Positions 1 through 62,885 of a DNA stretch of 62,885 bases are shown in pieces. Below the pieces are notes generated by a model. That model had not been told where the DNA came from, did not search any database, and saw only the letters and a list, made by a program, of their open reading frames with translations. The DNA lies in the NCBI GenBank assembly GCA_014799565.1, contig JAAVHT010000017.1, positions 1 through 62,885 on the forward strand, read 5' to 3'. Position 1 is the first letter of the stretch. The number at the start of each line of letters is the position of its first letter. The stretch comes from Clostridiales bacterium. Its GTDB lineage: Bacteria; Bacillota; Clostridia; Oscillospirales; Oscillospiraceae. The translations under genes and the position numbers were made by a program.

Positions 1-84
1 AAGGAATTACAGGCAAAACTGAAGTTGGAGGCAGTCCAGCGCAAAGGGGCTCAGCGACAGGGCGTTGCCGCGGCGAAAGCGTGA
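1..84 (+). CDS. C-terminal fragment of an unidentified protein (cut by window edge)
   Basis: An open frame enters from the left edge and stops with TGA at 82-84, leaving 27 residues. They are rich in K, Q, E and A and look like the end of a basic helical protein. No family can be named from so little. It lies upstream of the mobilization genes on the same strand, so it probably belongs to the same mobile element. Confidence 0.4.
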   Translation, partial: KELQAKLKLEAVQRKGAQRQGVAAAKA

Positions 85-534
85 AAGCCCCTGTTTCGCG
101 TTGTAAGGCCGTTTGTGCCCATCCTAAGTCGAAGACAGCACCCAGCACCTCCGGCACCCTGAAACGCGGTGTCGCCCGCCTTGTGGCCCGTTGTCGGCAA
201 GCCCTCAAAGAAAGCGGAATTTCAACGCCCGAAGCGGACAAATCTACCACGCTGTAATCAGTAAGGGCGCCTTGGGAGCCAGTGCCCAGGGCAGCCCAGA
301 GGCCCGATTTCAGGGCACGAAGGGCAAAGCAGGATAAAAGCCGGCGTCACAAGTGACGCTCGGCAGGTCACATCGGCCCGCAGTGCGGACCGTTTCAAGG
401 GCTTCCGAGACTTTCCGGCGGGGCTCTTGTATGGCGTCTCTTTCGGGCTGAAAATCTCCGAATGGCGTCTGTTTTTCTTGAAAACCAGCCGTTCCAACGG
501 ATTGGGGCGGCGTCTGCGAAAGATTGGAGGTAAT
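85..534. other. Gene-free region upstream of the mobilization genes, candidate oriT
   Basis: About 450 bp lie between the partial gene and the relaxosome accessory gene, and no convincing reading frame fills them. The stretch holds a perfect 7-bp inverted repeat, GCGTCAC-AA-GTGACGC, at 344-359, a second GC-rich dyad around 377-395, and three copies of GGCGTCT near 434, 472 and 510. Origins of transfer usually lie just upstream of relaxase operons and contain such inverted repeats. The oriT call is inference from position; I recognise no nic consensus. Confidence 0.4.
112..197 (+). repeat. Diverged direct repeat, copy A
   Basis: This ~86-bp stretch starts with TTTGTGCCCA and ends with a CGTTGT block. 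It resembles 3862-3948 in order and spacing: the same opening decamer, a CACCTC block in the middle, a TGAAAC followed by GTGT and GCCC, then a terminal CGTTGT. The two copies bracket the mobilization genes and the cargo gene. Its function is unknown. Confidence 0.4.
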
Positions 535-957
535 ATGAGTACAGAAAACAGAGATCGACTGGCCCTGCGCATGGGGCCGGATACAAAACGAAAAATCGAC
601 CAGTGGTATAAGGCGGCGGGCTGCCACAGCCGAAACCAGTTCGTCGAGCAGGCGGTGAATTTCTATGCGGACCACTTGGCCCTCCAGGACAATGGCAACC
701 TGCCCAAAGCGGTCACCTCCGCGCTGGATGGCCAGCTGGGGATGTTCGAAGATCGGCTGGCCTCATTGCTTTACAAGCACTCGGTGGAGCTGGACATGGT
801 AATGGGCATCCTGGCGGACAGCTACGAATTTACCGAGGAGGATATGCGCCGCCGCAGGGCAGACAGTGTGCGCAACGTGAAGCGCACCAATGGTCGGCTG
901 TCCTTTGAGGAAAAGATTTATCCGGAAGATCGGGTGGGCAGTGAATGGCCAGACTGA
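535..957 (+). CDS. Relaxosome accessory protein, ribbon-helix-helix (MobC-like)
   Basis: This 140-residue protein is predicted to bind near oriT and help the relaxase. Its N-terminus (about residues 5-45) reads as a ribbon-helix-helix: a basic strand with LALRMGPDTKRKIDQWYK, then a helix with NQFVEQAVNFYADH. The rest is charged and helical. The ATG at 535 is chosen because ATTGGAGG at 523-530 precedes it; upstream codons in frame lack such a site. Its end overlaps the relaxase start by 13 bp, which suggests translational coupling. The family is inferred from pattern and context. Confidence 0.7.
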   Translation: MSTENRDRLALRMGPDTKRKIDQWYKAAGCHSRNQFVEQAVNFYADHLALQDNGNLPKAVTSALDGQLGMFEDRLASLLYKHSVELDMVMGILADSYEFTEEDMRRRRADSVRNVKRTNGRLSFEEKIYPEDRVGSEWPD

Positions 958-2867
958 TTCTCAAGAGTCCGTACATCAAGGGCGGCGCACGGGCGGTCAA
1001 CTACGCAAAGTACATCGGCACACGTGAACGAGTGGAGCTCGTTCACGATGGCCGTCCCGCCACGAAAAAACAGGAGCAGCTCATCGCCAGTCTGGTGAAA
1101 GATTTTCCCGATGCCAAAAAGCTCCCAGAGTACAGTAGGTACCATAACAGTCCCACCAAAGTCCATGCCTCCGTGTTCATCACACAGGCACTGGAGGACA
1201 ACTGGGATGGTGTTCAGCAGAGCGACATCTATGCAAAGTACATCGCTACCCGTCCTCAAGTGGAGCGGCTGGGCAGCCACGGACTGTTCGGTGATGAGGA
1301 TTATGTGGATCTGAAAAAGGTGACAGCGGAGTTGGAACACTGCGAGAAAAATGTATGGACGCACATTGTCTCGCTCAAGCGTGAAGATGCTGTGCGGCTG
1401 GGATATGACAACGCCAGAGCGTGGCGAAACCTGCTCCGCGCACACCGCAATGACATCGCTGCCGCTATGAACATCCCGCCCAACGACTTCCGCTGGTACG
1501 CAGCGTTCCACGATGAAGGAGACCATCCCCACATCCACATGATGGCGTGGTCTGCTGGAGACGCACTGGGGTATCTCAGTCCAGTGGGGATTCGGGAAAT
1601 CAAATCTGCGCTGACCAACGATATCTTCCGTCAGGAGATGCTCCATGTCTATGAGCAGAAAAGCACATCACGAGATGAACTGGTGGCCGAAGCCCGCCGC
1701 ACCATGCTGGAGCTGGCCGACGAGATGAAGCGGGGCGTCTGTGAACACCCGGAGGCGGAGCAACTGATGCTGACACTGTCCAGCGAACTGAAAAATGTGA
1801 AGGGCAAAAAGCAGTACGGCTATCTTCCTCAGCGGGTGAAAAAACAGGTGGATGAAATCGTGGATCAGATGGCGCGGCTGCCCTCGGTGCAGACGTGTTA
1901 CCAGAAGTGGTTGGAGCTCCAGCAGGAGGTGAACGAGTTCTATTCGGACAAGCCCATGGAGCGTACTCCGCTGTCTCAGCAGAAGGAATTTCGGGTCGTC
2001 CACAATGCTGTTGTCCAAGCGGCGGTTCAGCTGGGTCAACTCACTTTCGAGGACAAGGACATAGCGAAAAGTGATGAGTCTGATGATGTGCTCCAAGCCA
2101 GCAATGTGTACTGGAATCTCTGGACTGTGATTTGTGATGAAAGGGAGCCTCTGGACCTGCGCGATAAAGGAGTTGCCCATCTCCGTTCAAGGGCTGAGGG
2201 AGGTAATCCGTATGCCCAGCTCATGTTAGGGAGGTTGTATCGGGATGGCCCTCTGCTCACTCCAGACTGGGTGGAGGCACGATACTGGTTTGAGCAGGCG
2301 GCACAAAGTCTGCCGGACGCACAGTATGCGTTGGGCAAGTTATTGCTGACCGATGACGTGGAGGTTCATGACCGAGAGCAGGGCATCCACTGGCTGACAC
2401 AGGCCGCTGAGCATGGTAATGACTGCGCCTCATATCGTTTGGGGAAAGAGTTGCTGCGGAGTGGAGATCCCGCAAAAGCTCTATCTTGGCTTACAGCGTC
2501 AGCGGAAGCAGACAACCCCTATGCGAAGTATCTGCTGGGCAAGCTGTGCTGGGAGGGTGAGATCGTTCCCCAGGATAAGGAACAGGCCGTCTTCTGGTTG
2601 GGTCAGGCGGCGGCACAGGGTCATACCCAGGCGCAGATCCTATTGGAGCGGCAGGACAGCTCCTCTTTGCCCTCTGCTATCCTGGCGGTCAACAATCTGC
2701 TCCATCAGATGGGGCGCATCTTCCAGGATAACGCTTGGCCCCAAGACGGTACCCGTGGGCAGCATACAGAACGCAAACTGCGAAAGAAGATGCAGCAGAA
2801 GCGGATCGCTATGGGTCACAAGCCAGATGACCACGAGGAGCAGACCTACACTGGCCCTGCCATGTGA
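945..2867 (+). CDS. MobP-type relaxase with C-terminal Sel1 repeats
   Basis: This 640-residue protein is predicted to nick oriT and lead the strand during transfer. It opens with the LILKSPYIKGG...YIGTRERVE pattern typical of MobP3-like relaxases of Firmicute elements. The metal-binding motif is at H189, H194, H196 and H198, in FHDEGDHPHIHMM. From about residue 400 to 570 there are four to five Sel1-like repeats, such as DAQYALGKLLL and YAKYLLGKLCW. These are helical pairs that normally mediate protein contacts. The extreme C-terminus is basic. The ATG at 945 lies inside the end of the accessory gene. The domain order is read directly; MobP3 membership is from memory of the family. Confidence 0.85.
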   Translation: MARLILKSPYIKGGARAVNYAKYIGTRERVELVHDGRPATKKQEQLIASLVKDFPDAKKLPEYSRYHNSPTKVHASVFITQALEDNWDGVQQSDIYAKYIATRPQVERLGSHGLFGDEDYVDLKKVTAELEHCEKNVWTHIVSLKREDAVRLGYDNARAWRNLLRAHRNDIAAAMNIPPNDFRWYAAFHDEGDHPHIHMMAWSAGDALGYLSPVGIREIKSALTNDIFRQEMLHVYEQKSTSRDELVAEARRTMLELADEMKRGVCEHPEAEQLMLTLSSELKNVKGKKQYGYLPQRVKKQVDEIVDQMARLPSVQTCYQKWLELQQEVNEFYSDKPMERTPLSQQKEFRVVHNAVVQAAVQLGQLTFEDKDIAKSDESDDVLQASNVYWNLWTVICDEREPLDLRDKGVAHLRSRAEGGNPYAQLMLGRLYRDGPLLTPDWVEARYWFEQAAQSLPDAQYALGKLLLTDDVEVHDREQGIHWLTQAAEHGNDCASYRLGKELLRSGDPAKALSWLTASAEADNPYAKYLLGKLCWEGEIVPQDKEQAVFWLGQAAAQGHTQAQILLERQDSSSLPSAILAVNNLLHQMGRIFQDNAWPQDGTRGQHTERKLRKKMQQKRIAMGHKPDDHEEQTYTGPAM

Positions 2868-3059
2868 CCCACCCAAAATTTGCGCCAGTGTAAACAAAGA
2901 GAGAGTCTGCCGGCAGGAACGCCGTTCACTGTGTAGTATGCTTCATTTGCACCGCTGTTTTTCTCCATCCATCTGCTCTGAATGTTCTTGACTTTCCCAT
3001 GGTTCTTCGGCATTGTTGTTGCTTGCCAAAAGCAACAACACACTGAAGGGAGAATCATC

Positions 3060-3779
3060 ATGAACAGAAAACGAGAAGTAATTTTTATGGGGATCGGGAT
3101 TATGGCAGGTCTGACCCTGAGTGGCCCAGCAGTCCAGGCGGCGGATTACCTCACCGCCCGGCCCAGCACACAGGCGTTCTACATCAACGGCCAGCAGGCA
3201 TCTCTCACCGCCTACCTCATCGGCGGAAGCAATTACGTCCGGCTACGGGATGTTGGCAGGGCGGTGGACTTCGGCGTGACCTATGACGCGGCTACCAACA
3301 GTGTTTACATCGACCCCGACTCCCACTACGAGCAGGAGGTGACCATCCCGGCACAAGCCGCAGTCTTCCCCTCTGCCAGTATCACGGAAGAAAGCGTACA
3401 GGCCGTCCTGGAACAGCTGAAGCAGACCTACCCCACCGGCACAGTCTTCCCTGCCCCATACCACTCCACCAGCGGCGGCCCCTATAGCAGGGGCATCCAC
3501 TGCTCCGGCTGGGCTACTCTGTGTTCCGATGCTGCCTTCGGTAACCTCCCATGGCGGCGGATAGATCGTCCAACCTGGGATCAACTTCGACCCGGCGATG
3601 TTGTGGAGTACAAAAACGAGAAATCCTACCATGCGGTAGTCGTAGTGAGAAAGACAGCCGAATATATCGTGGTCACCGAGAGCGGCATGAACAACCATGC
3701 TGTCTGGGGTGGGCAATACTTCCGCTGGTGGCTGGAGGAGCAGCCCCATTATATCTGCTACACCAGATATCCGCAATAG
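3060..3779 (+). CDS. Secreted protein: copper-amine-oxidase-like stalk domain plus NlpC/P60-like cysteine peptidase domain
   Basis: This 239-residue protein starts at ATG 3060 behind AAGGGAG and carries a signal peptide (basic start, hydrophobic run, cleavage near AVQAAD). Residues of about 35-85 look like the copper amine oxidase N-terminal stalk repeat (FYINGQQASLTAYLIGGSNY, then LRDVGRAVDF). The C-terminal part has HCSGWATL with a candidate catalytic Cys, and SYHAVVVV with a candidate His, as in NlpC/P60-like amidases. It lies between relaxase and integrases. It may be cargo or a wall-opening enzyme that helps transfer. The activity is inferred. Confidence 0.65.
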   Translation: MNRKREVIFMGIGIMAGLTLSGPAVQAADYLTARPSTQAFYINGQQASLTAYLIGGSNYVRLRDVGRAVDFGVTYDAATNSVYIDPDSHYEQEVTIPAQAAVFPSASITEESVQAVLEQLKQTYPTGTVFPAPYHSTSGGPYSRGIHCSGWATLCSDAAFGNLPWRRIDRPTWDQLRPGDVVEYKNEKSYHAVVVVRKTAEYIVVTESGMNNHAVWGGQYFRWWLEEQPHYICYTRYPQ

Positions 3780-3797
3780 GTATCTTAAAAACGCAAC

Positions 3798-3827
3798 CGG
3801 GCGGCGCTTCGCGTGGAGCGCCGCCCG
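3798..3827. other. GC-rich perfect hairpin downstream of the peptidase gene
   Basis: CGGGCGGCGC and GCGCCGCCCG form a 10-bp perfect stem around a 10-nt loop, 18 bp after the stop codon. There is no T-run on either side. It is terminator-like in place but not a standard intrinsic terminator. Confidence 0.45.
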
Positions 3828-3861
3828 ACCTGTTCTCCCCGTGTCAACCACTTTGAAGCGA

Positions 3862-3948
3862 TTTGTGCCCACTCTGCGGGCCGGGTGGCATCCGTACACC
3901 TCCCAACAGTTGAAACACAGTGTTGGCCCCTGTGTGCGCCGTTGTAGC
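3862..3948 (+). repeat. Diverged direct repeat, copy B
   Basis: This ~87-bp partner of the repeat at 112-197 has the same TTTGTGCCCA start, the same block order and nearly the same length, with substitutions in between. It occupies most of the gene-free interval 3828-4094. Nothing else was recognised in that interval. Confidence 0.4.
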
Positions 3949-4094
3949 AGGGTATGGATTGCACCAGTGTCTACAAAGAGAAGAACTAACGGGGGCCCAA
4001 AAAAATTGTGGCTTTTCTGATAACTCTCGCCGCTTCCCATGGCTATTCCCGCCGAGGTGTGGTATGTTGTGTCGCTGACAAGGAGGAGAGCAAA

Positions 4095-4391
4095 ATGCGT
4101 AACACCCTGGAAAATTTATACTTCGGCAACATCACACCGTGCGAACAGCAGATGACACCTGACTCAGAGTTGAAGCGGGCAGTAGATCGTGTCGCCCACT
4201 ACGAAGACCAACTCATGGAGCAACTCGACGAAACCGAGCAAACGATTCTTACAAAACTCATCAGGTCACAGCACGAAATCGACAGCATCACGGCGCGAGA
4301 GAACTTCATCCTGGGCTTCCGGCTGGGGGTCAGAATCATGGCCGAGTGCTTGGATGACAACGACGGCGACATAAGAAATGGAGGTGCATAG
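4095..4391 (+). CDS. Small DUF6809-type protein
   Basis: This 98-residue protein starts at ATG 4095 with AGGAGGAG at 4081-4088 just upstream. It begins MRNTLENLYFGNITPCEQ, a pattern I know from DUF6809 proteins found in Firmicute mobile elements. The rest is helical and acidic, ending in FILGFRLGVRIMAECL. It lies 3 bp upstream of the first integrase, whose ribosome site overlaps its end, so the two are likely co-expressed. The function is unknown; a role in excision control would be a guess. Confidence 0.65.
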   Translation: MRNTLENLYFGNITPCEQQMTPDSELKRAVDRVAHYEDQLMEQLDETEQTILTKLIRSQHEIDSITARENFILGFRLGVRIMAECLDDNDGDIRNGGA

Positions 4392-4394
4392 CAA

Positions 4395-5603
4395 ATGGCA
4401 AAGCGCAGACCATCCGGGGACGGCATGGTGCGCAAGCGGGAGGATGGCCGCTGGGAGGGCCGCATCGTGGTGGGCCACAAGGAAAACGGTGAACCTATCT
4501 TTCAATACGTCCTCGCTCCCACACAAAAGGAGCTGTTGGCTAAGCTTCACCAGAATATCGAGATATTCCAGGACGTAGAACTGTGTGAGGATAGCCGCAT
4601 GACATTGGCTCAGTGGTTGGATCGCTGGCTGGATGACTACGCCGCCCCACGCCTGCGGGAGAGTACAATGGACGGCTATCGTATGTATGCCGAGCAGTAC
4701 ATCAAGCCCCGCCTGGGCAGCAAAAAGATGACTTCTATTGCAACGGCAGATATTCAGCGGCTGTACACGAAGCTAAGAAAAGAGGGCCGGGTGCATGAGC
4801 ACCCTGAACATGGTCACCAGCTCTCTGCCAATACTGTCCGCCGTATCCACACCATGCTTCACCGGGCCATGGCGGACGCAGTTCGCGCCCATGTTATCCC
4901 CCGGAACCCTGCCGATGGGATAACCCTGCCGAAAGCGAACAGCACATCCAAACGTGTCCTCACAGATAAAGAGCGGGATGATTTAATGGAAGCCATCAAA
5001 GCAGATCCGCTTTGGTACGACTTCTTCTACACGGAGCTCACCACCGGCCTGCGTCGGGGTGAAATCTGCGGTCTCCAGTGGAAAGACTTCGACAGCGACA
5101 CGGGGACGCTCCAGGTCAGCCGCACCCTGCACAGAACGCCGGGCGGCGGGTTCGAGGTAGGCGATACGAAAACCGGGACGGGGAAACGTAAGATTCTGCT
5201 TCCGGAAAGTACAGCAGATATTCTCCGGGAGCGGCAGAAAGCCACCTCCAGTGAGTGGATTTTCTTCGATCCACTTAAACCGGAGCGGCCGATTTCTCCT
5301 GATGCGGCATATCGGCGGCTGAAAACCTTGCTTAAGCAGACTGGCTTACCCAATATCCCGTTTCATAACCTCAGACATACGTTTGCGACACGTGCGCTGG
5401 CCAGTGGGGTAGATGCCAAGACCCTCTCCGGTATCTTGGGGCATACCGATGCCTCGTTCACGCTGAACACTTACACCCACGTCACCACCGATATGCAGAA
5501 GCAGGCGTCGGTCATTGTTGGAAACTTTATGGAGGATATTTTCGGAAAGGAACTGAAGCCATGGCAAAGCGCAGAAAACGCGGCGAAGGAAGCGTCCACC
5601 TGA
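4395..5603 (+). CDS. Tyrosine site-specific integrase (first of two)
   Basis: This 402-residue recombinase is predicted to integrate and excise the element. The N-terminus (about 8-60) is an arm-binding, AP2-like domain with GRWEGRIVVG. A core-binding SAM-like domain follows (about 70-175), then the catalytic domain. Active-site residues visible are R220 (TGLRRGE), H324 and R327 (HNLRH), H350 (LGH) and nucleophile Y360 (NTYTH). The ATG at 4395 is preceded by GGAGGTG at 4380-4386. Its last 43 bp overlap the second integrase in another frame. Confidence 0.9.
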   Translation: MAKRRPSGDGMVRKREDGRWEGRIVVGHKENGEPIFQYVLAPTQKELLAKLHQNIEIFQDVELCEDSRMTLAQWLDRWLDDYAAPRLRESTMDGYRMYAEQYIKPRLGSKKMTSIATADIQRLYTKLRKEGRVHEHPEHGHQLSANTVRRIHTMLHRAMADAVRAHVIPRNPADGITLPKANSTSKRVLTDKERDDLMEAIKADPLWYDFFYTELTTGLRRGEICGLQWKDFDSDTGTLQVSRTLHRTPGGGFEVGDTKTGTGKRKILLPESTADILRERQKATSSEWIFFDPLKPERPISPDAAYRRLKTLLKQTGLPNIPFHNLRHTFATRALASGVDAKTLSGILGHTDASFTLNTYTHVTTDMQKQASVIVGNFMEDIFGKELKPWQSAENAAKEAST

Positions 5604-7084
5604 GAAAGGATGGGCGCTGGGAGGGCCGGGTGGTCATCGGATATGATGACAAAGGTCTTCCCATCACCAAAAATGTGCTGGCGAAAACCAAGACGGAATG
5701 CGTGGCAAAACTGAAAAAGCTGCAGGAAATCTGCGCTGGCCAGCCCACAGAAAAGCTTCGGCCAGATATGACCTTCGGCGAGTGGCTGGACTTCTGGTAT
5801 CAGAACTACTCTAAGCCCAAGCTGAGACCCACCACACAGGCGAGCTACGAGGGTGCTATTTACAAGCACATTATCCCAGCGCTGGGGAAGATTCCCTTAT
5901 CTGAACTGACCACAAATGATCTCCAGCGATTTTACAGTATGCTGAAAAAAGAAGGGCGCCTGATCCGCGCGGAGCTCTACGGCAAAGGGGTGTCGGATCG
6001 CATGGTGTGGCTCTGTCATGCCAGGATCAAAACGGCGTTGGACAGGGCAGTGCAGGATGGGCTCATCCGGGTCAATCCAACTGCTGACTGCAAGCTCCCT
6101 CCTAAAAGCGCAAAAGAGATGCAAGTGCTGACGAGGGAGGAGATGCAGAGGTTCCTTATCCAAGCGAAAGAGGAGGGCTACTACGAGCTGTTCTTGCTGG
6201 AATTAGCCACGGGGCTGCGTCGGGGCGAGGTGCTGGCACTCCAGTGGGATGATTTGGACTTTGGCACCGGGGCGCTCCGCATCCAGCGCCAGGTCTATCG
6301 GGCGAACGGCAAGCTGGTGGTCTCCGAGCCCAAAACAAAGGCAGCCCTGCGCACTATCGTACTGCCGCCCTCACTGCTGGAAGTGCTGAAAGAGTACCAG
6401 CAGGGGGTGACCTCCCGCTGGATGTTCCCCTCTCCGGTGAAGGAGGATTCCCCGCTTGATCCGGCCACCTGCCGGAAACGTCTCCAGACCATCTTGGATC
6501 ATGCGGGGTGCAAGCGGGTGCGGTTTCATGATTTACGCCACGTTTTCGTGACGACAGCGCTGGAAAGCGGCATGGACATAAAAACCCTCTCCACCATCAT
6601 TGGGCACGTTTCAGCGAACACTACGCTGAATATCTATACCCACGTCACCGATACCATGCGGCAGACTGCGGCAGCGAAAATTGACCGGGGCATCGGCAAA
6701 CGTGAGCCGCAGGATGGGCTCAGTTCAGGCAGCAATGCAGGTTTACCCACCCAACCGCCTGAAACGCACCCAAGGGCCGTTTTTGAGCCCTACAAGGGCA
6801 AGAAGCGGAAGGCCGGGACCGGCTGTGTGACGCAGATCAACGACCATCTCTGGGAGGGCAGGTATTCGCCTCAATGGCCGGACGGCAAAAGGCATCCCCG
6901 GAACATTTATGCCCACACCGAAAGTGAATGTGAGGAAAAGCTGGCTAAATTGATCCGGCAGACGAAGGCGGAAATCGCTGAGGCAAAGCAACTGGCCGCT
7001 GAGGGAAAGTGGGATGAGGTTATGGTGCTGGCTGTACAGAAAAGACGAAGAAGGCAAGAGGGGGAGGCCCCCAATGCTTCATAA
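5561..7084 (+). CDS. Tyrosine site-specific integrase with a duplicated arm-binding domain at the C-terminus
   Basis: This 507-residue recombinase has R220, H323, R326, H349 and Y359 in the usual order, so it should be active. Residues 8-54 form the N-terminal arm-binding domain. After the catalytic domain a linker (about 375-413) leads to residues 417-464, which repeat the same pattern: G-x-G near the start, WEGR, DGK, then A-x-T-x-x-E-C-x-x-K-L-x-K-L. The protein therefore has a DNA-arm-binding module at both ends. It overlaps the first integrase by 43 bp and both begin MAKRR. Its end is the likely right edge of the mobile element, but I could not define an att repeat. Confidence 0.9.
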   Translation: MAKRRKRGEGSVHLRKDGRWEGRVVIGYDDKGLPITKNVLAKTKTECVAKLKKLQEICAGQPTEKLRPDMTFGEWLDFWYQNYSKPKLRPTTQASYEGAIYKHIIPALGKIPLSELTTNDLQRFYSMLKKEGRLIRAELYGKGVSDRMVWLCHARIKTALDRAVQDGLIRVNPTADCKLPPKSAKEMQVLTREEMQRFLIQAKEEGYYELFLLELATGLRRGEVLALQWDDLDFGTGALRIQRQVYRANGKLVVSEPKTKAALRTIVLPPSLLEVLKEYQQGVTSRWMFPSPVKEDSPLDPATCRKRLQTILDHAGCKRVRFHDLRHVFVTTALESGMDIKTLSTIIGHVSANTTLNIYTHVTDTMRQTAAAKIDRGIGKREPQDGLSSGSNAGLPTQPPETHPRAVFEPYKGKKRKAGTGCVTQINDHLWEGRYSPQWPDGKRHPRNIYAHTESECEEKLAKLIRQTKAEIAEAKQLAAEGKWDEVMVLAVQKRRRRQEGEAPNAS

Positions 7085-7116
7085 ACCGCCATCCAGCAGA
7101 AAACAAATTGTTCGCT

Positions 7117-7824
7117 TTATTTAGTATGTCCTCCTTGCTTTGTCAGCCTGACAGCAAGCCGTTGGAGCAGATACCCGACCAGTACCCACAGCGCCATCAT
7201 GGCGGCCAGCTCCACCAAGGTCAACAGGGGAGCCTTTTCATAGTCAAAGAATACGAATTCTGTCCGCAGGAACAGGTAATCTGCGACGCTCTGCTGAACA
7301 AAGCACACCGCCCCCCGGACTGCCGCCGCCCCGGCCAGGATTCGGGCCACGATACGGCCCGCTGAGGGCAGGGGATGCCCGCCCCGCAGCTTCCGCCCCA
7401 GGCCCAGGAATATCCCCCAATGGAACCCCAGATGCAGGGATACCAGCAGGAAGCTCCAATACCCACAGGCCAGATGGATCAGGCGGGCCGTAGAGACGGG
7501 TAGCGGAACCTCCAAAAACGGCAGCACGTGGCGGGACATGGCGATGCCGCTGATCGTTTGGGCCAACATACTGACCAGCAGCAAAAAGGCCAGAGCAGTC
7601 TGGAGCGTCCTGGCCGGGGTATAGCGGCCCTTTCCAAGTGAACGTATCCAATGCCAATTTAGCACATGATGGATGGTGAACAGGAGGAACGCTGCCACCC
7701 CTATCCACTCATGAACCGTCTGCCCAGTGACGGAATATGCCATCTGGCCCAGCAGCAAGGCTGTCATCCCCAGGTCGGTGAGGCAGCGGAGGATCTGCTT
7801 CGGTTTCATAACTGTCAGTGCCAT
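7117..7824 (-). CDS. DUF4405-type integral membrane protein, possible b-type cytochrome
   Basis: This 235-residue protein has about five hydrophobic segments. Histidines lie in or near them, including HHVLNWHW, LIHLACGYW and LHLGFHWG. This fits the DUF4405/cytochrome b561-like group, where paired histidines can hold heme. The ATG at 7824 is preceded by GGAGGCG at 6-nt spacing. It follows the LysR gene on the same strand and faces away from the flavodoxin genes, so it may be the membrane electron carrier of that locus. The heme-binding role is inferred, not shown. Confidence 0.65.
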   Translation of the reverse strand: MALTVMKPKQILRCLTDLGMTALLLGQMAYSVTGQTVHEWIGVAAFLLFTIHHVLNWHWIRSLGKGRYTPARTLQTALAFLLLVSMLAQTISGIAMSRHVLPFLEVPLPVSTARLIHLACGYWSFLLVSLHLGFHWGIFLGLGRKLRGGHPLPSAGRIVARILAGAAAVRGAVCFVQQSVADYLFLRTEFVFFDYEKAPLLTLVELAAMMALWVLVGYLLQRLAVRLTKQGGHTK

Positions 7825-7982
7825 GGCACACGCCTCCTTAGAGATATGACTTTTTCAGATGGCTTATGGCAAAATCGGCAGCGGGTATCCGTCTGTCGGT
7901 TTTCCACTATGGTTTCATCATAAACCAAAGCCCTTTGATCGTCCAATACTTTGGTTGTATGATTTGCCATGCCCGAATCGTA

Positions 7983-8867
7983 TCATTCTGTTAACTCTAC
8001 GCTTTGGACAAACTCCCGGAAGCGGCTGGCCGCCGAGTGGAACACCCGGTTTTTCTTCCAGGCCAGCACATGGCCGGTGGTGCGCTCCGGGGTCAGCGGG
8101 ACAAAGCACAGGTTTTCCCCGCCCCGTATCTCGTAGCTGCCGCCCACGCAAATCCCGTATCCCAAGCCCGCTTCCACCAGCAGGGCGGCATTGTTCAAGA
8201 GATTATGCCCGGCAAATATGTTCAACTGGCTCCGATCCAAGTCAAACCAGCCCGCAATATGATCCTGGACGATCTCCCGTCGAGGCAGAATCAAAGGGAT
8301 GCTAAGCAAATCGTCCCGCCCAATGGCTGCTTTCTGTGCCAGCGGGTCGTCCCTGCGCATCACAACGCCCCAGGTCTCCCAATAGGGCAGCCGAAAGAAG
8401 TCATACTTGGCCGCTTCCACCGGCTCCACCAGGATGCCGAAGTCCAAATCGCCCCGATCCAGCTTTTCCCGAATATCATCGCCATCGGCGCTGTACAGCT
8501 CATACTTGACATTAGGATAGCGGGCAGAGAATCCCCCCAATACCTTGGGCAGCATCCGGGAGACGCAGGTTTCCACACAGCCTATGGCGACGGTTCCGCC
8601 CAGCAGATCGTCTTGGCCACTGATGTCCCGCATGGTTTTTTCCATCAGGGACACAATCTCCTCTGCCCGCTGCTGGAACAGGATGCCTGCCTCGGTGAGC
8701 GTTACCTGCCGTTTGCCACGGATCAGCAGAGGGGTGCCCACGGCATCCTCCAATTCCATCAGCTGGCGGCTGATGGTGGGCTGGGTGACGTGGAGCTGCT
8801 CCGCCGCCCGGGTAATATTTCCGTATTTTGCCACAGCCAGAAAATATTCTAACAATCGAATATCCAC
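7983..8867 (-). CDS. LysR-family transcriptional regulator
   Basis: This 294-residue protein has the classic N-terminal winged helix-turn-helix (MDIRLLEYFLAVAKYGNITR, then AAEQLHVTQPTISRQLMELE, about residues 1-60) and a periplasmic-binding-protein-like effector domain (about 90-290). The start is GTG at 8867 with GGGAGG upstream. It is divergent from the flavodoxin operon, the usual LysR arrangement, and the shared gap holds a dyad at 8941-8963. It probably controls the redox locus. The ligand is unknown. Confidence 0.9.
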   Translation of the reverse strand: MDIRLLEYFLAVAKYGNITRAAEQLHVTQPTISRQLMELEDAVGTPLLIRGKRQVTLTEAGILFQQRAEEIVSLMEKTMRDISGQDDLLGGTVAIGCVETCVSRMLPKVLGGFSARYPNVKYELYSADGDDIREKLDRGDLDFGILVEPVEAAKYDFFRLPYWETWGVVMRRDDPLAQKAAIGRDDLLSIPLILPRREIVQDHIAGWFDLDRSQLNIFAGHNLLNNAALLVEAGLGYGICVGGSYEIRGGENLCFVPLTPERTTGHVLAWKKNRVFHSAASRFREFVQSVELTE

Positions 8868-8940
8868 ATGATGGCCTCCCTTCCGTGCCTTATTTTAATT
8901 ATTTGGGAAAAGAAGTGAAATGTCAAGTGCGGCCTTGTTA

Positions 8941-8963
8941 TACCATGTAAAATAGGCATGGTA
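8941..8963. promoter_or_regulatory. Candidate LysR operator
   Basis: TACCATG and CATGGTA are perfect 7-bp inverted arms separated by 9 nt. The T-N11-A spacing expected of LysR sites is present. The dyad lies between the divergent LysR and flavodoxin genes and about 20 bp upstream of the flavodoxin -35 box. Confidence 0.6.
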
Positions 8964-8982
8964 AATAATTCGGAATAAGTAT

Positions 8983-9011
8983 TTTACATTTTCATGGAAT
9001 GCCGCTACAAT
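8983..9011 (+). promoter_or_regulatory. Promoter for the flavodoxin operon
   Basis: TTTACA at 8983-8988 and TACAAT at 9006-9011 are separated by exactly 17 bp and lie 45 bp upstream of the first flavodoxin start. The -35 box is imperfect, as expected for an activator-dependent promoter with the dyad at 8941-8963 upstream. Confidence 0.6.
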
Positions 9012-9055
9012 AAAGCTACAATGCAGAAACCGTTTGATTGAAGGGATTTTCTGAA

Positions 9056-10165
9056 ATGAAAAAAGCGTTATTTTTTTGGGTTGCTATTATTCTGATTTGT
9101 ATTCTAAGCGCCTGTGGTGGCCAGCCTGAGGCTGACACAAATACCGTACTCCCGGAAACAGCGGCGTCACAGTCCGCCCAACCTTCCGCAGCCGCTTATC
9201 CAACGCAGGAGTTTGGCGAAGCAAAACAGAGCGGTATCCTGATTGCCTACTTTTCCCTGTGGGACAACGCGCCTTGGGATCGGGAAGGCGTCGATACCAC
9301 TACCTCGGCCAGCGTGGTGGTGGACGAATGCGGCGCTGTTGGTACCACCCGCTATGTGGCACAGAAGATCCAGGACACTGTGGGCGGTGACATTCACGCA
9401 ATCATGGCGGCAGAGCCCTACTCTGCCGATTTTGACGCTGTGGTGTCGGAAAACCATAGCGAAAGCAGCCGCACCATTTCCAGTGCGGTGGAGGATATGG
9501 AGCGGTATGATGTGGTGTTCATCGGCTACCCAGTGTGGGCAACCACACTGCCCCAGACGGTGCGGACGTTCCTGTCCGAATATGACTTTTCCGGCAAAAC
9601 GGTGATCCCGTTCTGCACCCATGATGGATATGGTGCAGGCCGCAGCTTTTCCGCCGTGGCGGAGTTGGCTGCAGGAGCGGAAACGTTGGACGGGTTGGCC
9701 ATCCATGCGCCAGATGTACCGGACTGTGCGGGCACAGTGGCGGAGTGGCTGGACGGGCTGCGGCTGACTCCCAGTGAAAACACCCAAGCGTCCCGAGGTG
9801 AAACCGCCATCCGCATCACCATTGACGAATTGAAGCTGAATGGTGTACTGTATGACAGCGATATGGCTCGTCAGTTTATCGCCCAGCTTCCCCAGACGAT
9901 TTCCATGAGCAACTTTGGAGGCCGGGAGGTATACGGAGGTATCGACCAAGCAATCACAGTGGGAGGTGAAGGCCAGCTGTATTTTGACGATGGCGACATT
10001 ACCTACTGCCCCAGTAACAACACCGCCGCAATTTTCTACAGTCAATCTGACCGCCCCAATCTGACTATGACGGTCTATCCCATCGGCAAGGTTACGTCTG
10101 ACCTGTCTGTGTTTTCCGATCTGCCCGGTCGGGTGGACATCACCTTTGAAATCGTTTCAAACTAA
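9056..10165 (+). CDS. Lipoprotein: flavodoxin-like domain fused to a cyclophilin-like domain
   Basis: This 369-residue protein starts at ATG 9056, not the upstream TTG at 9038, because AAGGGA at 9041-9046 is well placed and the signal peptide then ends in lipobox LSAC with Cys20. Residues of about 65-240 are flavodoxin-like: GILIAYFSLWDN for the first strand, an insert with VDTTTSAS, and FIGYPVWATTLP. Residues of about 250-369 resemble the Cyclophil_like2 fold (IRITIDELKLNGVLYD, ending DITFEI). It is predicted to be tethered outside the membrane and to bind FMN there. It heads a run of six same-strand genes. The fold calls are by pattern. Confidence 0.75.
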   Translation: MKKALFFWVAIILICILSACGGQPEADTNTVLPETAASQSAQPSAAAYPTQEFGEAKQSGILIAYFSLWDNAPWDREGVDTTTSASVVVDECGAVGTTRYVAQKIQDTVGGDIHAIMAAEPYSADFDAVVSENHSESSRTISSAVEDMERYDVVFIGYPVWATTLPQTVRTFLSEYDFSGKTVIPFCTHDGYGAGRSFSAVAELAAGAETLDGLAIHAPDVPDCAGTVAEWLDGLRLTPSENTQASRGETAIRITIDELKLNGVLYDSDMARQFIAQLPQTISMSNFGGREVYGGIDQAITVGGEGQLYFDDGDITYCPSNNTAAIFYSQSDRPNLTMTVYPIGKVTSDLSVFSDLPGRVDITFEIVSN

Positions 10166-10179
10166 AAGGAGTCTTTATC

Positions 10180-10950
10180 ATGAAGAAATTTCTGATTGCT
10201 GTTTTGGGTTTGGTATTATGCTGTGCCTTGACCGCCTGCGGCGGGCAGAGCATCGGCAACAACCCATCCCAAACCCCCGCAGCGTCCCAGCCCACGGAAA
10301 CGCCCAATAGTATTCACCCGCAGGAAACCCCTGAAGCCTCCGCCTCGGAGGACGTATCCGAGCCCAGCGGGCAAGAGGATGGGGACTCTGAAGGGAACCG
10401 CATCCTGATTGCTTACTTCACCTACGGTGAAAACGCGTCTCTGACGGACGGAGTAGACGCCTCCACCTCTGCCAGTATCCAGTATCGTGGTGACAAGCTG
10501 ACAGGAAACACCGGCCTGGTGGCGAGCCTGATTGCCGACGCCACAGACGGCGAACTGTTCGCCATCCTGACAAGGGAGCAGTACCCCGACACCTACAACG
10601 CCACCCTCGACGTGGGGCAGTCGGAAAAAAGCGCCGGTGCTCGCCCCAAACTGTCCTCCCACATCGACGATTTGGACCGCTATGACACCATTTTCTTGGG
10701 CTTCCCCAACTGGTGGGGCGATATGCCCATGGCAGTCTACAGCTTCCTGGACGAATACGATCTTAGCGGCAAAACCATCATCCCCTTTGTCACCTCCGGC
10801 GGCAGCGGCTTCTCCAATACCATCCGCGCTATTGAAAGCGCCGAGCCGGACGCCACAGTGCTGGAGGGTCTGGCCCTGCGGGACAGCCGTTCCACGCAGG
10901 CGGAGGGTGATGTTGCGGAATGCCTGTCCCAGTTGGGACTGGCCGGGTAA
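10180..10950 (+). CDS. Lipoprotein flavodoxin (second paralog)
   Basis: This 256-residue protein has a signal peptide ending in LTAC (Cys20), then a low-complexity linker rich in S, P, T and E (about 22-75) that would span the wall. The flavodoxin domain follows: ILIAYFTYGENAS, an insert with VDASTSAS, the P-loop-like LTGNTG, LGFPNWWGDMP and PFVTSGGSG. Of the three lipoprotein copies this one keeps the clearest phosphate-binding loop. AAAGGAG lies upstream and the gap to the previous gene is 14 bp. The catalytic partner is unknown. Confidence 0.8.
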   Translation: MKKFLIAVLGLVLCCALTACGGQSIGNNPSQTPAASQPTETPNSIHPQETPEASASEDVSEPSGQEDGDSEGNRILIAYFTYGENASLTDGVDASTSASIQYRGDKLTGNTGLVASLIADATDGELFAILTREQYPDTYNATLDVGQSEKSAGARPKLSSHIDDLDRYDTIFLGFPNWWGDMPMAVYSFLDEYDLSGKTIIPFVTSGGSGFSNTIRAIESAEPDATVLEGLALRDSRSTQAEGDVAECLSQLGLAG

Positions 10951-10959
10951 TATAACAGT

Positions 10960-11694
10960 ATGAACTGGAAGCGGTTTGCGGCTGCGCTGTGCGCGCTGGC
11001 ACTTTTGGGGGTATCTGCCTGCGGCAGTGCGGAAGTTTCGGAAGCGTCCCAAACACAGCCGATCCCGTCTGAACCAGATGCAAGCGAAGAACGGCCAGAA
11101 TCCAGCGGTGGTAAGATTCTGATCGCCTACTTCACTTGGGCTGAAAACACGGTCGTGGAGGATCCCGCCACGGTGGATGTAGACGCAACGACCTCTGCCA
11201 GCATCCTGTTACCCGGGCACGTGGCGCAAATGGCCAGTTGGATCCAGTCGGAAACCGGAGGGGATATGGTCTCCATCGTAACGACAAAACCTTACTCCAG
11301 TGACTACGATGAGTGCCTGAACCGGGCCGCCGATGAAAAGGCCGCTAACGCGAGGCCCGTACTGTCAGGCGCGGTGGAAAACATGGCGGACTACGACGTG
11401 ATTTTCCTGGGCTACCCGGACTGGTGGGGAACCTGCCCCATGGCGGTGTTCACCTTTTTAGGCAGTTATGATTTTACGGGGAAGACTGTAATCCCCTTCT
11501 GCGCCCATGGCACCAGTGGTCTGGCGGCCAGTGTCCGGGACATCTGTGCGGCGGTGCCCAACGCCACAGTGCTGGACGGGGTGGGCGTCCGGCGCCCCGG
11601 AATGGATACCTCGCTGGACACAGCCCACTCCACCGTCCAGAACTGGCTGTCTGGGCTTGGATACGGATCATCTTCAAAAAATGAGGCGAATTGA
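10960..11694 (+). CDS. Lipoprotein flavodoxin (third paralog)
   Basis: This 244-residue protein has a signal peptide ending in VSAC (Cys21) and a short acidic linker. The flavodoxin domain has ILIAYFTWAENT, an insert with VDATTSAS, LPGHVAQMAS where the FMN phosphate loop is expected, LGYPDWWGTCP and PFCAHGTSG. The GNT of the second paralog is replaced, so flavin binding may differ. The gap to the previous gene is 9 bp and there is no strong ribosome site, so expression probably relies on coupling. The MATE start lies 4 bp after its stop. Confidence 0.8.
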   Translation: MNWKRFAAALCALALLGVSACGSAEVSEASQTQPIPSEPDASEERPESSGGKILIAYFTWAENTVVEDPATVDVDATTSASILLPGHVAQMASWIQSETGGDMVSIVTTKPYSSDYDECLNRAADEKAANARPVLSGAVENMADYDVIFLGYPDWWGTCPMAVFTFLGSYDFTGKTVIPFCAHGTSGLAASVRDICAAVPNATVLDGVGVRRPGMDTSLDTAHSTVQNWLSGLGYGSSSKNEAN

Positions 11695-11698
11695 TGTG

Positions 11699-13027
11699 AT
11701 GTTTTCCAACCAAGATTTGAAAAAACTGCTGATTCCCCTGGTCATCGAGCAAATCCTGGTCATGCTTGTAGGCATGGTGGATACTGTGATGGTGTCCAGC
11801 GTAGGGGAAGCCGCCGTGTCCGGCGTGGCCTTGGTGGACATGGTAAACTACCTGGTCATCACCGTCCTCACGGCCTTGACCACCGGCGGCGCGGTGGTGC
11901 TGTCCCAATACCTGGGCCGGAGGCAGGCGGACCAGGCGGAGCGCTCGGCAGGGCAGCTCATGACCGTTTCCGCCCTGTTCTCCTTTGTGGTCGCGCTGGT
12001 GTGCATCCTGTTTCGGCGGACCATCCTGGGGCTGTTTTTCGGTGCGGTGGAGCCCGACGTGATGGATGCGGCCCTGACCTATTTCCTGGTAACGGCCTGC
12101 TCCTTCCCCTTCCTGGGCATATACAACGCCGCCGCGGCCCAGTTCCGGGCCATGGGGCGGACGAACGTCACCATGTATGTGTCCCTGCTGATGAATGCGA
12201 TGAACATCGTGGGGGATTTCATCGGTGTGCGCCTGCTCCAGACCGGAGTTCTGGGGGTGGCGGTGCCTACCTTGATTTCCAGAGCAACAGCGGCCTTGGT
12301 TCTGTCCGCGCTGGCCTTCCGCACTGGCAATGAAGTGCGGCTATCCTGGCGGCATATCCTGACCTGGGATGGGACCACCACTGCGCGCATCCTCCGGGTC
12401 GCTGTGCCGGGGGGCGTGGAGAACGGCCTGTTCGCGCTGGGGAAGGTGCTGGTCACCAGCATCGTATCCAACTTCGGCACCGTGCAGATCGCCGCCAACG
12501 GGGTTGCCAACAGTATCGACCAGATTGCCATCATCGTGGTCTCCTCAGTCAATCTGGCGGTCATCACGGTGGTAGGCCAGTGCATGGGCGCACGGGAACA
12601 GGAACAGGCGGAGCATTATACCAAAAAGCTGATGAAAGTCTCCTATCTCTCCACCGGCGCTCTGGGCGGATTGGTCTGTCTGGCCCTGCCGTTGATCCTC
12701 CGTTTCTACAACCTGGAACCGGAGACCCTGCGGCTGGCCGCTGTGCTCATTGTCATGCACAACGTGCTGGCGTTCCTGCTCCATCCAACCTCCTTCAACC
12801 TGGCCAACAGCCTGCGGGCCGCGGGGGATGTGCAGTTCACCATGTATGTGGGGATTGGTTCCATGCTGGTGTTCCGACTGGGCTCCGCGTTCTTGTTTGG
12901 AGTCGTGTTGGAGCTGGGTGTGCTGGGGGTATGGATCGCCATGGGGATGGACTGGCTGGCCCGCTCGGTATGCTTTGTGTGGCGCTGGCATAAAAAGACC
13001 TGGCAGAGCTGCCAGGTGATCGCCTGA
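11699..13027 (+). CDS. MATE-family transporter in the flavodoxin locus
   Basis: This 442-residue protein has about twelve membrane segments in the MATE pattern, two six-helix halves. It opens with KKLLIPLVIEQILVMLVGMV and has DTVMVSSVGEAAVSG in the first half. The ATG at 11699 is chosen because GAGGCG at 11683-11688 is 10 nt upstream; an ATG at 11681 is also in frame. Most MATE proteins export cationic drugs, but the Shewanella MATE protein Bfe exports FAD. Lying between secreted flavodoxins, this one may export a flavin. That substrate is inference. Confidence 0.8.
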   Translation: MFSNQDLKKLLIPLVIEQILVMLVGMVDTVMVSSVGEAAVSGVALVDMVNYLVITVLTALTTGGAVVLSQYLGRRQADQAERSAGQLMTVSALFSFVVALVCILFRRTILGLFFGAVEPDVMDAALTYFLVTACSFPFLGIYNAAAAQFRAMGRTNVTMYVSLLMNAMNIVGDFIGVRLLQTGVLGVAVPTLISRATAALVLSALAFRTGNEVRLSWRHILTWDGTTTARILRVAVPGGVENGLFALGKVLVTSIVSNFGTVQIAANGVANSIDQIAIIVVSSVNLAVITVVGQCMGAREQEQAEHYTKKLMKVSYLSTGALGGLVCLALPLILRFYNLEPETLRLAAVLIVMHNVLAFLLHPTSFNLANSLRAAGDVQFTMYVGIGSMLVFRLGSAFLFGVVLELGVLGVWIAMGMDWLARSVCFVWRWHKKTWQSCQVIA

Positions 13028-13049
13028 TATTATCAAGGAGGAATTGAAT

Positions 13050-14144
13050 ATGGAGTACCGAAAGCTCCCACGCGCGGAGGAACAAATCAGCATCCTGGGC
13101 CTGGGCACCAGCTCTATCGGCATAGCCGGGGAAAAGGAGGCGGAGGCCGTCATGGCACTGGCGTTGGAAGCCGGGATCAATTTCTTTGACATGGCCTCGT
13201 CAGACGCGGTGCCGTTCCCCGCCTACGGGCGGGCGATGCGTGGGGTGCGGGAAAAACTCTATTTCCAGATCCATTTCGGGGCCAACTACCAGACCGGGAA
13301 ATACGGCTGGACCACCGATCTGGACACCATCAAGCGTTCCATCGACTGGCAGTTGTCCGCCCTGCAAACGGACTACATCGACTTCGGCTTCCTGCACTGC
13401 ATTGATGAGGAATCCGACTTGAACACGGTTTTAGACAGCGGCACTTTGGAGTACATCCAGAAGCTGCAAAGGGAAGGGGCTGTCCGGCATGTCGGCCTGT
13501 CCTCCCATACTCCCCGCATTGTCAACCGGGTGTTGGACATGGGAGTGATCGACCTGGTGATGTTCAGCATCAACCCCGGCTATGACTATCGCCACGGAGA
13601 ATTCGCCATCGGCGGTGTGGATGAGCGGGCCGCCCTCTACCGCCGGTGTGAGGCCGAGGGCGTGGGCATTTCCGTCATGAAGGCGTTCAGCGGCGGGCAA
13701 CTGCTCAACGCCAAAACCTCCCCCTTTGGCAAGGCATTGACGGAGTATCAGTGCATCCAGTACGCCCTGGATAAGCCCGGCGTTCTGACGGTGCTGCCCG
13801 GTGTGCGGAACCGGAACGACCTGCGGCGCGTCCTCGGCTTTTTGGATGCCGCGCCGGAGGAGAAAGACTACTCCATCCTCGGCTCCTTCGCACCCCAAGA
13901 CGCGGCGGGAAAATGCGTTTACTGCAACCACTGCCAGCCCTGTCCGGCGGGTTTGGATGTGGGGCTTATCAATAAATACTACGACTTGTCCAAGGCCGGA
14001 GATGCGCTGGCACGCAGCCACTACGAGAACCTGGAGAAAAAGGCCGGGGACTGCGTAAAATGCGGCCATTGCGATAAGCGCTGTCCCTTCCAGGTCGCGC
14101 AAGCAGAGAGAATGTCCGAGATTTGCGCCTACTTTGGGCATTGA
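13050..14144 (+). CDS. Aldo/keto reductase with two C-terminal 4Fe-4S-type cysteine clusters
   Basis: This 364-residue protein has an AKR barrel (about 1-270; LGLGTSSIG at the start, NFFDMAS with the catalytic-type Asp, DFGFLHC). The C-terminal domain has C289, C292, C295 and C298, then C335, C338, C341 and C345, the pattern of two 4Fe-4S clusters. The usual Lys of the AKR tetrad is not obvious (YFQIHFG in its place). A similar change occurs in other iron-sulfur AKRs that I recall. ATG 13050 has AAGGAGGA at 13035-13042. No signal peptide is seen, so it is a cytoplasmic redox partner. Confidence 0.85.
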   Translation: MEYRKLPRAEEQISILGLGTSSIGIAGEKEAEAVMALALEAGINFFDMASSDAVPFPAYGRAMRGVREKLYFQIHFGANYQTGKYGWTTDLDTIKRSIDWQLSALQTDYIDFGFLHCIDEESDLNTVLDSGTLEYIQKLQREGAVRHVGLSSHTPRIVNRVLDMGVIDLVMFSINPGYDYRHGEFAIGGVDERAALYRRCEAEGVGISVMKAFSGGQLLNAKTSPFGKALTEYQCIQYALDKPGVLTVLPGVRNRNDLRRVLGFLDAAPEEKDYSILGSFAPQDAAGKCVYCNHCQPCPAGLDVGLINKYYDLSKAGDALARSHYENLEKKAGDCVKCGHCDKRCPFQVAQAERMSEICAYFGH

Positions 14145-14174
14145 TGGTAAAATCACAAAAAGGAGAGATCGATC

Positions 14175-15311
14175 ATGCGTAATTTGAGAAGATTGACTGC
14201 GGTCATGCTGGCATTGGCCATAGTGCTGGCCTTTTCCGCGACAGCCTTTGCCGCCGTGGAGGATACCGGATACTCCGATGTGGACGCCAACAGCCCCTAC
14301 GCCGAAGCCATCCTGTACTGCCGGGAGCACCACTTGATGGGCGGCGTTGGCGGGGGCCGCTTCGACCCAGACGGTCCGCTCACCCGAGCGGCACTGGCTA
14401 CGGTGCTCTATCGGATGGAAGGCGAACCCACCGTGACCGGCGACGACGGCTTTACCGACACCGACGAAGGGATGTGGTACAGCGATGCTGTTCTCTGGGC
14501 CTCCCAGCGGAAGCTGATGGGAGGCTACGGCGGCGGTATCTTCGGCACCGAGGACCCGGTGACCCGTCAGGACATGACCACCACCCTTTGGCGCTATGCA
14601 GGCAGTCACAGCGCAGAGAGTACCAATGTCTTTGAGGATGAGGACGCTATCTCGACCTATGCCGTCACAGCAGTGGACTGGGCCAGCGCCAACGACATCG
14701 TGGCCCCGGCGTCTGAGGGGCGCTTCGCTCCCCGGGAAAACGCCTCCCGCGCCCAGATTGCGGCTGCGCTGATGAACTTCTGCCTCAATGTCCAGACCGG
14801 TCAGGAGCCCAGCGGCGAAGCCAAAGTGCTGGTCGTTTATTTCTCCGCCACCAACACCACCAAACCCCTGGCGGAGTATATCGCCGATGGGCTGGGTGCT
14901 GACATCTATGAGATCGTTCCGGCAACGCCCTACACCTCCGCCGATTTGAACTACGGCAATTCCTCCAGCCGCACCAGCATTGAGATGAACGATCCCAATG
15001 CCCGCCCTGCCATTTCCGGCAGCGTGAACAACATAGAGCAGTACGACGTGATTTTCCTGGGTTACCCCATCTGGTGGGGGCAGGCTCCCAGGATCATCAG
15101 CACCTTCCTGGAGAGCTATGATTTCAGCGGCAAAACCATCGTCCCCTTCTGCACCTCAGGCAGCAGCGGCATCGGCTCCAGTGCCACGAATCTGCACAGC
15201 CTGACCAGCGGTGCGAATTGGCTGGATGGCCGACGCTTTGGCGGCGGTACCTCCCGCGGCACCATGATTGAGTGGGTGAACAGCCTGGAACTGGGTGTTA
15301 CCGCAGAATAA
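14175..15311 (+). CDS. SLH-anchored flavodoxin (three SLH domains plus flavodoxin domain)
   Basis: This 378-residue protein has a signal peptide (cleavage near TAFAAV), three S-layer homology domains (about residues 28-80, 85-140 and 150-205; for example YCREHHLMGGVGGGRFDPDG) and a flavodoxin domain (about 215-378). The flavin loop is more normal than in the lipoprotein copies: VLVVYFSATNTTKPLAE, then LGYPIWWGQAP and PFCTSGSSG. SLH domains bind secondary wall polymer, so this flavodoxin should sit on the cell surface. AAAGGAGAG lies upstream, 30 bp after the reductase stop, so it is probably the last gene of the operon. Confidence 0.85.
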   Translation: MRNLRRLTAVMLALAIVLAFSATAFAAVEDTGYSDVDANSPYAEAILYCREHHLMGGVGGGRFDPDGPLTRAALATVLYRMEGEPTVTGDDGFTDTDEGMWYSDAVLWASQRKLMGGYGGGIFGTEDPVTRQDMTTTLWRYAGSHSAESTNVFEDEDAISTYAVTAVDWASANDIVAPASEGRFAPRENASRAQIAAALMNFCLNVQTGQEPSGEAKVLVVYFSATNTTKPLAEYIADGLGADIYEIVPATPYTSADLNYGNSSSRTSIEMNDPNARPAISGSVNNIEQYDVIFLGYPIWWGQAPRIISTFLESYDFSGKTIVPFCTSGSSGIGSSATNLHSLTSGANWLDGRRFGGGTSRGTMIEWVNSLELGVTAE

Positions 15312-15602
15312 ACTAATCCTAAGGGCATTAAAACGGCACGTCAGCCGCTGGTACAATGACAGGAGAACGTATTATAACTCAAAAAGCTGGGGGTAACTAC
15401 CAGGAAAAAACTACTACGGTGTAACCATAAAGAGGGCCACTGGGCAATGCAAGCGACAGCCCTAAACTGCCCCTCAGCATCCGATGCGTATGCCTCAAAA
15501 CGCCGCTCCCAGCTGGGGACGGCGTTCTTCCTGTCTGTGGTCAAAGCTGTGGTCAGAGGGTCAACCCCAGAAATGAAAACCTGCAAAAAGTTATATAAAA
15601 TA
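15312..15602. other. Gene-free stretch between the flavodoxin operon and tRNA-Pro
   Basis: No reading frame with a credible start and family was seen. The motif GTGGTC occurs at 15537-15542, at 15549-15554, and again at 15641-15646 across the tRNA 3' end. A remnant recombination site beside the tRNA is possible but unproven. Confidence 0.4.
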
Positions 15603-15641
15603 ACAATTTCGGTTAAAATCATGCGATTTCAACCGAAATTG

Positions 15642-15642
<1 letters not shown>
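15603..15642 (-). terminator. Hairpin at the 3' end of tRNA-Pro, likely its terminator
   Basis: ACAATTTCGGTT (15603-15614) pairs perfectly with AACCGAAATTGT (15631-15642), and AAATC/GATTT can extend the stem inward. Read from the minus strand, it follows the tRNA CCA end directly and is followed by an AT-rich tail. The outermost base overlaps the last base of the tRNA CCA. Confidence 0.55.
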
Positions 15643-15716
<74 letters not shown>

Positions 15717-15844
15717 ATATGAAGTTTTTTGCCCGGACCCGCCTGTGCTCCCAAAGCAGGCGCGCTACCCCTGCGCAACACCCGGGTATGGAGTTCTTGC
15801 CTGAGCCCGTCTGTACTCCCGAAGCGAGAGAGGCGACATTTTGG
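15717..15844 (-). repeat. Two decayed partial copies of tRNA-Pro in tandem
   Basis: Upstream of the tRNA (in its own direction) its 5' half recurs. The block from CTCCC through the acceptor 5' strand is at 15679-15716 in the gene, and again at 15748-15785 with identical bases through the anticodon and D-arm. A third, badly decayed copy starts at 15816. The periods are 69 and 68 bp. The copies lack a matching 3' half, so they cannot fold as tRNAs. Confidence 0.75.
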
Positions 15845-15894
15845 TTCCTCTGATGACAGCAAGGCCTCAGGCTAAATCATTATACCTGATTTTC

Positions 15895-15923
15895 TTGCGC
15901 TTTGCAAGAGGTTATGATATGAT
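15895..15923 (+). promoter_or_regulatory. Promoter for the TrmB-GNAT gene
   Basis: TTGCGC (15895-15900) and TATGAT (15918-15923) are separated by 17 bp, 30 bp upstream of the start codon. Confidence 0.5.
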
Positions 15924-15953
15924 ATGCGGGAAAAACAAATGAGGTGAACGGAA

Positions 15954-17117
15954 ATGCGGATGCGGAAAAAGAAAAACCTGGTTCCCCGAATGGAGGCCTG
16001 CGGTGAGCTGCTGGTGCGTGATCCTGCGGCGGAGAAGGGCCGCTGGCGGGAGCGCAAACCAGATACCGTCAAACTGCGCCTGGAGCTGGGCTGTGGGAAG
16101 GGCCGCTTTACCGCCGAGACCGCCGCCGCCCATCCGGAGGATTTATATGTGGCTGTGGAGCGGGTGCCTGACGCCATGGTCATCGCCATGGAGCGCTGCC
16201 GCAGCATGGGCCTGACCAATGTGTTCTTCATTGACGGCGACGCCGCCGCGCTGGATCAGTATTTTGCTCCTGGCGAGGTGGATCTCATCTACATCAACTT
16301 CTGCGACCCATGGCCGTCGGTGAAGCATTCCCGCCGCCGCCTGACCCATGTGAACTTCCTGCGAGGCTACCGCCGTGTGCTCAAAGAGGGAGGGCAGATC
16401 CACTTCAAGACCGACAACCACGATCTGTTTGAGTGGTCGCTGTTCCAGTTTCCCAAGGCGGGCTTCGCCCTGTCTGAGGTCACCCGCAACCTCCACGAGC
16501 ACGGCGTCCAGGGGGTCATGACCGACTACGAGGAGAAATTCCACGCCCTGGGCACCCCCATCAACCGCTGTGTGGGCACTATGGAGGCCCTACCCGACGT
16601 GCCGCTGGTGGACGGTCTGGCCCGCCGTCTGGCTGACTGGGAGATCCGCCCGGTAACCGGAGATGATGTGGCCTCGATGCTGGCCCTGTTCCAGACCGAC
16701 CCGGATTTCTTTGCCCTCAATCCTCCCCAGCCCACTGCCGCCTCCATCCAGGAGGATCTGACCAACCTCCCGCCCCGGTGCGCTATAGAGCAGAAGCACT
16801 ATTTGGCCCTTTGGCGGGATGGCGTCCCCCAGGCGGTGCTGGATCTGGTGGAGGGCTATCCCAGAGAGCGCACCTTCTATGTTGGCCTGCTTTTCCTGGC
16901 GCCGGAGCTGCGGCGGCAGGGGAGGGGCCGGGAAATCATGGAGGCGGTGCTTCAGGCGGCGGGAGACGCGGGGATGGACAGGGCCCAGCTGGCCTGTTTG
17001 CTGAACAATCCCATAGGCCACGCTTTTTGGCGGGCCATGGGGTTTGGTGACCTGCGGGAGGATAAGCTGCTGGGGGAGACCGCCGCCCCTGTGTGGGTCA
17101 TGGAACGGCTGGTGTAA
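15954..17117 (+). CDS. trmB: tRNA (guanine-N7)-methyltransferase fused to a GNAT acetyltransferase domain
   Basis: Residues 1-213 are TrmB, which makes m7G46 in tRNA. The SAM motif LELGCGKG is at 43-50, FCDPWP at 116-121 and the TDYE box at 190-193. After PDVPL a second domain (about 229-387) reads as a GNAT N-acetyltransferase, with LRRQGRGREIM around 319-329 as acetyl-CoA loop and NNPIGHAFWRAMGF near the end. TrmB alone is usually about 210-240 residues, so this is a true extension of roughly 150 residues in one frame. ATG 15954 follows GAGGTGA. The GNAT substrate is unknown. Confidence 0.9.
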   Translation: MRMRKKKNLVPRMEACGELLVRDPAAEKGRWRERKPDTVKLRLELGCGKGRFTAETAAAHPEDLYVAVERVPDAMVIAMERCRSMGLTNVFFIDGDAAALDQYFAPGEVDLIYINFCDPWPSVKHSRRRLTHVNFLRGYRRVLKEGGQIHFKTDNHDLFEWSLFQFPKAGFALSEVTRNLHEHGVQGVMTDYEEKFHALGTPINRCVGTMEALPDVPLVDGLARRLADWEIRPVTGDDVASMLALFQTDPDFFALNPPQPTAASIQEDLTNLPPRCAIEQKHYLALWRDGVPQAVLDLVEGYPRERTFYVGLLFLAPELRRQGRGREIMEAVLQAAGDAGMDRAQLACLLNNPIGHAFWRAMGFGDLREDKLLGETAAPVWVMERLV

Positions 17118-17120
17118 GAA

Positions 17121-17154
17121 AAAGCCCCTCTCAGGTACGCCTGAGGGGGGCTTT
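17121..17154. terminator. Bidirectional terminator between trmB-GNAT and hemolysin III genes
   Basis: AAAGCCCCTCTCAGG and CCTGAGGGGGGCTTT form a 15-bp stem with one G-T wobble and a TACG loop. A-rich and T-rich flanks serve both converging genes. Confidence 0.85.
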
Positions 17155-17164
17155 CCTCATATGC

Positions 17165-17893
17165 TCACAACGGTAGCAGCACCTTGTGCATCATCACAAA
17201 GTGGGCAATGGAGCCCAGCAGGATAAACACATGGAACACCTCGTGGCATCCAAACCGGGGATTGTCCCGCCCTGGCCACTTCAGCGCGTACAGCACGCCG
17301 CCCACGGTGTACAGCACGCCGCCGGCCAGCAGCCAGAACACGCCGCGGAAGCCCAGCACCTGCCAGATGGGGTAGATGGCGACCACCGCCAGCCAGCCCA
17401 TGGCGATATAGACGGTGGAGGTGACTACTCTGGGACAGTTGATCCAGGTCAGACTCATCACCAGCCCGGCGATGGCCAGCGCCCAGATGACGCCCAGCAG
17501 CGACCAGCCCCAAGCCCCCCGCAGGGCGATGAGGCAGACAGGGGTATACGACCCGGCGATGAGAAAGTAGATGGAGGCGTGATCCAGCTTGCGCAGGGCC
17601 ACCCGGCCCGCCACCGATGTGTTCACGCAATGATAAAGGGTGGAGGCGGTGTACAGCGCCGTCATGGACAGCCCGTAGACGGCGAAGGATACCAGCTTCC
17701 ACACGTCCGCACTATGCAAAGCCGTGCCTGCCACCAGAACCACCGTGGCCAGCACGCCCAGCACGGCCCCCACCCCGTGGGTGATGGCCGACCAGGGCCG
17801 AAGCCCGTCATATGGGTTCCGCCCCTTTTCCACCGGCCGCTCCCGGCGGCGGGGGAGACTGGCAAAGGGATCGTGATATAATACCTGCTCCAT
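17165..17893 (-). CDS. Hemolysin III family (PAQR) membrane protein
   Basis: This 242-residue protein has seven hydrophobic segments. It shows the family motifs AITHGVGAVLG near the start, STLYHC in the middle, LDHASIYFLIAGSYTP, and HEVFHVFILLGS near the end. These Ser, His and Asp residues form the zinc site of PAQR proteins. TrhA in E. coli affects membrane energetics; a toxin role is not implied. ATG 17893 is preceded by AGGTG; a GTG at 17902 is an alternative start. It has its own promoter at 17922-17950. Confidence 0.85.
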   Translation of the reverse strand: MEQVLYHDPFASLPRRRERPVEKGRNPYDGLRPWSAITHGVGAVLGVLATVVLVAGTALHSADVWKLVSFAVYGLSMTALYTASTLYHCVNTSVAGRVALRKLDHASIYFLIAGSYTPVCLIALRGAWGWSLLGVIWALAIAGLVMSLTWINCPRVVTSTVYIAMGWLAVVAIYPIWQVLGFRGVFWLLAGGVLYTVGGVLYALKWPGRDNPRFGCHEVFHVFILLGSIAHFVMMHKVLLPL

Positions 17894-17921
17894 TCCGAGC
17901 ACCTGCCTTTCTGATACCTAT

Positions 17922-17950
17922 AGTATAATGCAAGTAGTCTGTCACGTCAA
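17922..17950 (-). promoter_or_regulatory. Promoter for the hemolysin III gene
   Basis: On the minus strand TTGACG (17950-17945) and TATACT (17927-17922) are 17 bp apart, about 30 bp upstream of the start. Confidence 0.65.
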
Positions 17951-18034
17951 GCCGAAAATTATGAAATATAATTATTAAAATTATTTTATGCGATAAGAAG
18001 TTTGCACCCTGGCGATATGGCGAAATATGGGGGA

Positions 18035-18063
18035 TTGAATATTCTGGCAAAATAGAGTATAAT
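18035..18063 (+). promoter_or_regulatory. Promoter for hemW
   Basis: TTGAAT (18035-18040), a 17-bp spacer and TATAAT (18058-18063) lie 62 bp upstream of the hemW ATG. Confidence 0.65.
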
Positions 18064-18125
18064 ATCAACAATTGACGTGTGAAACGCGGCGGCCCGCGGA
18101 GCGCGGCCGCCTGAGGGAGACAACC

Positions 18126-19331
18126 ATGGAAAATTCATTGGGGCTGTATTTGCACATTCCGTTCTGCCGCAGCAAGTGCGACTACTGCGATTTCTACTCC
18201 CTGGCGGGCCAGGACGACCGGATGGATGAGTACCAGAAGGCGCTGCTCCAGCAGATCATGGAGACCGCCCCCCGGGCCAAGAAGCAGGTGGTGAACAGCG
18301 TCTACATCGGCGGCGGCACACCCACCTGGTACGGGGAGAAGCGGCTGCTGGAGCTGCTGGCCGCGGTGAAAAAGCGGTTCAATCTGTCCAAGGACGTGGA
18401 GTTTACCCTGGAGGCCAACCCGGACAGCGTAGATGAAAAGATGCTCAAGCATCTGCGCCGGGCGGGGGTAAACCGGCTGTCCATGGGGATGCAGTCCGCC
18501 TGTGACCGGGAGCTGGCCGCGGTACACCGCCCCCACACCTTTCAGCAGGTGGAGGACGCGGTAAAGGCCGCCCGGGACGCCAAGATCAAGAACCTCAACC
18601 TGGATCTGATCTACGGCCTCCCCGGCCAAACGGAGGAGAGCTGGCGCGCCTCGGTGGAGGCGGCCCTGGCGCTGGAGCCGGAGCATCTGTCCTGCTACGG
18701 CCTGACGGTGGAGGAGGGCACACCCTTGGCTCAACGTGTGGCGGAGGGGGAGGAGCTTCCCGATGACGACCAGCAGGCCGAGCGCTACCTGTGGACGGTG
18801 GAGCGGCTGGCCAAGGCGGGCTTTGAGCAGTATGAGATCTCCAATTTCTCCCGCACAGGCTGCCAGTCCCGGCATAATTTGAAATATTGGATGGGCCGGC
18901 CCTATGTGGGGCTGGGAGCCGGGGCTCACTCCGACTTTGGCGGCTGCCGGTACTCCTTTGTCCGGGATCTGGAGGGCTATATCCGGGGCGTGCTGGGGGA
19001 CGGCAAGTTGCTGGACGAGATGGACGAGATCCCCCAGCGGGAGCGGGGCAATGAGTATCTGATGCTCCGGATGCGCACCACCCATGGCATTGAGGAGTGG
19101 GAGTACCGCCGGGAGTATTATATGAACTTTGACCCCATCGCCGCGAGGCTTTCCGAGTATGAGCAGAAGGGCTGGGCGGCGCGCACAGGCCGCCGCTGGC
19201 ATTTTACCCCGGAGGGCTTTCTGCTATCCAACCGCCTCATTGGCGAGCTGCTGGAGCTCCAGGAGGTGGAGACTTTGGCCAACACCCTGGAGCTGATCCG
19301 GGGCGGGCGGCTTCCCCAAAAGGGCGGCTAA
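18126..19331 (+). CDS. hemW: HemW-like radical SAM protein (heme chaperone / coproporphyrinogen oxidase family)
   Basis: This 401-residue protein has the radical-SAM cluster motif C14-x3-C18-x2-C21 in FCRSKCDYC, then SVYIGGGTPTW and MGMQS. The C-terminal region has HNLKYWMGRPYVGLGAGAHS as in HemW. HemW delivers heme to respiratory proteins; it lacks the extra N-terminal part of true HemN. ATG 18126 is chosen for AGGGAGA just upstream. Its stop codon lies inside the terminator hairpin. A role in loading heme on the DUF4405 protein is possible but speculative. Confidence 0.88.
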   Translation: MENSLGLYLHIPFCRSKCDYCDFYSLAGQDDRMDEYQKALLQQIMETAPRAKKQVVNSVYIGGGTPTWYGEKRLLELLAAVKKRFNLSKDVEFTLEANPDSVDEKMLKHLRRAGVNRLSMGMQSACDRELAAVHRPHTFQQVEDAVKAARDAKIKNLNLDLIYGLPGQTEESWRASVEAALALEPEHLSCYGLTVEEGTPLAQRVAEGEELPDDDQQAERYLWTVERLAKAGFEQYEISNFSRTGCQSRHNLKYWMGRPYVGLGAGAHSDFGGCRYSFVRDLEGYIRGVLGDGKLLDEMDEIPQRERGNEYLMLRMRTTHGIEEWEYRREYYMNFDPIAARLSEYEQKGWAARTGRRWHFTPEGFLLSNRLIGELLELQEVETLANTLELIRGGRLPQKGG

Positions 19332-19347
19332 AGCCGCCCTTTCGCTT
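19321..19347 (+). terminator. Terminator of hemW, overlapping its stop codon
   Basis: AGGGCGGCT and AGCCGCCCT pair around a 2-nt loop and are followed by TTCGCTTT. The hemW TAA is in the loop region. Confidence 0.75.
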
Positions 19348-19447
19348 TGCGCAGGCGAGGAAATATATCCCGTTTACAAATGTCAAAATTTATGTTAACA
19401 TAATTGTACTCAGGGGCCGAGGCCCCGCGCGAAACAGGAGGAACCTC

Positions 19448-21841
19448 ATGAAAAAATACGGCAGACGGTGCGCCGCGCTGATCCTAACGCTGGCGCTGAC
19501 CTTTTCTCTGACCCAGCCGGCCCTGGCGTCCTATGCGCTGGGCAGCGAGTTGGTGGAAGAGACGGTGAATCTGGGGACGGGGACGACGCTCACCACCCAG
19601 AGCCTGTGGTCGGCGTCCAGAAGCGACCTGCGCACCGAGCACTACGTGACCTACACGCCGAACGCCAGGGTAAAGCCGGTGATATTCAGCGGTACATATG
19701 TGGCCAGCACCAACACGGTGGCCACCGCCGCGTCCCAGTGGGAGGCTCAGGGTTACCGGGTGGCGGCGGCCATCAACGGCGGCTTTTTCAACACCGACGG
19801 CACCATCGTGGGAATGCTCATGACGGACGGGATCGTCCGTTCCCTGGATGTGGAAAGCTACACCCTGCTGGGATTTACCAACGACGGACAGGTGTTTATT
19901 GACGAGAGCCGTCCCACCGGCACCATCTCCTGGATTGGGACGGAGATGGTAGAGCCGTCGGAGGGCGATCCGTGGATGATCCCGACCCCTGTTACCATCC
20001 CCAGAAGCTTCCCCATGGCGGGGTTCAATGCCTACCGCCACCCCACCCGTCAGAGCGGACTGTTCCTCTATAACAAGGACTTTTCCTCAAAGGTGACCAG
20101 CCTTGGGCCCTGTGTGTCCGCAATCCTGCGGCCTGTGGGTGAGGATGGGCTGAAGATGAACAGCTCCATGACCTTCCGGGTGGAGTCGGTGACCGACACC
20201 ACCCAGGAGGGGGTAGCCTTCAACGGGGTCATCCCCGAGGGCTGCTATATGCTCTATGGCGAGGATCACGACAACGCCGACCTGCTGGCCGCCCTTCGGG
20301 CTCTGGTCCCGGGGACGGAGGTGACGCTGGACCTGAGCGGCGCTGACAAGCAGTGGGCGGACGCGGCCTACGGCATCAGTGGGCTGTATACACTGCTGCG
20401 GAACGGGGAGATCGTCAGCGGCCTGCCCGCTTCCGCCAACCCCTATACCGCCGTGGGCATCAAGGCGGACGGCACCGCTGTGTTCTACACCATTGACGGC
20501 CGACAGAGCGGCTATTCCATCGGTGCCACTTACGCTCAGGTGGCGGAGCGGCTCCAAGAGCTGGGCTGTGTGTCCGCCGTGGCGCTGGACGGCGGCGGTT
20601 CCACGACCTTGGGGGCCACCCTCCCGGGCAGCGACGGCTTTGCCCTGGTGAATAAACCTTCCACCGAGGGCCGGCGGATCAACAACACCATTCTTCTGGT
20701 GTGCAAGGCGGAGGACGCCGTCTTTGAACCGGGTGCGTATGTCAGCGCCCAGCATCGGGTGGTGCTGTCCGGGGCGCAGCTGCCTCTGACCGCCGCGGCC
20801 TATGACAGTACCGGACAGCTCACCGACCAGCAGTACCTCAACTGGAGCGCCACTGGTGGTTCCATCAGCGGCAGCGGCGGCTCGGCCACCTACACCGCCG
20901 GAACGACAGCGGGCACCTACACCGTCTCCGCCGGACAAAACAGCTCCATGTCCGTCCGGGTGGTGGATCAGCTGTCCCGCCTGACGGTGTCTCAGAAGGG
21001 CAGCTCCACCAGTGTGACATCCCTGAACCTCAAGCCCGGAGATCAGGTGGATCTGACGGCCACCGGCGCGTGGTGGAATCTGCCCGTGGCCATGAGCAAA
21101 GAGAATATCACCTGGAGCGCCGACCCAGCCATTGGCACCATTGACGCCGACGGCAGCTTTACGGCGGGCCAGTACTCCGGCGAGGGCAATATCACCGTCT
21201 CCGCCGGCGGCAGGACGGTGACCGTCCCTGTGAAGGTGGACAGCGGCTGTCCCTTTGTGGACGTGGTGGGCCACTGGAGCCAGGAGTATGTCACCCAGCT
21301 CTACCAGCTGGGGCTGACCACCGGCAAAGGCTCCGTCAACGGCCAGCGCGTTTACGATCCCAACGGACTGGTCACCCGGGCGGAGATGATGGTGTTTCTC
21401 ACCAATCTGCTGGGGGTACGGGCCGATGCCTACAATTCTATTACGCTGCCCTTTGCCGATACGGATAGTATCCCCAGCTGGGCTCTGCCCAGCGTGAAGG
21501 CCATGTACTCCATGAAGGTGCTCAAGGGCACCTGGATCGGCAACAAGCAGTACGCCAATATGAACAGCTACATCACCCGTGAGGAGGCCATGACCTTCCT
21601 GGGCCGGGTGTTGGCGGCCTCCCAGCCCTACGATCTCTCTCGGTTCTCCGACGCCGCCTCGGTGAGCAGCTGGGCGGATGACCACGTGCAGACCCTGGTG
21701 TCGCTGAGTGTGGTGGGGGGAAACAACGGGAGACTGATGCCCAAGGACAATATCGACCGGGCCGCCGTGGCCAAGATCCTGGTAGAGGCGTTCCCACTGG
21801 AGAAGGCGCTGCTCCTTCCCCGGCTGGATCTGATGTCGTAA
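19448..21841 (+). CDS. Secreted phosphodiester glycosidase with bacterial Ig-like region and SLH domains
   Basis: This 797-residue protein has a signal peptide (cleavage near ALASYA) and a phosphodiester glycosidase (NAGPA, PF09992) domain over about residues 70-420. It shows AAINGGFFNTDGTIVGMLM, a central region, and VALDGGGSTTLG. The middle (about 430-600) is Ser/Thr/Gly-rich and Ig-like. The end (about 603-797) holds three SLH repeats (CPFVDVVGHWSQEYV, LPFADTDSIPSWA, RFSDAASVSSWADDHV). It should sit on the surface and cleave sugar-phosphate linkages of glycans. ACAGGAGGAACC precedes the ATG. It is a single-gene unit closed by a strong terminator. Confidence 0.85.
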   Translation: MKKYGRRCAALILTLALTFSLTQPALASYALGSELVEETVNLGTGTTLTTQSLWSASRSDLRTEHYVTYTPNARVKPVIFSGTYVASTNTVATAASQWEAQGYRVAAAINGGFFNTDGTIVGMLMTDGIVRSLDVESYTLLGFTNDGQVFIDESRPTGTISWIGTEMVEPSEGDPWMIPTPVTIPRSFPMAGFNAYRHPTRQSGLFLYNKDFSSKVTSLGPCVSAILRPVGEDGLKMNSSMTFRVESVTDTTQEGVAFNGVIPEGCYMLYGEDHDNADLLAALRALVPGTEVTLDLSGADKQWADAAYGISGLYTLLRNGEIVSGLPASANPYTAVGIKADGTAVFYTIDGRQSGYSIGATYAQVAERLQELGCVSAVALDGGGSTTLGATLPGSDGFALVNKPSTEGRRINNTILLVCKAEDAVFEPGAYVSAQHRVVLSGAQLPLTAAAYDSTGQLTDQQYLNWSATGGSISGSGGSATYTAGTTAGTYTVSAGQNSSMSVRVVDQLSRLTVSQKGSSTSVTSLNLKPGDQVDLTATGAWWNLPVAMSKENITWSADPAIGTIDADGSFTAGQYSGEGNITVSAGGRTVTVPVKVDSGCPFVDVVGHWSQEYVTQLYQLGLTTGKGSVNGQRVYDPNGLVTRAEMMVFLTNLLGVRADAYNSITLPFADTDSIPSWALPSVKAMYSMKVLKGTWIGNKQYANMNSYITREEAMTFLGRVLAASQPYDLSRFSDAASVSSWADDHVQTLVSLSVVGGNNGRLMPKDNIDRAAVAKILVEAFPLEKALLLPRLDLMS

Positions 21842-21850
21842 TCAAAGCAT

Positions 21851-21895
21851 AAAAAACTCCCGCTGTTCCGATGTTTGGAACAGCGGGAGTTTTTT
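21851..21895. terminator. Strong bidirectional terminator
   Basis: AAAAAACTCCCGCTGTTCC pairs with GGAACAGCGGGAGTTTTTT around a 7-nt loop. It serves the glycosidase gene on plus and pcp on minus, and touches the pcp stop codon. Confidence 0.9.
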
Positions 21896-22551
21896 CAGCA
21901 GACAATGCCCATGCTCTCGTGGATGTCGGCAGGATCGTTTGCGATGGCCTCCACCGCCGATTCCAGCGCCTGTACCAGCGTGGGCAGCTCCATGCTGGGG
22001 GTGCCGGCGGGCTTGTCCACCGCCTGCTCGTGCAGGTAGGGGACATGGATGAAGCCCGCGCGGAGGGTGGGATAACGCCTTGCCGCCAGGTGCAGCGCCT
22101 GATACATCACGCAGTTGCAGACAAAGGTGCCCGCGCTGTAGGAGATCTGGCAGGGGATCCCGCGAGCCCGGACGTTTTGCGCCATGGCTTTCACGGGGAG
22201 CGTGGAAAAATACGCGTCCGGCCCGTCCGCCTGGATGGGTTCGTCCACAGGCTGGTCTCCGTCATTGTCTGGGATCCTGGCTTCAGCCAGGTTGATGGTG
22301 ACCCGCTCCACGCTGATGCAGGCCCGTCCGCCCGCCTGTCCCACGCAGAGGATCGCGTCGGGCCGGTGTGCCTCCACGGCGGCTTCCACCGCCGGGCCGC
22401 ACCGGGAAAAAGACGTGGGGATCTCCAGCTTGACAAGCTCCGCCCCCGCGATTCGATCCGGCAGGCGCTTCACCGCCTCCCAGGCCGGGTTGATCTGTTC
22501 GCCGCCAAAGGGAGAAAAGCCGGTCACCAGGATTTTTCTGCACAAAGTCAA
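21895..22551 (-). CDS. pcp: Pyrrolidone-carboxylate peptidase
   Basis: This 218-residue cysteine peptidase removes N-terminal pyroglutamate from peptides in the cytoplasm. The C15 family pattern is clear: VTGFSPFGG at the start, ISVERV with E82, GTFVCN with C145 and GFIHVP with H169, close to the textbook E81/C144/H168. The start is TTG at 22551, because AAGGAGGCGGAACGA lies directly upstream; a longer in-frame start would run into the rplL terminator. It lies downstream of that terminator, so it probably has its own promoter. Confidence 0.9.
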   Translation of the reverse strand: MTLCRKILVTGFSPFGGEQINPAWEAVKRLPDRIAGAELVKLEIPTSFSRCGPAVEAAVEAHRPDAILCVGQAGGRACISVERVTINLAEARIPDNDGDQPVDEPIQADGPDAYFSTLPVKAMAQNVRARGIPCQISYSAGTFVCNCVMYQALHLAARRYPTLRAGFIHVPYLHEQAVDKPAGTPSMELPTLVQALESAVEAIANDPADIHESMGIVC

Positions 22552-22572
22552 TCGTTCCGCCTCCTTGTTGTG

Positions 22573-22610
22573 AAAAAGAGCCCAGAGTAATTGGATTACT
22601 CTGGGCTCTT
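22573..22610 (-). terminator. Terminator of the rplJ-rplL operon
   Basis: AAGAGCCCAGAGTAAT and ATTACTCTGGGCTCTT form a 16-bp perfect stem with a 3-nt loop, followed on the minus strand by a T-run. It separates rplL from pcp. Confidence 0.9.
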
Positions 22611-22646
22611 CATTGCACACTGGGGTGCGGACAGCAGGGAAGGGGC

Positions 22647-23021
22647 TTACTTCAGCTCCACCTTGCCGCCGGCCTCCTCGATCTTCTTCTTCAGCTCCTC
22701 GGCCTCGTCCTTGGACACGGCCTCCTTCAGGGTCTTGGGAGCGCCCTCAACGGCAGCCTTGGCCTCGGCCAGGCCCAGGCCGGTGATCTCGCGGACGACC
22801 TTGATGACCTTGATCTTGGAAGCGGCGTCGAAGCCGGCCAGAACCACGTCAAACTCGGTCTTCTCCTCAACAGCGGCGGCGGCGGGGCCGGCGGCGGGAG
22901 CGGCCATGGCGGCGGCGGAAACGCCGAACTCCTCCTCCAGAGCCTTGACCAGGTCGTTCAGCTCCAGAACGGTAAGGGCCTTAACTTCTTCAATCAGAGC
23001 AGTGATCTTCTCGCTAGCCAT
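22647..23021 (-). CDS. rplL: 50S ribosomal protein L7/L12
   Basis: This 124-residue stalk protein recruits translation factors. The N-terminal dimer domain ([20 protein letters not shown]), an Ala/Pro-rich hinge and the C-terminal domain ([20 protein letters not shown]) are all present. It lies 66 bp downstream of rplJ and is followed by a strong terminator instead of rpoB, which commonly follows rplL. Confidence 0.97.
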
Positions 23022-23087
23022 GATGATTTACCTCCTAATTTTCAAATGTTAAAATATGTGCGCCCTCTATATGGGGCAGTTAGCCGC

Positions 23088-23612
23088 TTACTCGGCGGGG
23101 GCTTCGGCGGCGGGCTCGCCATTCTTCTCGGCGATGGCCTTGATGACGATGGCCAGACTGGTAATGGGAGCCAGCATCATGCCGAGCACCTGACCCAGCA
23201 GGGCATCCTTGGAGGGCAGCTCGGCCAGGGCGAACACGTCGTCCAGGGGGAGCACCTTGCCATCCATGAAACCGGCCTTGATGTTGAAGCGGTCGCCCAT
23301 CTGCTTGGCGTACTTGTTGACGATTCGCATGGGGGCGATGGGGTCTTCCTTGGAGATGGCCATGGAAGTGGTGCCGTTGAGCACCTCGTCCAGGTCGCCC
23401 AGATCCACGTCGTCCAGAGCGCGGCGCAGCAGGGTGTTCTTCACCACGGCGTACTCCACGCCATTCTCACGCAGCTCATGGCGCAGGGCGGTATCCTCGG
23501 CCACGGTGATGCCCTTGTAGTCCACCAGGACGCCGGAGCTGGCGGCCTTCAGGTCGTCCACCAGAGCGGCCACGATGGCTTGCTTCTCACTGAGAACCTT
23601 TGCGTTAGGCAT
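23088..23612 (-). CDS. rplJ: 50S ribosomal protein L10
   Basis: This 174-residue protein forms the base of the L7/L12 stalk. It shows the L10 pattern (LVDYKGITVAEDTALRHELR, VVKNTLLRRAL, LPSKDALLGQVLG). The ATG is preceded by CGGAGGTGA. It has its own promoter and an L10-leader-type untranslated region upstream, so L10(L12)4 probably represses this operon as in other Firmicutes. Confidence 0.97.
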   Translation of the reverse strand: MPNAKVLSEKQAIVAALVDDLKAASSGVLVDYKGITVAEDTALRHELRENGVEYAVVKNTLLRRALDDVDLGDLDEVLNGTTSMAISKEDPIAPMRIVNKYAKQMGDRFNIKAGFMDGKVLPLDDVFALAELPSKDALLGQVLGMMLAPITSLAIVIKAIAEKNGEPAAEAPAE

Positions 23613-23639
23613 TGTTTGAATTCACCTCCGAAATGGTTG

Positions 23640-23768
23640 GATGGCGGCTTTTCTCCACCCAGAGGGAAAAGAAAACGCCGCTTTCGTGTCCACACGAAAA
23701 CAGCGCAAACGAAACGTATCGGCTGCATTCTCGGCAGGACTTACGCTTTCGCACCTGCTGTCTTTGAA
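23640..23768 (-). promoter_or_regulatory. Ribosomal L10 leader
   Basis: The minus-strand transcript upstream of rplJ contains AAAGACAGCAGGTGCG and, shortly after, AAGTCCTGCCGAGAATGCAG, the conserved blocks of the L10 leader. A GC-rich hairpin (GGCGTTTTC...GCCGCC) lies nearer the gene and could act as terminator. Established role: L10-L12 complex binding gives autogenous control. The boundaries are approximate. Confidence 0.8.
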
Positions 23769-23778
23769 CACTTTAAGC

Positions 23779-23807
23779 ATTATATAGTAGGAACCCGTTT
23801 TTGTCAA
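23779..23807 (-). promoter_or_regulatory. Promoter for rplJ-rplL
   Basis: On the minus strand TTGACA (23807-23802), a 17-bp spacer and TATAAT (23784-23779) form a consensus promoter just before the L10 leader. Confidence 0.85.
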
Positions 23808-23829
23808 GGAAAATTTGAATAAATTTGAT

Positions 23830-24003
23830 TTATTCTCCTCCCATCAATTCCGGGTTTAGAATCACAAAAACAATCGCGCCCAGGACAACAGTCAGCATTG
23901 CGATGTTCCCAATATAGTATTCAAGAATCCACGACAATACAGCCGAACCCAAAAGGGCAAAACCGCCTAAAAGTATACGCACAATCTGCGGGAGTTTCTT
24001 CAT
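23830..24003 (-). CDS. Small hydrophobic membrane protein
   Basis: This 57-residue protein starts at ATG 24003 with MKKLPQIVRILLGGFALLGS and has two hydrophobic segments ending in VFVILNPELMGGE. The ribosome site is weak (GAGG about 11 nt upstream). It is divergent from an HTH regulator, with an 11-bp inverted repeat between them. No family is recognised. Its neighbourhood suggests control by that regulator. Confidence 0.5.
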   Translation of the reverse strand: MKKLPQIVRILLGGFALLGSAVLSWILEYYIGNIAMLTVVLGAIVFVILNPELMGGE

Positions 24004-24054
24004 CTTTGACCAGACCTCGCATAATATTTCCTTATTACGAAACATTATATCCTG

Positions 24055-24098
24055 AAAATTCGTTAAACTCAAGTGGAAAATTCTTCATAACGAATTTT
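24055..24098. promoter_or_regulatory. Candidate operator between the divergent small genes
   Basis: AAAATTCGTTA (24055-24065) and TAACGAATTTT (24088-24098) are perfect 11-bp inverted arms 22 nt apart. A near half-site, TTACGAA, occurs around 24035-24041. The position fits autoregulation by the HTH protein at 24110. Confidence 0.55.
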
Positions 24099-24109
24099 GT
24101 GGTGATAGT

Positions 24110-24346
24110 ATGCAAAAGGTTAGGCCAGATTTAGACATTGGACATAATATCAGAGCGCTGCGCAGAGCCTCTGGGCTGACGCAGGATCAGGTGGTGGCGA
24201 AGCTGCAAATTATGGGGCTGGAAATATCAAAAAGCACCTATGCCAAAATTGAAACCAATCGGATGAATATCAAGGTGAGTGAGCTGACTGCGCTAAGACG
24301 GATCTTTGATGTAGACTTTAACGCTTTTTTTGAAAATTTGGATTAA
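24110..24346 (+). CDS. XRE-type helix-turn-helix regulator
   Basis: This 78-residue protein is nearly all [23 protein letters not shown] and [20 protein letters not shown], then [16 protein letters not shown]. Such single-domain XRE proteins are usually autoregulators. The ATG at 24110 has only a weak GGTGAT upstream. The gene and its divergent partner are set between rplA and rplJ, which are usually adjacent. Confidence 0.8.
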
Positions 24347-24379
24347 AAAAGCCGCCGACGGCTGTCGGCGGCTTTTTAT
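24345..24379. terminator. Bidirectional terminator between the HTH gene and rplA
   Basis: AAAAAAGCCGCCGAC and GTCGGCGGCTTTTTA form a long stem with a GGCT loop and T-runs on both strands. Confidence 0.9.
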
Positions 24380-24389
24380 ATGTCACAAA

Positions 24390-25085
24390 TTACACGAACT
24401 TACCGGTGTTCAGCTTCACGCCGGGGCCCATGGTGGAGGCGGCGACGCAGCTCTTGACGTACTGGCCCTTGGCGGCGGCGGGCTTGGCCTTGACAATGGC
24501 GCCCATGAGAGCGGCCAGGTTGTCGCCCAGCTTCTCGGGGCCGAAGGAGACCTTGCCGATGGGGCAGTGGATGATGTTGGTCTTGTCCAGACGATACTCC
24601 ACCTTACCGGCTTTGATCTCGTTGACGGCCTGGGTCACGTTGGGGGTGACGGTGCCGGCCTTGGGAGAGGGCATCAGGCCCTTGGGGCCCAGAACCTTAC
24701 CCAGACGGCCCACGACGCCCATCATGTCGGGAGTGGCCACGACCACGTCGAAGTCGAACCAGTTTTCCTTCTGGATCTTCTCCACCATGTCCATATCGCC
24801 CACGAAGTCGGCGCCGGCGGCGCGGGCCTCGTCGGCCTTGTCGCCCTTGGCGAAGACCAGCACGCGGGCGGTCTTGCCGGTGCCGTGGGGGAGGACGATG
24901 GCGCCGCGGACCTGCTGGTCGGCGTGGCGGGAGTCCACGCCCAGCTTTACGTGCAGCTCTACGGTTTCGTCGAACTTGGCGGTGGCGGTCTTGATGACCA
25001 TTTCCATTGCCTCGGTCACGTCATACTGGACAGAGCGGTCGATGAGCTTCGCGCTGTCCACATACTTTTTGCCTTTCTTAGCCAT
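24390..25085 (-). CDS. rplA: 50S ribosomal protein L1
   Basis: This 231-residue protein of the L1 stalk is full length. Family motifs are visible: MAKKGKKY at the start, [35 protein letters not shown] and [10 protein letters not shown]. It lies 18 bp downstream of rplK in the rpmG-secE-nusG-rplK-rplA unit and ends at a bidirectional terminator. Confidence 0.97.
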
Positions 25086-25103
25086 AACTGCTTCCTCCTT
25101 CCC

Positions 25104-25529
25104 TTACTCTTCCACCAGCACGCCCATGGAGCGGGCAGTACCGGCGATCATGCTCATGGCGGCCTCCAGGCTGGCGGCGTTCAGGTCGGGCATCTTGGTC
25201 TCGGCGATCTTCTGGCAGTCGGCCTTGGACAGGGTGGCCACCTTGGTCTTATTGGGCACGCCGGAGCCGGACTCGATGTTGCACGCCTTCTTGATGAGCA
25301 CGGCGGCGGGAGGAGTCTTGGTGATGAAGGAGAAGGAGCGGTCGGCGTACACGGTGATGACCACGGGGATGATGAGGCCCATGTCCTTCTTGGTGCGCTC
25401 GTTGAACTCCTTGGTGAAAGCGGCGATGTTCACGCCATGCTGGCCCAGGGCGGGGCCCACAGGGGGGGCCGGAGTTGCCTGGCCGGCGGGGATTTGCAGC
25501 TTGACATATCCAGTAATTTTCTGTGCCAT
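25104..25529 (-). CDS. rplK: 50S ribosomal protein L11
   Basis: This 141-residue protein of the GTPase centre shows the family pattern [34 protein letters not shown] and ARSMGV near the end. The start at 25529 is fixed by AGGAGGTGC 8 nt upstream; an upstream start adds only four residues. Confidence 0.97.
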
Positions 25530-25630
25530 TTGAAACAGCACCTCCTACATAAGATGTGGTGGTGACGAAGCCCGGCTGGGCTTCTCCCACGGACGGGCTT
25601 TGTACCCGCCATTTGACCGAAACCGGTCGT

Positions 25631-26149
25631 TTAGATTGTTTCGACCTGATCCAGCTCCAGTTCGACGGGGGTCTCCCGTCCGAACATAGACACGACGACC
25701 TTGACCTTGCCGCGGTCGGTGTCCAACTCCTCCACCGTGCCGATGAAGGAGGCCAGGGCGCCATCGGTGATCTTCACGCTGTCGCCCACGTTGTAGCCCA
25801 CCACGACCTCGCGCTTTTCCACACCCAAGGCGGCGATCTCCTCGTCGGTGAGGGGGATGGCCTTGTTGGCCGCGCCTACGAAGCCGGTGACGCCGCGGAT
25901 GTTGCGCACCAGGTGCCAGGTCTCGTCGGTCATGATCATCTTGACCAGCACGTAGCCGGGGAACACCTTGCGCTCCACGGTCTTGGGGCCGTTGTCGGTG
26001 ATTTCGGTGACGGTCTCCATGGGGATGGTCACCTCGGTGATGAGGTCGTGCATATTGCGGTTTTCCACTGCCTGCTCGATGGATACGGCCACGGTGTTCT
26101 CATAGCCGGAGTAGGTGTGGGCCACATACCACTTCAGTTCGTCCGCCAT
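25631..26149 (-). CDS. nusG: Transcription termination/antitermination factor NusG
   Basis: This 172-residue protein has the NGN domain (WYVAHTYSGYENTVA, FPGYVLVKM) and a C-terminal KOW domain (VGDSVKITDGALASFIGTVE). It binds RNA polymerase and links it to ribosomes or Rho. The start at 26149 gives the normal length and is 5 bp from secE. Confidence 0.96.
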   Translation of the reverse strand: MADELKWYVAHTYSGYENTVAVSIEQAVENRNMHDLITEVTIPMETVTEITDNGPKTVERKVFPGYVLVKMIMTDETWHLVRNIRGVTGFVGAANKAIPLTDEEIAALGVEKREVVVGYNVGDSVKITDGALASFIGTVEELDTDRGKVKVVVSMFGRETPVELELDQVETI

Positions 26150-26154
26150 AGAGG

Positions 26155-26436
26155 TTAACCGAAGAGCTGGAGCAGGGCGTCGATCACTGCGCGGGCGAGG
26201 AAGTCGAACACCCAGATGAAGATGCCCACAAAGATGACGCACATGATGACGATGCCCACGTTTTTCAGCGTATCCTTGGCGGAGGGCCAGGTGACCTTTT
26301 TCAGCTCACCCTTCAGATCCTTGAACCAGCGCAGGATGCGGTTGGGCTTCTTATCCTTCTTCTTGGGGGCCTTGGCCTTCTTGTCAGAGCTTACGGACTC
26401 CTTCGGGGCCTTATCCCGCTTTTCCTGTTCAGACAT
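26155..26436 (-). CDS. secE: Preprotein translocase subunit SecE
   Basis: This 93-residue protein has a long, highly charged N-terminal tail, then RILRWFKDLKGELKKVTWPS, the conserved amphipathic helix of SecE, and one membrane segment. It is part of the SecYEG channel. It lies between rpmG and nusG as in most bacteria. Confidence 0.95.
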   Translation of the reverse strand: MSEQEKRDKAPKESVSSDKKAKAPKKKDKKPNRILRWFKDLKGELKKVTWPSAKDTLKNVGIVIMCVIFVGIFIWVFDFLARAVIDALLQLFG

Positions 26437-26471
26437 TTACGTTTACCCTTCTTTCCTTTGAGCGGCGCCCA

Positions 26472-26636
26472 TTACTTGGTTTCGGTGTGCTTCGTGTGCT
26501 TCCTGCAGAAGGGGCAGTACTTGTTGAGCTCCAGGCGCTCGGTGGTGTTGCGCTTGTTCTTCTTGGTGTTGTAGTTACGCTGCTTGCACTCGGAGCAGCG
26601 CAGCACAATCTTCACACGGTTTCCGGCTTTCGCCAT
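26472..26636 (-). CDS. rpmG: 50S ribosomal protein L33, zinc-binding form
   Basis: This 54-residue protein starts at ATG 26636 behind a GGAGGTG site. It has two Cys pairs (CSEC and CPFC), so it is the C+ zinc-binding form. It heads the secE-nusG-rplK-rplA unit behind the promoter at 26851-26879. Confidence 0.95.
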
Positions 26637-26850
26637 TCTCGGCACCTCCTTTTGAATTTGGCCGTCCAACGAAAAAGCGCCGGATCGGCCTTTGCCGACT
26701 CCAGCGCTTCAAACGGGCGGAATACACCCATTCACAGCTACGGGGAATCGGCCAATTGCCTCCCTGTGGTTCTCATGGGAGAGGTCAGGGTTTTTGTGGA
26801 TATCCCGTAAAAATACGCACAAAAAGAAAGCCCTGCTCACAGGTGCTGAT
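26637..26850 (-). other. rpmG 5' untranslated region
   Basis: About 215 nt lie between the rpmG promoter and its start. A dyad around AGCGCCGG and CCAGCGCT (about 26675-26710) is visible. No known leader class was recognised and there is no gene. Confidence 0.4.
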
Positions 26851-26879
26851 AGTTTATCACACCAAGAGGGGCTTGTCAA
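26851..26879 (-). promoter_or_regulatory. Promoter for rpmG-secE-nusG-rplK-rplA
   Basis: On the minus strand TTGACA (26879-26874), 17 bp, and TAAACT (26856-26851). The -35 box overlaps the -35 box of the divergent ruvX promoter. Confidence 0.8.
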
Positions 26880-26901
26880 GCATTCTTTTTTTAATTATAA
26901 T
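26873..26901 (+). promoter_or_regulatory. Promoter for ruvX
   Basis: TTGTCA (26873-26878), a 17-bp spacer and consensus TATAAT (26896-26901), 66 bp upstream of the ruvX start. The -35 hexamer shares five bases with that of the opposite promoter. Confidence 0.75.
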
Positions 26902-26967
26902 GTGTTAATCGCGTTCCCCCGCATGGGTGCGGGAAACCATTATCACTTCACGATTGGAGGAATCAGG

Positions 26968-27387
26968 ATGCGCGTCATAGCCATTGATTACGGCGACGCC
27001 CGCACGGGGGTGGCGGTGTCCGACGCCGCCGGGATGCTGGCGGGGTATACCACGGTGATCCAATCCCGCCAGCCTGAGCGGGTGGCGGAGGAGATCGCCA
27101 AGATTGCGGCGGAGCGGCAGGCGGAGGAGCTGGTGATGGGCTTCCCCCGGAACATGGATGGCACCGAGGGCCCTAGGGCCGAGCTGTACCGCGCCTTTGC
27201 CGCCCTGGTGGAGGAGAAAACGGGGATGCCCGTGAAGCTGTGGGACGAGCGCCGCACCACTATCGAGGCCCACCAGATCCTCCACGCCTCGGGGAAGAAG
27301 ATGAAGGCTCACAAAAAGAACGTGGACGCGGTGGCGGCGAGTTTGATCTTGGAGGGCTATCTCACTTGGAGGGCGAGGAATCTATAA
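26968..27387 (+). CDS. ruvX: RuvX/YqgF family RNase H-fold protein (putative pre-16S rRNA nuclease)
   Basis: This 139-residue protein has the YqgF pattern: MRVIAIDYGDARTGVAVSD with the first catalytic-type Asp, ELVMGFPRNMDGTEG, LWDERRTT and HKKNVDAVAASLILEGYL. Family members trim the 16S rRNA 5' end. ATG 26968 is preceded by GGAGG. It is closed by a terminator at 27390-27418. Confidence 0.92.
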   Translation: MRVIAIDYGDARTGVAVSDAAGMLAGYTTVIQSRQPERVAEEIAKIAAERQAEELVMGFPRNMDGTEGPRAELYRAFAALVEEKTGMPVKLWDERRTTIEAHQILHASGKKMKAHKKNVDAVAASLILEGYLTWRARNL

Positions 27388-27389
27388 GA

Positions 27390-27418
27390 AAGCGGCGGAG
27401 CGATGCTCCGCCGCTTTT
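27390..27418. terminator. Terminator between ruvX and ackA
   Basis: AAGCGGCGGAGC and GCTCCGCCGCTT form a 12-bp perfect stem with a GAT loop and a T-rich tail. It can serve both converging genes. Confidence 0.85.
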
Positions 27419-27429
27419 ACAACTTAAAA

Positions 27430-28623
27430 TTACACCAATGCCGCAGTCTCCAGCGCGATCATGAGCTCCTCGTTGGTGGGGATGAGCAGCACCTTCACCT
27501 TGGAGTCGATGGCGGAGATGATGGCCTCCTTGCCCCGGATGTTGTTGGCGTCGGGATCCATCTTCACGCCCATGAACTCCAGCCCAGAGGCGATGGCCAT
27601 GCGCTGCTGGGCATCGTTCTCGCCCACGCCGGCGGTGAAGATGATGGCGTCCACTCCGCCCATGGCGGCGGCGTAAGCGCCGATATACTTTTTCACGCCG
27701 TAGTTGAACAGATCAAGCGCCAGCGCGGCCCGCTCGTTGCCGCTGTCTCGGGCGGCGCACAGGTCACGGAAGTCGGAGGACACGCCGGACACGCCCTGCA
27801 CGCCCGACTTCTTGTTCAGTACATTGAGCATCTCCTTGATGTCCATGCCGTACTTGTTCATCAGGTACTCCAGGATGCCCGGATCCAGGTCGCCGGAGCG
27901 GGTGCCCATGGGTACGCCGGCCAGGGGGGTGAAGCCCATGGAGGTGTCCACGCTCTTGCCGTGCGCCACGGCGGCCACGGAGGAGCCATTGCCCAGGTGG
28001 CAGGAGATGAGTTTCAGGGCCTCGATGGGCTTGCCCAGCATATCGGCGGCCCGCTGGGTGACATACTTGTGGCTGGTACCATGGAAGCCGTAGCGGCGCA
28101 CCTTGTCCTGCGCGTAGTACTCATAGGGCAGGGCGTAGGTGTAGGCCACGGGGGGCATGGTCTGGTGGAAGGCGGTGTCGAACACGGCCACCTGGGGCAC
28201 GTCGGGGCCCATGACGGCGGCGCACGCCTTGACGCCCAGAATATTGGCGGGGTTGTGCAGGGGGGCCAGGGGGACACAGGCCTCCATGGCGGCCATGACC
28301 TCGCCGTCGATGCGCACGGAGTGGGCGAAGGTCTCGCCGCCGTGCACCACGCGATGACCCACCGCGTCGATCTCCTTCATAGAGGCGATGACGCCGTTGG
28401 AGGGATCCACCAGGGCGTCCAATACCGCCTGGATGGCCTCGGAATGGGTGGGCATGGCCACGTCCTGGGCGTCCACCGTGGTTTTGCCGGGGGCCTTGTA
28501 AGTGAATTTGCCATCGATGCCGATGCGCTCGCACAGTCCTTTGGCAAGCACCTCTTGGCTGTCGGTGTCCAGCAGCTGATATTTCAGGGACGAGCTGCCG
28601 GCGTTGATGACGAGAACTTTCAT
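27430..28623 (-). CDS. ackA: Acetate kinase
   Basis: This 397-residue enzyme makes ATP from acetyl phosphate, the last step of acetate fermentation. It shows VLVINAGSSSLKYQL at the start, GHRVVHGG, FDTAFHQTMP, YGFHGTSHKYV, SCHLGNGSSV and FTAGVGEN, all family signatures. ATG 28623 is preceded by AAAGGAG. No phosphotransacetylase gene is adjacent. Confidence 0.97.
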   Translation of the reverse strand: MKVLVINAGSSSLKYQLLDTDSQEVLAKGLCERIGIDGKFTYKAPGKTTVDAQDVAMPTHSEAIQAVLDALVDPSNGVIASMKEIDAVGHRVVHGGETFAHSVRIDGEVMAAMEACVPLAPLHNPANILGVKACAAVMGPDVPQVAVFDTAFHQTMPPVAYTYALPYEYYAQDKVRRYGFHGTSHKYVTQRAADMLGKPIEALKLISCHLGNGSSVAAVAHGKSVDTSMGFTPLAGVPMGTRSGDLDPGILEYLMNKYGMDIKEMLNVLNKKSGVQGVSGVSSDFRDLCAARDSGNERAALALDLFNYGVKKYIGAYAAAMGGVDAIIFTAGVGENDAQQRMAIASGLEFMGVKMDPDANNIRGKEAIISAIDSKVKVLLIPTNEELMIALETAALV

Positions 28624-28830
28624 GTTCCGCACTCCTTTGCCACGATTCCCAGTTCCTGGAAAATGAGTTAACTGGGTATTTACTTTGTCCCGCTTCTGGA
28701 ATATAATGAAAGCTGGCCAAAAGCAGGAACGGCCGCGTGGCGGTCGTATACTGAGGAATATTATACTACGGGCGACGGAATATCGCAAGTATTTTTTGCA
28801 AATTGCCGAAAATAGTGGGAGGGCTGCTGG

Positions 28831-29955
28831 ATGGGCGTTGTGGGTATCGTGGCCGAGTACAATCCCTTTCATACCGGGCACGCCTTCCACATCGCCCAGA
28901 CCCGTCGGCAGTTGGGGGAGTGCGCTGTTGTCGCGGTGATGAGCGGAAACTTCGTCCAGCGGGGGGACTGCGCCGTGCTGGACAAGTGGAGCCGGGTTCG
29001 GGCCGCCCTGGAGGGGGGCGTGGATCTGGTGCTGGAGCTGCCCACGGTGTTTGCCGTGTCCTCGGCGGAATGCTTTGCACAGGGGGCTGTGGAGCTGTTA
29101 GCGTCCACCGGTGTGGTGACCCATCTCTCCTTCGGCAGCGAGTGCGGCGATGTTGACAAGCTCCGGCAGGTGGCGGACTGTCTGGACAGCGATGTCTACC
29201 GGGCGGGACTGCGCCGGTTTTTGGATGAAGGGATGCCCTTTGCCGCCTGCCGCCAGGCGGTGGTGCGGGGACTGCTGGGGGAGGATTTGGCAAGTTTGCT
29301 GTCCCAGCCCAACAACAACCTGGGCATCGAGTATATCCGGGCGCTGAACGCCATGAAAAGTGACATTCAGCCCGTCACTGTCCTCCGGGCGGGGGCGGCC
29401 CACGATGGGGGAGACCACCCGGACTACCCATCCGCCTCCTTTTTGCGGGGGCAGATTCTGTCCGAGGCGCTGAGTGCGGACAACCCTGCCAGCCTGAAAT
29501 ACGGCGAGCGGGGGGCGCTGGCCGTCCTGCGCGCCATGGACGAGGAGGACTTCGCCGTCCTGCCCGACTGCGGAGAGGGGCTGTCCCACCGGCTGTACCG
29601 GGCGGCACGGCAGGGCCGCACCTTGGAGGAGGTCTATGACCTGGCCAAGACCAAGCGCTACGCCCATTCCCGCATCCGGCGGGCCGTCCTGTGGGGGGCG
29701 CTGGGGCTGAGGGAGTGCGACCGGCCCGATTTTCCCCCCTATATCCGGGTGCTGGGGGCTACTGGCCGGGGCAGGGAAGTGCTGAGAGAGATGAAAGAGA
29801 CGGCGCGCCTGCCCGTCATCACCAAGCCTGCCCACGGCAGGGGAATCCCTCTGCTGGAGCTGGAGGCCCGGTGTACGGATTTTTACCAGCTGTGCTGTCA
29901 AAAACCCGGCCCCTGCGGGCTGGAATGGACGACGAACCCTGTTATGCTTCTTTAA
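28831..29955 (+). CDS. tmcAL: tRNA(Met) cytidine acetate ligase
   Basis: This 374-residue protein uses acetate and ATP to make ac4C34 in elongator tRNA-Met. The nucleotidyltransferase start VGIVAEYNPFHTGHAFHI is diagnostic, followed by VMSGNFVQRGD, a PNNNLGIEYI box and KRYAHSRIRR. ATG 28831 has GGGAGG 8 nt upstream. It is divergent from acetate kinase, which also uses acetate. Confidence 0.92.
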   Translation: MGVVGIVAEYNPFHTGHAFHIAQTRRQLGECAVVAVMSGNFVQRGDCAVLDKWSRVRAALEGGVDLVLELPTVFAVSSAECFAQGAVELLASTGVVTHLSFGSECGDVDKLRQVADCLDSDVYRAGLRRFLDEGMPFAACRQAVVRGLLGEDLASLLSQPNNNLGIEYIRALNAMKSDIQPVTVLRAGAAHDGGDHPDYPSASFLRGQILSEALSADNPASLKYGERGALAVLRAMDEEDFAVLPDCGEGLSHRLYRAARQGRTLEEVYDLAKTKRYAHSRIRRAVLWGALGLRECDRPDFPPYIRVLGATGRGREVLREMKETARLPVITKPAHGRGIPLLELEARCTDFYQLCCQKPGPCGLEWTTNPVMLL

Positions 29956-29981
29956 AATTCAAATCGAAAGGGAGTTTTTAA

Positions 29982-31199
29982 ATGCGCGCTTACGAAAGAC
30001 TGTTGAAGTACGTCAAGATCCACACCACCTCCTCCGACCAGACGGGGGTCACCCCGTCCACTCCCTGCCAGTGGGATCTGGCCCGGGCGCTGGTGGACGA
30101 GCTGAAGGAACTGGGGCTGGAAAATCCCAGTGTGGATGAAAACTGCGTCGTCACCGCCTGGCTTCCCGCCGCGCCCGGGTGCGAGGACGCCCCTGCCCTG
30201 GGCCTGCTGGCCCACATGGACACCTCCCCGGCCTTCTCCGGGGAGAACGTGAACCCCATCCTCCACGAGAACTATGACGGCGGCGACATCCCGCTGCCGA
30301 AAGAGGGCCGGGTCATCAAGGCGGCGGACTTCCCCTTCCTGGCGGGCTTGAAAGGCAAGACCCTCATCACCGCCGACGGCTCCACCCTGCTGGGGGCGGA
30401 CGACAAGGCGGGCATCGCGGAGATCATGACGCTGTGCGAGCGGCTGATCGAGGAGAAGCTCCCCCATGGGCGGCTGTGCGTCGCCTTCACTCCCGACGAG
30501 GAGATCGGCGAGGGCCCCGACCACATTGACGTACACGCCTTTGGGGCCAAATACGCCTACACCGTGGACGGCTCCGCCGCCGGTTCCATTGAGTATGAGA
30601 ACTTCAACGCCGCCTCCGCCAAGGTGGACATCACCGGCGTATCCGTTCACCCCGGTTCCGCCAAGGACGTGATGGAGAACGCACTGCTCATCGCCCAGGA
30701 GTTCAATGCCCTGCTGCCGGCCGACGCCATCCCCGCGAAAACCGAGGGCTATCAGGGCTTCTTCCACCTGGACGCCATGGCGGGCGCTACCGCCTCCGCC
30801 CATATGGAGTATATCATCCGGGATCACGACAAGGGCGAGTTCGTGGTCAAGCAGGGGCTGATGAAACGCGCCGCCGCCCAGGTTCAGGCCGCCCACCCCA
30901 CGGCGAAGGTGGAGCTCACCCTCAAGGACAGCTACTACAACATGAAGGAAAAGCTGATGGACTGTATGCACCTGGTGGACAACGCCAAAAAGGCGGCGGA
31001 GCTGGCGGGGCTCACCCCGACCACAGAGCCCATCCGGGGCGGTACTGACGGGGCTCGGCTGAGTTATATGGGCCTGCCCTGCCCCAACCTGGGCACCGGC
31101 GGCTACAATTTCCACGGCCCGCTGGAGCTGGCCTGTGTGGAGGAGATGGACGCCGTGGTGGACATTCTTGTCAATATTGTGTCCCTGTACAGCAAATGA
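29982..31199 (+). CDS. pepT: Peptidase T (tripeptide aminopeptidase, M20B)
   Basis: This 405-residue zinc peptidase removes the N-terminal residue of tripeptides in the cytoplasm. It has the metal and catalytic motifs LAHMDTSPAFSG, LLGADDKAGIAEI, TPDEEIGEG, HPGSAKD and RGGTDGARLSYMGLPCPN. GGGAG lies upstream of the ATG, and it follows tmcAL by 26 bp, so the two may be co-transcribed. Confidence 0.95.
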   Translation: MRAYERLLKYVKIHTTSSDQTGVTPSTPCQWDLARALVDELKELGLENPSVDENCVVTAWLPAAPGCEDAPALGLLAHMDTSPAFSGENVNPILHENYDGGDIPLPKEGRVIKAADFPFLAGLKGKTLITADGSTLLGADDKAGIAEIMTLCERLIEEKLPHGRLCVAFTPDEEIGEGPDHIDVHAFGAKYAYTVDGSAAGSIEYENFNAASAKVDITGVSVHPGSAKDVMENALLIAQEFNALLPADAIPAKTEGYQGFFHLDAMAGATASAHMEYIIRDHDKGEFVVKQGLMKRAAAQVQAAHPTAKVELTLKDSYYNMKEKLMDCMHLVDNAKKAAELAGLTPTTEPIRGGTDGARLSYMGLPCPNLGTGGYNFHGPLELACVEEMDAVVDILVNIVSLYSK

Positions 31200-31272
31200 T
31201 TTACAGTTTATTGATTACTTTCCAGTGTGATTGGGGTAAAATGCTGTCAAAGCCTGTAAAGGAGGCGTTTTC

Positions 31273-32118
31273 GTGATTTACCGCAACGATCACTACGGCC
31301 CTATCGACCGCTTCTGCGCCAAGCACCCCCGCTTTGGCATTCCCAATCTGATGATGTACCTGGCCATTGCCCAGGTGGCGGTGGGCCTGGTGGATCTGAT
31401 TATGGATGGGTGGCTGACCGCGCTGATGATGTTCAGCGCGCCCCACATCTTTGCCGGGCAGGTCTGGCGGCTGGTGACCTTTGTCGTGGTGCCCTCCAGC
31501 AGCAACCCCTTCTATCTCGTGCTGGGCTGCTATGTCTACTATTGGACGGGCCAGATGCTGGAGCGGGAGTGGGGCACCGCCAAGTTCAACCTGTTTTACC
31601 TGTGCGGCGTGGTGCTGTCCATTCTGCTGGGGTTGGCGGTGGGCTATGCCAACATCTATTACATTAACCTGTCCATTTTCCTGGTCATTGCCACTTTGTA
31701 TGGCGAGATGCAGGTGCTGTTTATGATGGTCGTTCCCATCAAGATGAAATGGCTGGCCATTTTAGATGTGGTGCTGATCCTGGTGGATGTGGTGCGGTTC
31801 GCCCAGATGGGGGCCTGGTTCTTTGCCCTGGCCCCTCTGGCCAGCTTTTTGAACTATTTTATCTTCACGTGGTCTTTCTGGTCCATGAAGCTGGGCTTTG
31901 TCCGCCGCCGGGCGGACCCCCAGGTCATCAACTTCAAAAAGGCCCAGAAGCAGGCCCAGAAAAAGGCGAGGGAAACCGGCGGGTATCTGCACAAGTGCGC
32001 CGTGTGCGGCCTCACCGATGAGGACGACCCTGCTATGGAATTCCGCTACTGCCCCAAGTGCGACGGGTACTACTGCTACTGTGCCAACCACATCAATAAC
32101 CATATCCATATCCATTGA
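31273..32118 (+). CDS. Rhomboid-like membrane protein lacking a clear catalytic Ser, with C-terminal zinc ribbon
   Basis: This 281-residue protein starts at GTG 31273 behind AAAGGAGG. It has about six membrane segments in a rhomboid-like layout (WRLVTFVVVPSSSNPFYLVL, then GQMLEREWGTAKFNLFYLCG). Where rhomboids have GxSG, here there is YYINLSIFLVIA, so the protein may be an inactive relative. The tail has CAVCG...CPKCDGYYCYC, a zinc-ribbon-like cluster ending in an His/Asn-rich end. The function is unknown. It is followed by a terminator. Confidence 0.7.
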   Translation: MIYRNDHYGPIDRFCAKHPRFGIPNLMMYLAIAQVAVGLVDLIMDGWLTALMMFSAPHIFAGQVWRLVTFVVVPSSSNPFYLVLGCYVYYWTGQMLEREWGTAKFNLFYLCGVVLSILLGLAVGYANIYYINLSIFLVIATLYGEMQVLFMMVVPIKMKWLAILDVVLILVDVVRFAQMGAWFFALAPLASFLNYFIFTWSFWSMKLGFVRRRADPQVINFKKAQKQAQKKARETGGYLHKCAVCGLTDEDDPAMEFRYCPKCDGYYCYCANHINNHIHIH

Positions 32119-32128
32119 ACGAAAGCAG

Positions 32129-32155
32129 GACACCCCCGCCGCTGGCGGGGGTGTT
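32129..32155 (+). terminator. Terminator after the rhomboid-like gene
   Basis: ACACCCCCGCC and GGCGGGGGTGT pair around GCT; the tail TCGTATTTCT is moderately T-rich. Confidence 0.7.
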
Positions 32156-32270
32156 CGTATTTCTGCTCGTTCCTTTTCCGTCGAAGTCAGGCACATTGGG
32201 GGACGGCGCGCCATAGGATAGCTTGCGGGCAGTCCGCAGGGCCGCCCGCGCGGGAAAGGAGCAAAGAATC

Positions 32271-32543
32271 ATGTATGAAGCATTGTGTTTGTCCGCTCTC
32301 CGGGAAGGGGAGAGCGCTTATGTGACCGAGGTAAACGCGGGGCCCGCCATGGATCGGCGGCTCACCGACCTGGGGCTGGTGCGGGGTACCCGGGTGACCT
32401 GTGTGCTGCGCAGCCCCGCCGGGGACCCCTGCGCCTATCTCATCCGGGGGGCGCTCATCGCCCTGCGCCGGGCGGATGCGGACGGCGTGGCGTTGGAGAG
32501 GCAGATCCAGGCTGTCCCGGCCCAGGCGGTGGTTACATCATGA
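32271..32543 (+). CDS. feoA: Ferrous iron transport protein A
   Basis: This 90-residue SH3-like protein starts at ATG 32271 behind AAAGGAG. The family pattern is clear: LREGESAYVTEV, RRLTDLGLVRGTRVTCV and YLIRGALIALRR. It overlaps feoB by 4 bp (ATGA), which supports coupling. FeoA assists FeoB in Fe2+ uptake. Confidence 0.9.
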   Translation: MYEALCLSALREGESAYVTEVNAGPAMDRRLTDLGLVRGTRVTCVLRSPAGDPCAYLIRGALIALRRADADGVALERQIQAVPAQAVVTS

Positions 32544-34357
32544 ACCGGGTGGCGCTGGCAGGCAATCCCAACGTGGGCAAGTCCACCCTGTTCAACGCGC
32601 TAACTGGACTCAGACAGCATACAGGAAACTGGGCCGGCAAGACGGTGGCCACCGCCCGGGGACAGTATACGTTTGAGGGGGAGGAGTACCAGCTCATTGA
32701 TCTGCCCGGTACTTACTCGCTGGCGGCCCACTCCCAGGAGGAGGCGGTGGCAAGGGATTACATCGAGAGCGGTCAGGCAGATGGAGTGGTGGTGGTGTGC
32801 GACGCCACCTGTCTGGAGCGCAATTTGATCTTAGTGCTCCAGGTGCTGGAGCTGACGGGCAGGGTGCTGGTGTGCGTCAATCTGCTGGATGAGGCGGAGC
32901 GACTGGGAATCAAGGTTGATCTGCCCGCCCTGTCTCAGCGGCTGGGAGTGCCGGTGGTGGGCACTGCCGCGGGGCGGCAGGAGGGGCTGACCGATCTGAA
33001 AGCCGCCATCGCCCGGCTTGTTAAAGCGGAAGCCTCCGCTACGCCAAAACGGGCGCCCTGCGAGCGGGTGACCTTGGCTGAGCGGTATGCCGCCCAGGTG
33101 GTGCGCAGCGAAAAGGCGGATCGCCAGCGCCGCCAGCAGCGGCTGGATTGCCTGCTTACCTCAAAATCCACCGGAATCCCCCTCATGCTGCTGCTGTTTG
33201 GATTGGTGGTGTGGCTGACGGTGGCGGGGGCAAATATGCCCTCCACCATGCTCACAAACCTGTTCGCCTGGTTGGGGGAGGGACTGGAAAGCTGGCTGGC
33301 AGGAGCCCCAGCATGGCTGTCCGGGGTGCTGCTGGACGGGGTGTACCGGGTGACCGCTTGGGTGGTGTCGATGATGCTGCCTCCCATGGCCATCTTCTTC
33401 CCCCTGTTCACTCTGCTGGAAGACCTGGGCTACCTGCCCCGGGTGGCCTTTGTCATGGATCATGCCTTTCAAAAGTGCCGTGCCTGCGGCAAACAGTGCC
33501 TGACCATGTGTATGTCAATTGGCTGTAACGCCTGCGGCGTCACCGGCTGCCGCATCATCGACAGCCCTCGGGAGCGGCTCATCGCCATCCTGACCTCATC
33601 TCTGGTGCCCTGTAACGGCAAATTTCCCACCCTCATTGCCCTTATCACCCTGTTTTTCGTGGGCGGGCGGGGCGGTCTTCTGGCATCGATGGAGGGGGCA
33701 GCGTTGCTGCTGGGGACGTTGGTTCTGGGAGTGGCGGGGACGCTGGCTTGCTCCCGGCTGCTGTCCGCTACGGTACTCAAGGGTATGCCTTCCTCCTTTG
33801 CCCTGGAGCTGCCCCCCTTCCGCAAGCCCCGGGTGGGGGAGGTCATTGTCCGCTCGGTGCTGGATCGCACCCTGTTCGTGCTGGGTCGGGCGGTGGCGGT
33901 GGCCGCTCCGGCGGGGGTCATCATCTGGCTGATGGCAAATGTTACCCTGGGGGAAGCGACCATTCTGGCCCACTGTACCGGCTTCTTGGATCCCTTCGCC
34001 CGGTTGTTTGGGCTGGACGGAGTGATTTTGATGGCATTCATCCTGGGCTGGCCCGCCAACGAGATCGTATTGCCGGTGATGCTCATGGCCTACTTAGCCA
34101 CCGGAAGCCTGGTGGAGTTCGACGACCTGTCTGCCTTGGGCCAGCTCCTGACGCAGCACGGCTGGACTTGGCTGACGGCGGTGTGTACCATGCTGTTCTC
34201 CCTGTTCCATTGGCCCTGCTCCACAACCTGCCTGACCATCTACAAGGAGACGGGCAGCGTGAAGTGGACGGCGCTGGCCATCGCCCTGCCCACGGCGCTG
34301 GGGCTGGGGCTGTGCCTGTGTGTGACAACTGCGGCCCGGCTTCTGGGGTTGGCGTAA
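32540..34357 (+). CDS. feoB: Ferrous iron transporter B
   Basis: This 605-residue Fe2+ permease has an N-terminal G domain: GNPNVGKST (8-16), IDLPGTYSL, and NLLDEAE in the place of NxxD. A helical spacer and about eight membrane segments follow. The core has a cysteine-rich gate-like stretch (CRACGKQC...GCNACGVTGC). It is shorter than the E. coli protein, as usual in Clostridia. The ATG overlaps the feoA stop. A terminator follows. Confidence 0.93.
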   Translation: MNRVALAGNPNVGKSTLFNALTGLRQHTGNWAGKTVATARGQYTFEGEEYQLIDLPGTYSLAAHSQEEAVARDYIESGQADGVVVVCDATCLERNLILVLQVLELTGRVLVCVNLLDEAERLGIKVDLPALSQRLGVPVVGTAAGRQEGLTDLKAAIARLVKAEASATPKRAPCERVTLAERYAAQVVRSEKADRQRRQQRLDCLLTSKSTGIPLMLLLFGLVVWLTVAGANMPSTMLTNLFAWLGEGLESWLAGAPAWLSGVLLDGVYRVTAWVVSMMLPPMAIFFPLFTLLEDLGYLPRVAFVMDHAFQKCRACGKQCLTMCMSIGCNACGVTGCRIIDSPRERLIAILTSSLVPCNGKFPTLIALITLFFVGGRGGLLASMEGAALLLGTLVLGVAGTLACSRLLSATVLKGMPSSFALELPPFRKPRVGEVIVRSVLDRTLFVLGRAVAVAAPAGVIIWLMANVTLGEATILAHCTGFLDPFARLFGLDGVILMAFILGWPANEIVLPVMLMAYLATGSLVEFDDLSALGQLLTQHGWTWLTAVCTMLFSLFHWPCSTTCLTIYKETGSVKWTALAIALPTALGLGLCLCVTTAARLLGLA

Positions 34358-34360
34358 AAA

Positions 34361-34591
34361 ATGACCTCGGCGGGGGATACCCTGCCGAGGTTGCTTTTTT
34401 GCAGGGGCTGCGCTGAATCGACAAAAAACGAGTGTTTCTTTGCTCGGATCGTCCACATCAGGGACAAACGGGGGCAGCCCCTGGACAAGGCAGACCGGGA
34501 GCGGTGCCGACGTGACCGGGAGTTGGTGGATTTCAAGCGGAAATGCACCGACGTGGAAGATGCGCTGATGAAGCAGTGGGGCGGCGGATAG
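34361..34591 (+). CDS. Doubtful small ORF after feoB
   Basis: A 76-codon frame starts at ATG 34361 inside the feoB terminator and ends at 34591. The second half, with DKADRERCRRDRELVDFKRK, is charged, helical and GC-rich at third positions, as in real genes here. There is no ribosome site and no known family. It may be a gene remnant. Confidence 0.2.
   Translation: MTSAGDTLPRLLFCRGCAESTKNECFFARIVHIRDKRGQPLDKADRERCRRDRELVDFKRKCTDVEDALMKQWGGG
34364..34400 (+). terminator. Terminator of feoAB
   Basis: ACCTCGGC and GCCGAGGT form the stem, followed by TGCTTTTTT. Confidence 0.8.
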
Positions 34592-34637
34592 CCCGCCCCA
34601 GGTGAACATTGAGAATTTCATAGAGATAGCGGAAATT

Positions 34638-34669
34638 TTGAAAGCCCCGCCTCTGGTTTGAGGCGGGGC
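34638..34669 (-). terminator. Terminator of the PH-domain gene
   Basis: GCCCCGCCTC and GAGGCGGGGC pair around a 6-nt loop. On the minus strand the stem is followed by TTTCAAAATTT. Confidence 0.75.
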
Positions 34670-34685
34670 GGGGAGCATTGCTGCA

Positions 34686-35129
34686 TCAGCGATATTGAAT
34701 TCTATCTATTTGCTGCTGTACAAGAGAGACAAATTTTTCTGCGTTTCCCATTTGAGTGAAAACGAACTCTATTCCTCCTGTTCCTGCGGTGTCAATTTTT
34801 ATAGTGTGCCATCCCTGCATTTTGTCCCAAAAGGTACGCTCAAGACCGATACTTTGTATTTTGCTCAACGGGGTGGAGAATGTTTTTGAGTTAAAGAAGC
34901 CTTTGTGGCATATGACGCTGCTGTCGGTCAATTCCAAATATTCATATTTATACACGATGTAACGAAGGCTTATGCCCCACACAGCGACACCAATCATCAG
35001 CAATCCCATGGGAGGAAGAAAGAACAGAAACAAAACTCCAGGGATTGCAACGATTACGCCAAGGATATAGCCAGTCATGAGGACGCTTCTGTGCTTGCGG
35101 CATACTGCGATTTGCTTAGTTCCCGGCAT
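34686..35129 (-). CDS. Bacterial PH-domain membrane protein
   Basis: This 147-residue protein starts at ATG 35129 with GGGGTGAT upstream. Two membrane segments (about 17-60) are followed by a domain with YEYLELTDSSVICHKGFFNS and LSKIQSIGLERTFWDKMQGW, the bPH2/YdbS-type PH pattern. The base composition is more AT-rich than its neighbours, which may mean a different origin. The function is unknown. Confidence 0.7.
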   Translation of the reverse strand: MPGTKQIAVCRKHRSVLMTGYILGVIVAIPGVLFLFFLPPMGLLMIGVAVWGISLRYIVYKYEYLELTDSSVICHKGFFNSKTFSTPLSKIQSIGLERTFWDKMQGWHTIKIDTAGTGGIEFVFTQMGNAEKFVSLVQQQIDRIQYR

Positions 35130-35163
35130 AAAATCACCCCATGCCCTAATCAAGATATTTCAT

Positions 35164-35192
35164 ATTTTAGCACAATTTGAATATTGTGTCCA
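35164..35192 (-). promoter_or_regulatory. Promoter for the PH-domain gene
   Basis: Minus-strand TGGACA (35192-35187), 17 bp, TAAAAT (35169-35164). Confidence 0.5.
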
Positions 35193-35363
35193 GGAGGTTT
35201 GCGCTATCTCCATGAGGTGGCGCAAATTTTTATGACTGGAGGTGGGCTGTGTGCAGGACGGGTCAATACGATCTGAGTAACATAAAGCGGAAAATGCTTG
35301 CCTTCGGCTGGGCGCTGAGGAAATATCGCTGGAGCGAGTCTGCTTAGAACAAACATAAAGCCG

Positions 35364-35400
35364 CAAAAAAGCACCGCCGGTCACAGGACCGGCGGTACTT
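35364..35400 (-). terminator. Terminator of the O-antigen-ligase-like gene
   Basis: ACCGCCGGTC and GACCGGCGGT form a perfect stem with a GCTTTTTT tail on the minus strand. The gene's stop codon lies in the hairpin. The adjacent stretch 35193-35363 shows no gene. Confidence 0.85.
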
Positions 35401-36826
35401 TTTGTGTGGGTTTCGGTAGCTTGTTCTGCGTTTGGATCTGATCCCAGAACTGCATCCCGACAATAATGATAAAGGTAGCTACCGCCGGAGCCACCAAAAC
35501 GTGGCCCGCGATGGCGGAAATGGCACAGCCGGCCAGGGTGCAGTACAGAGCGGTGCAGCAGCAAAGGCTTCCCAGCCGCTGAGCGGGCCGCTTGAAGAAC
35601 TGAACGATGGAGTAGACGATAAAGGCCAGATAGGGCACATAATACAGCACAAAGCCCAGGATGCCGTGGCGGATCAGGATGGAGGGGGGATCCATCTCGA
35701 TCATATAGTGGACGTTACGGCTGTAGGAGGGGACATTGGCGTAGCCGATGCCCAGCAGCTTGGCCAGGATGCCGCCATCGGTGTACACCTGGACAGCGGG
35801 GGACGCGCTGATGAAGCGGCGGCTGAGGATCTGGTCAACTCTCTTCATGAGTGCGTGGGAATCAATGAACTCATACAGCCAGGTGCCTCGGCAGGCCGTC
35901 TGAAGCTCTTCGCTCCAGGAAGCGGTGGTAATCTCCGGCTCATTGTCCAGCAGCTTGAAATAGACTTCGTTCAGATACCGCTTGAGGGGGGAGTTGATGA
36001 GGAAGATGACCAGGGTAAGCAGCAGCATGACGCCCATGACGATGGCCTGGATCCTGCGCGCCCGGCCGGGATCCCGGCGCAGGGCCCACAGCGTCCAGAC
36101 AAAGGCGGCGGCGCAGTACAGCGTGGTGAAGCCGAAGATGATCTTGGTGCCCAGGAAGTTGGCGCTGATGGACACCGCGATGAGCGCCCACACCGCCAGC
36201 GCACCCTTCCACCAGGTCTTTTTGGTGACGTCGGGCAGCACCCGCAGGCAGTGGAGGATGGTGAACGGCCCGGTGATGGCCAGGATGCAGCCCACCTCAT
36301 TGGCGGCGTAGAACCAGCCGCCCACGCCGTAGCCGGAGTTGGCATAGGATAAAAAGCTGGTCTTGGTGATATAGGAGATGGGGATGACGCTGGCGTACAG
36401 CGCGCCCGTCCAGGCGATGATCCGGACGGTGACCAGCGTTCCGTGCTGTCGGTAGACGGCCCAGAAGAAAAACAGCACAAAGGGGATAAAGAAGGTCTTT
36501 ACCACGTCCTTCATATTGCTCACGCACAGCGACAGCCCGCCCAGGGAGAACATATAGGCCATGAACAGCGCCAGATAGGCAATCAGCGCCCCAATGAAAA
36601 TCATCCACTGCTTTTTTCCCGGGAAATCGCTGATGAACACGGCATAGAGGAAGGCCAGCCCCATAAACAGGGAGCGAACCACGATGCCAACGGTGATGGG
36701 GATGCCCGCCTGAACCGCAAGGCCGGTGAGTACGTCCAGCAAAGGCTGGCAGAGGATATAGACGGCCAGAATCGGGGGCAGCCAAGACTGGGAAGCGTCT
36801 TGAATTTTTGTGCGCAAGTTTGCCAT
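35381..36826 (-). CDS. O-antigen ligase-like polytopic membrane protein
   Basis: This 481-residue protein has about ten to twelve membrane segments and one large extracytoplasmic loop (about 285-390), the layout of the O-antigen ligase/Wzy family. The loop holds SRRFISASPAVQVYTDGG and LLGIGYANVPSYSRNVHYMI. MANLRTK at 36826 is the chosen start, with GGAGG 5 nt upstream. It may ligate or polymerise surface glycans, but no other glycan gene is adjacent. Confidence 0.75.
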   Translation of the reverse strand: MANLRTKIQDASQSWLPPILAVYILCQPLLDVLTGLAVQAGIPITVGIVVRSLFMGLAFLYAVFISDFPGKKQWMIFIGALIAYLALFMAYMFSLGGLSLCVSNMKDVVKTFFIPFVLFFFWAVYRQHGTLVTVRIIAWTGALYASVIPISYITKTSFLSYANSGYGVGGWFYAANEVGCILAITGPFTILHCLRVLPDVTKKTWWKGALAVWALIAVSISANFLGTKIIFGFTTLYCAAAFVWTLWALRRDPGRARRIQAIVMGVMLLLTLVIFLINSPLKRYLNEVYFKLLDNEPEITTASWSEELQTACRGTWLYEFIDSHALMKRVDQILSRRFISASPAVQVYTDGGILAKLLGIGYANVPSYSRNVHYMIEMDPPSILIRHGILGFVLYYVPYLAFIVYSIVQFFKRPAQRLGSLCCCTALYCTLAGCAISAIAGHVLVAPAVATFIIIVGMQFWDQIQTQNKLPKPTQKVPPVL

Positions 36827-36897
36827 AAAGACCTCCATATGTGAACGGAGCCGGCCCACGGACGGGCTCCAGCGTAGCTGACAGGATAACTTAAAAT

Positions 36898-36926
36898 AGT
36901 ATAGTATAGCGTGGCGGATTTTGCAA
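36898..36926 (-). promoter_or_regulatory. Promoter for the O-antigen-ligase-like gene
   Basis: Minus-strand TTGCAA (36926-36921), 17 bp, TATACT (36903-36898). Confidence 0.55.
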
Positions 36927-36973
36927 TAAAAAATGTCTTAGAAGATTGTTAACATTTTGCAAAGTCGAAAAAG

Positions 36974-37005
36974 AAATCCTGCCGCACGGTTATGCGGCAG
37001 GATTT
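36974..37005 (-). terminator. Terminator of metK
   Basis: AAATCCTGCCGCA and TGCGGCAGGATTT form a 13-bp perfect stem, followed on the minus strand by CTTTTTC. Confidence 0.85.
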
Positions 37006-37016
37006 CATGTAAGCGG

Positions 37017-38198
<1,182 letters not shown>

Positions 38199-38238
38199 GA
38201 TGCTTTGCTCCTTTCTTTCTTTGGGACGGAAAGAGGCT

Positions 38239-38270
38239 GAAAAAGCCCCGCCGGAATTCGGCGGGGCTTG
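38239..38270 (-). terminator. Riboswitch expression-platform terminator
   Basis: AAGCCCCGCCG and CGGCGGGGCTT (38242-38269) form a stem followed on the minus strand by a T-run. It lies between the SAM-I aptamer and metK. Confidence 0.85.
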
Positions 38271-38283
38271 GATGGTCAGGTCT

Positions 38284-38376
38284 TTCCTCATCTCGCGTTT
38301 CCGCCGGATTTGGCACCTTGCATCGCAGGTTGCCGTGGTTTCATCGGGCCGGTCCCTCCACCACTCTTGATAAGGG
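38284..38376 (-). promoter_or_regulatory. SAM-I (S-box) riboswitch aptamer upstream of metK
   Basis: The minus-strand sequence carries the S-box signatures in order: CTTATCAAGAG, GGTGGAGGGA, GGCCCGATGAAACC, GGCAACC, GGTGCCAAATCC, and GGAAACG followed by GATGAG. SAM binding favours the downstream terminator (38239-38270). Confidence 0.95.
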
Positions 38377-38398
38377 TTATGCAGTTGTTTACAGTGCT

Positions 38399-38426
38399 AT
38401 TATATCACGCTGTGTCCCGCTGTCAA
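38399..38426 (-). promoter_or_regulatory. Promoter for metK
   Basis: Minus-strand TTGACA (38426-38421), 16 bp, TATAAT (38404-38399), just upstream of the riboswitch. Confidence 0.75.
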
Positions 38427-38458
38427 TGGGCAATCGGGAAAAAGCGTAAAGTTTTGGG

Positions 38459-39835
38459 TCAGTTCCGCAGGGGCAGGATGTCCTGCCGGTACACCCGGCG
38501 CATAAAGACGGCGCACATGGCCATGGAGAACAGCTCCGCGATGGGGAAGGCCAGCCAGACCATCTCCAGCGGGCAGAACCGGGAGATGATGAAGGCCACG
38601 GGCAGCAGCACCACCAGCTGGCGCACCAGGGAGACCAGCAGGCTGAGCATACCGTGATTCAGTGCCTGGAACACCGAGGAGGCCACGATGCCGAAGCCTG
38701 CCAGCAGCCAACTCAGGGAGATGATGCGCAGGGCGGGGATGCCGATGGTGAGCAGGTCGCCGGAGGCGTTCTCCTCCGCCTCGAACATGGCCAGCAGCTG
38801 GGTGGGGAACACCTGAAACACCAGGCAGCCGGCGGCCAGAATCGCCGTGGCGTAAATGACGGCCAGCTTGATGGTCTTGATGATCCGCTCCGGCTTGCGG
38901 GCGCCGTAGTTGTAGGCCACGATGGGCACCATGCCGTTGTTCAGGCCGAACACGGGCATGAAGAAGAAGGACTGGAGCTTGAAATACACGCCGAACACCG
39001 CCGTTGCCGTGTCGGTGAAGGCGATGAGGATCTGGTTCATACCAAACACCATCACCGAGCCGATGGACTGCATGACGATGCCGGGCAGGCCCACAGCGTA
39101 GATTTCCTTAATGGTCTGTCCGTGGGGCCGGAAGCCCTTGAAGGACATCTTCACCTCGGGGTTGCGGGTGAGGTTGAAAAAGATGCCGATGCCGCAGCCC
39201 AGGATCTGCCCGATGACGGTGGCCACAGCGGCCCCGGCCACCTCCATCCGGGGGAAGGGGCCCAGACCAAAGATGAGGATGGGATCCAGGATGATGTTGG
39301 TCACCGCCCCCACGGCCTGGGAGATCATGGTGTAGAAGGTGCGGCCCGTGGCTTGGAGCAGCCGCTCCATGGTCACCGCGCCGAACAGGCCGAAGCTGAC
39401 GCCGCACACGATGGTCAGGTAATCGGTGCCGTAGTCCACGATGCCGGGGATGTCGGTCTGCACCGCGTAAAAGGCACGGGAGCAGGTGAGGCCGATGATA
39501 ACAAACGCCAGGCAGCTCAGCACCTCCAGAAACAGGCCGTTGGTGGCCGAACGGTTGACCTTTTCCATATCCTTCTGCCCCAAGCTGCGGGCCAGAAGGG
39601 AGTTGAAGCCCACGGCGGTGCCGATGCTGACGGCGATCATCAGGTTCTGCACCGGGAAGGCCAGGGACACCGCGTTCAGCGCGTCCTGGCTGATCTGGGA
39701 GACAAAGTAGCTGTCTACCACGTTGTAAAGGGCCTGCACCAGCATGGAAATCATGATGGGGATAGCCATGCTGAGCAGCAGCCGATTGACCGGCATGACG
39801 CCCATTTTGTTTTCGCCTTCTGGGTGGTTCAACAA
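38459..39835 (-). CDS. MATE-family efflux transporter
   Basis: This 458-residue protein has twelve predicted membrane segments and MATE motifs (VNRLLLSMAIPIMISMLVQA, YNVVDSYFVSQIS, LIFGLGPFPRMEVAGAAVAT). The start is TTG 39835, because AAAGGAGGCG lies directly upstream. It is divergent from a PadR gene and has its own consensus promoter. The substrate is unknown; drug export is the usual role. Confidence 0.88.
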   Translation of the reverse strand: MLNHPEGENKMGVMPVNRLLLSMAIPIMISMLVQALYNVVDSYFVSQISQDALNAVSLAFPVQNLMIAVSIGTAVGFNSLLARSLGQKDMEKVNRSATNGLFLEVLSCLAFVIIGLTCSRAFYAVQTDIPGIVDYGTDYLTIVCGVSFGLFGAVTMERLLQATGRTFYTMISQAVGAVTNIILDPILIFGLGPFPRMEVAGAAVATVIGQILGCGIGIFFNLTRNPEVKMSFKGFRPHGQTIKEIYAVGLPGIVMQSIGSVMVFGMNQILIAFTDTATAVFGVYFKLQSFFFMPVFGLNNGMVPIVAYNYGARKPERIIKTIKLAVIYATAILAAGCLVFQVFPTQLLAMFEAEENASGDLLTIGIPALRIISLSWLLAGFGIVASSVFQALNHGMLSLLVSLVRQLVVLLPVAFIISRFCPLEMVWLAFPIAELFSMAMCAVFMRRVYRQDILPLRN

Positions 39836-39863
39836 AAAACGCCTCCTTTTTCTAAAATCACAT

Positions 39864-39907
39864 TATCACAAATTAGTGATTATAGAGGAAAGAAAATTTT
39901 TTGTCAA
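39864..39907 (-). promoter_or_regulatory. Promoter and candidate operator for the MATE gene
   Basis: Minus-strand TTGACA (39907-39902), 17 bp, TATAAT (39884-39879). Overlapping the start region is a dyad with arms ATCAC (39865-39869) and GTGAT (39876-39880). The dyad differs from the PadR-type palindromes nearby. Confidence 0.65.
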
Positions 39908-39964
39908 TGGGAAGGGGGGATTTTTCGTCTGAATGTCTTGAAAGCAATTTTTATTGGTCGGGAC

Positions 39965-40051
39965 TTGACAAACTCGAATATCGAGAATATACTGGGAGCA
40001 TAAACCTCGATATTCGAGATTGCTTTTTGCCAGATAAGCTCGATATTCGAG
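39965..40051 (+). promoter_or_regulatory. padR promoter with three phased 13-bp palindromic operators
   Basis: TTGACA (39965-39970) and TATACT (39988-39993) are 17 bp apart. The spacer contains CTCGAATATCGAG (39973-39985). Two more copies, CTCGATATTCGAG, are at 40006-40018 and 40039-40051; the last abuts the padR ribosome site. Starts are exactly 33 bp apart, so all three lie on nearly the same face of the helix. This fits autorepression by the PadR protein. Confidence 0.8.
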
Positions 40052-40067
40052 AAAGGAGGTGTAGGAT

Positions 40068-40382
40068 ATGCCCAGAGCGAAATTCCAGACCCTGACGGAG
40101 CAGATGTTCTACATTCTTCTGTGCCTGCGGGAGGAGTGCTGCGGCATGGACATCCTGGATCGGGTGCCGTCTATGACGGGCGGCCGGGTAAACGTGGGCT
40201 CGGGCACGCTGTACAACCTGCTGGAGCAGTTCAGTGGGTCGGGCATGATCCGGGAGACCCATGTGGAGGGCCGCAAACGAAGCTATCTCCTCACCGCAAA
40301 GGGCCGGGAGATGCTGGACAAGGAGTACGAGCGCATCCGCATCCAGGCGGAGGACTACCGCCGGTACGTGGGAAAGGAGTGA
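40068..40382 (+). CDS. PadR-family transcriptional repressor
   Basis: This 104-residue winged-helix protein has the PadR pattern: LTEQMFYILLCLREECCGMD, VGSGTLYNLLEQF and RKRSYLLTAKGREML. The ribosome site AAAGGAGGT is 5 bp past the third operator. It lies 5 bp upstream of a DUF2812 protein, a common pairing in Firmicutes. It probably represses its own operon; it may also act on the neighbouring MATE or ABC genes. Confidence 0.9.
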   Translation: MPRAKFQTLTEQMFYILLCLREECCGMDILDRVPSMTGGRVNVGSGTLYNLLEQFSGSGMIRETHVEGRKRSYLLTAKGREMLDKEYERIRIQAEDYRRYVGKE

Positions 40383-40387
40383 CACCC

Positions 40388-41797
40388 ATGAAAGAGACAA
40401 AACGCAGGCTTGAATGGTTCTCGATTTATGACCGCACCGGGATGGAAAAGCACCTGGCCCGGATGGCGGAAAAGGGCTGGCTGCTGGATAAGATTGACAG
40501 CGGCGGCTGGCGCTACCGCCGGACTGAGCCGAAAAAGCTGATCTTTTCCGTGTGCTACTTCCCCAAGGCGTCCGCCTTTGACCCGGGGCCCAGCGAGGAG
40601 CAGGAAACGTTTTACGATTTCTGCCAGCACACCGGCTGGACGCTGGCGGCGGCCTCCGCCCAGCTCCAGGTGTTCTACAACGAAAGGGAAAACCCCGTTC
40701 CCATTGATACCGACCCGGTGACGGAGGTGGACGCCATCCACCGTTCGGTGAAGCGCGGCGCCCTGCCGTCCCAGCTGGCGCTGCTGGCGATATGTACGCT
40801 GAACGCCGCGATGCTGGTGGGGCGGCTGGTGGGCGACCCCATCGGGGTATTGTCCAGCCCCGCGAATCTGGTCGTCGGGATATGCTGGGTGATCCTGTTC
40901 CTGCTGGTGGCGGTGGAGTGGGGCAGCTATTTCCTCTGGCACCTCAAGGCGGTGCTGGCGGCGGAGCATGGGGAGTTTTTGGATACCCACAGCCACCGCT
41001 CCTTCCAGATTGGCTGCCTTGTGGTGCTGGCGGTGGTGACGGTATATTTCCTGGCGGCCACGTTCACCTCCGGGAACCGGCTGCTGATGGCCGTTATGGC
41101 GCTGGTGCTCTTTCTCTATGTGCCGGCGGCGTTCCTGCTGGTCTTTGGCATCAAGGGGTTTATGAAGCGGATGAAAGCCTCCGCCAAAACGAATCTCGCG
41201 GTCACCCTTGTGGGCAGCATCGTGCTGAGCCTGGTCATCGTTGGGATGATCACCTTCGGCACCCTCCGGGCCTACAACTCCGGCTGGTTCAGCCGGGGCG
41301 GGGAGACCTATGAATACAATGGTACGACCTTTACGGCCTATCAGGACGAGCTGCCCCTGATGCTGGAGGATCTGCTGGACGGGAGCTTCGACCATTACAG
41401 CCGGGAGCGGCATGGGGAGGGCTCTTTCCTGCTGGCCCAATACGAGATGTTCCAGCGCCCCCGGTACGACGCGGAGGGCTATAGGGGGCTGCCCGACCTG
41501 GAATACACGATTACGGTGGTGAAAGCCCCCTTTCTGTATGGCCTTTGCAAGGACACCCTGCTCCACAGGTACGACTACTGGAACGACGACCTGCCGGAGG
41601 AATTGTGGCATAGTTACCAGCCTGCGGACCCCGCCCCTTGGGACGCGTTGGAGGCGTACCGCTGGACGACGGAGTTTGGACCCGCAAACTGGTTCCTGCT
41701 GTGCTATGAAAGCCGTATTGTGGAGATAACGTTCGATTCCGATTGGGAGATTACCCCGGCCCAGATGGCCGTCGTGGCGGAAAAGCTGGGTAGCTGA
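40388..41797 (+). CDS. DUF2812 membrane protein paired with PadR
   Basis: This 469-residue protein starts at ATG 40388 behind AAAGGAG. The N-terminal part (about 1-110) matches the DUF2812 pattern, with MEKHLARMAEKGWLLDKI and WRYRRTEPKKLIFSVCYFP. Four membrane segments follow (about 135-310) and then a soluble extracytoplasmic-type domain. In such pairs DUF2812 proteins are often called sensors or effectors, but no function is proven. Confidence 0.75.
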   Translation: MKETKRRLEWFSIYDRTGMEKHLARMAEKGWLLDKIDSGGWRYRRTEPKKLIFSVCYFPKASAFDPGPSEEQETFYDFCQHTGWTLAAASAQLQVFYNERENPVPIDTDPVTEVDAIHRSVKRGALPSQLALLAICTLNAAMLVGRLVGDPIGVLSSPANLVVGICWVILFLLVAVEWGSYFLWHLKAVLAAEHGEFLDTHSHRSFQIGCLVVLAVVTVYFLAATFTSGNRLLMAVMALVLFLYVPAAFLLVFGIKGFMKRMKASAKTNLAVTLVGSIVLSLVIVGMITFGTLRAYNSGWFSRGGETYEYNGTTFTAYQDELPLMLEDLLDGSFDHYSRERHGEGSFLLAQYEMFQRPRYDAEGYRGLPDLEYTITVVKAPFLYGLCKDTLLHRYDYWNDDLPEELWHSYQPADPAPWDALEAYRWTTEFGPANWFLLCYESRIVEITFDSDWEITPAQMAVVAEKLGS

Positions 41798-41823
41798 ACC
41801 GAAAAATTTCCCCACAATGGGGG

Positions 41824-41852
41824 TTGACAACTCCCAGCAAAAGGGATATACT
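41824..41852 (+). promoter_or_regulatory. Promoter for the leader peptide and ABC exporter
   Basis: TTGACA (41824-41829), 17-bp spacer, TATACT (41847-41852), 40 bp upstream of the leader ORF. Confidence 0.8.
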
Positions 41853-41880
41853 TGGCAACGCTGTAAAAAATCATGAAAGG

Positions 41881-41967
41881 AGGCGCGCGATATGTTGAAG
41901 ACCGTATTTACCGTATTCGGGTTTGAGGATGGCAAGAGCATGGGACTCTTGGGATTTTCGCGCGCCT
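41881..41967 (+). promoter_or_regulatory. Stem pairing the leader ribosome site with the end of the leader ORF
   Basis: Arms at 41881-41890 and 41958-41967 are perfect 10-bp complements, almost all G-C. Folding would hide the ribosome site. A ribosome translating or stalled on the ORF would open it. Confidence 0.6.
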
Positions 41968-41981
41968 TTGGGGTGGGATAG
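41892..41981 (+). CDS. 29-residue leader peptide of the ABC exporter operon
   Basis: A 29-codon ORF (starts MLKTVFTVFGFEDG, ends SRAFGVG) has an excellent ribosome site, AAAGGAGG at 41876-41883. Bases 41881-41890 (AGGCGCGCGA), which include the end of that site, can pair exactly with 41958-41967 (TCGCGCGCCT) near the end of the ORF. An intrinsic terminator follows at 42017-42045, before the ABC genes. This is the layout of ribosome-mediated attenuators such as bmrB in front of bmrCD in Bacillus subtilis. The role is inferred from layout. Confidence 0.7.
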   Translation: MLKTVFTVFGFEDGKSMGLLGFSRAFGVG

Positions 41982-42016
41982 GCTTCTCCCTTCCTCAATG
42001 TGTATATGTTTGCGCG

Positions 42017-42045
42017 GCGTCCCTCTGTCCAGAGGGACGCTTTTT
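42017..42045 (+). terminator. Intrinsic terminator between leader ORF and ABC genes (attenuator)
   Basis: GCGTCCCTCT and AGAGGGACGC form a 10-bp perfect stem with a GTCC loop, followed by TTTTT. It lies between promoter and ABC genes, so it must be bypassed for their expression. Confidence 0.85.
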
Positions 42046-42080
42046 GTATTGAATCGGGTTTAAGAGGAAAGGAGAACGGT

Positions 42081-43922
42081 ATGGAATCACAGACAAAACT
42101 GTCCCGGCGGGAGAAGATCGACCTGATCCTGCGCCATCTGCGGGGAAATTGGGGCTTCTTCGCCGGGGCCATCCTGCTGGCCTGGATGAACACCACCTGC
42201 AACGCTCTGGTGCCCCAGATCATCAGCTTCACCGTGGACTCGGTGCTGGGGGGCGAGGATCCCAAGCTGCCCGGTTTCCTCAAGGCGCTGCTGCCGATGG
42301 ATCAGCTCCGGGCGGATCCGTGGTCGTTCCTGTGGCTGGCGGCGGGGGCGGTGGTGCTGGCCGCCGCGGTGCGGGGCGTGTGCATTTACGGGATGCGGAT
42401 CAACCTGTCCAAGGGTTCTGAGGGCTTTGTGAAGAAGCTCCGGGATAACCTGTACAGCCACATCCAGCGCCTCAGCTTCCAGTGGCACACCGCCCACGCC
42501 ACCGGCGACATCATCCAGCGGTGCACCTCCGACGTGGAGGTCATCCGCACCTTCGTCTGCAACCAGCTGATGGAAGTGATCCGCACGGTGTTCCTCATCC
42601 TGCTGTACACCGTCATCATGCTGCGCATGAACTGGCGGCTGGCCCTGGTGTCGCTGGCGTTCATCCCCATCACGGGCATCGCCTCCGGGGTGTTCTACGG
42701 TAAGATCTCCTCCCGGTTCAAAGTGGCCGACGAGGCGGAGGGCGAGCTGACCACCTGCGCCCAGGAAAATCTCACCGGCGTGCGGGTGGTGCGGGCCTTT
42801 GGCCGGGAGCGGTTCGAGATTGACCGCTTCGGCAAAAAGAACGACCACTTTTCCGCCCTGTGGGTGGAGCTGGGCAAGGTGCTCAGCGTCTATTGGGCGT
42901 CGGGAACCCTGCTCACCTCCCTCCAGGTCATGGCGGTCATCGCCGCGGGGACGGTGGAGGCGGTGAACGGCGGCATCTCCCTGGGGGACTTCCTGGCCTT
43001 TGTCACCTACAACAGCGCCTTGGCCTGGCCGGTGCGCTCCCTGGGCCGGGTGCTGTCCGACATGAGCAAGGCGGGGGTATCCATGGATCGTGTGGGTTAC
43101 ATCCTCAACGCCTCTGAAGAAAAGGACGGCCCGAACGCGAAACAGGTGAAGCTGGGCGGTGACATCGTGTTTGACCACGTCACCTTCGGCTACGAGGGGC
43201 AGGGGGTGCTGGAGGATGTGTCCTTCACCATCCCCTGGGGGAGTACCTTCGCTATCCTGGGCGGCACGGGCTCAGGCAAGTCCACCCTGGTTCATCTGCT
43301 GGACCGGCTGTATGATCTGGGGGAGGGACAGGGCAAAATCACCATCGGCGGAGTGGACATCCGGGACATCGAGCGGGAGGAGCTGCGCCGCCAGATCGGC
43401 CTGGTGCTCCAGGAGCCCTTCCTGTTCTCCCAGACCATCCGGGAGAACATCGCCGCCACCCGGCCGGACGCCCCGGAGGAGGAGCTGCGCCGTTGCGCCC
43501 AGATCGCCTGCGTGGACGAGGCCATCACCGAGCTGGCCGACGGCTACGACACCGTGGTGGGCGAGCGCGGCGTCACCCTGTCCGGCGGGCAGAAGCAGCG
43601 GGTGGCCATCGCCCGGATGCTGCTGCAAAGCGCCCCGGTGATGGTGTTCGACGACTCCCTGTCCGCCGTGGACGCGGAGACGGACGCCAAGATCCGCGCC
43701 GCGCTGAAGGAACGCATGGCGGAGGCCACCGTCATCCTCATCTCCCACCGGGTCACCACCCTGATGCAGGCCGACCGCATCCTGGTGTTGGACGGGGGAA
43801 AGGTGGCGGACGTGGGCACCCATGTCGAGCTGATTGCCCGGCCGGGCATTTATAAAGAGATTTACGACATCCAGATGAGCAGCGACGACCGTGCGCTCAT
43901 TGAGGAAGGGGGGGAGGCATAA
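42081..43922 (+). CDS. Heterodimeric ABC exporter, BmrC-like subunit
   Basis: This 613-residue protein has six membrane helices (about 20-310) fused to an ATPase domain. Walker A GGTGSGKST is near residue 394 and the signature LSGGQ is intact. In Walker B (VMVFDDSLSAVD) the catalytic Glu is Asp525. That replacement is the hallmark of the subunit with the degenerate site in exporters such as BmrCD or TM287/288. AAAGGAGAACGGT precedes ATG 42081. It overlaps its partner by one base. Confidence 0.92.
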   Translation: MESQTKLSRREKIDLILRHLRGNWGFFAGAILLAWMNTTCNALVPQIISFTVDSVLGGEDPKLPGFLKALLPMDQLRADPWSFLWLAAGAVVLAAAVRGVCIYGMRINLSKGSEGFVKKLRDNLYSHIQRLSFQWHTAHATGDIIQRCTSDVEVIRTFVCNQLMEVIRTVFLILLYTVIMLRMNWRLALVSLAFIPITGIASGVFYGKISSRFKVADEAEGELTTCAQENLTGVRVVRAFGRERFEIDRFGKKNDHFSALWVELGKVLSVYWASGTLLTSLQVMAVIAAGTVEAVNGGISLGDFLAFVTYNSALAWPVRSLGRVLSDMSKAGVSMDRVGYILNASEEKDGPNAKQVKLGGDIVFDHVTFGYEGQGVLEDVSFTIPWGSTFAILGGTGSGKSTLVHLLDRLYDLGEGQGKITIGGVDIRDIEREELRRQIGLVLQEPFLFSQTIRENIAATRPDAPEEELRRCAQIACVDEAITELADGYDTVVGERGVTLSGGQKQRVAIARMLLQSAPVMVFDDSLSAVDAETDAKIRAALKERMAEATVILISHRVTTLMQADRILVLDGGKVADVGTHVELIARPGIYKEIYDIQMSSDDRALIEEGGEA

Positions 43923-45751
43923 TGGCCGCTTTCGACGAAAAAGAATACACAAAAGACTTTGACTGGGCCATTTGGAAGCGTCTGCTGCCCATTCTGGGCC
44001 GGTTTAAGCCCGTGTTCCTTGGTCTGTGGGCCTTCAACGGCCTCACCGCCCTGCTGGACGTGGTCATCCCCCTGTTCCAGCGCTTCGCCATCAGCAATTT
44101 CATCGAGACCGGCGCGCTGGAAGGATTTGTGCCATTTGTGCTGGCCTATCTGGGGATCATCATTCTCCAGAGCCTGCTGGTGATTGGCTTTGGCCGTATG
44201 TCCATGTATTTGGAGATGTATGTGGGCCGGGATATGCGCCGGGAGCTGTTTGAGCACCTGCAAAAGCTGTCCCTGTCCTTCTACAACGTCACCCCGGTGG
44301 GCTATCTGCTCACCCGGGTGATGAACGACACCAACCGCATCGCGGGCATGATGGCCTGGGCGCTGGGAGACATCATGTGGGCGCTGCTCTATGTGCTGGG
44401 CGCGTTCGCCGCCATGGCCATGCTCAACTGGCAGCTGGCCCTGGTGGTCATCCTCATCGTGCCTGTGGTGGCGGCGCTGACGGGCTGGTTCCAGCCCCGC
44501 ATCCTCCACTGGAACCGCAAGGTGCGCAAGCTCAACTCCAAGATCACCGGCGCCTTCAACGAGGGCATCACCGGCGCCAAGACCTCCAAGACCCTGGTCA
44601 TCGAGGATCAGAGCATCAAGAGCTTCCGGGAGCTCACAAATTCCATGCGGGGCTCCGGTGTGCGGGCCTCCCGGCTCAATGCGGTGTATATCCCCGTGAC
44701 CCTGTTTTTCTCCACCATGGCGGTGGCCATCGTGTTGCTGCGGGGTGGGTATCTGGTGGCGGATCAGGTGCTGGACATCGCCACCCTGTCCGCATTCATC
44801 ACCTACGCCATGGGCATTTTCGAGCCTGTCCAGAGCATTGCCGGCAACCTGGCGGAGTTCATCGCCCTCCAGGCGTCCATCGAGCGGGTCACCGATCTGC
44901 TGAACGAGACGCCCCAGATCACCGACACCCCCGAGGTCATCGAAAAGTACGGCGACAGCTTCGACCCCAAGCGGGAGAACTGGGAGCCGCTGCGGGGCGA
45001 GATCGAGTTCAAGGACGTGACCTTCCGCTATCCCGACGGCGGGGACAACGTGCTGGAGCATTTCAATCTGCACATACCTGCGGGGGCCACCGTGGCCATC
45101 GTGGGGGAGACGGGGGCGGGCAAGTCCACCCTGGTGAACCTGGCCTGCCGGTTCTTCGAGCCCACCGAGGGCCAAATCTTGATCGACGGCAGGGACTACC
45201 GGGAGCGCAGCCAGCTGTGGCTCCACTCCAACATCGGCTATGTGCTGCAAAGCCCCCACCTGTTCTCCGGCTCTGTGAGGGACAACATCCGCTACGGGCG
45301 GCTGGACGCCACGGACGAGGAGATCGAGGCGGCGGCGAAGGCCGTGTCGGCGGATAAGGTGGTGGCCAAGCTGGAGCAGGGCTGGGACAGCAACGTGGGC
45401 GAGGAGGGCGACCGCCTGTCCACCGGCGAGAAGCAGTTGATTTCCTTTGCCCGGGCGGTGCTGGCCGACCCGCGCATCTTCGTGCTGGACGAGGCCACCT
45501 CCTCCATTGATACCCAGACCGAGCAATATATCCAAAGCGCCATCGACCACCTGCTGCGGGATCGCACCTCCTTCCTGATCGCCCACCGCCTGTCCACCAT
45601 CCGCAAGGCGGACATGATCCTGGTGGTTCGGGACGGCAAAATCGTGGAGCAGGGCACCCACCAGTCCCTGCTGCGGGCCCGGGGTTATTACCACGACTTG
45701 TACAGCAAGCAGTTCGCCGAGGAGAACGCGGCGAAGGTGCTGGGAAAGTAA
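43922..45751 (+). CDS. Heterodimeric ABC exporter, BmrD-like subunit
   Basis: This 609-residue protein has six membrane helices and an ATPase domain. Walker A is GETGAGKST and Walker B VLDEATSSID keeps Glu524, but the signature is LSTGE (499-503) instead of LSGGQ. This complements the upstream subunit, giving one consensus and one degenerate ATP site. Predicted role: multidrug or lipid export, induced through the leader attenuator. The last codons are repeated after the stop. Confidence 0.92.
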   Translation: MAAFDEKEYTKDFDWAIWKRLLPILGRFKPVFLGLWAFNGLTALLDVVIPLFQRFAISNFIETGALEGFVPFVLAYLGIIILQSLLVIGFGRMSMYLEMYVGRDMRRELFEHLQKLSLSFYNVTPVGYLLTRVMNDTNRIAGMMAWALGDIMWALLYVLGAFAAMAMLNWQLALVVILIVPVVAALTGWFQPRILHWNRKVRKLNSKITGAFNEGITGAKTSKTLVIEDQSIKSFRELTNSMRGSGVRASRLNAVYIPVTLFFSTMAVAIVLLRGGYLVADQVLDIATLSAFITYAMGIFEPVQSIAGNLAEFIALQASIERVTDLLNETPQITDTPEVIEKYGDSFDPKRENWEPLRGEIEFKDVTFRYPDGGDNVLEHFNLHIPAGATVAIVGETGAGKSTLVNLACRFFEPTEGQILIDGRDYRERSQLWLHSNIGYVLQSPHLFSGSVRDNIRYGRLDATDEEIEAAAKAVSADKVVAKLEQGWDSNVGEEGDRLSTGEKQLISFARAVLADPRIFVLDEATSSIDTQTEQYIQSAIDHLLRDRTSFLIAHRLSTIRKADMILVVRDGKIVEQGTHQSLLRARGYYHDLYSKQFAEENAAKVLGK

Positions 45752-45786
45752 TACAGCCCGCCGAGGAGAACGCGGCGAAGGTGCTG
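45715..45786 (+). repeat. Tandem duplication of the 3' end of the ABC gene
   Basis: A 28-bp block at 45715-45742 recurs exactly at 45759-45786, period 44 bp, and the following bases (AAGTAATA) also match. The second copy lies after the stop codon. Confidence 0.9.
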
Positions 45787-45799
45787 AGGAAGTAATAAG

Positions 45800-45828
45800 A
45801 GTCACCCGCCGCGGATCGGCGGGTGACT
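45800..45828 (+). terminator. Terminator of the ABC exporter operon
   Basis: AGTCACCCGCCG and CGGCGGGTGACT form a 12-bp perfect stem followed by GCATTTTG. Confidence 0.8.
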
Positions 45829-45854
45829 GCATTTTGATGAAAGGGCATAGAAAA

Positions 45855-46343
45855 ATGGAATTGTGGGACGCGTATGACGCGAAGTTCAATAAGATCGAGG
45901 GCAAAACCCTGGTCAGGGGCGAGCCAATCCCCGAGGGGCTGTGCCACCTGGTGTGTGACATCCTGGTCAAGCACACCGACGGGACATATCTGCTGATGCA
46001 GCGAGACCCGCGCAAGATCTACGGCGGTATGTGGGAGGCCACGGCGGGCGGCTCGGCCCTGGCGGGGGAGACGCCGGCAGAATGCGCCAAACGGGAACTG
46101 CGGGAAGAAACGGGCATTATCTCCGAGGGTTTAGTTGAAGTGGGTACAGTGACCGACGAGGAGGCGCACGCCATTTATGTGGAGTTCCAGTGCGTCACCG
46201 GCTGGGACAAGGAAGCGGTAACGCTGCAGGAGGGCGAGACCGTGGACTTCAAATGGGTGAGCAGGAACGAATTGCTTGCTATGAAAAAGGATCAGCTAAT
46301 CACCGAACGGATGCAGCATTTTATTGAGGAATTGAACCGATAG
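45855..46343 (+). CDS. NUDIX hydrolase
   Basis: This 162-residue protein has the Nudix box GGSALAGETPAECAKRELRE followed by ETG, with REEx2E-type residues intact. MELWDAYD at 45855 is the likely start; ATG 45837 is an alternative. The substrate is not predictable; the YfcD/isopentenyl-type layout resembles household NUDIX enzymes. It is a single gene closed by a strong terminator. Confidence 0.88.
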   Translation: MELWDAYDAKFNKIEGKTLVRGEPIPEGLCHLVCDILVKHTDGTYLLMQRDPRKIYGGMWEATAGGSALAGETPAECAKRELREETGIISEGLVEVGTVTDEEAHAIYVEFQCVTGWDKEAVTLQEGETVDFKWVSRNELLAMKKDQLITERMQHFIEELNR

Positions 46344-46352
46344 ACCACATAT

Positions 46353-46388
46353 AAAGAGGGTCTGCCGCTTTGCGGCAGACCCTCTTTT
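46353..46388. terminator. Terminator after the NUDIX gene (bidirectional)
   Basis: AAAGAGGGTCTGCCGC and GCGGCAGACCCTCTTT form a 16-bp stem with a TTT loop. It serves both the NUDIX gene and the converging gene at 46401. Confidence 0.9.
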
Positions 46389-46400
46389 CAACCTGAAAAG

Positions 46401-47150
46401 CTACGCCTGTACATTCACCTGTGGAACCGAGATAGGGGCGCTCATATCCACAGCCACGATCTGGGTCACGGTGGAAGAATAGCCCTGAACGGCGGCATCA
46501 ATGGATTTTTGGGCGGAGGCGCCCAGCTGCTCCGCCTGCATACGCAGCTCCATCTTGGTAGCGGTGAGCTGATCGGCCTGGCGGTTGGCAATCTCCGTTT
46601 CCTGGAAGTATCCGGATTCCCGGATGGCCCGCATGGCGGCGTTTTTGCGCAGCTCCTGCTGGATGCGCTGCGCCTCCCGGCGCTTATTCTCCTGGGCCAG
46701 ACGCTTCTGGCGGATCCGTGCCAGCTGTTCCTTATTTAACTCCAGCTTCTTTTTGTTGGCCCGTGTCACCGCCTTTTTCAGCTGAGAGACGGCGGCCTTG
46801 ATCTGGTCGGCGTGGTCTGGGTCGGAGCGCTGAGCGGCCTCCAGCTGGGAGATACGGCGGCGGGCATACCCTGCGGCGGAGCTGGCCTGCCCCTGGGTGC
46901 GGGCACGGCTGATCCGGGCGTAGGCTTCCAGAGGGGCGTCGCCATACCGGGGAGTGGTCTTGGCCAGCTTGAATTTCTCCCGCTGGGCGTCCGCTTTCTC
47001 TTTGGCGTCGCGGATCATCTCGGTGAGGGAGGAGGTGCGCTCTTCCCGCTTATTCATCGACTGCGCCAAAAGCTCGCTATACTGGCCCTCGGCCTGATCC
47101 GCTGCGGTCTGTTCATCCCGGCCGATGGCGGAGATCGGTTGAATCGCCAT
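46401..47150 (-). CDS. Unidentified coiled-coil protein
   Basis: This 249-residue soluble protein has no signal peptide or membrane segment. The centre (about 90-210) is a long Lys/Arg/Gln/Glu-rich helix, such as NKKKLELNKEQLARIRQKRL. The start has AIQPISAIGRDEQTAADQ and the end VPQVNVQA. I recognise no family. The ends recall accessory proteins of secretion or flagellar systems, but that is only an impression. It is last in the long minus-strand run, 72 bp after the MATE gene. Confidence 0.65.
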   Translation of the reverse strand: MAIQPISAIGRDEQTAADQAEGQYSELLAQSMNKREERTSSLTEMIRDAKEKADAQREKFKLAKTTPRYGDAPLEAYARISRARTQGQASSAAGYARRRISQLEAAQRSDPDHADQIKAAVSQLKKAVTRANKKKLELNKEQLARIRQKRLAQENKRREAQRIQQELRKNAAMRAIRESGYFQETEIANRQADQLTATKMELRMQAEQLGASAQKSIDAAVQGYSSTVTQIVAVDMSAPISVPQVNVQA

Positions 47151-47221
47151 ATCCTGCCCCCCTTTCTACTTTCTCTACCTATATATCGGCCAAATTCAGG
47201 GAAAAGGAAAGGGGGAAACGT

Positions 47222-48613
47222 CTATTTTTTTTCGCCGCGGGGCGGCAAAGGCGTGCCCTCGGCGGACATACGCCGGAACAGGCGGAGCAGGATGACCACG
47301 GCGGCCACGGCCAGCACGATCTCGGCCACGGCCTGGGCGCAGGCCAGACCGTACAGGGGGACAAAGTAGTTGAGGATGTACAGCGCGGGGATTTCCAGCA
47401 CGATCTTGCGCAGGATGGCGAACAGCAGGGAGTACTGACCCAGGCCGCAGGCCTGGAACACGTTCACCGCCAGGAAGTCCATACACAGGAAGGGCTGGGC
47501 GACGCACATACACCGCAGGAACCGGGAGCCGTAGGCCACCACGGCGTCGGTCTTCATAAATAGGCTGATGAGCGTGCCGGAAGCGAAGAAATAGCACACC
47601 GACACCGTGACCATGAAGGTCAGGGCCACCTTTTGTGTAAACTGGACGGCCTTTTTCAGCCGGGGGACGTTTCCGCTGCCGTAGTTATAGCTCACCAGCG
47701 GCATCAGCCCCTGGGACATTCCCTGGGAGATGTACATGGGGATCATGTTGATCTTGTAGGAGATGCCCATGGCGGCGATGGCGTCCGGCCCAAAGCCGGC
47801 GGTGAAGTTGTTGAGCACCGTCATGCCGGTGACATTGAGCAGATTCTGGATGGAGGCGGGTATGCCCACGCCGAATACTCCTTTTACGATCTCCCTGCGG
47901 GGCCGGGCCATGGCCGGGTGGATGCAGACGAAGGTTTTGCCCCGCCGGACGATCAATAGCACGAAGAAGTACAGGCAGGCGAAGCAGTTGGACAGGAAGG
48001 TGGCGCAGCCCGCCCCGGCGGCCCCCATATTGAACCCCCAGGGGAGGATAAAGATGGGATCCAGCACAATGTTCAGCAGGCAGCCGCTCATGGTGCCGAT
48101 GCTGGCGTGGAAGGTGGCCCCCTCCGAGCGCACCAGATAGGCCATAACCACGTTGAGGATGGCGGGGGCGGTCCCGCAGGTGGTTGTCCACAGCAGGTAC
48201 TGCGCGGTGGCGGCGGTGGTTTCAGCATCTGCCCCCAGGAGAGCCAGCAGTGGGGCGCGGAAGACGGTGGTGAAGAGGGAGAACAGCACGCCACAGACCA
48301 GGGCGCAGTAGAAGCCAAAGGCGGAACTGCGCCGCACGGTGTCATAGTCTTTTGCGCCCAGGGCGCGGCTCATCATGCTGGAGGAGCCCACGCCGAAGAG
48401 GTTGTTCACCGCGTTGAAGGCCAGCAGCACCGGCGCGGCCAGGGTGACGGCGGAGTTCTGGATGGAATCCTGCAGCATCCCCACAAAGTAGGTGTCCGCC
48501 AGGTTGTAGAGCACCATCACCAGCGAGCTGAGAACGGTGGGGATGGACAGGGTGAGCACTGCCCTGGGAATGGACATATGTTCAAAAAGTTCGGATTTTT
48601 GTATGTTTTCCAT
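47222..48613 (-). CDS. MATE/MOP-superfamily transporter at the end of the surface-polymer operon
   Basis: This 463-residue protein has twelve membrane segments and MATE features (MSIPRAVLTLSIPTVLSSLV, YNLADTYFVGML). The start at 48613 has GAGGCG upstream. It lies 42 bp downstream of the BCCT gene in the lic-type operon. In pneumococcus the teichoic-acid flippase TacF is also in the MOP superfamily and encoded with lic genes. A flippase role here is inference; drug export is the alternative. Confidence 0.8.
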   Translation of the reverse strand: MENIQKSELFEHMSIPRAVLTLSIPTVLSSLVMVLYNLADTYFVGMLQDSIQNSAVTLAAPVLLAFNAVNNLFGVGSSSMMSRALGAKDYDTVRRSSAFGFYCALVCGVLFSLFTTVFRAPLLALLGADAETTAATAQYLLWTTTCGTAPAILNVVMAYLVRSEGATFHASIGTMSGCLLNIVLDPIFILPWGFNMGAAGAGCATFLSNCFACLYFFVLLIVRRGKTFVCIHPAMARPRREIVKGVFGVGIPASIQNLLNVTGMTVLNNFTAGFGPDAIAAMGISYKINMIPMYISQGMSQGLMPLVSYNYGSGNVPRLKKAVQFTQKVALTFMVTVSVCYFFASGTLISLFMKTDAVVAYGSRFLRCMCVAQPFLCMDFLAVNVFQACGLGQYSLLFAILRKIVLEIPALYILNYFVPLYGLACAQAVAEIVLAVAAVVILLRLFRRMSAEGTPLPPRGEKK

Positions 48614-48655
48614 GGATGCGCCTCGCAGGTTCAAATTTTTGGTTTGCCGGAACAC

Positions 48656-50188
48656 TCAATGGTTCCTGCCACCGGGCCGGGACTGTTCTTTTAGATAAGC
48701 TCCGGCGTCCTTGAAAAAGCTGGCGGCAATGAGGACGATGACGGCCCCGATGGGGAAGGCGGCGATGATGCTCACCGACTGGAGGCTGCTCATGGAGCTG
48801 TCTGAGAACACCAGGGCGATGGGCAGGGCGATGAGCAGCAGGCACCACATCAGCTTCACCGCCCAGTGAGGGGAGTCATCCTGTCCCAGGCGGCGATAGC
48901 TGTAGCAGGAGGCGATGAGGGCGATGGAGTCGAAGGAGGTGGCATAGAAGGCCACCATAGTGACCAGTACCAAAACAAGAACCAGCACCGGGCAGGGCAG
49001 GGTGCGGATCATGGAAATGATGAGGGTGTACAAATCGCCTGTCTCGTTGTATTGAGCGACAAAGTCCGCCGCTCCGGACACCTGTTTGCCCAGGGAGTAG
49101 TTGCCCAGCACGATGAAGCTGACGATGGTGGAGCCCACCCCGAAGCCGTAGCCCCCCAGGATGGTCTGCCGCACTGTCCGTCCACGGGAGATGCTGCCGA
49201 TGAAGAAGGGCGCGGCCACGCACCACACCATCCAGTACGACCAGTAGAAAATAGTCCAGTTCTGGGGAAAGGAGGTGGCGCGCTGGGGGTCGGTAAAGGT
49301 GGCCAGCTCAAAGAAGTGCCCGATCATTCGGCCCAGGGCCTCAACGCCGGTCTCGATGATGTACCGGGCCTCGCCGCCAAAGAGCAGTACATAGGCCAGC
49401 AGGCCGAAGAACAGCCAGACGCAGGACTTGGCCAGCAGGCTGATGCCCTTGAAGCCGCGGAGCAGGGAGTAGGTATACACCGCGCAGGTGGCTGCCAGGA
49501 TAAGAACGGTGACCAGCTCCCGGCTCAGGGCGATGTGAAACAGCTCGTCCAAAATGCCCGCCATCAGGGGGGTGGCAAGGCTGAAGGTGGTGGCCGTCCC
49601 CGCCAGCAGGGCGAACACCGCCAGGAGGTCGATAAATCGGCCAGGCACGCCGTCGGTGTGTTTTCCCAGAATGGGACGGCAGGCCTCGGAATACCGCTGC
49701 CGCTCCCGGCGGCGCACATGGAGCATGAAGCCGAACGCCGCCGCCAGCATCAGGTAGAACCCCCAGGGGATGAGGCTCCAGTGGAAGATGGGAAACACAC
49801 TGGCCCAATCCTGGACAGAGCCCAGCTCGGCAATATGGGGGTCTACAGCGTATAAGATCCACTCGGAGAAGGAATAGAACAGGATGTCCGCCGCCAGCCC
49901 CGCCGTGAACATCATGGAACCCCAGGTGAAGAAGGGGTATTTGGGTTTTTCCTCCGGCCCGCCCAGTACAATGCCTCCGTATTTGGAGAACGCCGCGAAC
50001 AGGGACAGCAGAAACACGCCCAGCCCAATGATGAGGTAATAGACGCCGAAGGTGTCCCCCAGCAGGAAGCGGATCTGGCCCAGTATCTGGTTGGAGCGCT
50101 CCGGGAAGGCGAGGAACAGCGCGCTCAGAGCCAGGATGCACCCCAGAGGGGCCAGAGTGATGACCCAGTCGATTTTCTTCCGCTCCAC
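48656..50188 (-). CDS. BCCT-family transporter (choline/betaine/carnitine)
   Basis: This 510-residue protein has twelve membrane segments and BCCT features (YYLIIGLGVFLLSLFAAFSK, FHWSLIPWGFYLMLAAAFGF, NWTIFYWSYWMVWCVAAPFF). It lies one base from licC, so it is clearly in that operon. Its likely substrate is choline, supplying LicA. It would replace LicB, the choline permease of other lic loci. Confidence 0.9.
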   Translation of the reverse strand: MERKKIDWVITLAPLGCILALSALFLAFPERSNQILGQIRFLLGDTFGVYYLIIGLGVFLLSLFAAFSKYGGIVLGGPEEKPKYPFFTWGSMMFTAGLAADILFYSFSEWILYAVDPHIAELGSVQDWASVFPIFHWSLIPWGFYLMLAAAFGFMLHVRRRERQRYSEACRPILGKHTDGVPGRFIDLLAVFALLAGTATTFSLATPLMAGILDELFHIALSRELVTVLILAATCAVYTYSLLRGFKGISLLAKSCVWLFFGLLAYVLLFGGEARYIIETGVEALGRMIGHFFELATFTDPQRATSFPQNWTIFYWSYWMVWCVAAPFFIGSISRGRTVRQTILGGYGFGVGSTIVSFIVLGNYSLGKQVSGAADFVAQYNETGDLYTLIISMIRTLPCPVLVLVLVLVTMVAFYATSFDSIALIASCYSYRRLGQDDSPHWAVKLMWCLLLIALPIALVFSDSSMSSLQSVSIIAAFPIGAVIVLIAASFFKDAGAYLKEQSRPGGRNH

Positions 50189-50189
50189 G

Positions 50190-50912
50190 TCATTTCACCT
50201 CGTCCAGATACTTCCGGTAGCTGGGGTCCAGCGCCGCCAGCTCGGCCAGGCTGTCCACCTCCACGATGCCCCCGGCTTCCATGGGGAATACCCCCAGCCG
50301 GTACTCCTGGGGGTAACAGAACAGCGCCACGTCGTCCCAGTAGATGTCCCGGCTGTGCCGCTCCTCAAATTCGATTTCCAGGTGGCGCTTGAGCCGCCGC
50401 CCGTCCTCTGCGCTCCAGCGGGAAACGCTGTAGAGCTGCCAGCCGTGGGCGCCGCCGGTGCGGCTGCACGAGGACACCACGCCGTCGTCCACCGTCAGCA
50501 GCCACTCGTCCGTGTGCTCATCCGTCCACACGGCGTTATAGCCCGAGCGCTCAAACTCTGGGGACAGCACCCGTGGGTCGCGGATGATGAGGTCGGCGTC
50601 GGTGATGATGGCGTCCTCCAGGTGCTCCCGGGCGGCGTAGAGGGAGGAGATGTTGTTGCAGGATTCGTACCAGGGGTTTTCGATAAGCGTTACGTTGGGG
50701 TATTCCCGCTCTAACACTTGAAACTGTTCTTTTAAATACCCGACGACCACGTAAATTTCGGTGATGCCGTTTGCCATCAGACCTTGTATCACCGTGTCGA
50801 TCATCCGCGTGCCGTTGACCCGCACCAGGGACTTGGGGGTGGTCAGGGTGACGGGCCGCATCCGCTTGCCCTCCCCGGCGGCCACGATGACGGCCCGCTT
50901 GACGGTGTTCAT
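50190..50912 (-). CDS. licC: CTP:phosphocholine cytidylyltransferase
   Basis: This 240-residue nucleotidyltransferase starts at ATG 50912 with RAVIVAAGEGKRMRPVTLTT, the nucleotide-binding start of LicC-type enzymes, then KSLVRVNG, IYVVVGY and NNISSLYAA. It is predicted to make CDP-choline from phosphocholine. It overlaps licA by 4 bp. The pairing with licA supports choline over sugar substrates. Confidence 0.88.
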   Translation of the reverse strand: MNTVKRAVIVAAGEGKRMRPVTLTTPKSLVRVNGTRMIDTVIQGLMANGITEIYVVVGYLKEQFQVLEREYPNVTLIENPWYESCNNISSLYAAREHLEDAIITDADLIIRDPRVLSPEFERSGYNAVWTDEHTDEWLLTVDDGVVSSCSRTGGAHGWQLYSVSRWSAEDGRRLKRHLEIEFEERHSRDIYWDDVALFCYPQEYRLGVFPMEAGGIVEVDSLAELAALDPSYRKYLDEVK

Positions 50913-51877
50913 GGCAAATCCTCTCCCAATTTTTCCAGTTCGCCCCGGACGATCTCGCAGTAGTCCCGGGCGTAGCGGTACTGGGCCAGGGAATAGGCCC
51001 CGAATTCCACCCCCAGGGAGCGCTTGTACTCGCACCAGTTGCTCCACAGCAGGCCGCACACGGCGATATAGCCGTAGATCTTGACCCGGGTGAGGGCGGG
51101 GCAGTCCCCGGCAAAATACTGGTCGATGAGCCGGTTCGCCTGTTCCCGGTCATACATGGCGTAGATGCAGAACATGGCCACGTCCACGTGGGGATCCTGC
51201 ATGGCGGCGTACTCCCAGTCGATGAGGCGGATCTCCTCGCCGCCCCGGTCATTCCGGAAGAACAGGAAGTTGTCCGGCACCGCGTCAATGTGTGTGAGCA
51301 CCTTTTTCCCCACTTGGGCGTCCAGGAAGGGTTTTAAGCGGAACACGTTTTCCTTGGTCTCCCGGTAATCGGGGTAGGCGGAGGGCCGGCCCTCCCACAG
51401 GGATTCATAGAAGTCGATGTGGCCGAACAGGTCGAATTCGTGGTCTGCCCGCAAATTCAGCTCATGGAAGGAGCGCAGCTTGTTCATACACGCGGCGGTT
51501 TCCCGCTCATTCATTGGGTCGCAGGTGCGGGCGCCCTCGATGAACCGGGAGATTTTATAGCCGCTGTCCGGGTCGATGTAAAGCACATCCTCGCACAGTT
51601 CCCGGCCCTGGATGAGACGGTACACCGCCGCCTCCTCTGGGCGGCTGATGAGTCGTCCGGTGCCCTCCCCGGGGACGCGCATGATGTATTTCTTCCCCCG
51701 GCAGGAGAAGAGAAAAGAGCGGTTGGTCATGCCCTTTTTCAAGGCGGAGATGCCGGTGACCTCTTCCGGGTTGGCGCGGAGCACCTCCCCGATCAGCCGC
51801 AGATCGTCGGCTGTGAGCAAATCGGAGTCGGGTATGCCCGCCGGGGCCGGAAAATTATCATGAGCTTGTGAGTCCAT
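50909..51877 (-). CDS. licA: Choline kinase
   Basis: This 322-residue kinase has the choline/aminoglycoside kinase motifs: THIDAVPDN (H196, D198, N203) and LIDWEYA (D220). GMTNRSF near residue 50 is the N-lobe loop. It phosphorylates choline delivered by the BCCT transporter. The start at 51877 has AAGGAAA upstream. Confidence 0.9.
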   Translation of the reverse strand: MDSQAHDNFPAPAGIPDSDLLTADDLRLIGEVLRANPEEVTGISALKKGMTNRSFLFSCRGKKYIMRVPGEGTGRLISRPEEAAVYRLIQGRELCEDVLYIDPDSGYKISRFIEGARTCDPMNERETAACMNKLRSFHELNLRADHEFDLFGHIDFYESLWEGRPSAYPDYRETKENVFRLKPFLDAQVGKKVLTHIDAVPDNFLFFRNDRGGEEIRLIDWEYAAMQDPHVDVAMFCIYAMYDREQANRLIDQYFAGDCPALTRVKIYGYIAVCGLLWSNWCEYKRSLGVEFGAYSLAQYRYARDYCEIVRGELEKLGEDLP

Positions 51878-51955
51878 AAAAACGGTTTCCTTCCGATGCT
51901 CTAAGCCCCCGGTCTGTCCCATTGGAGCGGATCGGGGGCCTTCGCTTGATTGGGG

Positions 51956-54064
51956 TTATTGCCCAGATTCCCTGCCGGACGGGTTGGGGGCGGCAATCTG
52001 GCCGGGATAGCGGCGTTCCAGGCGGTGGACGATATACTGCGCGCCCACCTCGCCGCTGTGGCCCAGGTTGTAGAAGTGCTGCTGTTTCAGCGCGGCGATG
52101 CGCTCCTTGTAGTCCTTCTGATGGGCCAGAAGCTCCTCCACCACGGGGGCCAGTTCCTTGACCTCGTTCTTTTCCACCTGACGGCCCACCTTAGAGCGGG
52201 CGGTGATGTCGAAGGGAACCAGGGGTATCTTCTGCCAGTCCTCGTTGACCACCTTCATCTGGGTGTTGATGAACAGGGAAGGCTTGTCGGTGGTGAAGGA
52301 GAACTCAAAGGCGATGCCGCTCCAGTCGGTGATGACCAGGTCGGCGGTGTACACCGTCACGTTGGAGGAGAAGTCGGTCTCGATGATGAAATCGTCCCCG
52401 GCCTTGTCCTGATACCGCTGGATGATCTCCTTCATCCGCGTGGGGAACCGGCGCACATACTGGGGATGGGGCCGGATGACGATGCGGTAGCCCCTGCCGT
52501 ACAGGGCGCTCACCAGGTCGTCCAGGCAGGAGTCCATGATGTTGTCGTACTGCCAGGAGGGGGCGATGAGGATGGTCTTTTTCTCGTTTTCCGCCTTGTC
52601 CATGGCGGTATACGCGGCGATCATGTCGTCAATGAGTCCGTAGCCGCACTCGATGATCCGCTTCTTTTTCACGTGCCGCAGCTTCTCAATGGCCCGGGCC
52701 TCGATGGCCTGCTCACGGCTCACCACCAGCAGAGTGTCGTAGGCGTCCAGCGCCCCGGTGCGGTAGGCCAGGTTGTCGCTGCTGCACCCGTGGTCCATAA
52801 AGACGTATTCCACATTGTCCTTCACCCGGGAGCGCTTGATGTGGTACTTCTCCAGGTCGGGGGTGGTCATCACCACCATGTCCGCCTCCAGCTTCATCAT
52901 CAGGGAGATGAGCCGGGTCTCGTCCACATAGTAGGGCCGGATGCGTGGCTCGTTCTTTTGAAAAATGGCATCCTCCGGGTCGCTGGTGACGTAGTGGATG
53001 GTCAGATTGGTGTTCCGCAGCAGCGCCTCGATGAGGGCGCGGAAATACTTGTAGAATCCGCTTCCCTCGGAGTAGAACATGATCTTCATGTTCCCCTTGT
53101 TTTCCTTGGAAAAGAACTCCTTGTAGTACTTCTTGGCCAGGGCGGCGTTTTGCCTCTTCCGCTCCTTGTCCTGGGCGGCGGAGCGCTTCATCTCCTCCAG
53201 CAGGCCGTAGTCGATGTATTCCCTGGGGGAGTAGACGGCGTTGCACAGGAACATGACCCCGATGGAGAACAGGTTGCCGAAGATCCAGTACAGCCCCACC
53301 CCCGCAGGGACAATGAAGGCGAAGAAGGTGGAGAAGGCGATCATGAACGCTGTCATGCCCCACTGGGACAGCTTGTTCTGCTCGATCTGCAGCACGTTCA
53401 CCTTGTTCTGCACCCAGCACATGAGCAGGGCGGACAGCCCCGCCAGCACGGGGATGAGGAACAGGGCGTCCAGGGTGTGGACGCTGGGAGTCTCGGCCAG
53501 ATTGATCCCGAAGAAGGTCATGCGCAGGTTTTGGATCTGGGCGACAGCCTCCGCCGAGCCGGGGATAGCGGCAAAGCTGTCCGGCATGGCCCGCACCCGC
53601 TCCACCACGGAGAGCTGGGCGGTGGAGCCCAGTTCGTCCACCGTCACGGACATCAATTGGGCAGTTTGGGCCACAAAGACCCGCTGAAGCTCCGGGGTCA
53701 GGTGGAGGATGTGCTTTAAGGGCTTGTATACCACATCCAGCAGGCCCAGGATAATGGGCAGCTGGAGCAGCAGGGGAATCACCCCCGCCATGGGGTTGTA
53801 GTGCTCCTTTTTATACAGGGCGGACTGGGCGTCCAGAAAGGCGTCGCTGTCGTCCACATACTGGTAGCGGAGCATATCCAGCTGGGGCTTCATCTTCACC
53901 ATCTTGATGGAGTTTTTCTGCACCAGCAGGGAGATGGGGAACATGACCACTTTGGTGAGCAGGGTAAAGACCAGAATGGCGATCCCGTAGTTGCGAAACA
54001 GCCAGTAACAGCCGTACATCAGCCAGCCCAGAGGCGTCCCAATGATCGTATTGATAAGTTCCAT
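51956..54064 (-). CDS. Fusion of YidC/Oxa1 insertase and CDP-glycerol glycerophosphotransferase
   Basis: This 702-residue protein is one open frame. Residues 1-285 are YidC-like: TLLTKVVMFPISLLVQK with Lys38 where many YidC proteins have the groove Arg, an amphipathic region, NPMAGVIPLLLQLPIILGLL, and helices to YWIFGNLFSIG. A charged linker (about 286-325) follows. Residues of about 326-690 match the TagB/TagF-type glycerophosphotransferase (PF04464): MDHGCSSDN, RPHP at 531-534 and ITDWSGIAFEF at 578-588. YidC normally inserts membrane proteins; here it may instead anchor or gate a polymerase. The fusion is seen; its function is inferred. Confidence 0.9.
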   Translation of the reverse strand: MELINTIIGTPLGWLMYGCYWLFRNYGIAILVFTLLTKVVMFPISLLVQKNSIKMVKMKPQLDMLRYQYVDDSDAFLDAQSALYKKEHYNPMAGVIPLLLQLPIILGLLDVVYKPLKHILHLTPELQRVFVAQTAQLMSVTVDELGSTAQLSVVERVRAMPDSFAAIPGSAEAVAQIQNLRMTFFGINLAETPSVHTLDALFLIPVLAGLSALLMCWVQNKVNVLQIEQNKLSQWGMTAFMIAFSTFFAFIVPAGVGLYWIFGNLFSIGVMFLCNAVYSPREYIDYGLLEEMKRSAAQDKERKRQNAALAKKYYKEFFSKENKGNMKIMFYSEGSGFYKYFRALIEALLRNTNLTIHYVTSDPEDAIFQKNEPRIRPYYVDETRLISLMMKLEADMVVMTTPDLEKYHIKRSRVKDNVEYVFMDHGCSSDNLAYRTGALDAYDTLLVVSREQAIEARAIEKLRHVKKKRIIECGYGLIDDMIAAYTAMDKAENEKKTILIAPSWQYDNIMDSCLDDLVSALYGRGYRIVIRPHPQYVRRFPTRMKEIIQRYQDKAGDDFIIETDFSSNVTVYTADLVITDWSGIAFEFSFTTDKPSLFINTQMKVVNEDWQKIPLVPFDITARSKVGRQVEKNEVKELAPVVEELLAHQKDYKERIAALKQQHFYNLGHSGEVGAQYIVHRLERRYPGQIAAPNPSGRESGQ

Positions 54065-54095
54065 ACCGTTGTGACGACACCTCGTCTTTCAGTGG

Positions 54096-54773
54096 CTAAA
54101 GCAGATGGGGCCGGGGGAAGTAGACCAGCAGCGCCCGGGCCAGCAGTTCTTCCCGCTGGACAAAGGGGTCGGCCCAGAACCGGGAGTCACGGGAGTTGCG
54201 GCGGTGATCCCCCAGTACCAGGTAGCAGCCCTCGGGTACCACCGTCTCGGGATAGCTGTCGGTGGAAAATTCCGTGATATACGGCTCGTCCAGCAGCTCC
54301 CCGTCCAGATACACCCGTCCGTTTACCATGGAGAAGGTCTGCCCCGGCAGGGCGATAATCCGTTTGATGATGATGTCCCGCCCGAACTCCGACTCATGGC
54401 GAAACAGCACCACGTCCCCCGCCTGGGGCTCTCCCCGAAGGTAGGCGGTGCGGTCACCGATCAACAGCGCCCCGGTGGAGATGGTGGGCTCCATGGAGCC
54501 GGAGGGCACATAGGCGTTGATGAAGATGAACAGGTTGAGGAAGAGGGCCAGCGCCCCGGCCAGAATGGGGAGCAGCCACCACCGATCCTTTTTTTGCTTT
54601 TTTTGCTTTTTTTTCGCTTCCGCAGGCGGTGGATTTGAAGAGGGGACTTCTCCCCCCTCCTCGGGGTCAGAGGTTTCATGGACGTACACCAAAGCAATAA
54701 AGCCAACTGTGAAAGCCAGCCCTGTGGCTATCGCAGGAAGCATCCACCATCGCTCTTTCAGTTGCTTCTTCAT
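54096..54773 (-). CDS. lepB: Signal peptidase I with two similar N-terminal membrane segments
   Basis: This 225-residue protein has the type I signal peptidase catalytic pair: Ser93 in SGSMEPT and Lys137 in IIKRI, plus GDHRRNSRDSR near the end. Two N-terminal membrane segments, each introduced by a KxRWW-LP motif (residues 7-12 and 62-68), look like an internal duplication. ATG 54773 is chosen; GTG 54782, which overlaps the previous stop, is possible. It is embedded in the polymer operon, so it may process a dedicated substrate. Confidence 0.9.
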   Translation of the reverse strand: MKKQLKERWWMLPAIATGLAFTVGFIALVYVHETSDPEEGGEVPSSNPPPAEAKKKQKKQKKDRWWLLPILAGALALFLNLFIFINAYVPSGSMEPTISTGALLIGDRTAYLRGEPQAGDVVLFRHESEFGRDIIIKRIIALPGQTFSMVNGRVYLDGELLDEPYITEFSTDSYPETVVPEGCYLVLGDHRRNSRDSRFWADPFVQREELLARALLVYFPRPHLL

Positions 54774-54778
54774 CGCAG

Positions 54779-55282
54779 TCACCGCCTTGGCGCTGTGCAG
54801 ATGTGCAGGGCCCGCTTCAGCTCCTCCACCTTCTGCCGTTCCTCCGCCAGCAGGCGGCGCAGTTCCCGGTTCTCGGCGGCCAGGCCGCCCTCGCCCCCCG
54901 TCTCGTCAAAGGGGTCGGCGGGGGCCGCCGTAAGCTCTGCGGCGGGCTCCGGCGCGTATGCCCGCTCCGCCGCCGGGGCGGGAGAGGGGGAAGCCTGGGC
55001 CTGAGAGACGGCGGGTTCCAGCTCGTAATCGCCGTAGCCGGTGTCGTCGTCATCGTCGTCCGCGAAGGACTGGAGGTTGGCGCGGCTGCTCCGGCTCTTG
55101 GAAAATCTGCGCTTCAGCTTGCGCAGGTAGAAGCTGAGGCCCGCGCCCGCCGCGATAGCCACGCCGGCGACGAGCTGGATCATATAGGTCATGGCGGACG
55201 GGTCGATATAGGCAAACGCCGTCACGGAGAACAGCATCATGCCAAACCCGAAAAAGTAGATAAATTGTGCCAGTTTTTTCAT
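54779..55282 (-). CDS. Small membrane protein with acidic and coiled-coil tail
   Basis: This 167-residue protein has two membrane segments (about 5-25 and 32-52) around AYIDPSAMTYMIQLVAGVA, then a basic stretch KLKRRFSKSR, an Asp-rich run, a Pro/Ala/Glu-rich region and a C-terminal helix with ENRELRRLLAEERQKVEELK. Proteins with the YIDPSAMTYMIQ pattern are known to me beside sulfatase-type genes in Clostridia, without function. It is tightly packed between two operon genes. Confidence 0.7.
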   Translation of the reverse strand: MKKLAQFIYFFGFGMMLFSVTAFAYIDPSAMTYMIQLVAGVAIAAGAGLSFYLRKLKRRFSKSRSSRANLQSFADDDDDDTGYGDYELEPAVSQAQASPSPAPAAERAYAPEPAAELTAAPADPFDETGGEGGLAAENRELRRLLAEERQKVEELKRALHICTAPRR

Positions 55283-55308
55283 GGGGCGCTCTCCCATCTT
55301 TTCGATAC

Positions 55309-57096
55309 TCACCAGACGTGGGGTTCCAGCGGGGTGAGCTGGGTCAGATTCCAGTTGGAGAAGTCATTGCCGTCCCCGCGGATCACGTAGGTTCCCATGT
55401 ACGCGTCCCGGGTGGTCAGGGCCTCATCGTACAGCAGCATCCAGAAGGTGCGGGCCATATCCTCGTCCTCGCCGATGGACTCAATGGTTCGGCCGTATTT
55501 TGCGGTGTCCAGCCCAAACCACCCGGCGATGGAGGCCCGGAGGTTGTCCTGACAGATCTGCTTGTGGGACAGCTGCATAGGCTGGCTGGTGTCGGCGTGG
55601 GCGGGCTTGATGAGCAGGGGAAGCAGCCGGGGGCTGTCCAGGCGGCTCAGGCCCTGGGTGGTGGCCATCCAGTCGTCACCAACCCACTCGGGGTAGTCCG
55701 CCGCGTGGTCGGTGCTGATGATGATGGTGGTGTCGTCATAGACGCCTTTTTCCCGCAGCTCGTCCAGGTACTGGAGGATCATCTCCATATTTCCCACCAT
55801 CTGGTCGTGCTGGCCGGCGGAATCCCATCGCGTCTCCACCCGCTCCGCTGTCTCGCTCATGTTGAAGGGGTAGTGGGCGCCCTGAAGATGGTAAAAGCGG
55901 AAGCACCCGGTCAGCCCGTCGTTGACGCTCAGGCCCTGGGCGCGGTAGCGGGCCCAGAATTCGGGGTCGTCGATCTGATAGAGATCCCCGCTGGAGGCGG
56001 TCTGGACCGCGTCCAGGTCGCCGGTATAGAGCTGGAAATAGGGTTTTACCGCCTCCGGCGCGTAGCGATAGGCGGACAGCTCCAGCATTTTTGTCAGCAT
56101 GATCCGCCGGCTGTAGCTCACCGTGCTCTGGCCGATGTTGTCGATTTTGCCCTCCACGTTGTCCATCTCGCCTATCACGTCGCCGACATGGGAATAGAGC
56201 CCCACCTGACAGCCTGTATTATGGAGGTCGGACAAAAAGGAGGAGCGCCCCCACGCCCGGCGGAAGTAGTCCCGCTTGCGGATCTCAAAGGGGGCGGCGT
56301 CATCGTCCCTGACCCCGGTGAGCAGATAGGTGACAGAGGCGTAGGTGCGGCTGAAGCTGCCGGTGAAGTCCTGGTAGCTGGTGAAGCCGCCCAGCTCCGC
56401 CTCCCACTCCGGGTGCTGGGCAATCAGGTCGTCCAGATAGGAGCGGTCGCAGCGATCCAGCAGAAAGAACACCACGTTCTGGGAGGGGGCCAGCTCAAAA
56501 ATCCCCTCGGTGGAGAGATAGCGTTCCTGAAGCGCGGAGAGGTTGGTGGTGTTGACCAGGCTGAAGAGGGCCACTGTCTGCATCGCCGCCAGCAGCAGGG
56601 ATACGGTTTCCAGTGTCCGCGTCCACAGCTTCCGGCTGAAATACAGCAGGAGGAACACGGCTCCGATGACAAGCATCCAAACCACAAGGTTTTTCAGCAT
56701 GGCGCCTCGGTAGTTCTGCCACGTCACCGAGGTGCCGTCCAGCGTGCCGTGATCCACGTTCCAGAAGTTCCCCTGGAGGTAGCCCGCCAGCGTCACCGCG
56801 AAAAGGAGAGATACGGCGTAGTTGAAGGGCTTGCCCCGGAGTACCAGCAGAACAGCCAGCAAAACGGCAAAAATCCCCAGCCCCGCCAGCGCCATGACAG
56901 GCGCCAGCAGGCTGAAGGGAAAGGTCATATCGCTGGTATTTTGCAGATACAGTTCACAGGGGCCAAAGAAGATAAACGTGAACACGCAGTTAAAGGCACA
57001 GGCGGCGGCAAGGAACAAGCGGGTTCGAAAGGCCCGCTTGTCCATCCAGAGCGCGCTCCATTTTCTGCCGGCGGAAGCTTTCAGCTCTCGGAGCAT
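55309..57096 (-). CDS. Membrane sulfatase/alkaline-phosphatase-fold enzyme
   Basis: This 595-residue protein has five N-terminal membrane segments (about 25-190), then an extracytoplasmic domain of the alkaline phosphatase superfamily: NVVFFLLDRCDRSYLDDL with metal-type Asp residues, SRTYASVTYLLTG, and IIISTDHAADY. It is related in plan to LTA synthase but the motifs differ. It may transfer or remove phosphoglycerol or phosphocholine on the polymer. The start GGGAGGAACCGAT is 5' of ATG 57096. Confidence 0.8.
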   Translation of the reverse strand: MLRELKASAGRKWSALWMDKRAFRTRLFLAAACAFNCVFTFIFFGPCELYLQNTSDMTFPFSLLAPVMALAGLGIFAVLLAVLLVLRGKPFNYAVSLLFAVTLAGYLQGNFWNVDHGTLDGTSVTWQNYRGAMLKNLVVWMLVIGAVFLLLYFSRKLWTRTLETVSLLLAAMQTVALFSLVNTTNLSALQERYLSTEGIFELAPSQNVVFFLLDRCDRSYLDDLIAQHPEWEAELGGFTSYQDFTGSFSRTYASVTYLLTGVRDDDAAPFEIRKRDYFRRAWGRSSFLSDLHNTGCQVGLYSHVGDVIGEMDNVEGKIDNIGQSTVSYSRRIMLTKMLELSAYRYAPEAVKPYFQLYTGDLDAVQTASSGDLYQIDDPEFWARYRAQGLSVNDGLTGCFRFYHLQGAHYPFNMSETAERVETRWDSAGQHDQMVGNMEMILQYLDELREKGVYDDTTIIISTDHAADYPEWVGDDWMATTQGLSRLDSPRLLPLLIKPAHADTSQPMQLSHKQICQDNLRASIAGWFGLDTAKYGRTIESIGEDEDMARTFWMLLYDEALTTRDAYMGTYVIRGDGNDFSNWNLTQLTPLEPHVW

Positions 57097-57180
57097 AGGG
57101 ATCGGTTCCTCCCAACGGTTCGGTCTACATTAATATATTAATATACACTCAATGCCGGAGGATGTCAACCCAGCCGCGGC

Positions 57181-58719
57181 TCAGGCAAAGTGTTCGACGT
57201 AGTAGGGGGAGTACTTGGTGATCTCGTAGTCCAGGCTCTTAAAGCCCATGCGCTCGGAGAGGGTGTCCTCATCGGAGAACAGGTTCACGCCTAAGCCCAG
57301 GCGGTTCCCCTCAATGTTAAAGCCCATGGCGGCCAATATGGTGGGGTAGTAGTCCAGGGTGGAGAATTCCCGGTTCTGGCGGCGGCTCATGTCCGGGAGC
57401 GGGCAGGCCAGGTTCAGGAAGCAGTTGTACACCGTCCTGTCATAGTACTCCAGGTTCTCCACCAGATTGTTGTCCATTCTCGGGTGGTCGCCCAGGACAA
57501 CGATTACGGTGTCCTTATAGAAATCCTGCTGGGAGCACCACTCGAGGAACTCAGCGACCTGCCGGTCGGCGCAGGCCACCACGTTGGCGGTCTGGTTTTC
57601 ATACTCGCTGCCGCACAGCTCGCAGACATATCCGCCGATGTGGTGGGTGTCTACCGTCAGCATGGTGAAGTTGAAGGGCTGATCGTCCTCGGCCAGCTTC
57701 AGCAGCTTGTCCTTGGCGATTTCGTACAGGATCTCGTCCTCAATGCCCCACCACGCGCGGTAATCCTCCGGGAAATAGCCCTCGTCCCTGGTGCTGAAGT
57801 AGTCGCAGACCTCGTAATTGCCGTGCTGCTCAAAATACTTCTTCCGTCCGGCAAACTCCCCGTCGGAGCCGCACAGGAACAGATTGTGGTACCCGTTTTT
57901 CTCCAGGATCTCACCCAGGCTGACGCAGCCGGAGGCGAAATACTCCTGCTCGCCCATGTCATTGTCCGCGATGGGGAAGGAGAAGGGGATGCCGGAGGTG
58001 GAGGACAGCAAAGCCGCCATGGTCCAGTTTGTCCCGGTGCCCGAATGGGATCCGCCCAGCAGCGTGGAGTTGGAGAAGGAGCAATTCTTCTGCGCCAGCG
58101 CGGTGAGATTCGGGATGTAATTGACCGGCTGCATCCCGCCCACATCCTGCGAGGCATAGGTAGTCTCCATGCTCTCCAGGTAGATGCAAAGCAGATTCTT
58201 TTTCCGCGCCGGCGCCGTAATGCGCACGCTGTTCGGATCTACGTAATGCTTTTCATAGAGGGTGGAGGCGTCCGAACGCAGCTTGGCATAGCCCATGACA
58301 TCCAAGCTGTCGTTCACAAATTTGCAGGTGTTGAACAGGGAGAGAATGGCGAACAGCGTCATCAGATGCCGCGCCAGGCTCAGCAGATCAATGCTGCGGC
58401 GCCAGCGGAACACATCGATCTTCGCCGTGACGGCAAAGCGCCGCTGGAGGAGCAGGCATACCGTGCCGGCCAGGATGAACAGAGCCAGCACGATCAGGGC
58501 GGGGATACAGGCGACCACCCCGTCCACGACGACGCCCAGCTCACTGCCGTCCAGAGGGGAGGCCATCGTGTATAAAATCTGCTGAAAGGTCACGTCAAAG
58601 GTGGCGTTGACCCAGGTGGTGACACCGAAGAATATGGCTGCCGCCGCGAACAGAACACAGCTGACGACAAGTTCCACCACACGTCCGACGTGTTTTTTAT
58701 TGGTTGTTTGCTTCTTCAT
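57181..58719 (-). CDS. LTA-synthase-family phosphoglycerol transferase
   Basis: This 512-residue protein has about four to five membrane segments (about 12-135), then a sulfatase-type domain: LLCIYLESMETTY with Glu182, TGTNWTMAALLSSTSGIP with candidate nucleophile Thr233, TVDTHHIGGYV and VVLGDHPRMDNN. These match LtaS/OpgB-type transferases that move phosphoglycerol from phosphatidylglycerol. The start at 58719 has AGGAG 7 nt upstream. It overlaps the previous gene by 23 bp. Confidence 0.87.
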   Translation of the reverse strand: MKKQTTNKKHVGRVVELVVSCVLFAAAAIFFGVTTWVNATFDVTFQQILYTMASPLDGSELGVVVDGVVACIPALIVLALFILAGTVCLLLQRRFAVTAKIDVFRWRRSIDLLSLARHLMTLFAILSLFNTCKFVNDSLDVMGYAKLRSDASTLYEKHYVDPNSVRITAPARKKNLLCIYLESMETTYASQDVGGMQPVNYIPNLTALAQKNCSFSNSTLLGGSHSGTGTNWTMAALLSSTSGIPFSFPIADNDMGEQEYFASGCVSLGEILEKNGYHNLFLCGSDGEFAGRKKYFEQHGNYEVCDYFSTRDEGYFPEDYRAWWGIEDEILYEIAKDKLLKLAEDDQPFNFTMLTVDTHHIGGYVCELCGSEYENQTANVVACADRQVAEFLEWCSQQDFYKDTVIVVLGDHPRMDNNLVENLEYYDRTVYNCFLNLACPLPDMSRRQNREFSTLDYYPTILAAMGFNIEGNRLGLGVNLFSDEDTLSERMGFKSLDYEITKYSPYYVEHFA

Positions 58720-59083
58720 GGTAGGGCTCCTCTTTTGGTTTGCTGATTTGTCCTGCGTTTTCTTCATCGCCGCCGTCCACCCGGGTAATATCCAGGCTGA
58801 TCCGAATGTGCTTTGCGGCCCTGAAGAGTTGGGTGAGCAGCCAGGCGGCCAGCAGCGCGGCCATGGTATAGTGGGCGGAATCCACAGAATAGGAGAGACC
58901 CAGCAGCTTGTGGGGAACCGTCAGCAGGATCCGCGCCAGCGCGTAATTGCAGCAGACGGTGATGCCATATTGAACCAGAAACTCCAGAGACGGCTCAAGC
59001 GGTTTCCCCCGCTTTTTAAAGTACAGATAGATAGACAGCATGGGGGCGAAGAAAAGATTGATAAAAATGGCCAGTTGAATCAA
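58697..59083 (-). CDS. Small membrane protein, first gene of the polymer operon
   Basis: This 128-residue protein starts at TTG 59083, since an in-frame stop lies just upstream. It has about three membrane segments (LAIFINLFFAPMLSIYLYF, LVQYGITVCCNYALARILL, YTMAALLAAWLLTQLF) and a charged tail ending KPKEEPYHEEANNQ. No family is recognised. It overlaps the LTA-synthase-like gene and may form a complex with it. Confidence 0.65.
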   Translation of the reverse strand: MIQLAIFINLFFAPMLSIYLYFKKRGKPLEPSLEFLVQYGITVCCNYALARILLTVPHKLLGLSYSVDSAHYTMAALLAAWLLTQLFRAAKHIRISLDITRVDGGDEENAGQISKPKEEPYHEEANNQ

Positions 59084-59235
59084 AATATCTCATTCCATTC
59101 TATAGTCAGCGTACACGAGCTTTGTCCGCCGCCGGAACGGCGGTGGAAGATCTGCGGGCCGCGGATTTTTCGATGTGTTGATGATACGCTTTGTCAGCGG
59201 AGTGTGCCGCCTCGCCTGTGATTTCGTTGGTGTTT

Positions 59236-59264
59236 AGTTTAGCGCTCTTTCCGGTGGCTGTCAA
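59236..59264 (-). promoter_or_regulatory. Promoter of the surface-polymer operon
   Basis: Minus-strand TTGACA (59264-59259), 17-bp spacer, TAAACT (59241-59236). The next same-strand genes run almost without gaps from 59083 to 47222. The ~150-nt leader contains a GC-rich dyad near 59143-59160. The rest of 59265-59443 shows no gene. Confidence 0.75.
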
Positions 59265-59443
59265 CAGGTTTTTTGATGGCCTTTTGATAAACATTTTGCC
59301 GCTGAGGCCGCCTTTTTCGGCATTTTGTGAATTCTTTATCGATCCTTTAGCAATTTTTTAACAAATCTAAATAAACTATTAGCTCTTGGCGAGAATCAGT
59401 ATAAACGGCCCCCGTCGGTCTGCCGCCGCAAAAGAAACGATAA

Positions 59444-59477
59444 AGTGTGCCGCCAGCATTTTTGCTGGCGGCACACT
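59444..59477 (-). terminator. Terminator of the acyltransferase gene
   Basis: AGTGTGCCGCCAGCA and TGCTGGCGGCACACT form a 15-bp stem with a T-rich loop, followed on the minus strand by TTTATCGTTTC. Confidence 0.8.
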
Positions 59478-59513
59478 ATTCTTCCCGGACAGGGTGCTTT
59501 AAAAATATCGGGA

Positions 59514-60623
59514 TCATGATGATTTATGAGATAACTCGGATGGGAAGAGTCGTTCGATCCTGCTGTCAATGTAAAGCGAGACCCTTTTTACCAATCCCAT
59601 ATAGTGCTTTTCCAGTACGGCTATTCTGAATAGCTCGATCAGCGTACAGCATACAAATACAATGAGGGCGGCCGCGAGAGAATACGGGATCAAAAACGGG
59701 CTGTGGCTGAATGACGCGTTTTGAAACAGCGTACCCCATAAAAAGGGGCGGACAAAATTGTTCTCGTGAATCAAATATACTCCAAAGGTAGCCGATGAGA
59801 TCTGATTGACAGCCCGATTGCAGCCAATATCAATTTGCAGAAAGCCCAAAAACAGGAACAGGGCCGTCAGCACAGTGGGCAGCCGCTGCATATGGATCAC
59901 GTAAGCGGCCAATTTGCCGGCAGCGGGGATTTTGCTTTCAAACAGATCCGAAATAACCATTCCCAGACACGCCGTAAGCATGGCGGCAAAGGCGCCCAGG
60001 AAGGCGGTCTTGGGGCCTATGGCTATTTTATTGACATGGAGCCGGACATAGGCCGATACCGCGTACAGGTAAGCGAACCACAGCAGATAATTGCTTCCAT
60101 AGGCGGAGCCGAAAAAGGTTGGGATGACGCACCAGCAGACCGTGAGCAGCGCCAGCATTTTCTGATAATCCTGTTTGTCCAATCCCCTGAGAAGCTTGTT
60201 CAAGTATGGTGAGATCAGGTACAATACGAAGTATGTGCTGGCAAACCACCATCCGGAATATGTAATGGGGAAAAGGCAGTTGATCACCATCCTTATCCCA
60301 TAAGGGTTGACCCCCGCCAGGGTAAAAACAGCGAGGAGAAGGATGGAATAGGTAAAAATCTGGAGGGCGAGCTTCAGCGCCTTATCCGTCCTGAACGCGG
60401 TGGAACCAATCAAAAAATAGCCTGAGATGAGCACAAAAATATCCACGCCAAGATTGCCGCCAAAGGTAAGGCACTGAGTCCACAGCCTGTTTACCGTGAG
60501 TTCGCCGCTGGGAAACTGAAAGCCGCCATGGGTCGAAAAGTGGCAGATGATGATCATCAGCATCGCGATGATCCGAAGCAGTTCTATATTTGACTGCCGC
60601 TCGGCGCGCCCGGTTGTCTGCAA
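59514..60623 (-). CDS. Acyltransferase 3 family membrane protein
   Basis: This 369-residue protein has about ten membrane segments and the family start SNIELLRIIAMLMIIICHFS with the conserved His, and GGNLGVDIFVLISGYFLIGS. Such proteins O-acetylate glycans or lipids outside the cell. The start is TTG 60623 with GGGGGGAA upstream. It has its own unit between two terminators, beside the polymer operon, and may modify that polymer. Confidence 0.85.
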   Translation of the reverse strand: MQTTGRAERQSNIELLRIIAMLMIIICHFSTHGGFQFPSGELTVNRLWTQCLTFGGNLGVDIFVLISGYFLIGSTAFRTDKALKLALQIFTYSILLLAVFTLAGVNPYGIRMVINCLFPITYSGWWFASTYFVLYLISPYLNKLLRGLDKQDYQKMLALLTVCWCVIPTFFGSAYGSNYLLWFAYLYAVSAYVRLHVNKIAIGPKTAFLGAFAAMLTACLGMVISDLFESKIPAAGKLAAYVIHMQRLPTVLTALFLFLGFLQIDIGCNRAVNQISSATFGVYLIHENNFVRPFLWGTLFQNASFSHSPFLIPYSLAAALIVFVCCTLIELFRIAVLEKHYMGLVKRVSLYIDSRIERLFPSELSHKSS

Positions 60624-60646
60624 TACCGTTCCCCCCTGACGGAAAA

Positions 60647-60673
60647 GATAAAGCGGGAAAATCCCGCTTTATC
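60647..60673 (-). terminator. Hairpin between ppdK and the acyltransferase gene
   Basis: GATAAAGCGGGA and TCCCGCTTTATC form a 12-bp perfect stem with an AAA loop and a TTTTCC tail on the minus strand. It sits close to the acyltransferase start, so it could also be an attenuator. Confidence 0.6.
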
Positions 60674-60711
60674 TGGAAAATGAAGTAAAATAAGTGCATA
60701 TCGGTTTTTGT

Positions 60712-60746
60712 CGGAGAGTGGATCACGTTCCGTGATCCACTCTCCG
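60712..60746 (-). terminator. Hairpin after ppdK
   Basis: CGGAGAGTGGATCACG and CGTGATCCACTCTCCG form a 16-bp perfect stem with a TTC loop, 21 bp past the ppdK stop. The minus-strand tail is ACAAAAACC, without a clear T-run. Confidence 0.65.
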
Positions 60747-60767
60747 ATCTGTTTGAGGTTATGCCGC

Positions 60768-62885
60768 TTACTCAGCGTCCTTGATCGCGGCCTGAGCGGC
60801 GGCCAGCCGGGCGATGGGCACCCGGAAGGGGGAGCAGGACACGTAATCCAGCCCAATCTTGTGGCAGAACTCCACGCTGGAGGGATCGCCGCCGTGCTCG
60901 CCGCAGATGCCGACATGGATGTCGGGATTGGTGGAACGGCCCCAGCGGGTGGCGTTGGAGATCAGGCGGCCCACGCCGTGCTGATCCAGCTTGGCGAAGG
61001 GATCCTGCTCGTAGATTTTCTTCTCGTAGTAGGCGCCCAGGAACTTGCCGGCGTCGTCGCGGGAGAAGCCGAAGGTCATCTGGGTCAGGTCGTTGGAGCC
61101 GAAGGAGAAGAAGTTGGCGTGGGGGGAGATCTCGTCGGCGGTCATGGCCGCGCGGGGGATCTCGATCATGGTGCCAACCTTATACTTCATGGAGGAACCG
61201 GCCTCAGCGATGAGCTTGTCGGCGGTGGAAGTGACGATGTTCTTGACGTAGAGGAACTCCTTCACCTCGCCCACCAGGGGAATCATGATCTCGGGCACCA
61301 GGTTCCACTCGGGGTGACGGGCCTGGACGGCCAGGGCGGCCTTGATGACAGCATTGGTCTGCATCACGGCGATCTCGGGGTAGGTGACGGCCAGACGGCA
61401 GCCGCGGTGACCCATCATGGGGTTGAACTCGTGAAGTCCGGCGATGATGGCCTTGATGTCGGCCACGGACTTGCCCATGTCGTCAGCCAGCTTCTCGATG
61501 TCGGCCTCCTCAGTGGGGACGAACTCGTGTAGCGGGGGATCCAGGAAGCGGATGGTGACAGGCAGGCCCTCCATGGCCTCATAGATGCCCTCAAAGTCGG
61601 ACTGCTGCATGGGCTCCAGCTTGGCCAGGGCCTTCTCGCGCTGCTCCACGGTGTCGGAGCAGATCATCTCCCGGATGGCAGGGATGCGGTCGTCGTTGAA
61701 GAACATATGCTCGGTGCGGCACAGACCGATGCCCTCCGCGCCGAACTTTTTGGCCTGAGCGGCGTCGTGGGGGGTGTCGGCGTTGGTGCGCACTTCCAGG
61801 CGGCGATACTTGTCCGCCCAGCCCATGACCCGGCCGAACTCGCCGCCGATGGTGGCGGGGACGGTGGGGACGGGGCCGTCGTAGATCTTGCCGGTGGAGC
61901 CGTCCAGAGAGAGCCAGTCGCCCTCGTGGAAGGTCTTGCCGGCCAGCTCGAACTGCTTGTTCTCCTCGTCCATCTTGATCTCGCCGCAGCCGGAGACACA
62001 GCACTTGCCCATGCCGCGGGCCACGACGGCGGCGTGGGAGGTCATGCCGCCGCGCACCGTGAGGATGCCCTGGGCGGCCTTCATGCCCTCGATGTCCTCG
62101 GGAGAGGTCTCCAGGCGAACCAGAACCACCTTCTCACCACGGGCGGCCCATTCCTTGGCCTCTTCGGCGGAGAAGACGATCTTGCCGGAGGCGGCGCCGG
62201 GGGAGGCGCCCAGAGCGGTGGCCAGCATGGGAGCCTCTTTCAGAGCCTCGCCGTCGAACTGGGGATGGAGCAGGGTGTCCAGAGAGCGGGGCTCGATCAT
62301 GGCCACGGCCTTCTTCTCGTCGATCATGCCCTCGTCCACCAGGTCGCAGGCGATCTTCAGGGCGGCGGCGGGGGTGCGCTTGCCGTTGCGGGTCTGGAGC
62401 ATATAGAGCTTGCCGTGCTCCACGGTGAACTCCATATCCTGCATATCGCGATAGTGATCCTCCAGCCGCTTGCACACGTCCTCAAACTGGGCGAAGGCCT
62501 CGGGGAACTTCTCCGCCATCTCGGCGATGGGCATGGGGGTGCGGACGCCGGCGACGACGTCCTCGCCCTGGGCGTTGGTCAGGAACTCACCGAACAGCTT
62601 CTTCTCACCGGTGGCGGGGTTGCGGGTGAAGGCCACGCCGGTGCCGCAGTCGTCGCCCATGTTGCCGAAGGCCATGGACTGCACGTTGACGGCGGTGCCC
62701 CAGGAGTAGGGGATGTCGTTGTCCCGGCGGTAGACGTTGGCGCGGGGGTTGTCCCAGGAGCGGAACACGGCCTTGATGGCGCCCATCAGCTGCTCCTTGG
62801 GGTCAGAGGGGAAGTCGGCGCCGATCTTGGCCTTGTACTCAGCCTTGAACTGGCCGGCCAGCTCCTTCAGGTCGTCGGCGGTGAG
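60768..62885 (-). CDS. ppdK: Pyruvate, phosphate dikinase (C-terminal 705 residues; start beyond window)
   Basis: The frame runs off the right edge, so only the C-terminal four fifths is seen. PPDK interconverts pyruvate and PEP using ATP/PPi, central in anaerobic carbon metabolism. Visible motifs: ILTVRGGMTSHAAVVARGMG with the phospho-His, GIGLCRTEHMFF, LDPPLHEFVP, MMGHRGCRL, EIMIPLVGEVKEF, FSFGSNDLTQMTFGFSRDD and HVGICGEHGGDP. No break is seen. Confidence 0.97.
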   Translation of the reverse strand, partial: LTADDLKELAGQFKAEYKAKIGADFPSDPKEQLMGAIKAVFRSWDNPRANVYRRDNDIPYSWGTAVNVQSMAFGNMGDDCGTGVAFTRNPATGEKKLFGEFLTNAQGEDVVAGVRTPMPIAEMAEKFPEAFAQFEDVCKRLEDHYRDMQDMEFTVEHGKLYMLQTRNGKRTPAAALKIACDLVDEGMIDEKKAVAMIEPRSLDTLLHPQFDGEALKEAPMLATALGASPGAASGKIVFSAEEAKEWAARGEKVVLVRLETSPEDIEGMKAAQGILTVRGGMTSHAAVVARGMGKCCVSGCGEIKMDEENKQFELAGKTFHEGDWLSLDGSTGKIYDGPVPTVPATIGGEFGRVMGWADKYRRLEVRTNADTPHDAAQAKKFGAEGIGLCRTEHMFFNDDRIPAIREMICSDTVEQREKALAKLEPMQQSDFEGIYEAMEGLPVTIRFLDPPLHEFVPTEEADIEKLADDMGKSVADIKAIIAGLHEFNPMMGHRGCRLAVTYPEIAVMQTNAVIKAALAVQARHPEWNLVPEIMIPLVGEVKEFLYVKNIVTSTADKLIAEAGSSMKYKVGTMIEIPRAAMTADEISPHANFFSFGSNDLTQMTFGFSRDDAGKFLGAYYEKKIYEQDPFAKLDQHGVGRLISNATRWGRSTNPDIHVGICGEHGGDPSSVEFCHKIGLDYVSCSPFRVPIARLAAAQAAIKDAE

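Follow-up and report, generated by a model that had tools for sequence, protein, structure and literature searches.

A YidC–GT-B fusion as a predicted CDP-headgroup transferase for surface phosphocholine or phosphonate decoration

What is a YidC insertase doing on the same polypeptide as a domain that resembles the polymerases of wall teichoic acid? The question is raised by a 702-codon frame at 51956..54064 on the minus strand of the DNA analysed here, a stretch of 62,885 nucleotides of Clostridiales contig JAAVHT010000017.1 (hereafter the window). The initial annotation read this frame as a YidC core (residues 1–285) followed by a TagF-type domain, tacitly took the second domain to polymerise glycerol phosphate, and suggested that the YidC part might be a lipid groove or coupling device of a surface-polymer enzyme. 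We think it reasonably probable that the fusion is instead a membrane-embedded CDP-headgroup transferase, predicted to decorate the cell surface with phosphocholine or phosphonates, its YidC domain being a retained, specialised paralogue predicted to serve the transferase.

Architecture and distribution of the fusion

The frame is continuous and the division into a YidC core and a TagF-like domain is borne out, with the second domain placed at residues 324–690. The YidC/Oxa1 domain (residues 1–285; 53210..54064, minus strand) matches 60KD_IMP, and the GT-B domain, a probable CDP-headgroup transferase (residues 324–690; 51995..53095, minus strand), matches PF04464 with 51.2 bits against a cut-off of 22.1. 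Structure prediction gives a complete, intact YidC fold and a GT-B domain with the fold of TagF, which is its best fold match. Between the two, predicted secondary structure and sequence place a K/R/E-rich linker helix (residues 286–317; 53114..53209, minus strand). The fusion shares with the wall teichoic acid polymerases TagF and TarL (PF04464; 3l7k, 8va1) the GT-B fold, the Pfam family and a His/RPHP/D-x-S core, with H425, R531-P-H533-P and D580-W-S582 invariant in all 74 aligned fusions. Also invariant in these 74 are N51, Q219, W260 and N264 of the YidC domain; position 38, which we take to be that of the Arg/Lys of the YidC groove, carries K in all but one (73 of 74), the exception having R. 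The only NCBIfam model passed by the two fusions searched, that of the window and that of locus L088, is YidC, so that proteins of this kind, for all their resemblance to enzymes of surface decoration, are likely to be annotated as membrane protein insertases.

An alignment of nine fusions, scanned against GTDB species genomes, yielded 535 confirmed relatives, and the best 80 of these were examined. Adding eight family loci and the window itself gives a set of 89 fusions, or 86 distinct loci once L081, L083 and L097 are dropped as duplicates of L034, L033 and L035. Both domains lie in one frame in 89 of 89 loci, with no stop or second frame between them. An assembly chimera or a frame error was rejected as an explanation because relatives have the same frame. 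Longest-frame gene calling erred at loci with shadow frames (8 of the 89, plus the sulfatase-fold gene of the window), and profile searches over all frames were therefore used.

Carriers among the best 80 of the 535 relatives are mostly metagenome-assembled and belong to the Lachnospiraceae, Oscillospiraceae, Peptococcaceae, Erysipelotrichaceae and Coriobacteriales/Eggerthellaceae, with Roseburia inulinivorans DSM 16841 (Lachnospiraceae) and Bittarella massiliensis GGCC_0305 as named strains. Distribution is patchy within the window's own family, where the transferase clade described below was found in 11 of 150 genomes and is absent from two of the same genus (G066 and G145, 100 and 99% complete). 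A draw of 398 genomes from the phylum held two clear fusions, in the window genome and in G594, and a match in G509 that is broken by a contig end. A plasmid-borne family was considered and rejected: ten plasmid records matched, and at no single site did any of them cover more than 80% of the query.

The transferase domain and its headgroup supply

On a tree of transferase domains, the fusions (31 of the 89, plus L144) form one clade (100/98) with domains that are joined to the small membrane protein YIDP (YIDP-GT) or stand alone (solo GT). The 17 TagF-like rows, several of them weak PF04464 matches or long-branched, fall outside it. Fusions score 24–54 bits against PF04464; 16 other matches from the genomes that carry them reach 84–296 bits, although a few stand-alone matches are also weak (21–33 bits). 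We searched for TagD, the CDP-glycerol synthase, in 56 fusion genomes, the set also used to test fusion genomes for LicD, PF04464 and the cytidylyltransferase (L079 was left out). TagD was above cut-off in 3 of these and gave at least 80 bits in 13, in which CDP-glycerol may therefore be present; 29, including the window genome, which is only 78% complete, had no match at E ≤ 1e-3.

These data bear on the reading carried over from the initial annotation, by which the protein would be a TagF-type CDP-glycerol polymerase, the YidC groove would hold the lipid carrier, and the choline genes of the operon would decorate the polymer separately. The PF04464 match above cut-off, the TagF fold and the TagD-like matches in 13 genomes are what one would expect of such an enzyme; the separate clade, the low PF04464 scores, the 29 genomes in which no TagD match was seen and neighbours that follow a phosphonate or choline supply all argue against it, and we regard it as improbable. 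Lying outside the TagF-like rows, in genomes of which 3 of 56 have TagD over the cut-off, and beside genes predicted to make CDP-choline or activated phosphonates, the second domain has probably been assigned the wrong substrate. The fusion differs from TagF and TarL in having its own clade, an attached YidC and, as we infer, CDP-choline or a CMP-phosphonate as donor.

The window operon itself points to choline. Its minus-strand gene order is MdoB-like, sulfatase-fold, YIDP, signal peptidase I, fusion, LicA-like, LicC-like and BCCT, with gaps of at most 84 bases, or four-base overlaps, between frames. Following the fusion on this strand are a LicA-like choline/ethanolamine kinase (50909..51922; PF01636, PF01633), a LicC/PntC-type cytidylyltransferase (50190..50912; PF12804/PF00483), whose start ATG at 50912 overlaps the LicA stop (ATGA), and a BCCT transporter that is a probable choline importer (48656..50188; PF02028, 396.9 bits). 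Judged by these Pfam matches, the choline kinase, the cytidylyltransferase and the choline importer of the lic pathway all have putative counterparts here; PepM or Ppd with PntC is absent from the window operon. As in the lic pathway (LicA, LicB, LicC, LicD), choline uptake, a kinase and a cytidylyltransferase stand beside a surface-polymer transferase, but the importer is of the BCCT type and the place of LicD as final transferase would be taken by a YidC-linked GT-B domain.

Among the 86 distinct loci, headgroup-activation genes lie within 8 kb of the fusion in 55, and in 41 of the 52 whose flanks extend for 5 kb or more in both directions; no activation gene was found within that distance in 31 of the 86 or in 11 of the 52 with full flanks. 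When loci are clustered at 60% identity, 17 of 23 clusters keep an activation gene; for the 17 clusters that include a full-flank locus the figure is 15. By our own labels the cassettes of the 86 loci are of the choline type (LicA) in 28, AEP import in 11, a cytidylyltransferase–PLP enzyme fusion in 6, PepM phosphonate synthesis in 5, cytidylyltransferase alone in 4, AEPT with a cytidylyltransferase in 1 and none in 31, and a BCCT transporter is found near the fusion in 20. These counts rest on profiles built in this analysis, with representatives named by NCBIfam: its equivalog cut-offs were passed by AEPT in L088 and, in L109, by Ppd and PepM, and the matches of the AEP importer and of a PsrA-like dehydrogenase fell below them. 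Frames of the cytidylyltransferase–PLP type are about 600 residues long, join a PntC-type cytidylyltransferase to a CobD/HisC-like enzyme (L108, 12221–14029; also L087, L089, L106, L117 and L039), and possibly make an activated amino-alcohol phosphate or phosphonate.

As a control we took 15 TagF-like loci that lack YidC and belong to the same genomes, four of which (L127, L130, L131 and L132) are weak PF04464 matches of 22–25 bits; L139, which contains a fusion, was excluded. A cytidylyltransferase match at the 200-bit threshold was found in 0 of the 15 and LicA in 1, namely L138, whose cytidylyltransferase match of 178 bits falls just below the threshold. In whole genomes of the family, a LicC/PntC-type cytidylyltransferase profile matched in 20 of 150, comprising all 11 with the transferase clade and 9 of the 139 without it (Fisher p = 1.1e-11, kinship uncorrected), an association that is favoured because the profiles were built from such loci, 2 of the 13 rows of the alignment used (A4; rows G000 and G124) coming from the 150 genomes tested. 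A twelfth family genome, G025, which has a contig-end piece of a fusion, gave no cytidylyltransferase match. Within the 56 fusion genomes the cytidylyltransferase was found in 53, and not in G168, G180 or G197.

The supply of headgroup varies between loci. On a tree of 38 fusions, labelled by us (L107 was called choline with a sub-threshold LicA match of 94 bits), the cassette label changes a parsimony minimum of eight times; well-supported branches alone force fewer changes, namely 3, 1, 3 and 2 for four labels. Given that cytidylyltransferase, transferase domain and sulfatase-fold enzyme are usual companions while the supply cassette varies, we infer, and hold this strongly, that the transferase domain uses a CDP- or CMP-activated headgroup. 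The class of donor, CDP-choline or an activated phosphonate, is well supported by context; what we propose for the acceptor, for lipid flipping and for transfer outside is put forward more tentatively.

Where LicD was sought, it was found in 16 of the 56 fusion genomes and in none of the other 40, which include the incomplete window genome, and the LicD motif was seen neither in the window nor in any of the 85 fusion loci fetched. LicD is present in 4 of the 11 family genomes with the transferase clade and in 4 of the 9 that have the cytidylyltransferase without the clade, and LicD frames also lie near two systems (L145 and L147) in which YidC is joined to a sulfatase-fold enzyme. The idea that LicD and the transferase clade are mutually exclusive alternatives is unsupported, given those 4 genomes of 11.

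The YidC domain and its partners

A tree of YidC domains was built from 32 of the 89 fusions and L144, 19 stand-alone YidC proteins and 6 of 7 split-system loci (L126, which is split over two frames, dropped out). The 33 fusion rows form one clade (98/96), the 19 stand-alone proteins another (98/92), and the YidC of the YidC-sulfatase proteins a separate, distant clade; recruitment may therefore have happened twice. The initial annotation had left room for the fusion being its genome's only YidC. This was ruled out by a separate housekeeping YidC elsewhere in the window genome, which adjoins rnpA-like and jag-like frames, a neighbourhood checked in this genome only. The YidC domain of the fusion has the full fold and the charged groove position of YidC/Oxa1 insertases (3wo7; SpoIIIJ, E. 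coli YidC), but it is a second copy, attached to a transferase and found neither in the stand-alone clade nor in the rnpA neighbourhood.

Four further genes precede the fusion on the minus strand. Signal peptidase I (54096..54782) lies near the fusion in 31 of the 86 loci, and the MdoB/LtaS-like phosphoglycerol transferase (57181..58767) is a neighbour in only 5. Between them lie YIDP (54779..55312), a small membrane protein with an AYIDP motif that matched no Pfam or NCBIfam family, and a sulfatase-fold, LtaS-like protein (55309..57096), membrane-anchored and a probable transferase. YIDP is found within 8 kb in 75 of the 86 loci and in 48 of the 52 full-flank loci, and the sulfatase-fold gene in 73 and 45 respectively, leaving 13 of 86 and 7 of 52 in which no sulfatase-fold gene was seen within that distance; the two are joined in one frame in 15 loci. 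This frequent partnership is a further difference from the lic pathway.

Across 50 sequences of the sulfatase-fold enzyme, D214, H408, D463 and H464 are invariant and T251 is present in at least 90%; we take T251 to be the nucleophilic Thr, and D463 and H464 to be metal ligands of the fold. The enzyme resembles LtaS (2w5q) in these positions and in its putative sulfatase fold, and it differs from LtaS in being tied to headgroup-activation genes and in lying far below the NCBIfam cut-off for LtaS (17.1 vs 970); its Pfam score is likewise low (17.6 against 25). Compared with solved structures, its profile matches a phosphonate monoester hydrolase best, slightly ahead of LtaS 2w5q (E 4.4e-8), so it may be a hydrolase.

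The four modules, YidC, transferase, LtaS-like sulfatase-fold enzyme and YIDP, recur in permuted fusions. In L123 a free YidC of 232 residues (Pfam 82.3 bits) precedes a 1027-residue frame with a YIDP-like start, a transferase domain, hydrophobic stretches and a sulfatase-like part (152 bits with our own profile, none with Pfam); this is present in tandem copies, which are followed by Ppd, PepM-PntC and PsrA. Seven loci (L124, L145, L146, L147, L148, L149 and L150) have the pairing swapped, with YIDP-GT and YidC-sulfatase frames. Four of these were scanned with Pfam: 60KD_IMP and Sulfatase are both above cut-off in L145 and L146; for L124 and L148, where Pfam shows the sulfatase part below its cut-off or not at all, the assignment comes from our own profile. 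Two such systems occur in one genome, G443 (L145, 6622–15152; L146, 6268–17783), one beside AEP synthesis genes and the other beside choline genes. In L151 a YIDP-GT lies beside choline genes, with no YidC-sulfatase frame found in 20 kb. Finally, L143 of genome G572 carries, contiguously at 4693–13723, a PepM-cytidylyltransferase, Ppd, PntC and AEPT (by our own profiles), directly followed by a solo GT of the same clade as the fusions and then by two sulfatase-like frames. Pfam confirms the first of these frames (41.3 bits), and the second has only a weak match to our own profile; no YidC was seen near the solo GT.

If the YidC domain served solely to insert the operon's YIDP protein and sulfatase-fold enzyme into the membrane, with the transferase attached for co-regulation, its complete fold, the frequency of YIDP and signal peptidase I at these loci and the free YidC of L123 would follow readily, but the fusion of two YidC lineages to catalytic domains, the second YidC of the window genome and an L143 system that keeps the rest without a nearby YidC would not, and we consider this very unlikely. 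A less remote alternative takes its logic from pneumococcal LicD, which acts at the cytosolic precursor stage before export. Here decoration by the transferase domain would take place in the cytosol, on a lipid-linked glycan or teichoic precursor that a separate flippase would then export; the YidC domain would be an anchor only, and the sulfatase-fold enzyme would add glycerol phosphate from phosphatidylglycerol. The pneumococcal precedent, the LtaS match of the sulfatase-fold profile, the MdoB-like gene of the operon and the charged linker helix are consistent with such an arrangement; a mere anchor, however, leaves unexplained both the conserved YidC positions (N51, Q219, W260, N264 and K38) and the YidC-sulfatase fusions of other systems. 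We regard this alternative as possible but doubtful.

A proposed route for the headgroup

We return to the reading that we favour, a CDP-headgroup transferase served by its YidC domain. Because YidC is joined to a cytosolic transferase in some systems and to a probably outward-facing sulfatase-fold enzyme in others, its most likely place of action is at the membrane, between the two. The general idea of the initial annotation, that the YidC part is a lipid groove or coupling device, is supported by these same two kinds of fusion, and a coupling role is plausible. Passages of a preprint (PMC10491306) report that YidC of E. coli scrambles lipids in liposomes, and parts of a 2025 review (PMC7618853) restate the idea, a term search of that review finding none of 'fused', 'fusion' and 'glycosyltransferase'. 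It is from this reported activity, together with the position of YidC between the two enzymes, that we propose a route in which a lipid is charged, crosses the membrane and hands over its headgroup.

In the window operon, choline would be imported by the BCCT transporter, phosphorylated by the LicA-like kinase and activated to CDP-choline by the LicC-like enzyme, and the cytosolic GT-B domain would move phosphocholine onto a membrane acceptor. Sister systems would supply CMP-2-aminoethylphosphonate instead, imported or made from PEP; hydroxyethylphosphonate is a probable further headgroup and an amino-alcohol phosphate a conceivable one. The transferase would be anchored by the YidC domain, whose open polar groove would present the lipid acceptor; the domain would probably also give the charged lipid passage across the bilayer, after which the adjacent LtaS-like sulfatase-fold enzyme would pass the headgroup to a surface polymer outside. 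In its fullest form, which we offer as a conjecture with rather less than an even chance of being right, this would be a lipid relay: the TagF-derived domain charges a lipid such as diacylglycerol, YidC moves it, and the LtaS-type enzyme transfers the headgroup and returns the lipid, the headgroup being swappable (phosphocholine, aminoethylphosphonate or others) and the YidC fold freed from protein insertion.

We know of no other Oxa1-superfamily protein with a dedicated lipid-translocation job, and if the relay is true this would be, to our knowledge, the first; it would also provide the missing step after CDP-choline or CMP-AEP in many anaerobes. The fusions are natural test cases for lipid translocation by the YidC fold. 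A full-text search, limited to openly licensed PMC papers, found no description of a YidC-transferase architecture. In the sections of Rice et al. (2019, PMC6697681) that bear on this question, PepM, Ppd, AEPT and a PntC-type enzyme make CMP-AEP, the later steps are called unknown, and the neighbours mentioned are LicD-like phosphotransferases or glycosyltransferases; its searched text contains neither 'YidC' nor 'glycerophosphotransferase'. Relatives of the window system have the same genes as these Pnt clusters, with PepM in 5 and an AEP importer in 11 of the 86 loci, in addition to Ppd, AEPT and a PntC-type enzyme, and differ in that a definite candidate for the transferase can be named, one linked to YidC and partnered by a sulfatase-fold enzyme. 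The family is thus a specific candidate for the steps after PntC, as that paper delimits them, and for phosphocholine decoration without LicD.

Two observations concern the surroundings of the window operon. On the remainder of the window's contig (L042), the first part beyond the window is N-rich and its frames read X. Upstream of the operon lie a 128-residue frame without family (58697–59083) and an acyltransferase (59514–60623), and frames of the same clusters are again found ahead of the operon in two close relatives, L048 and L064.
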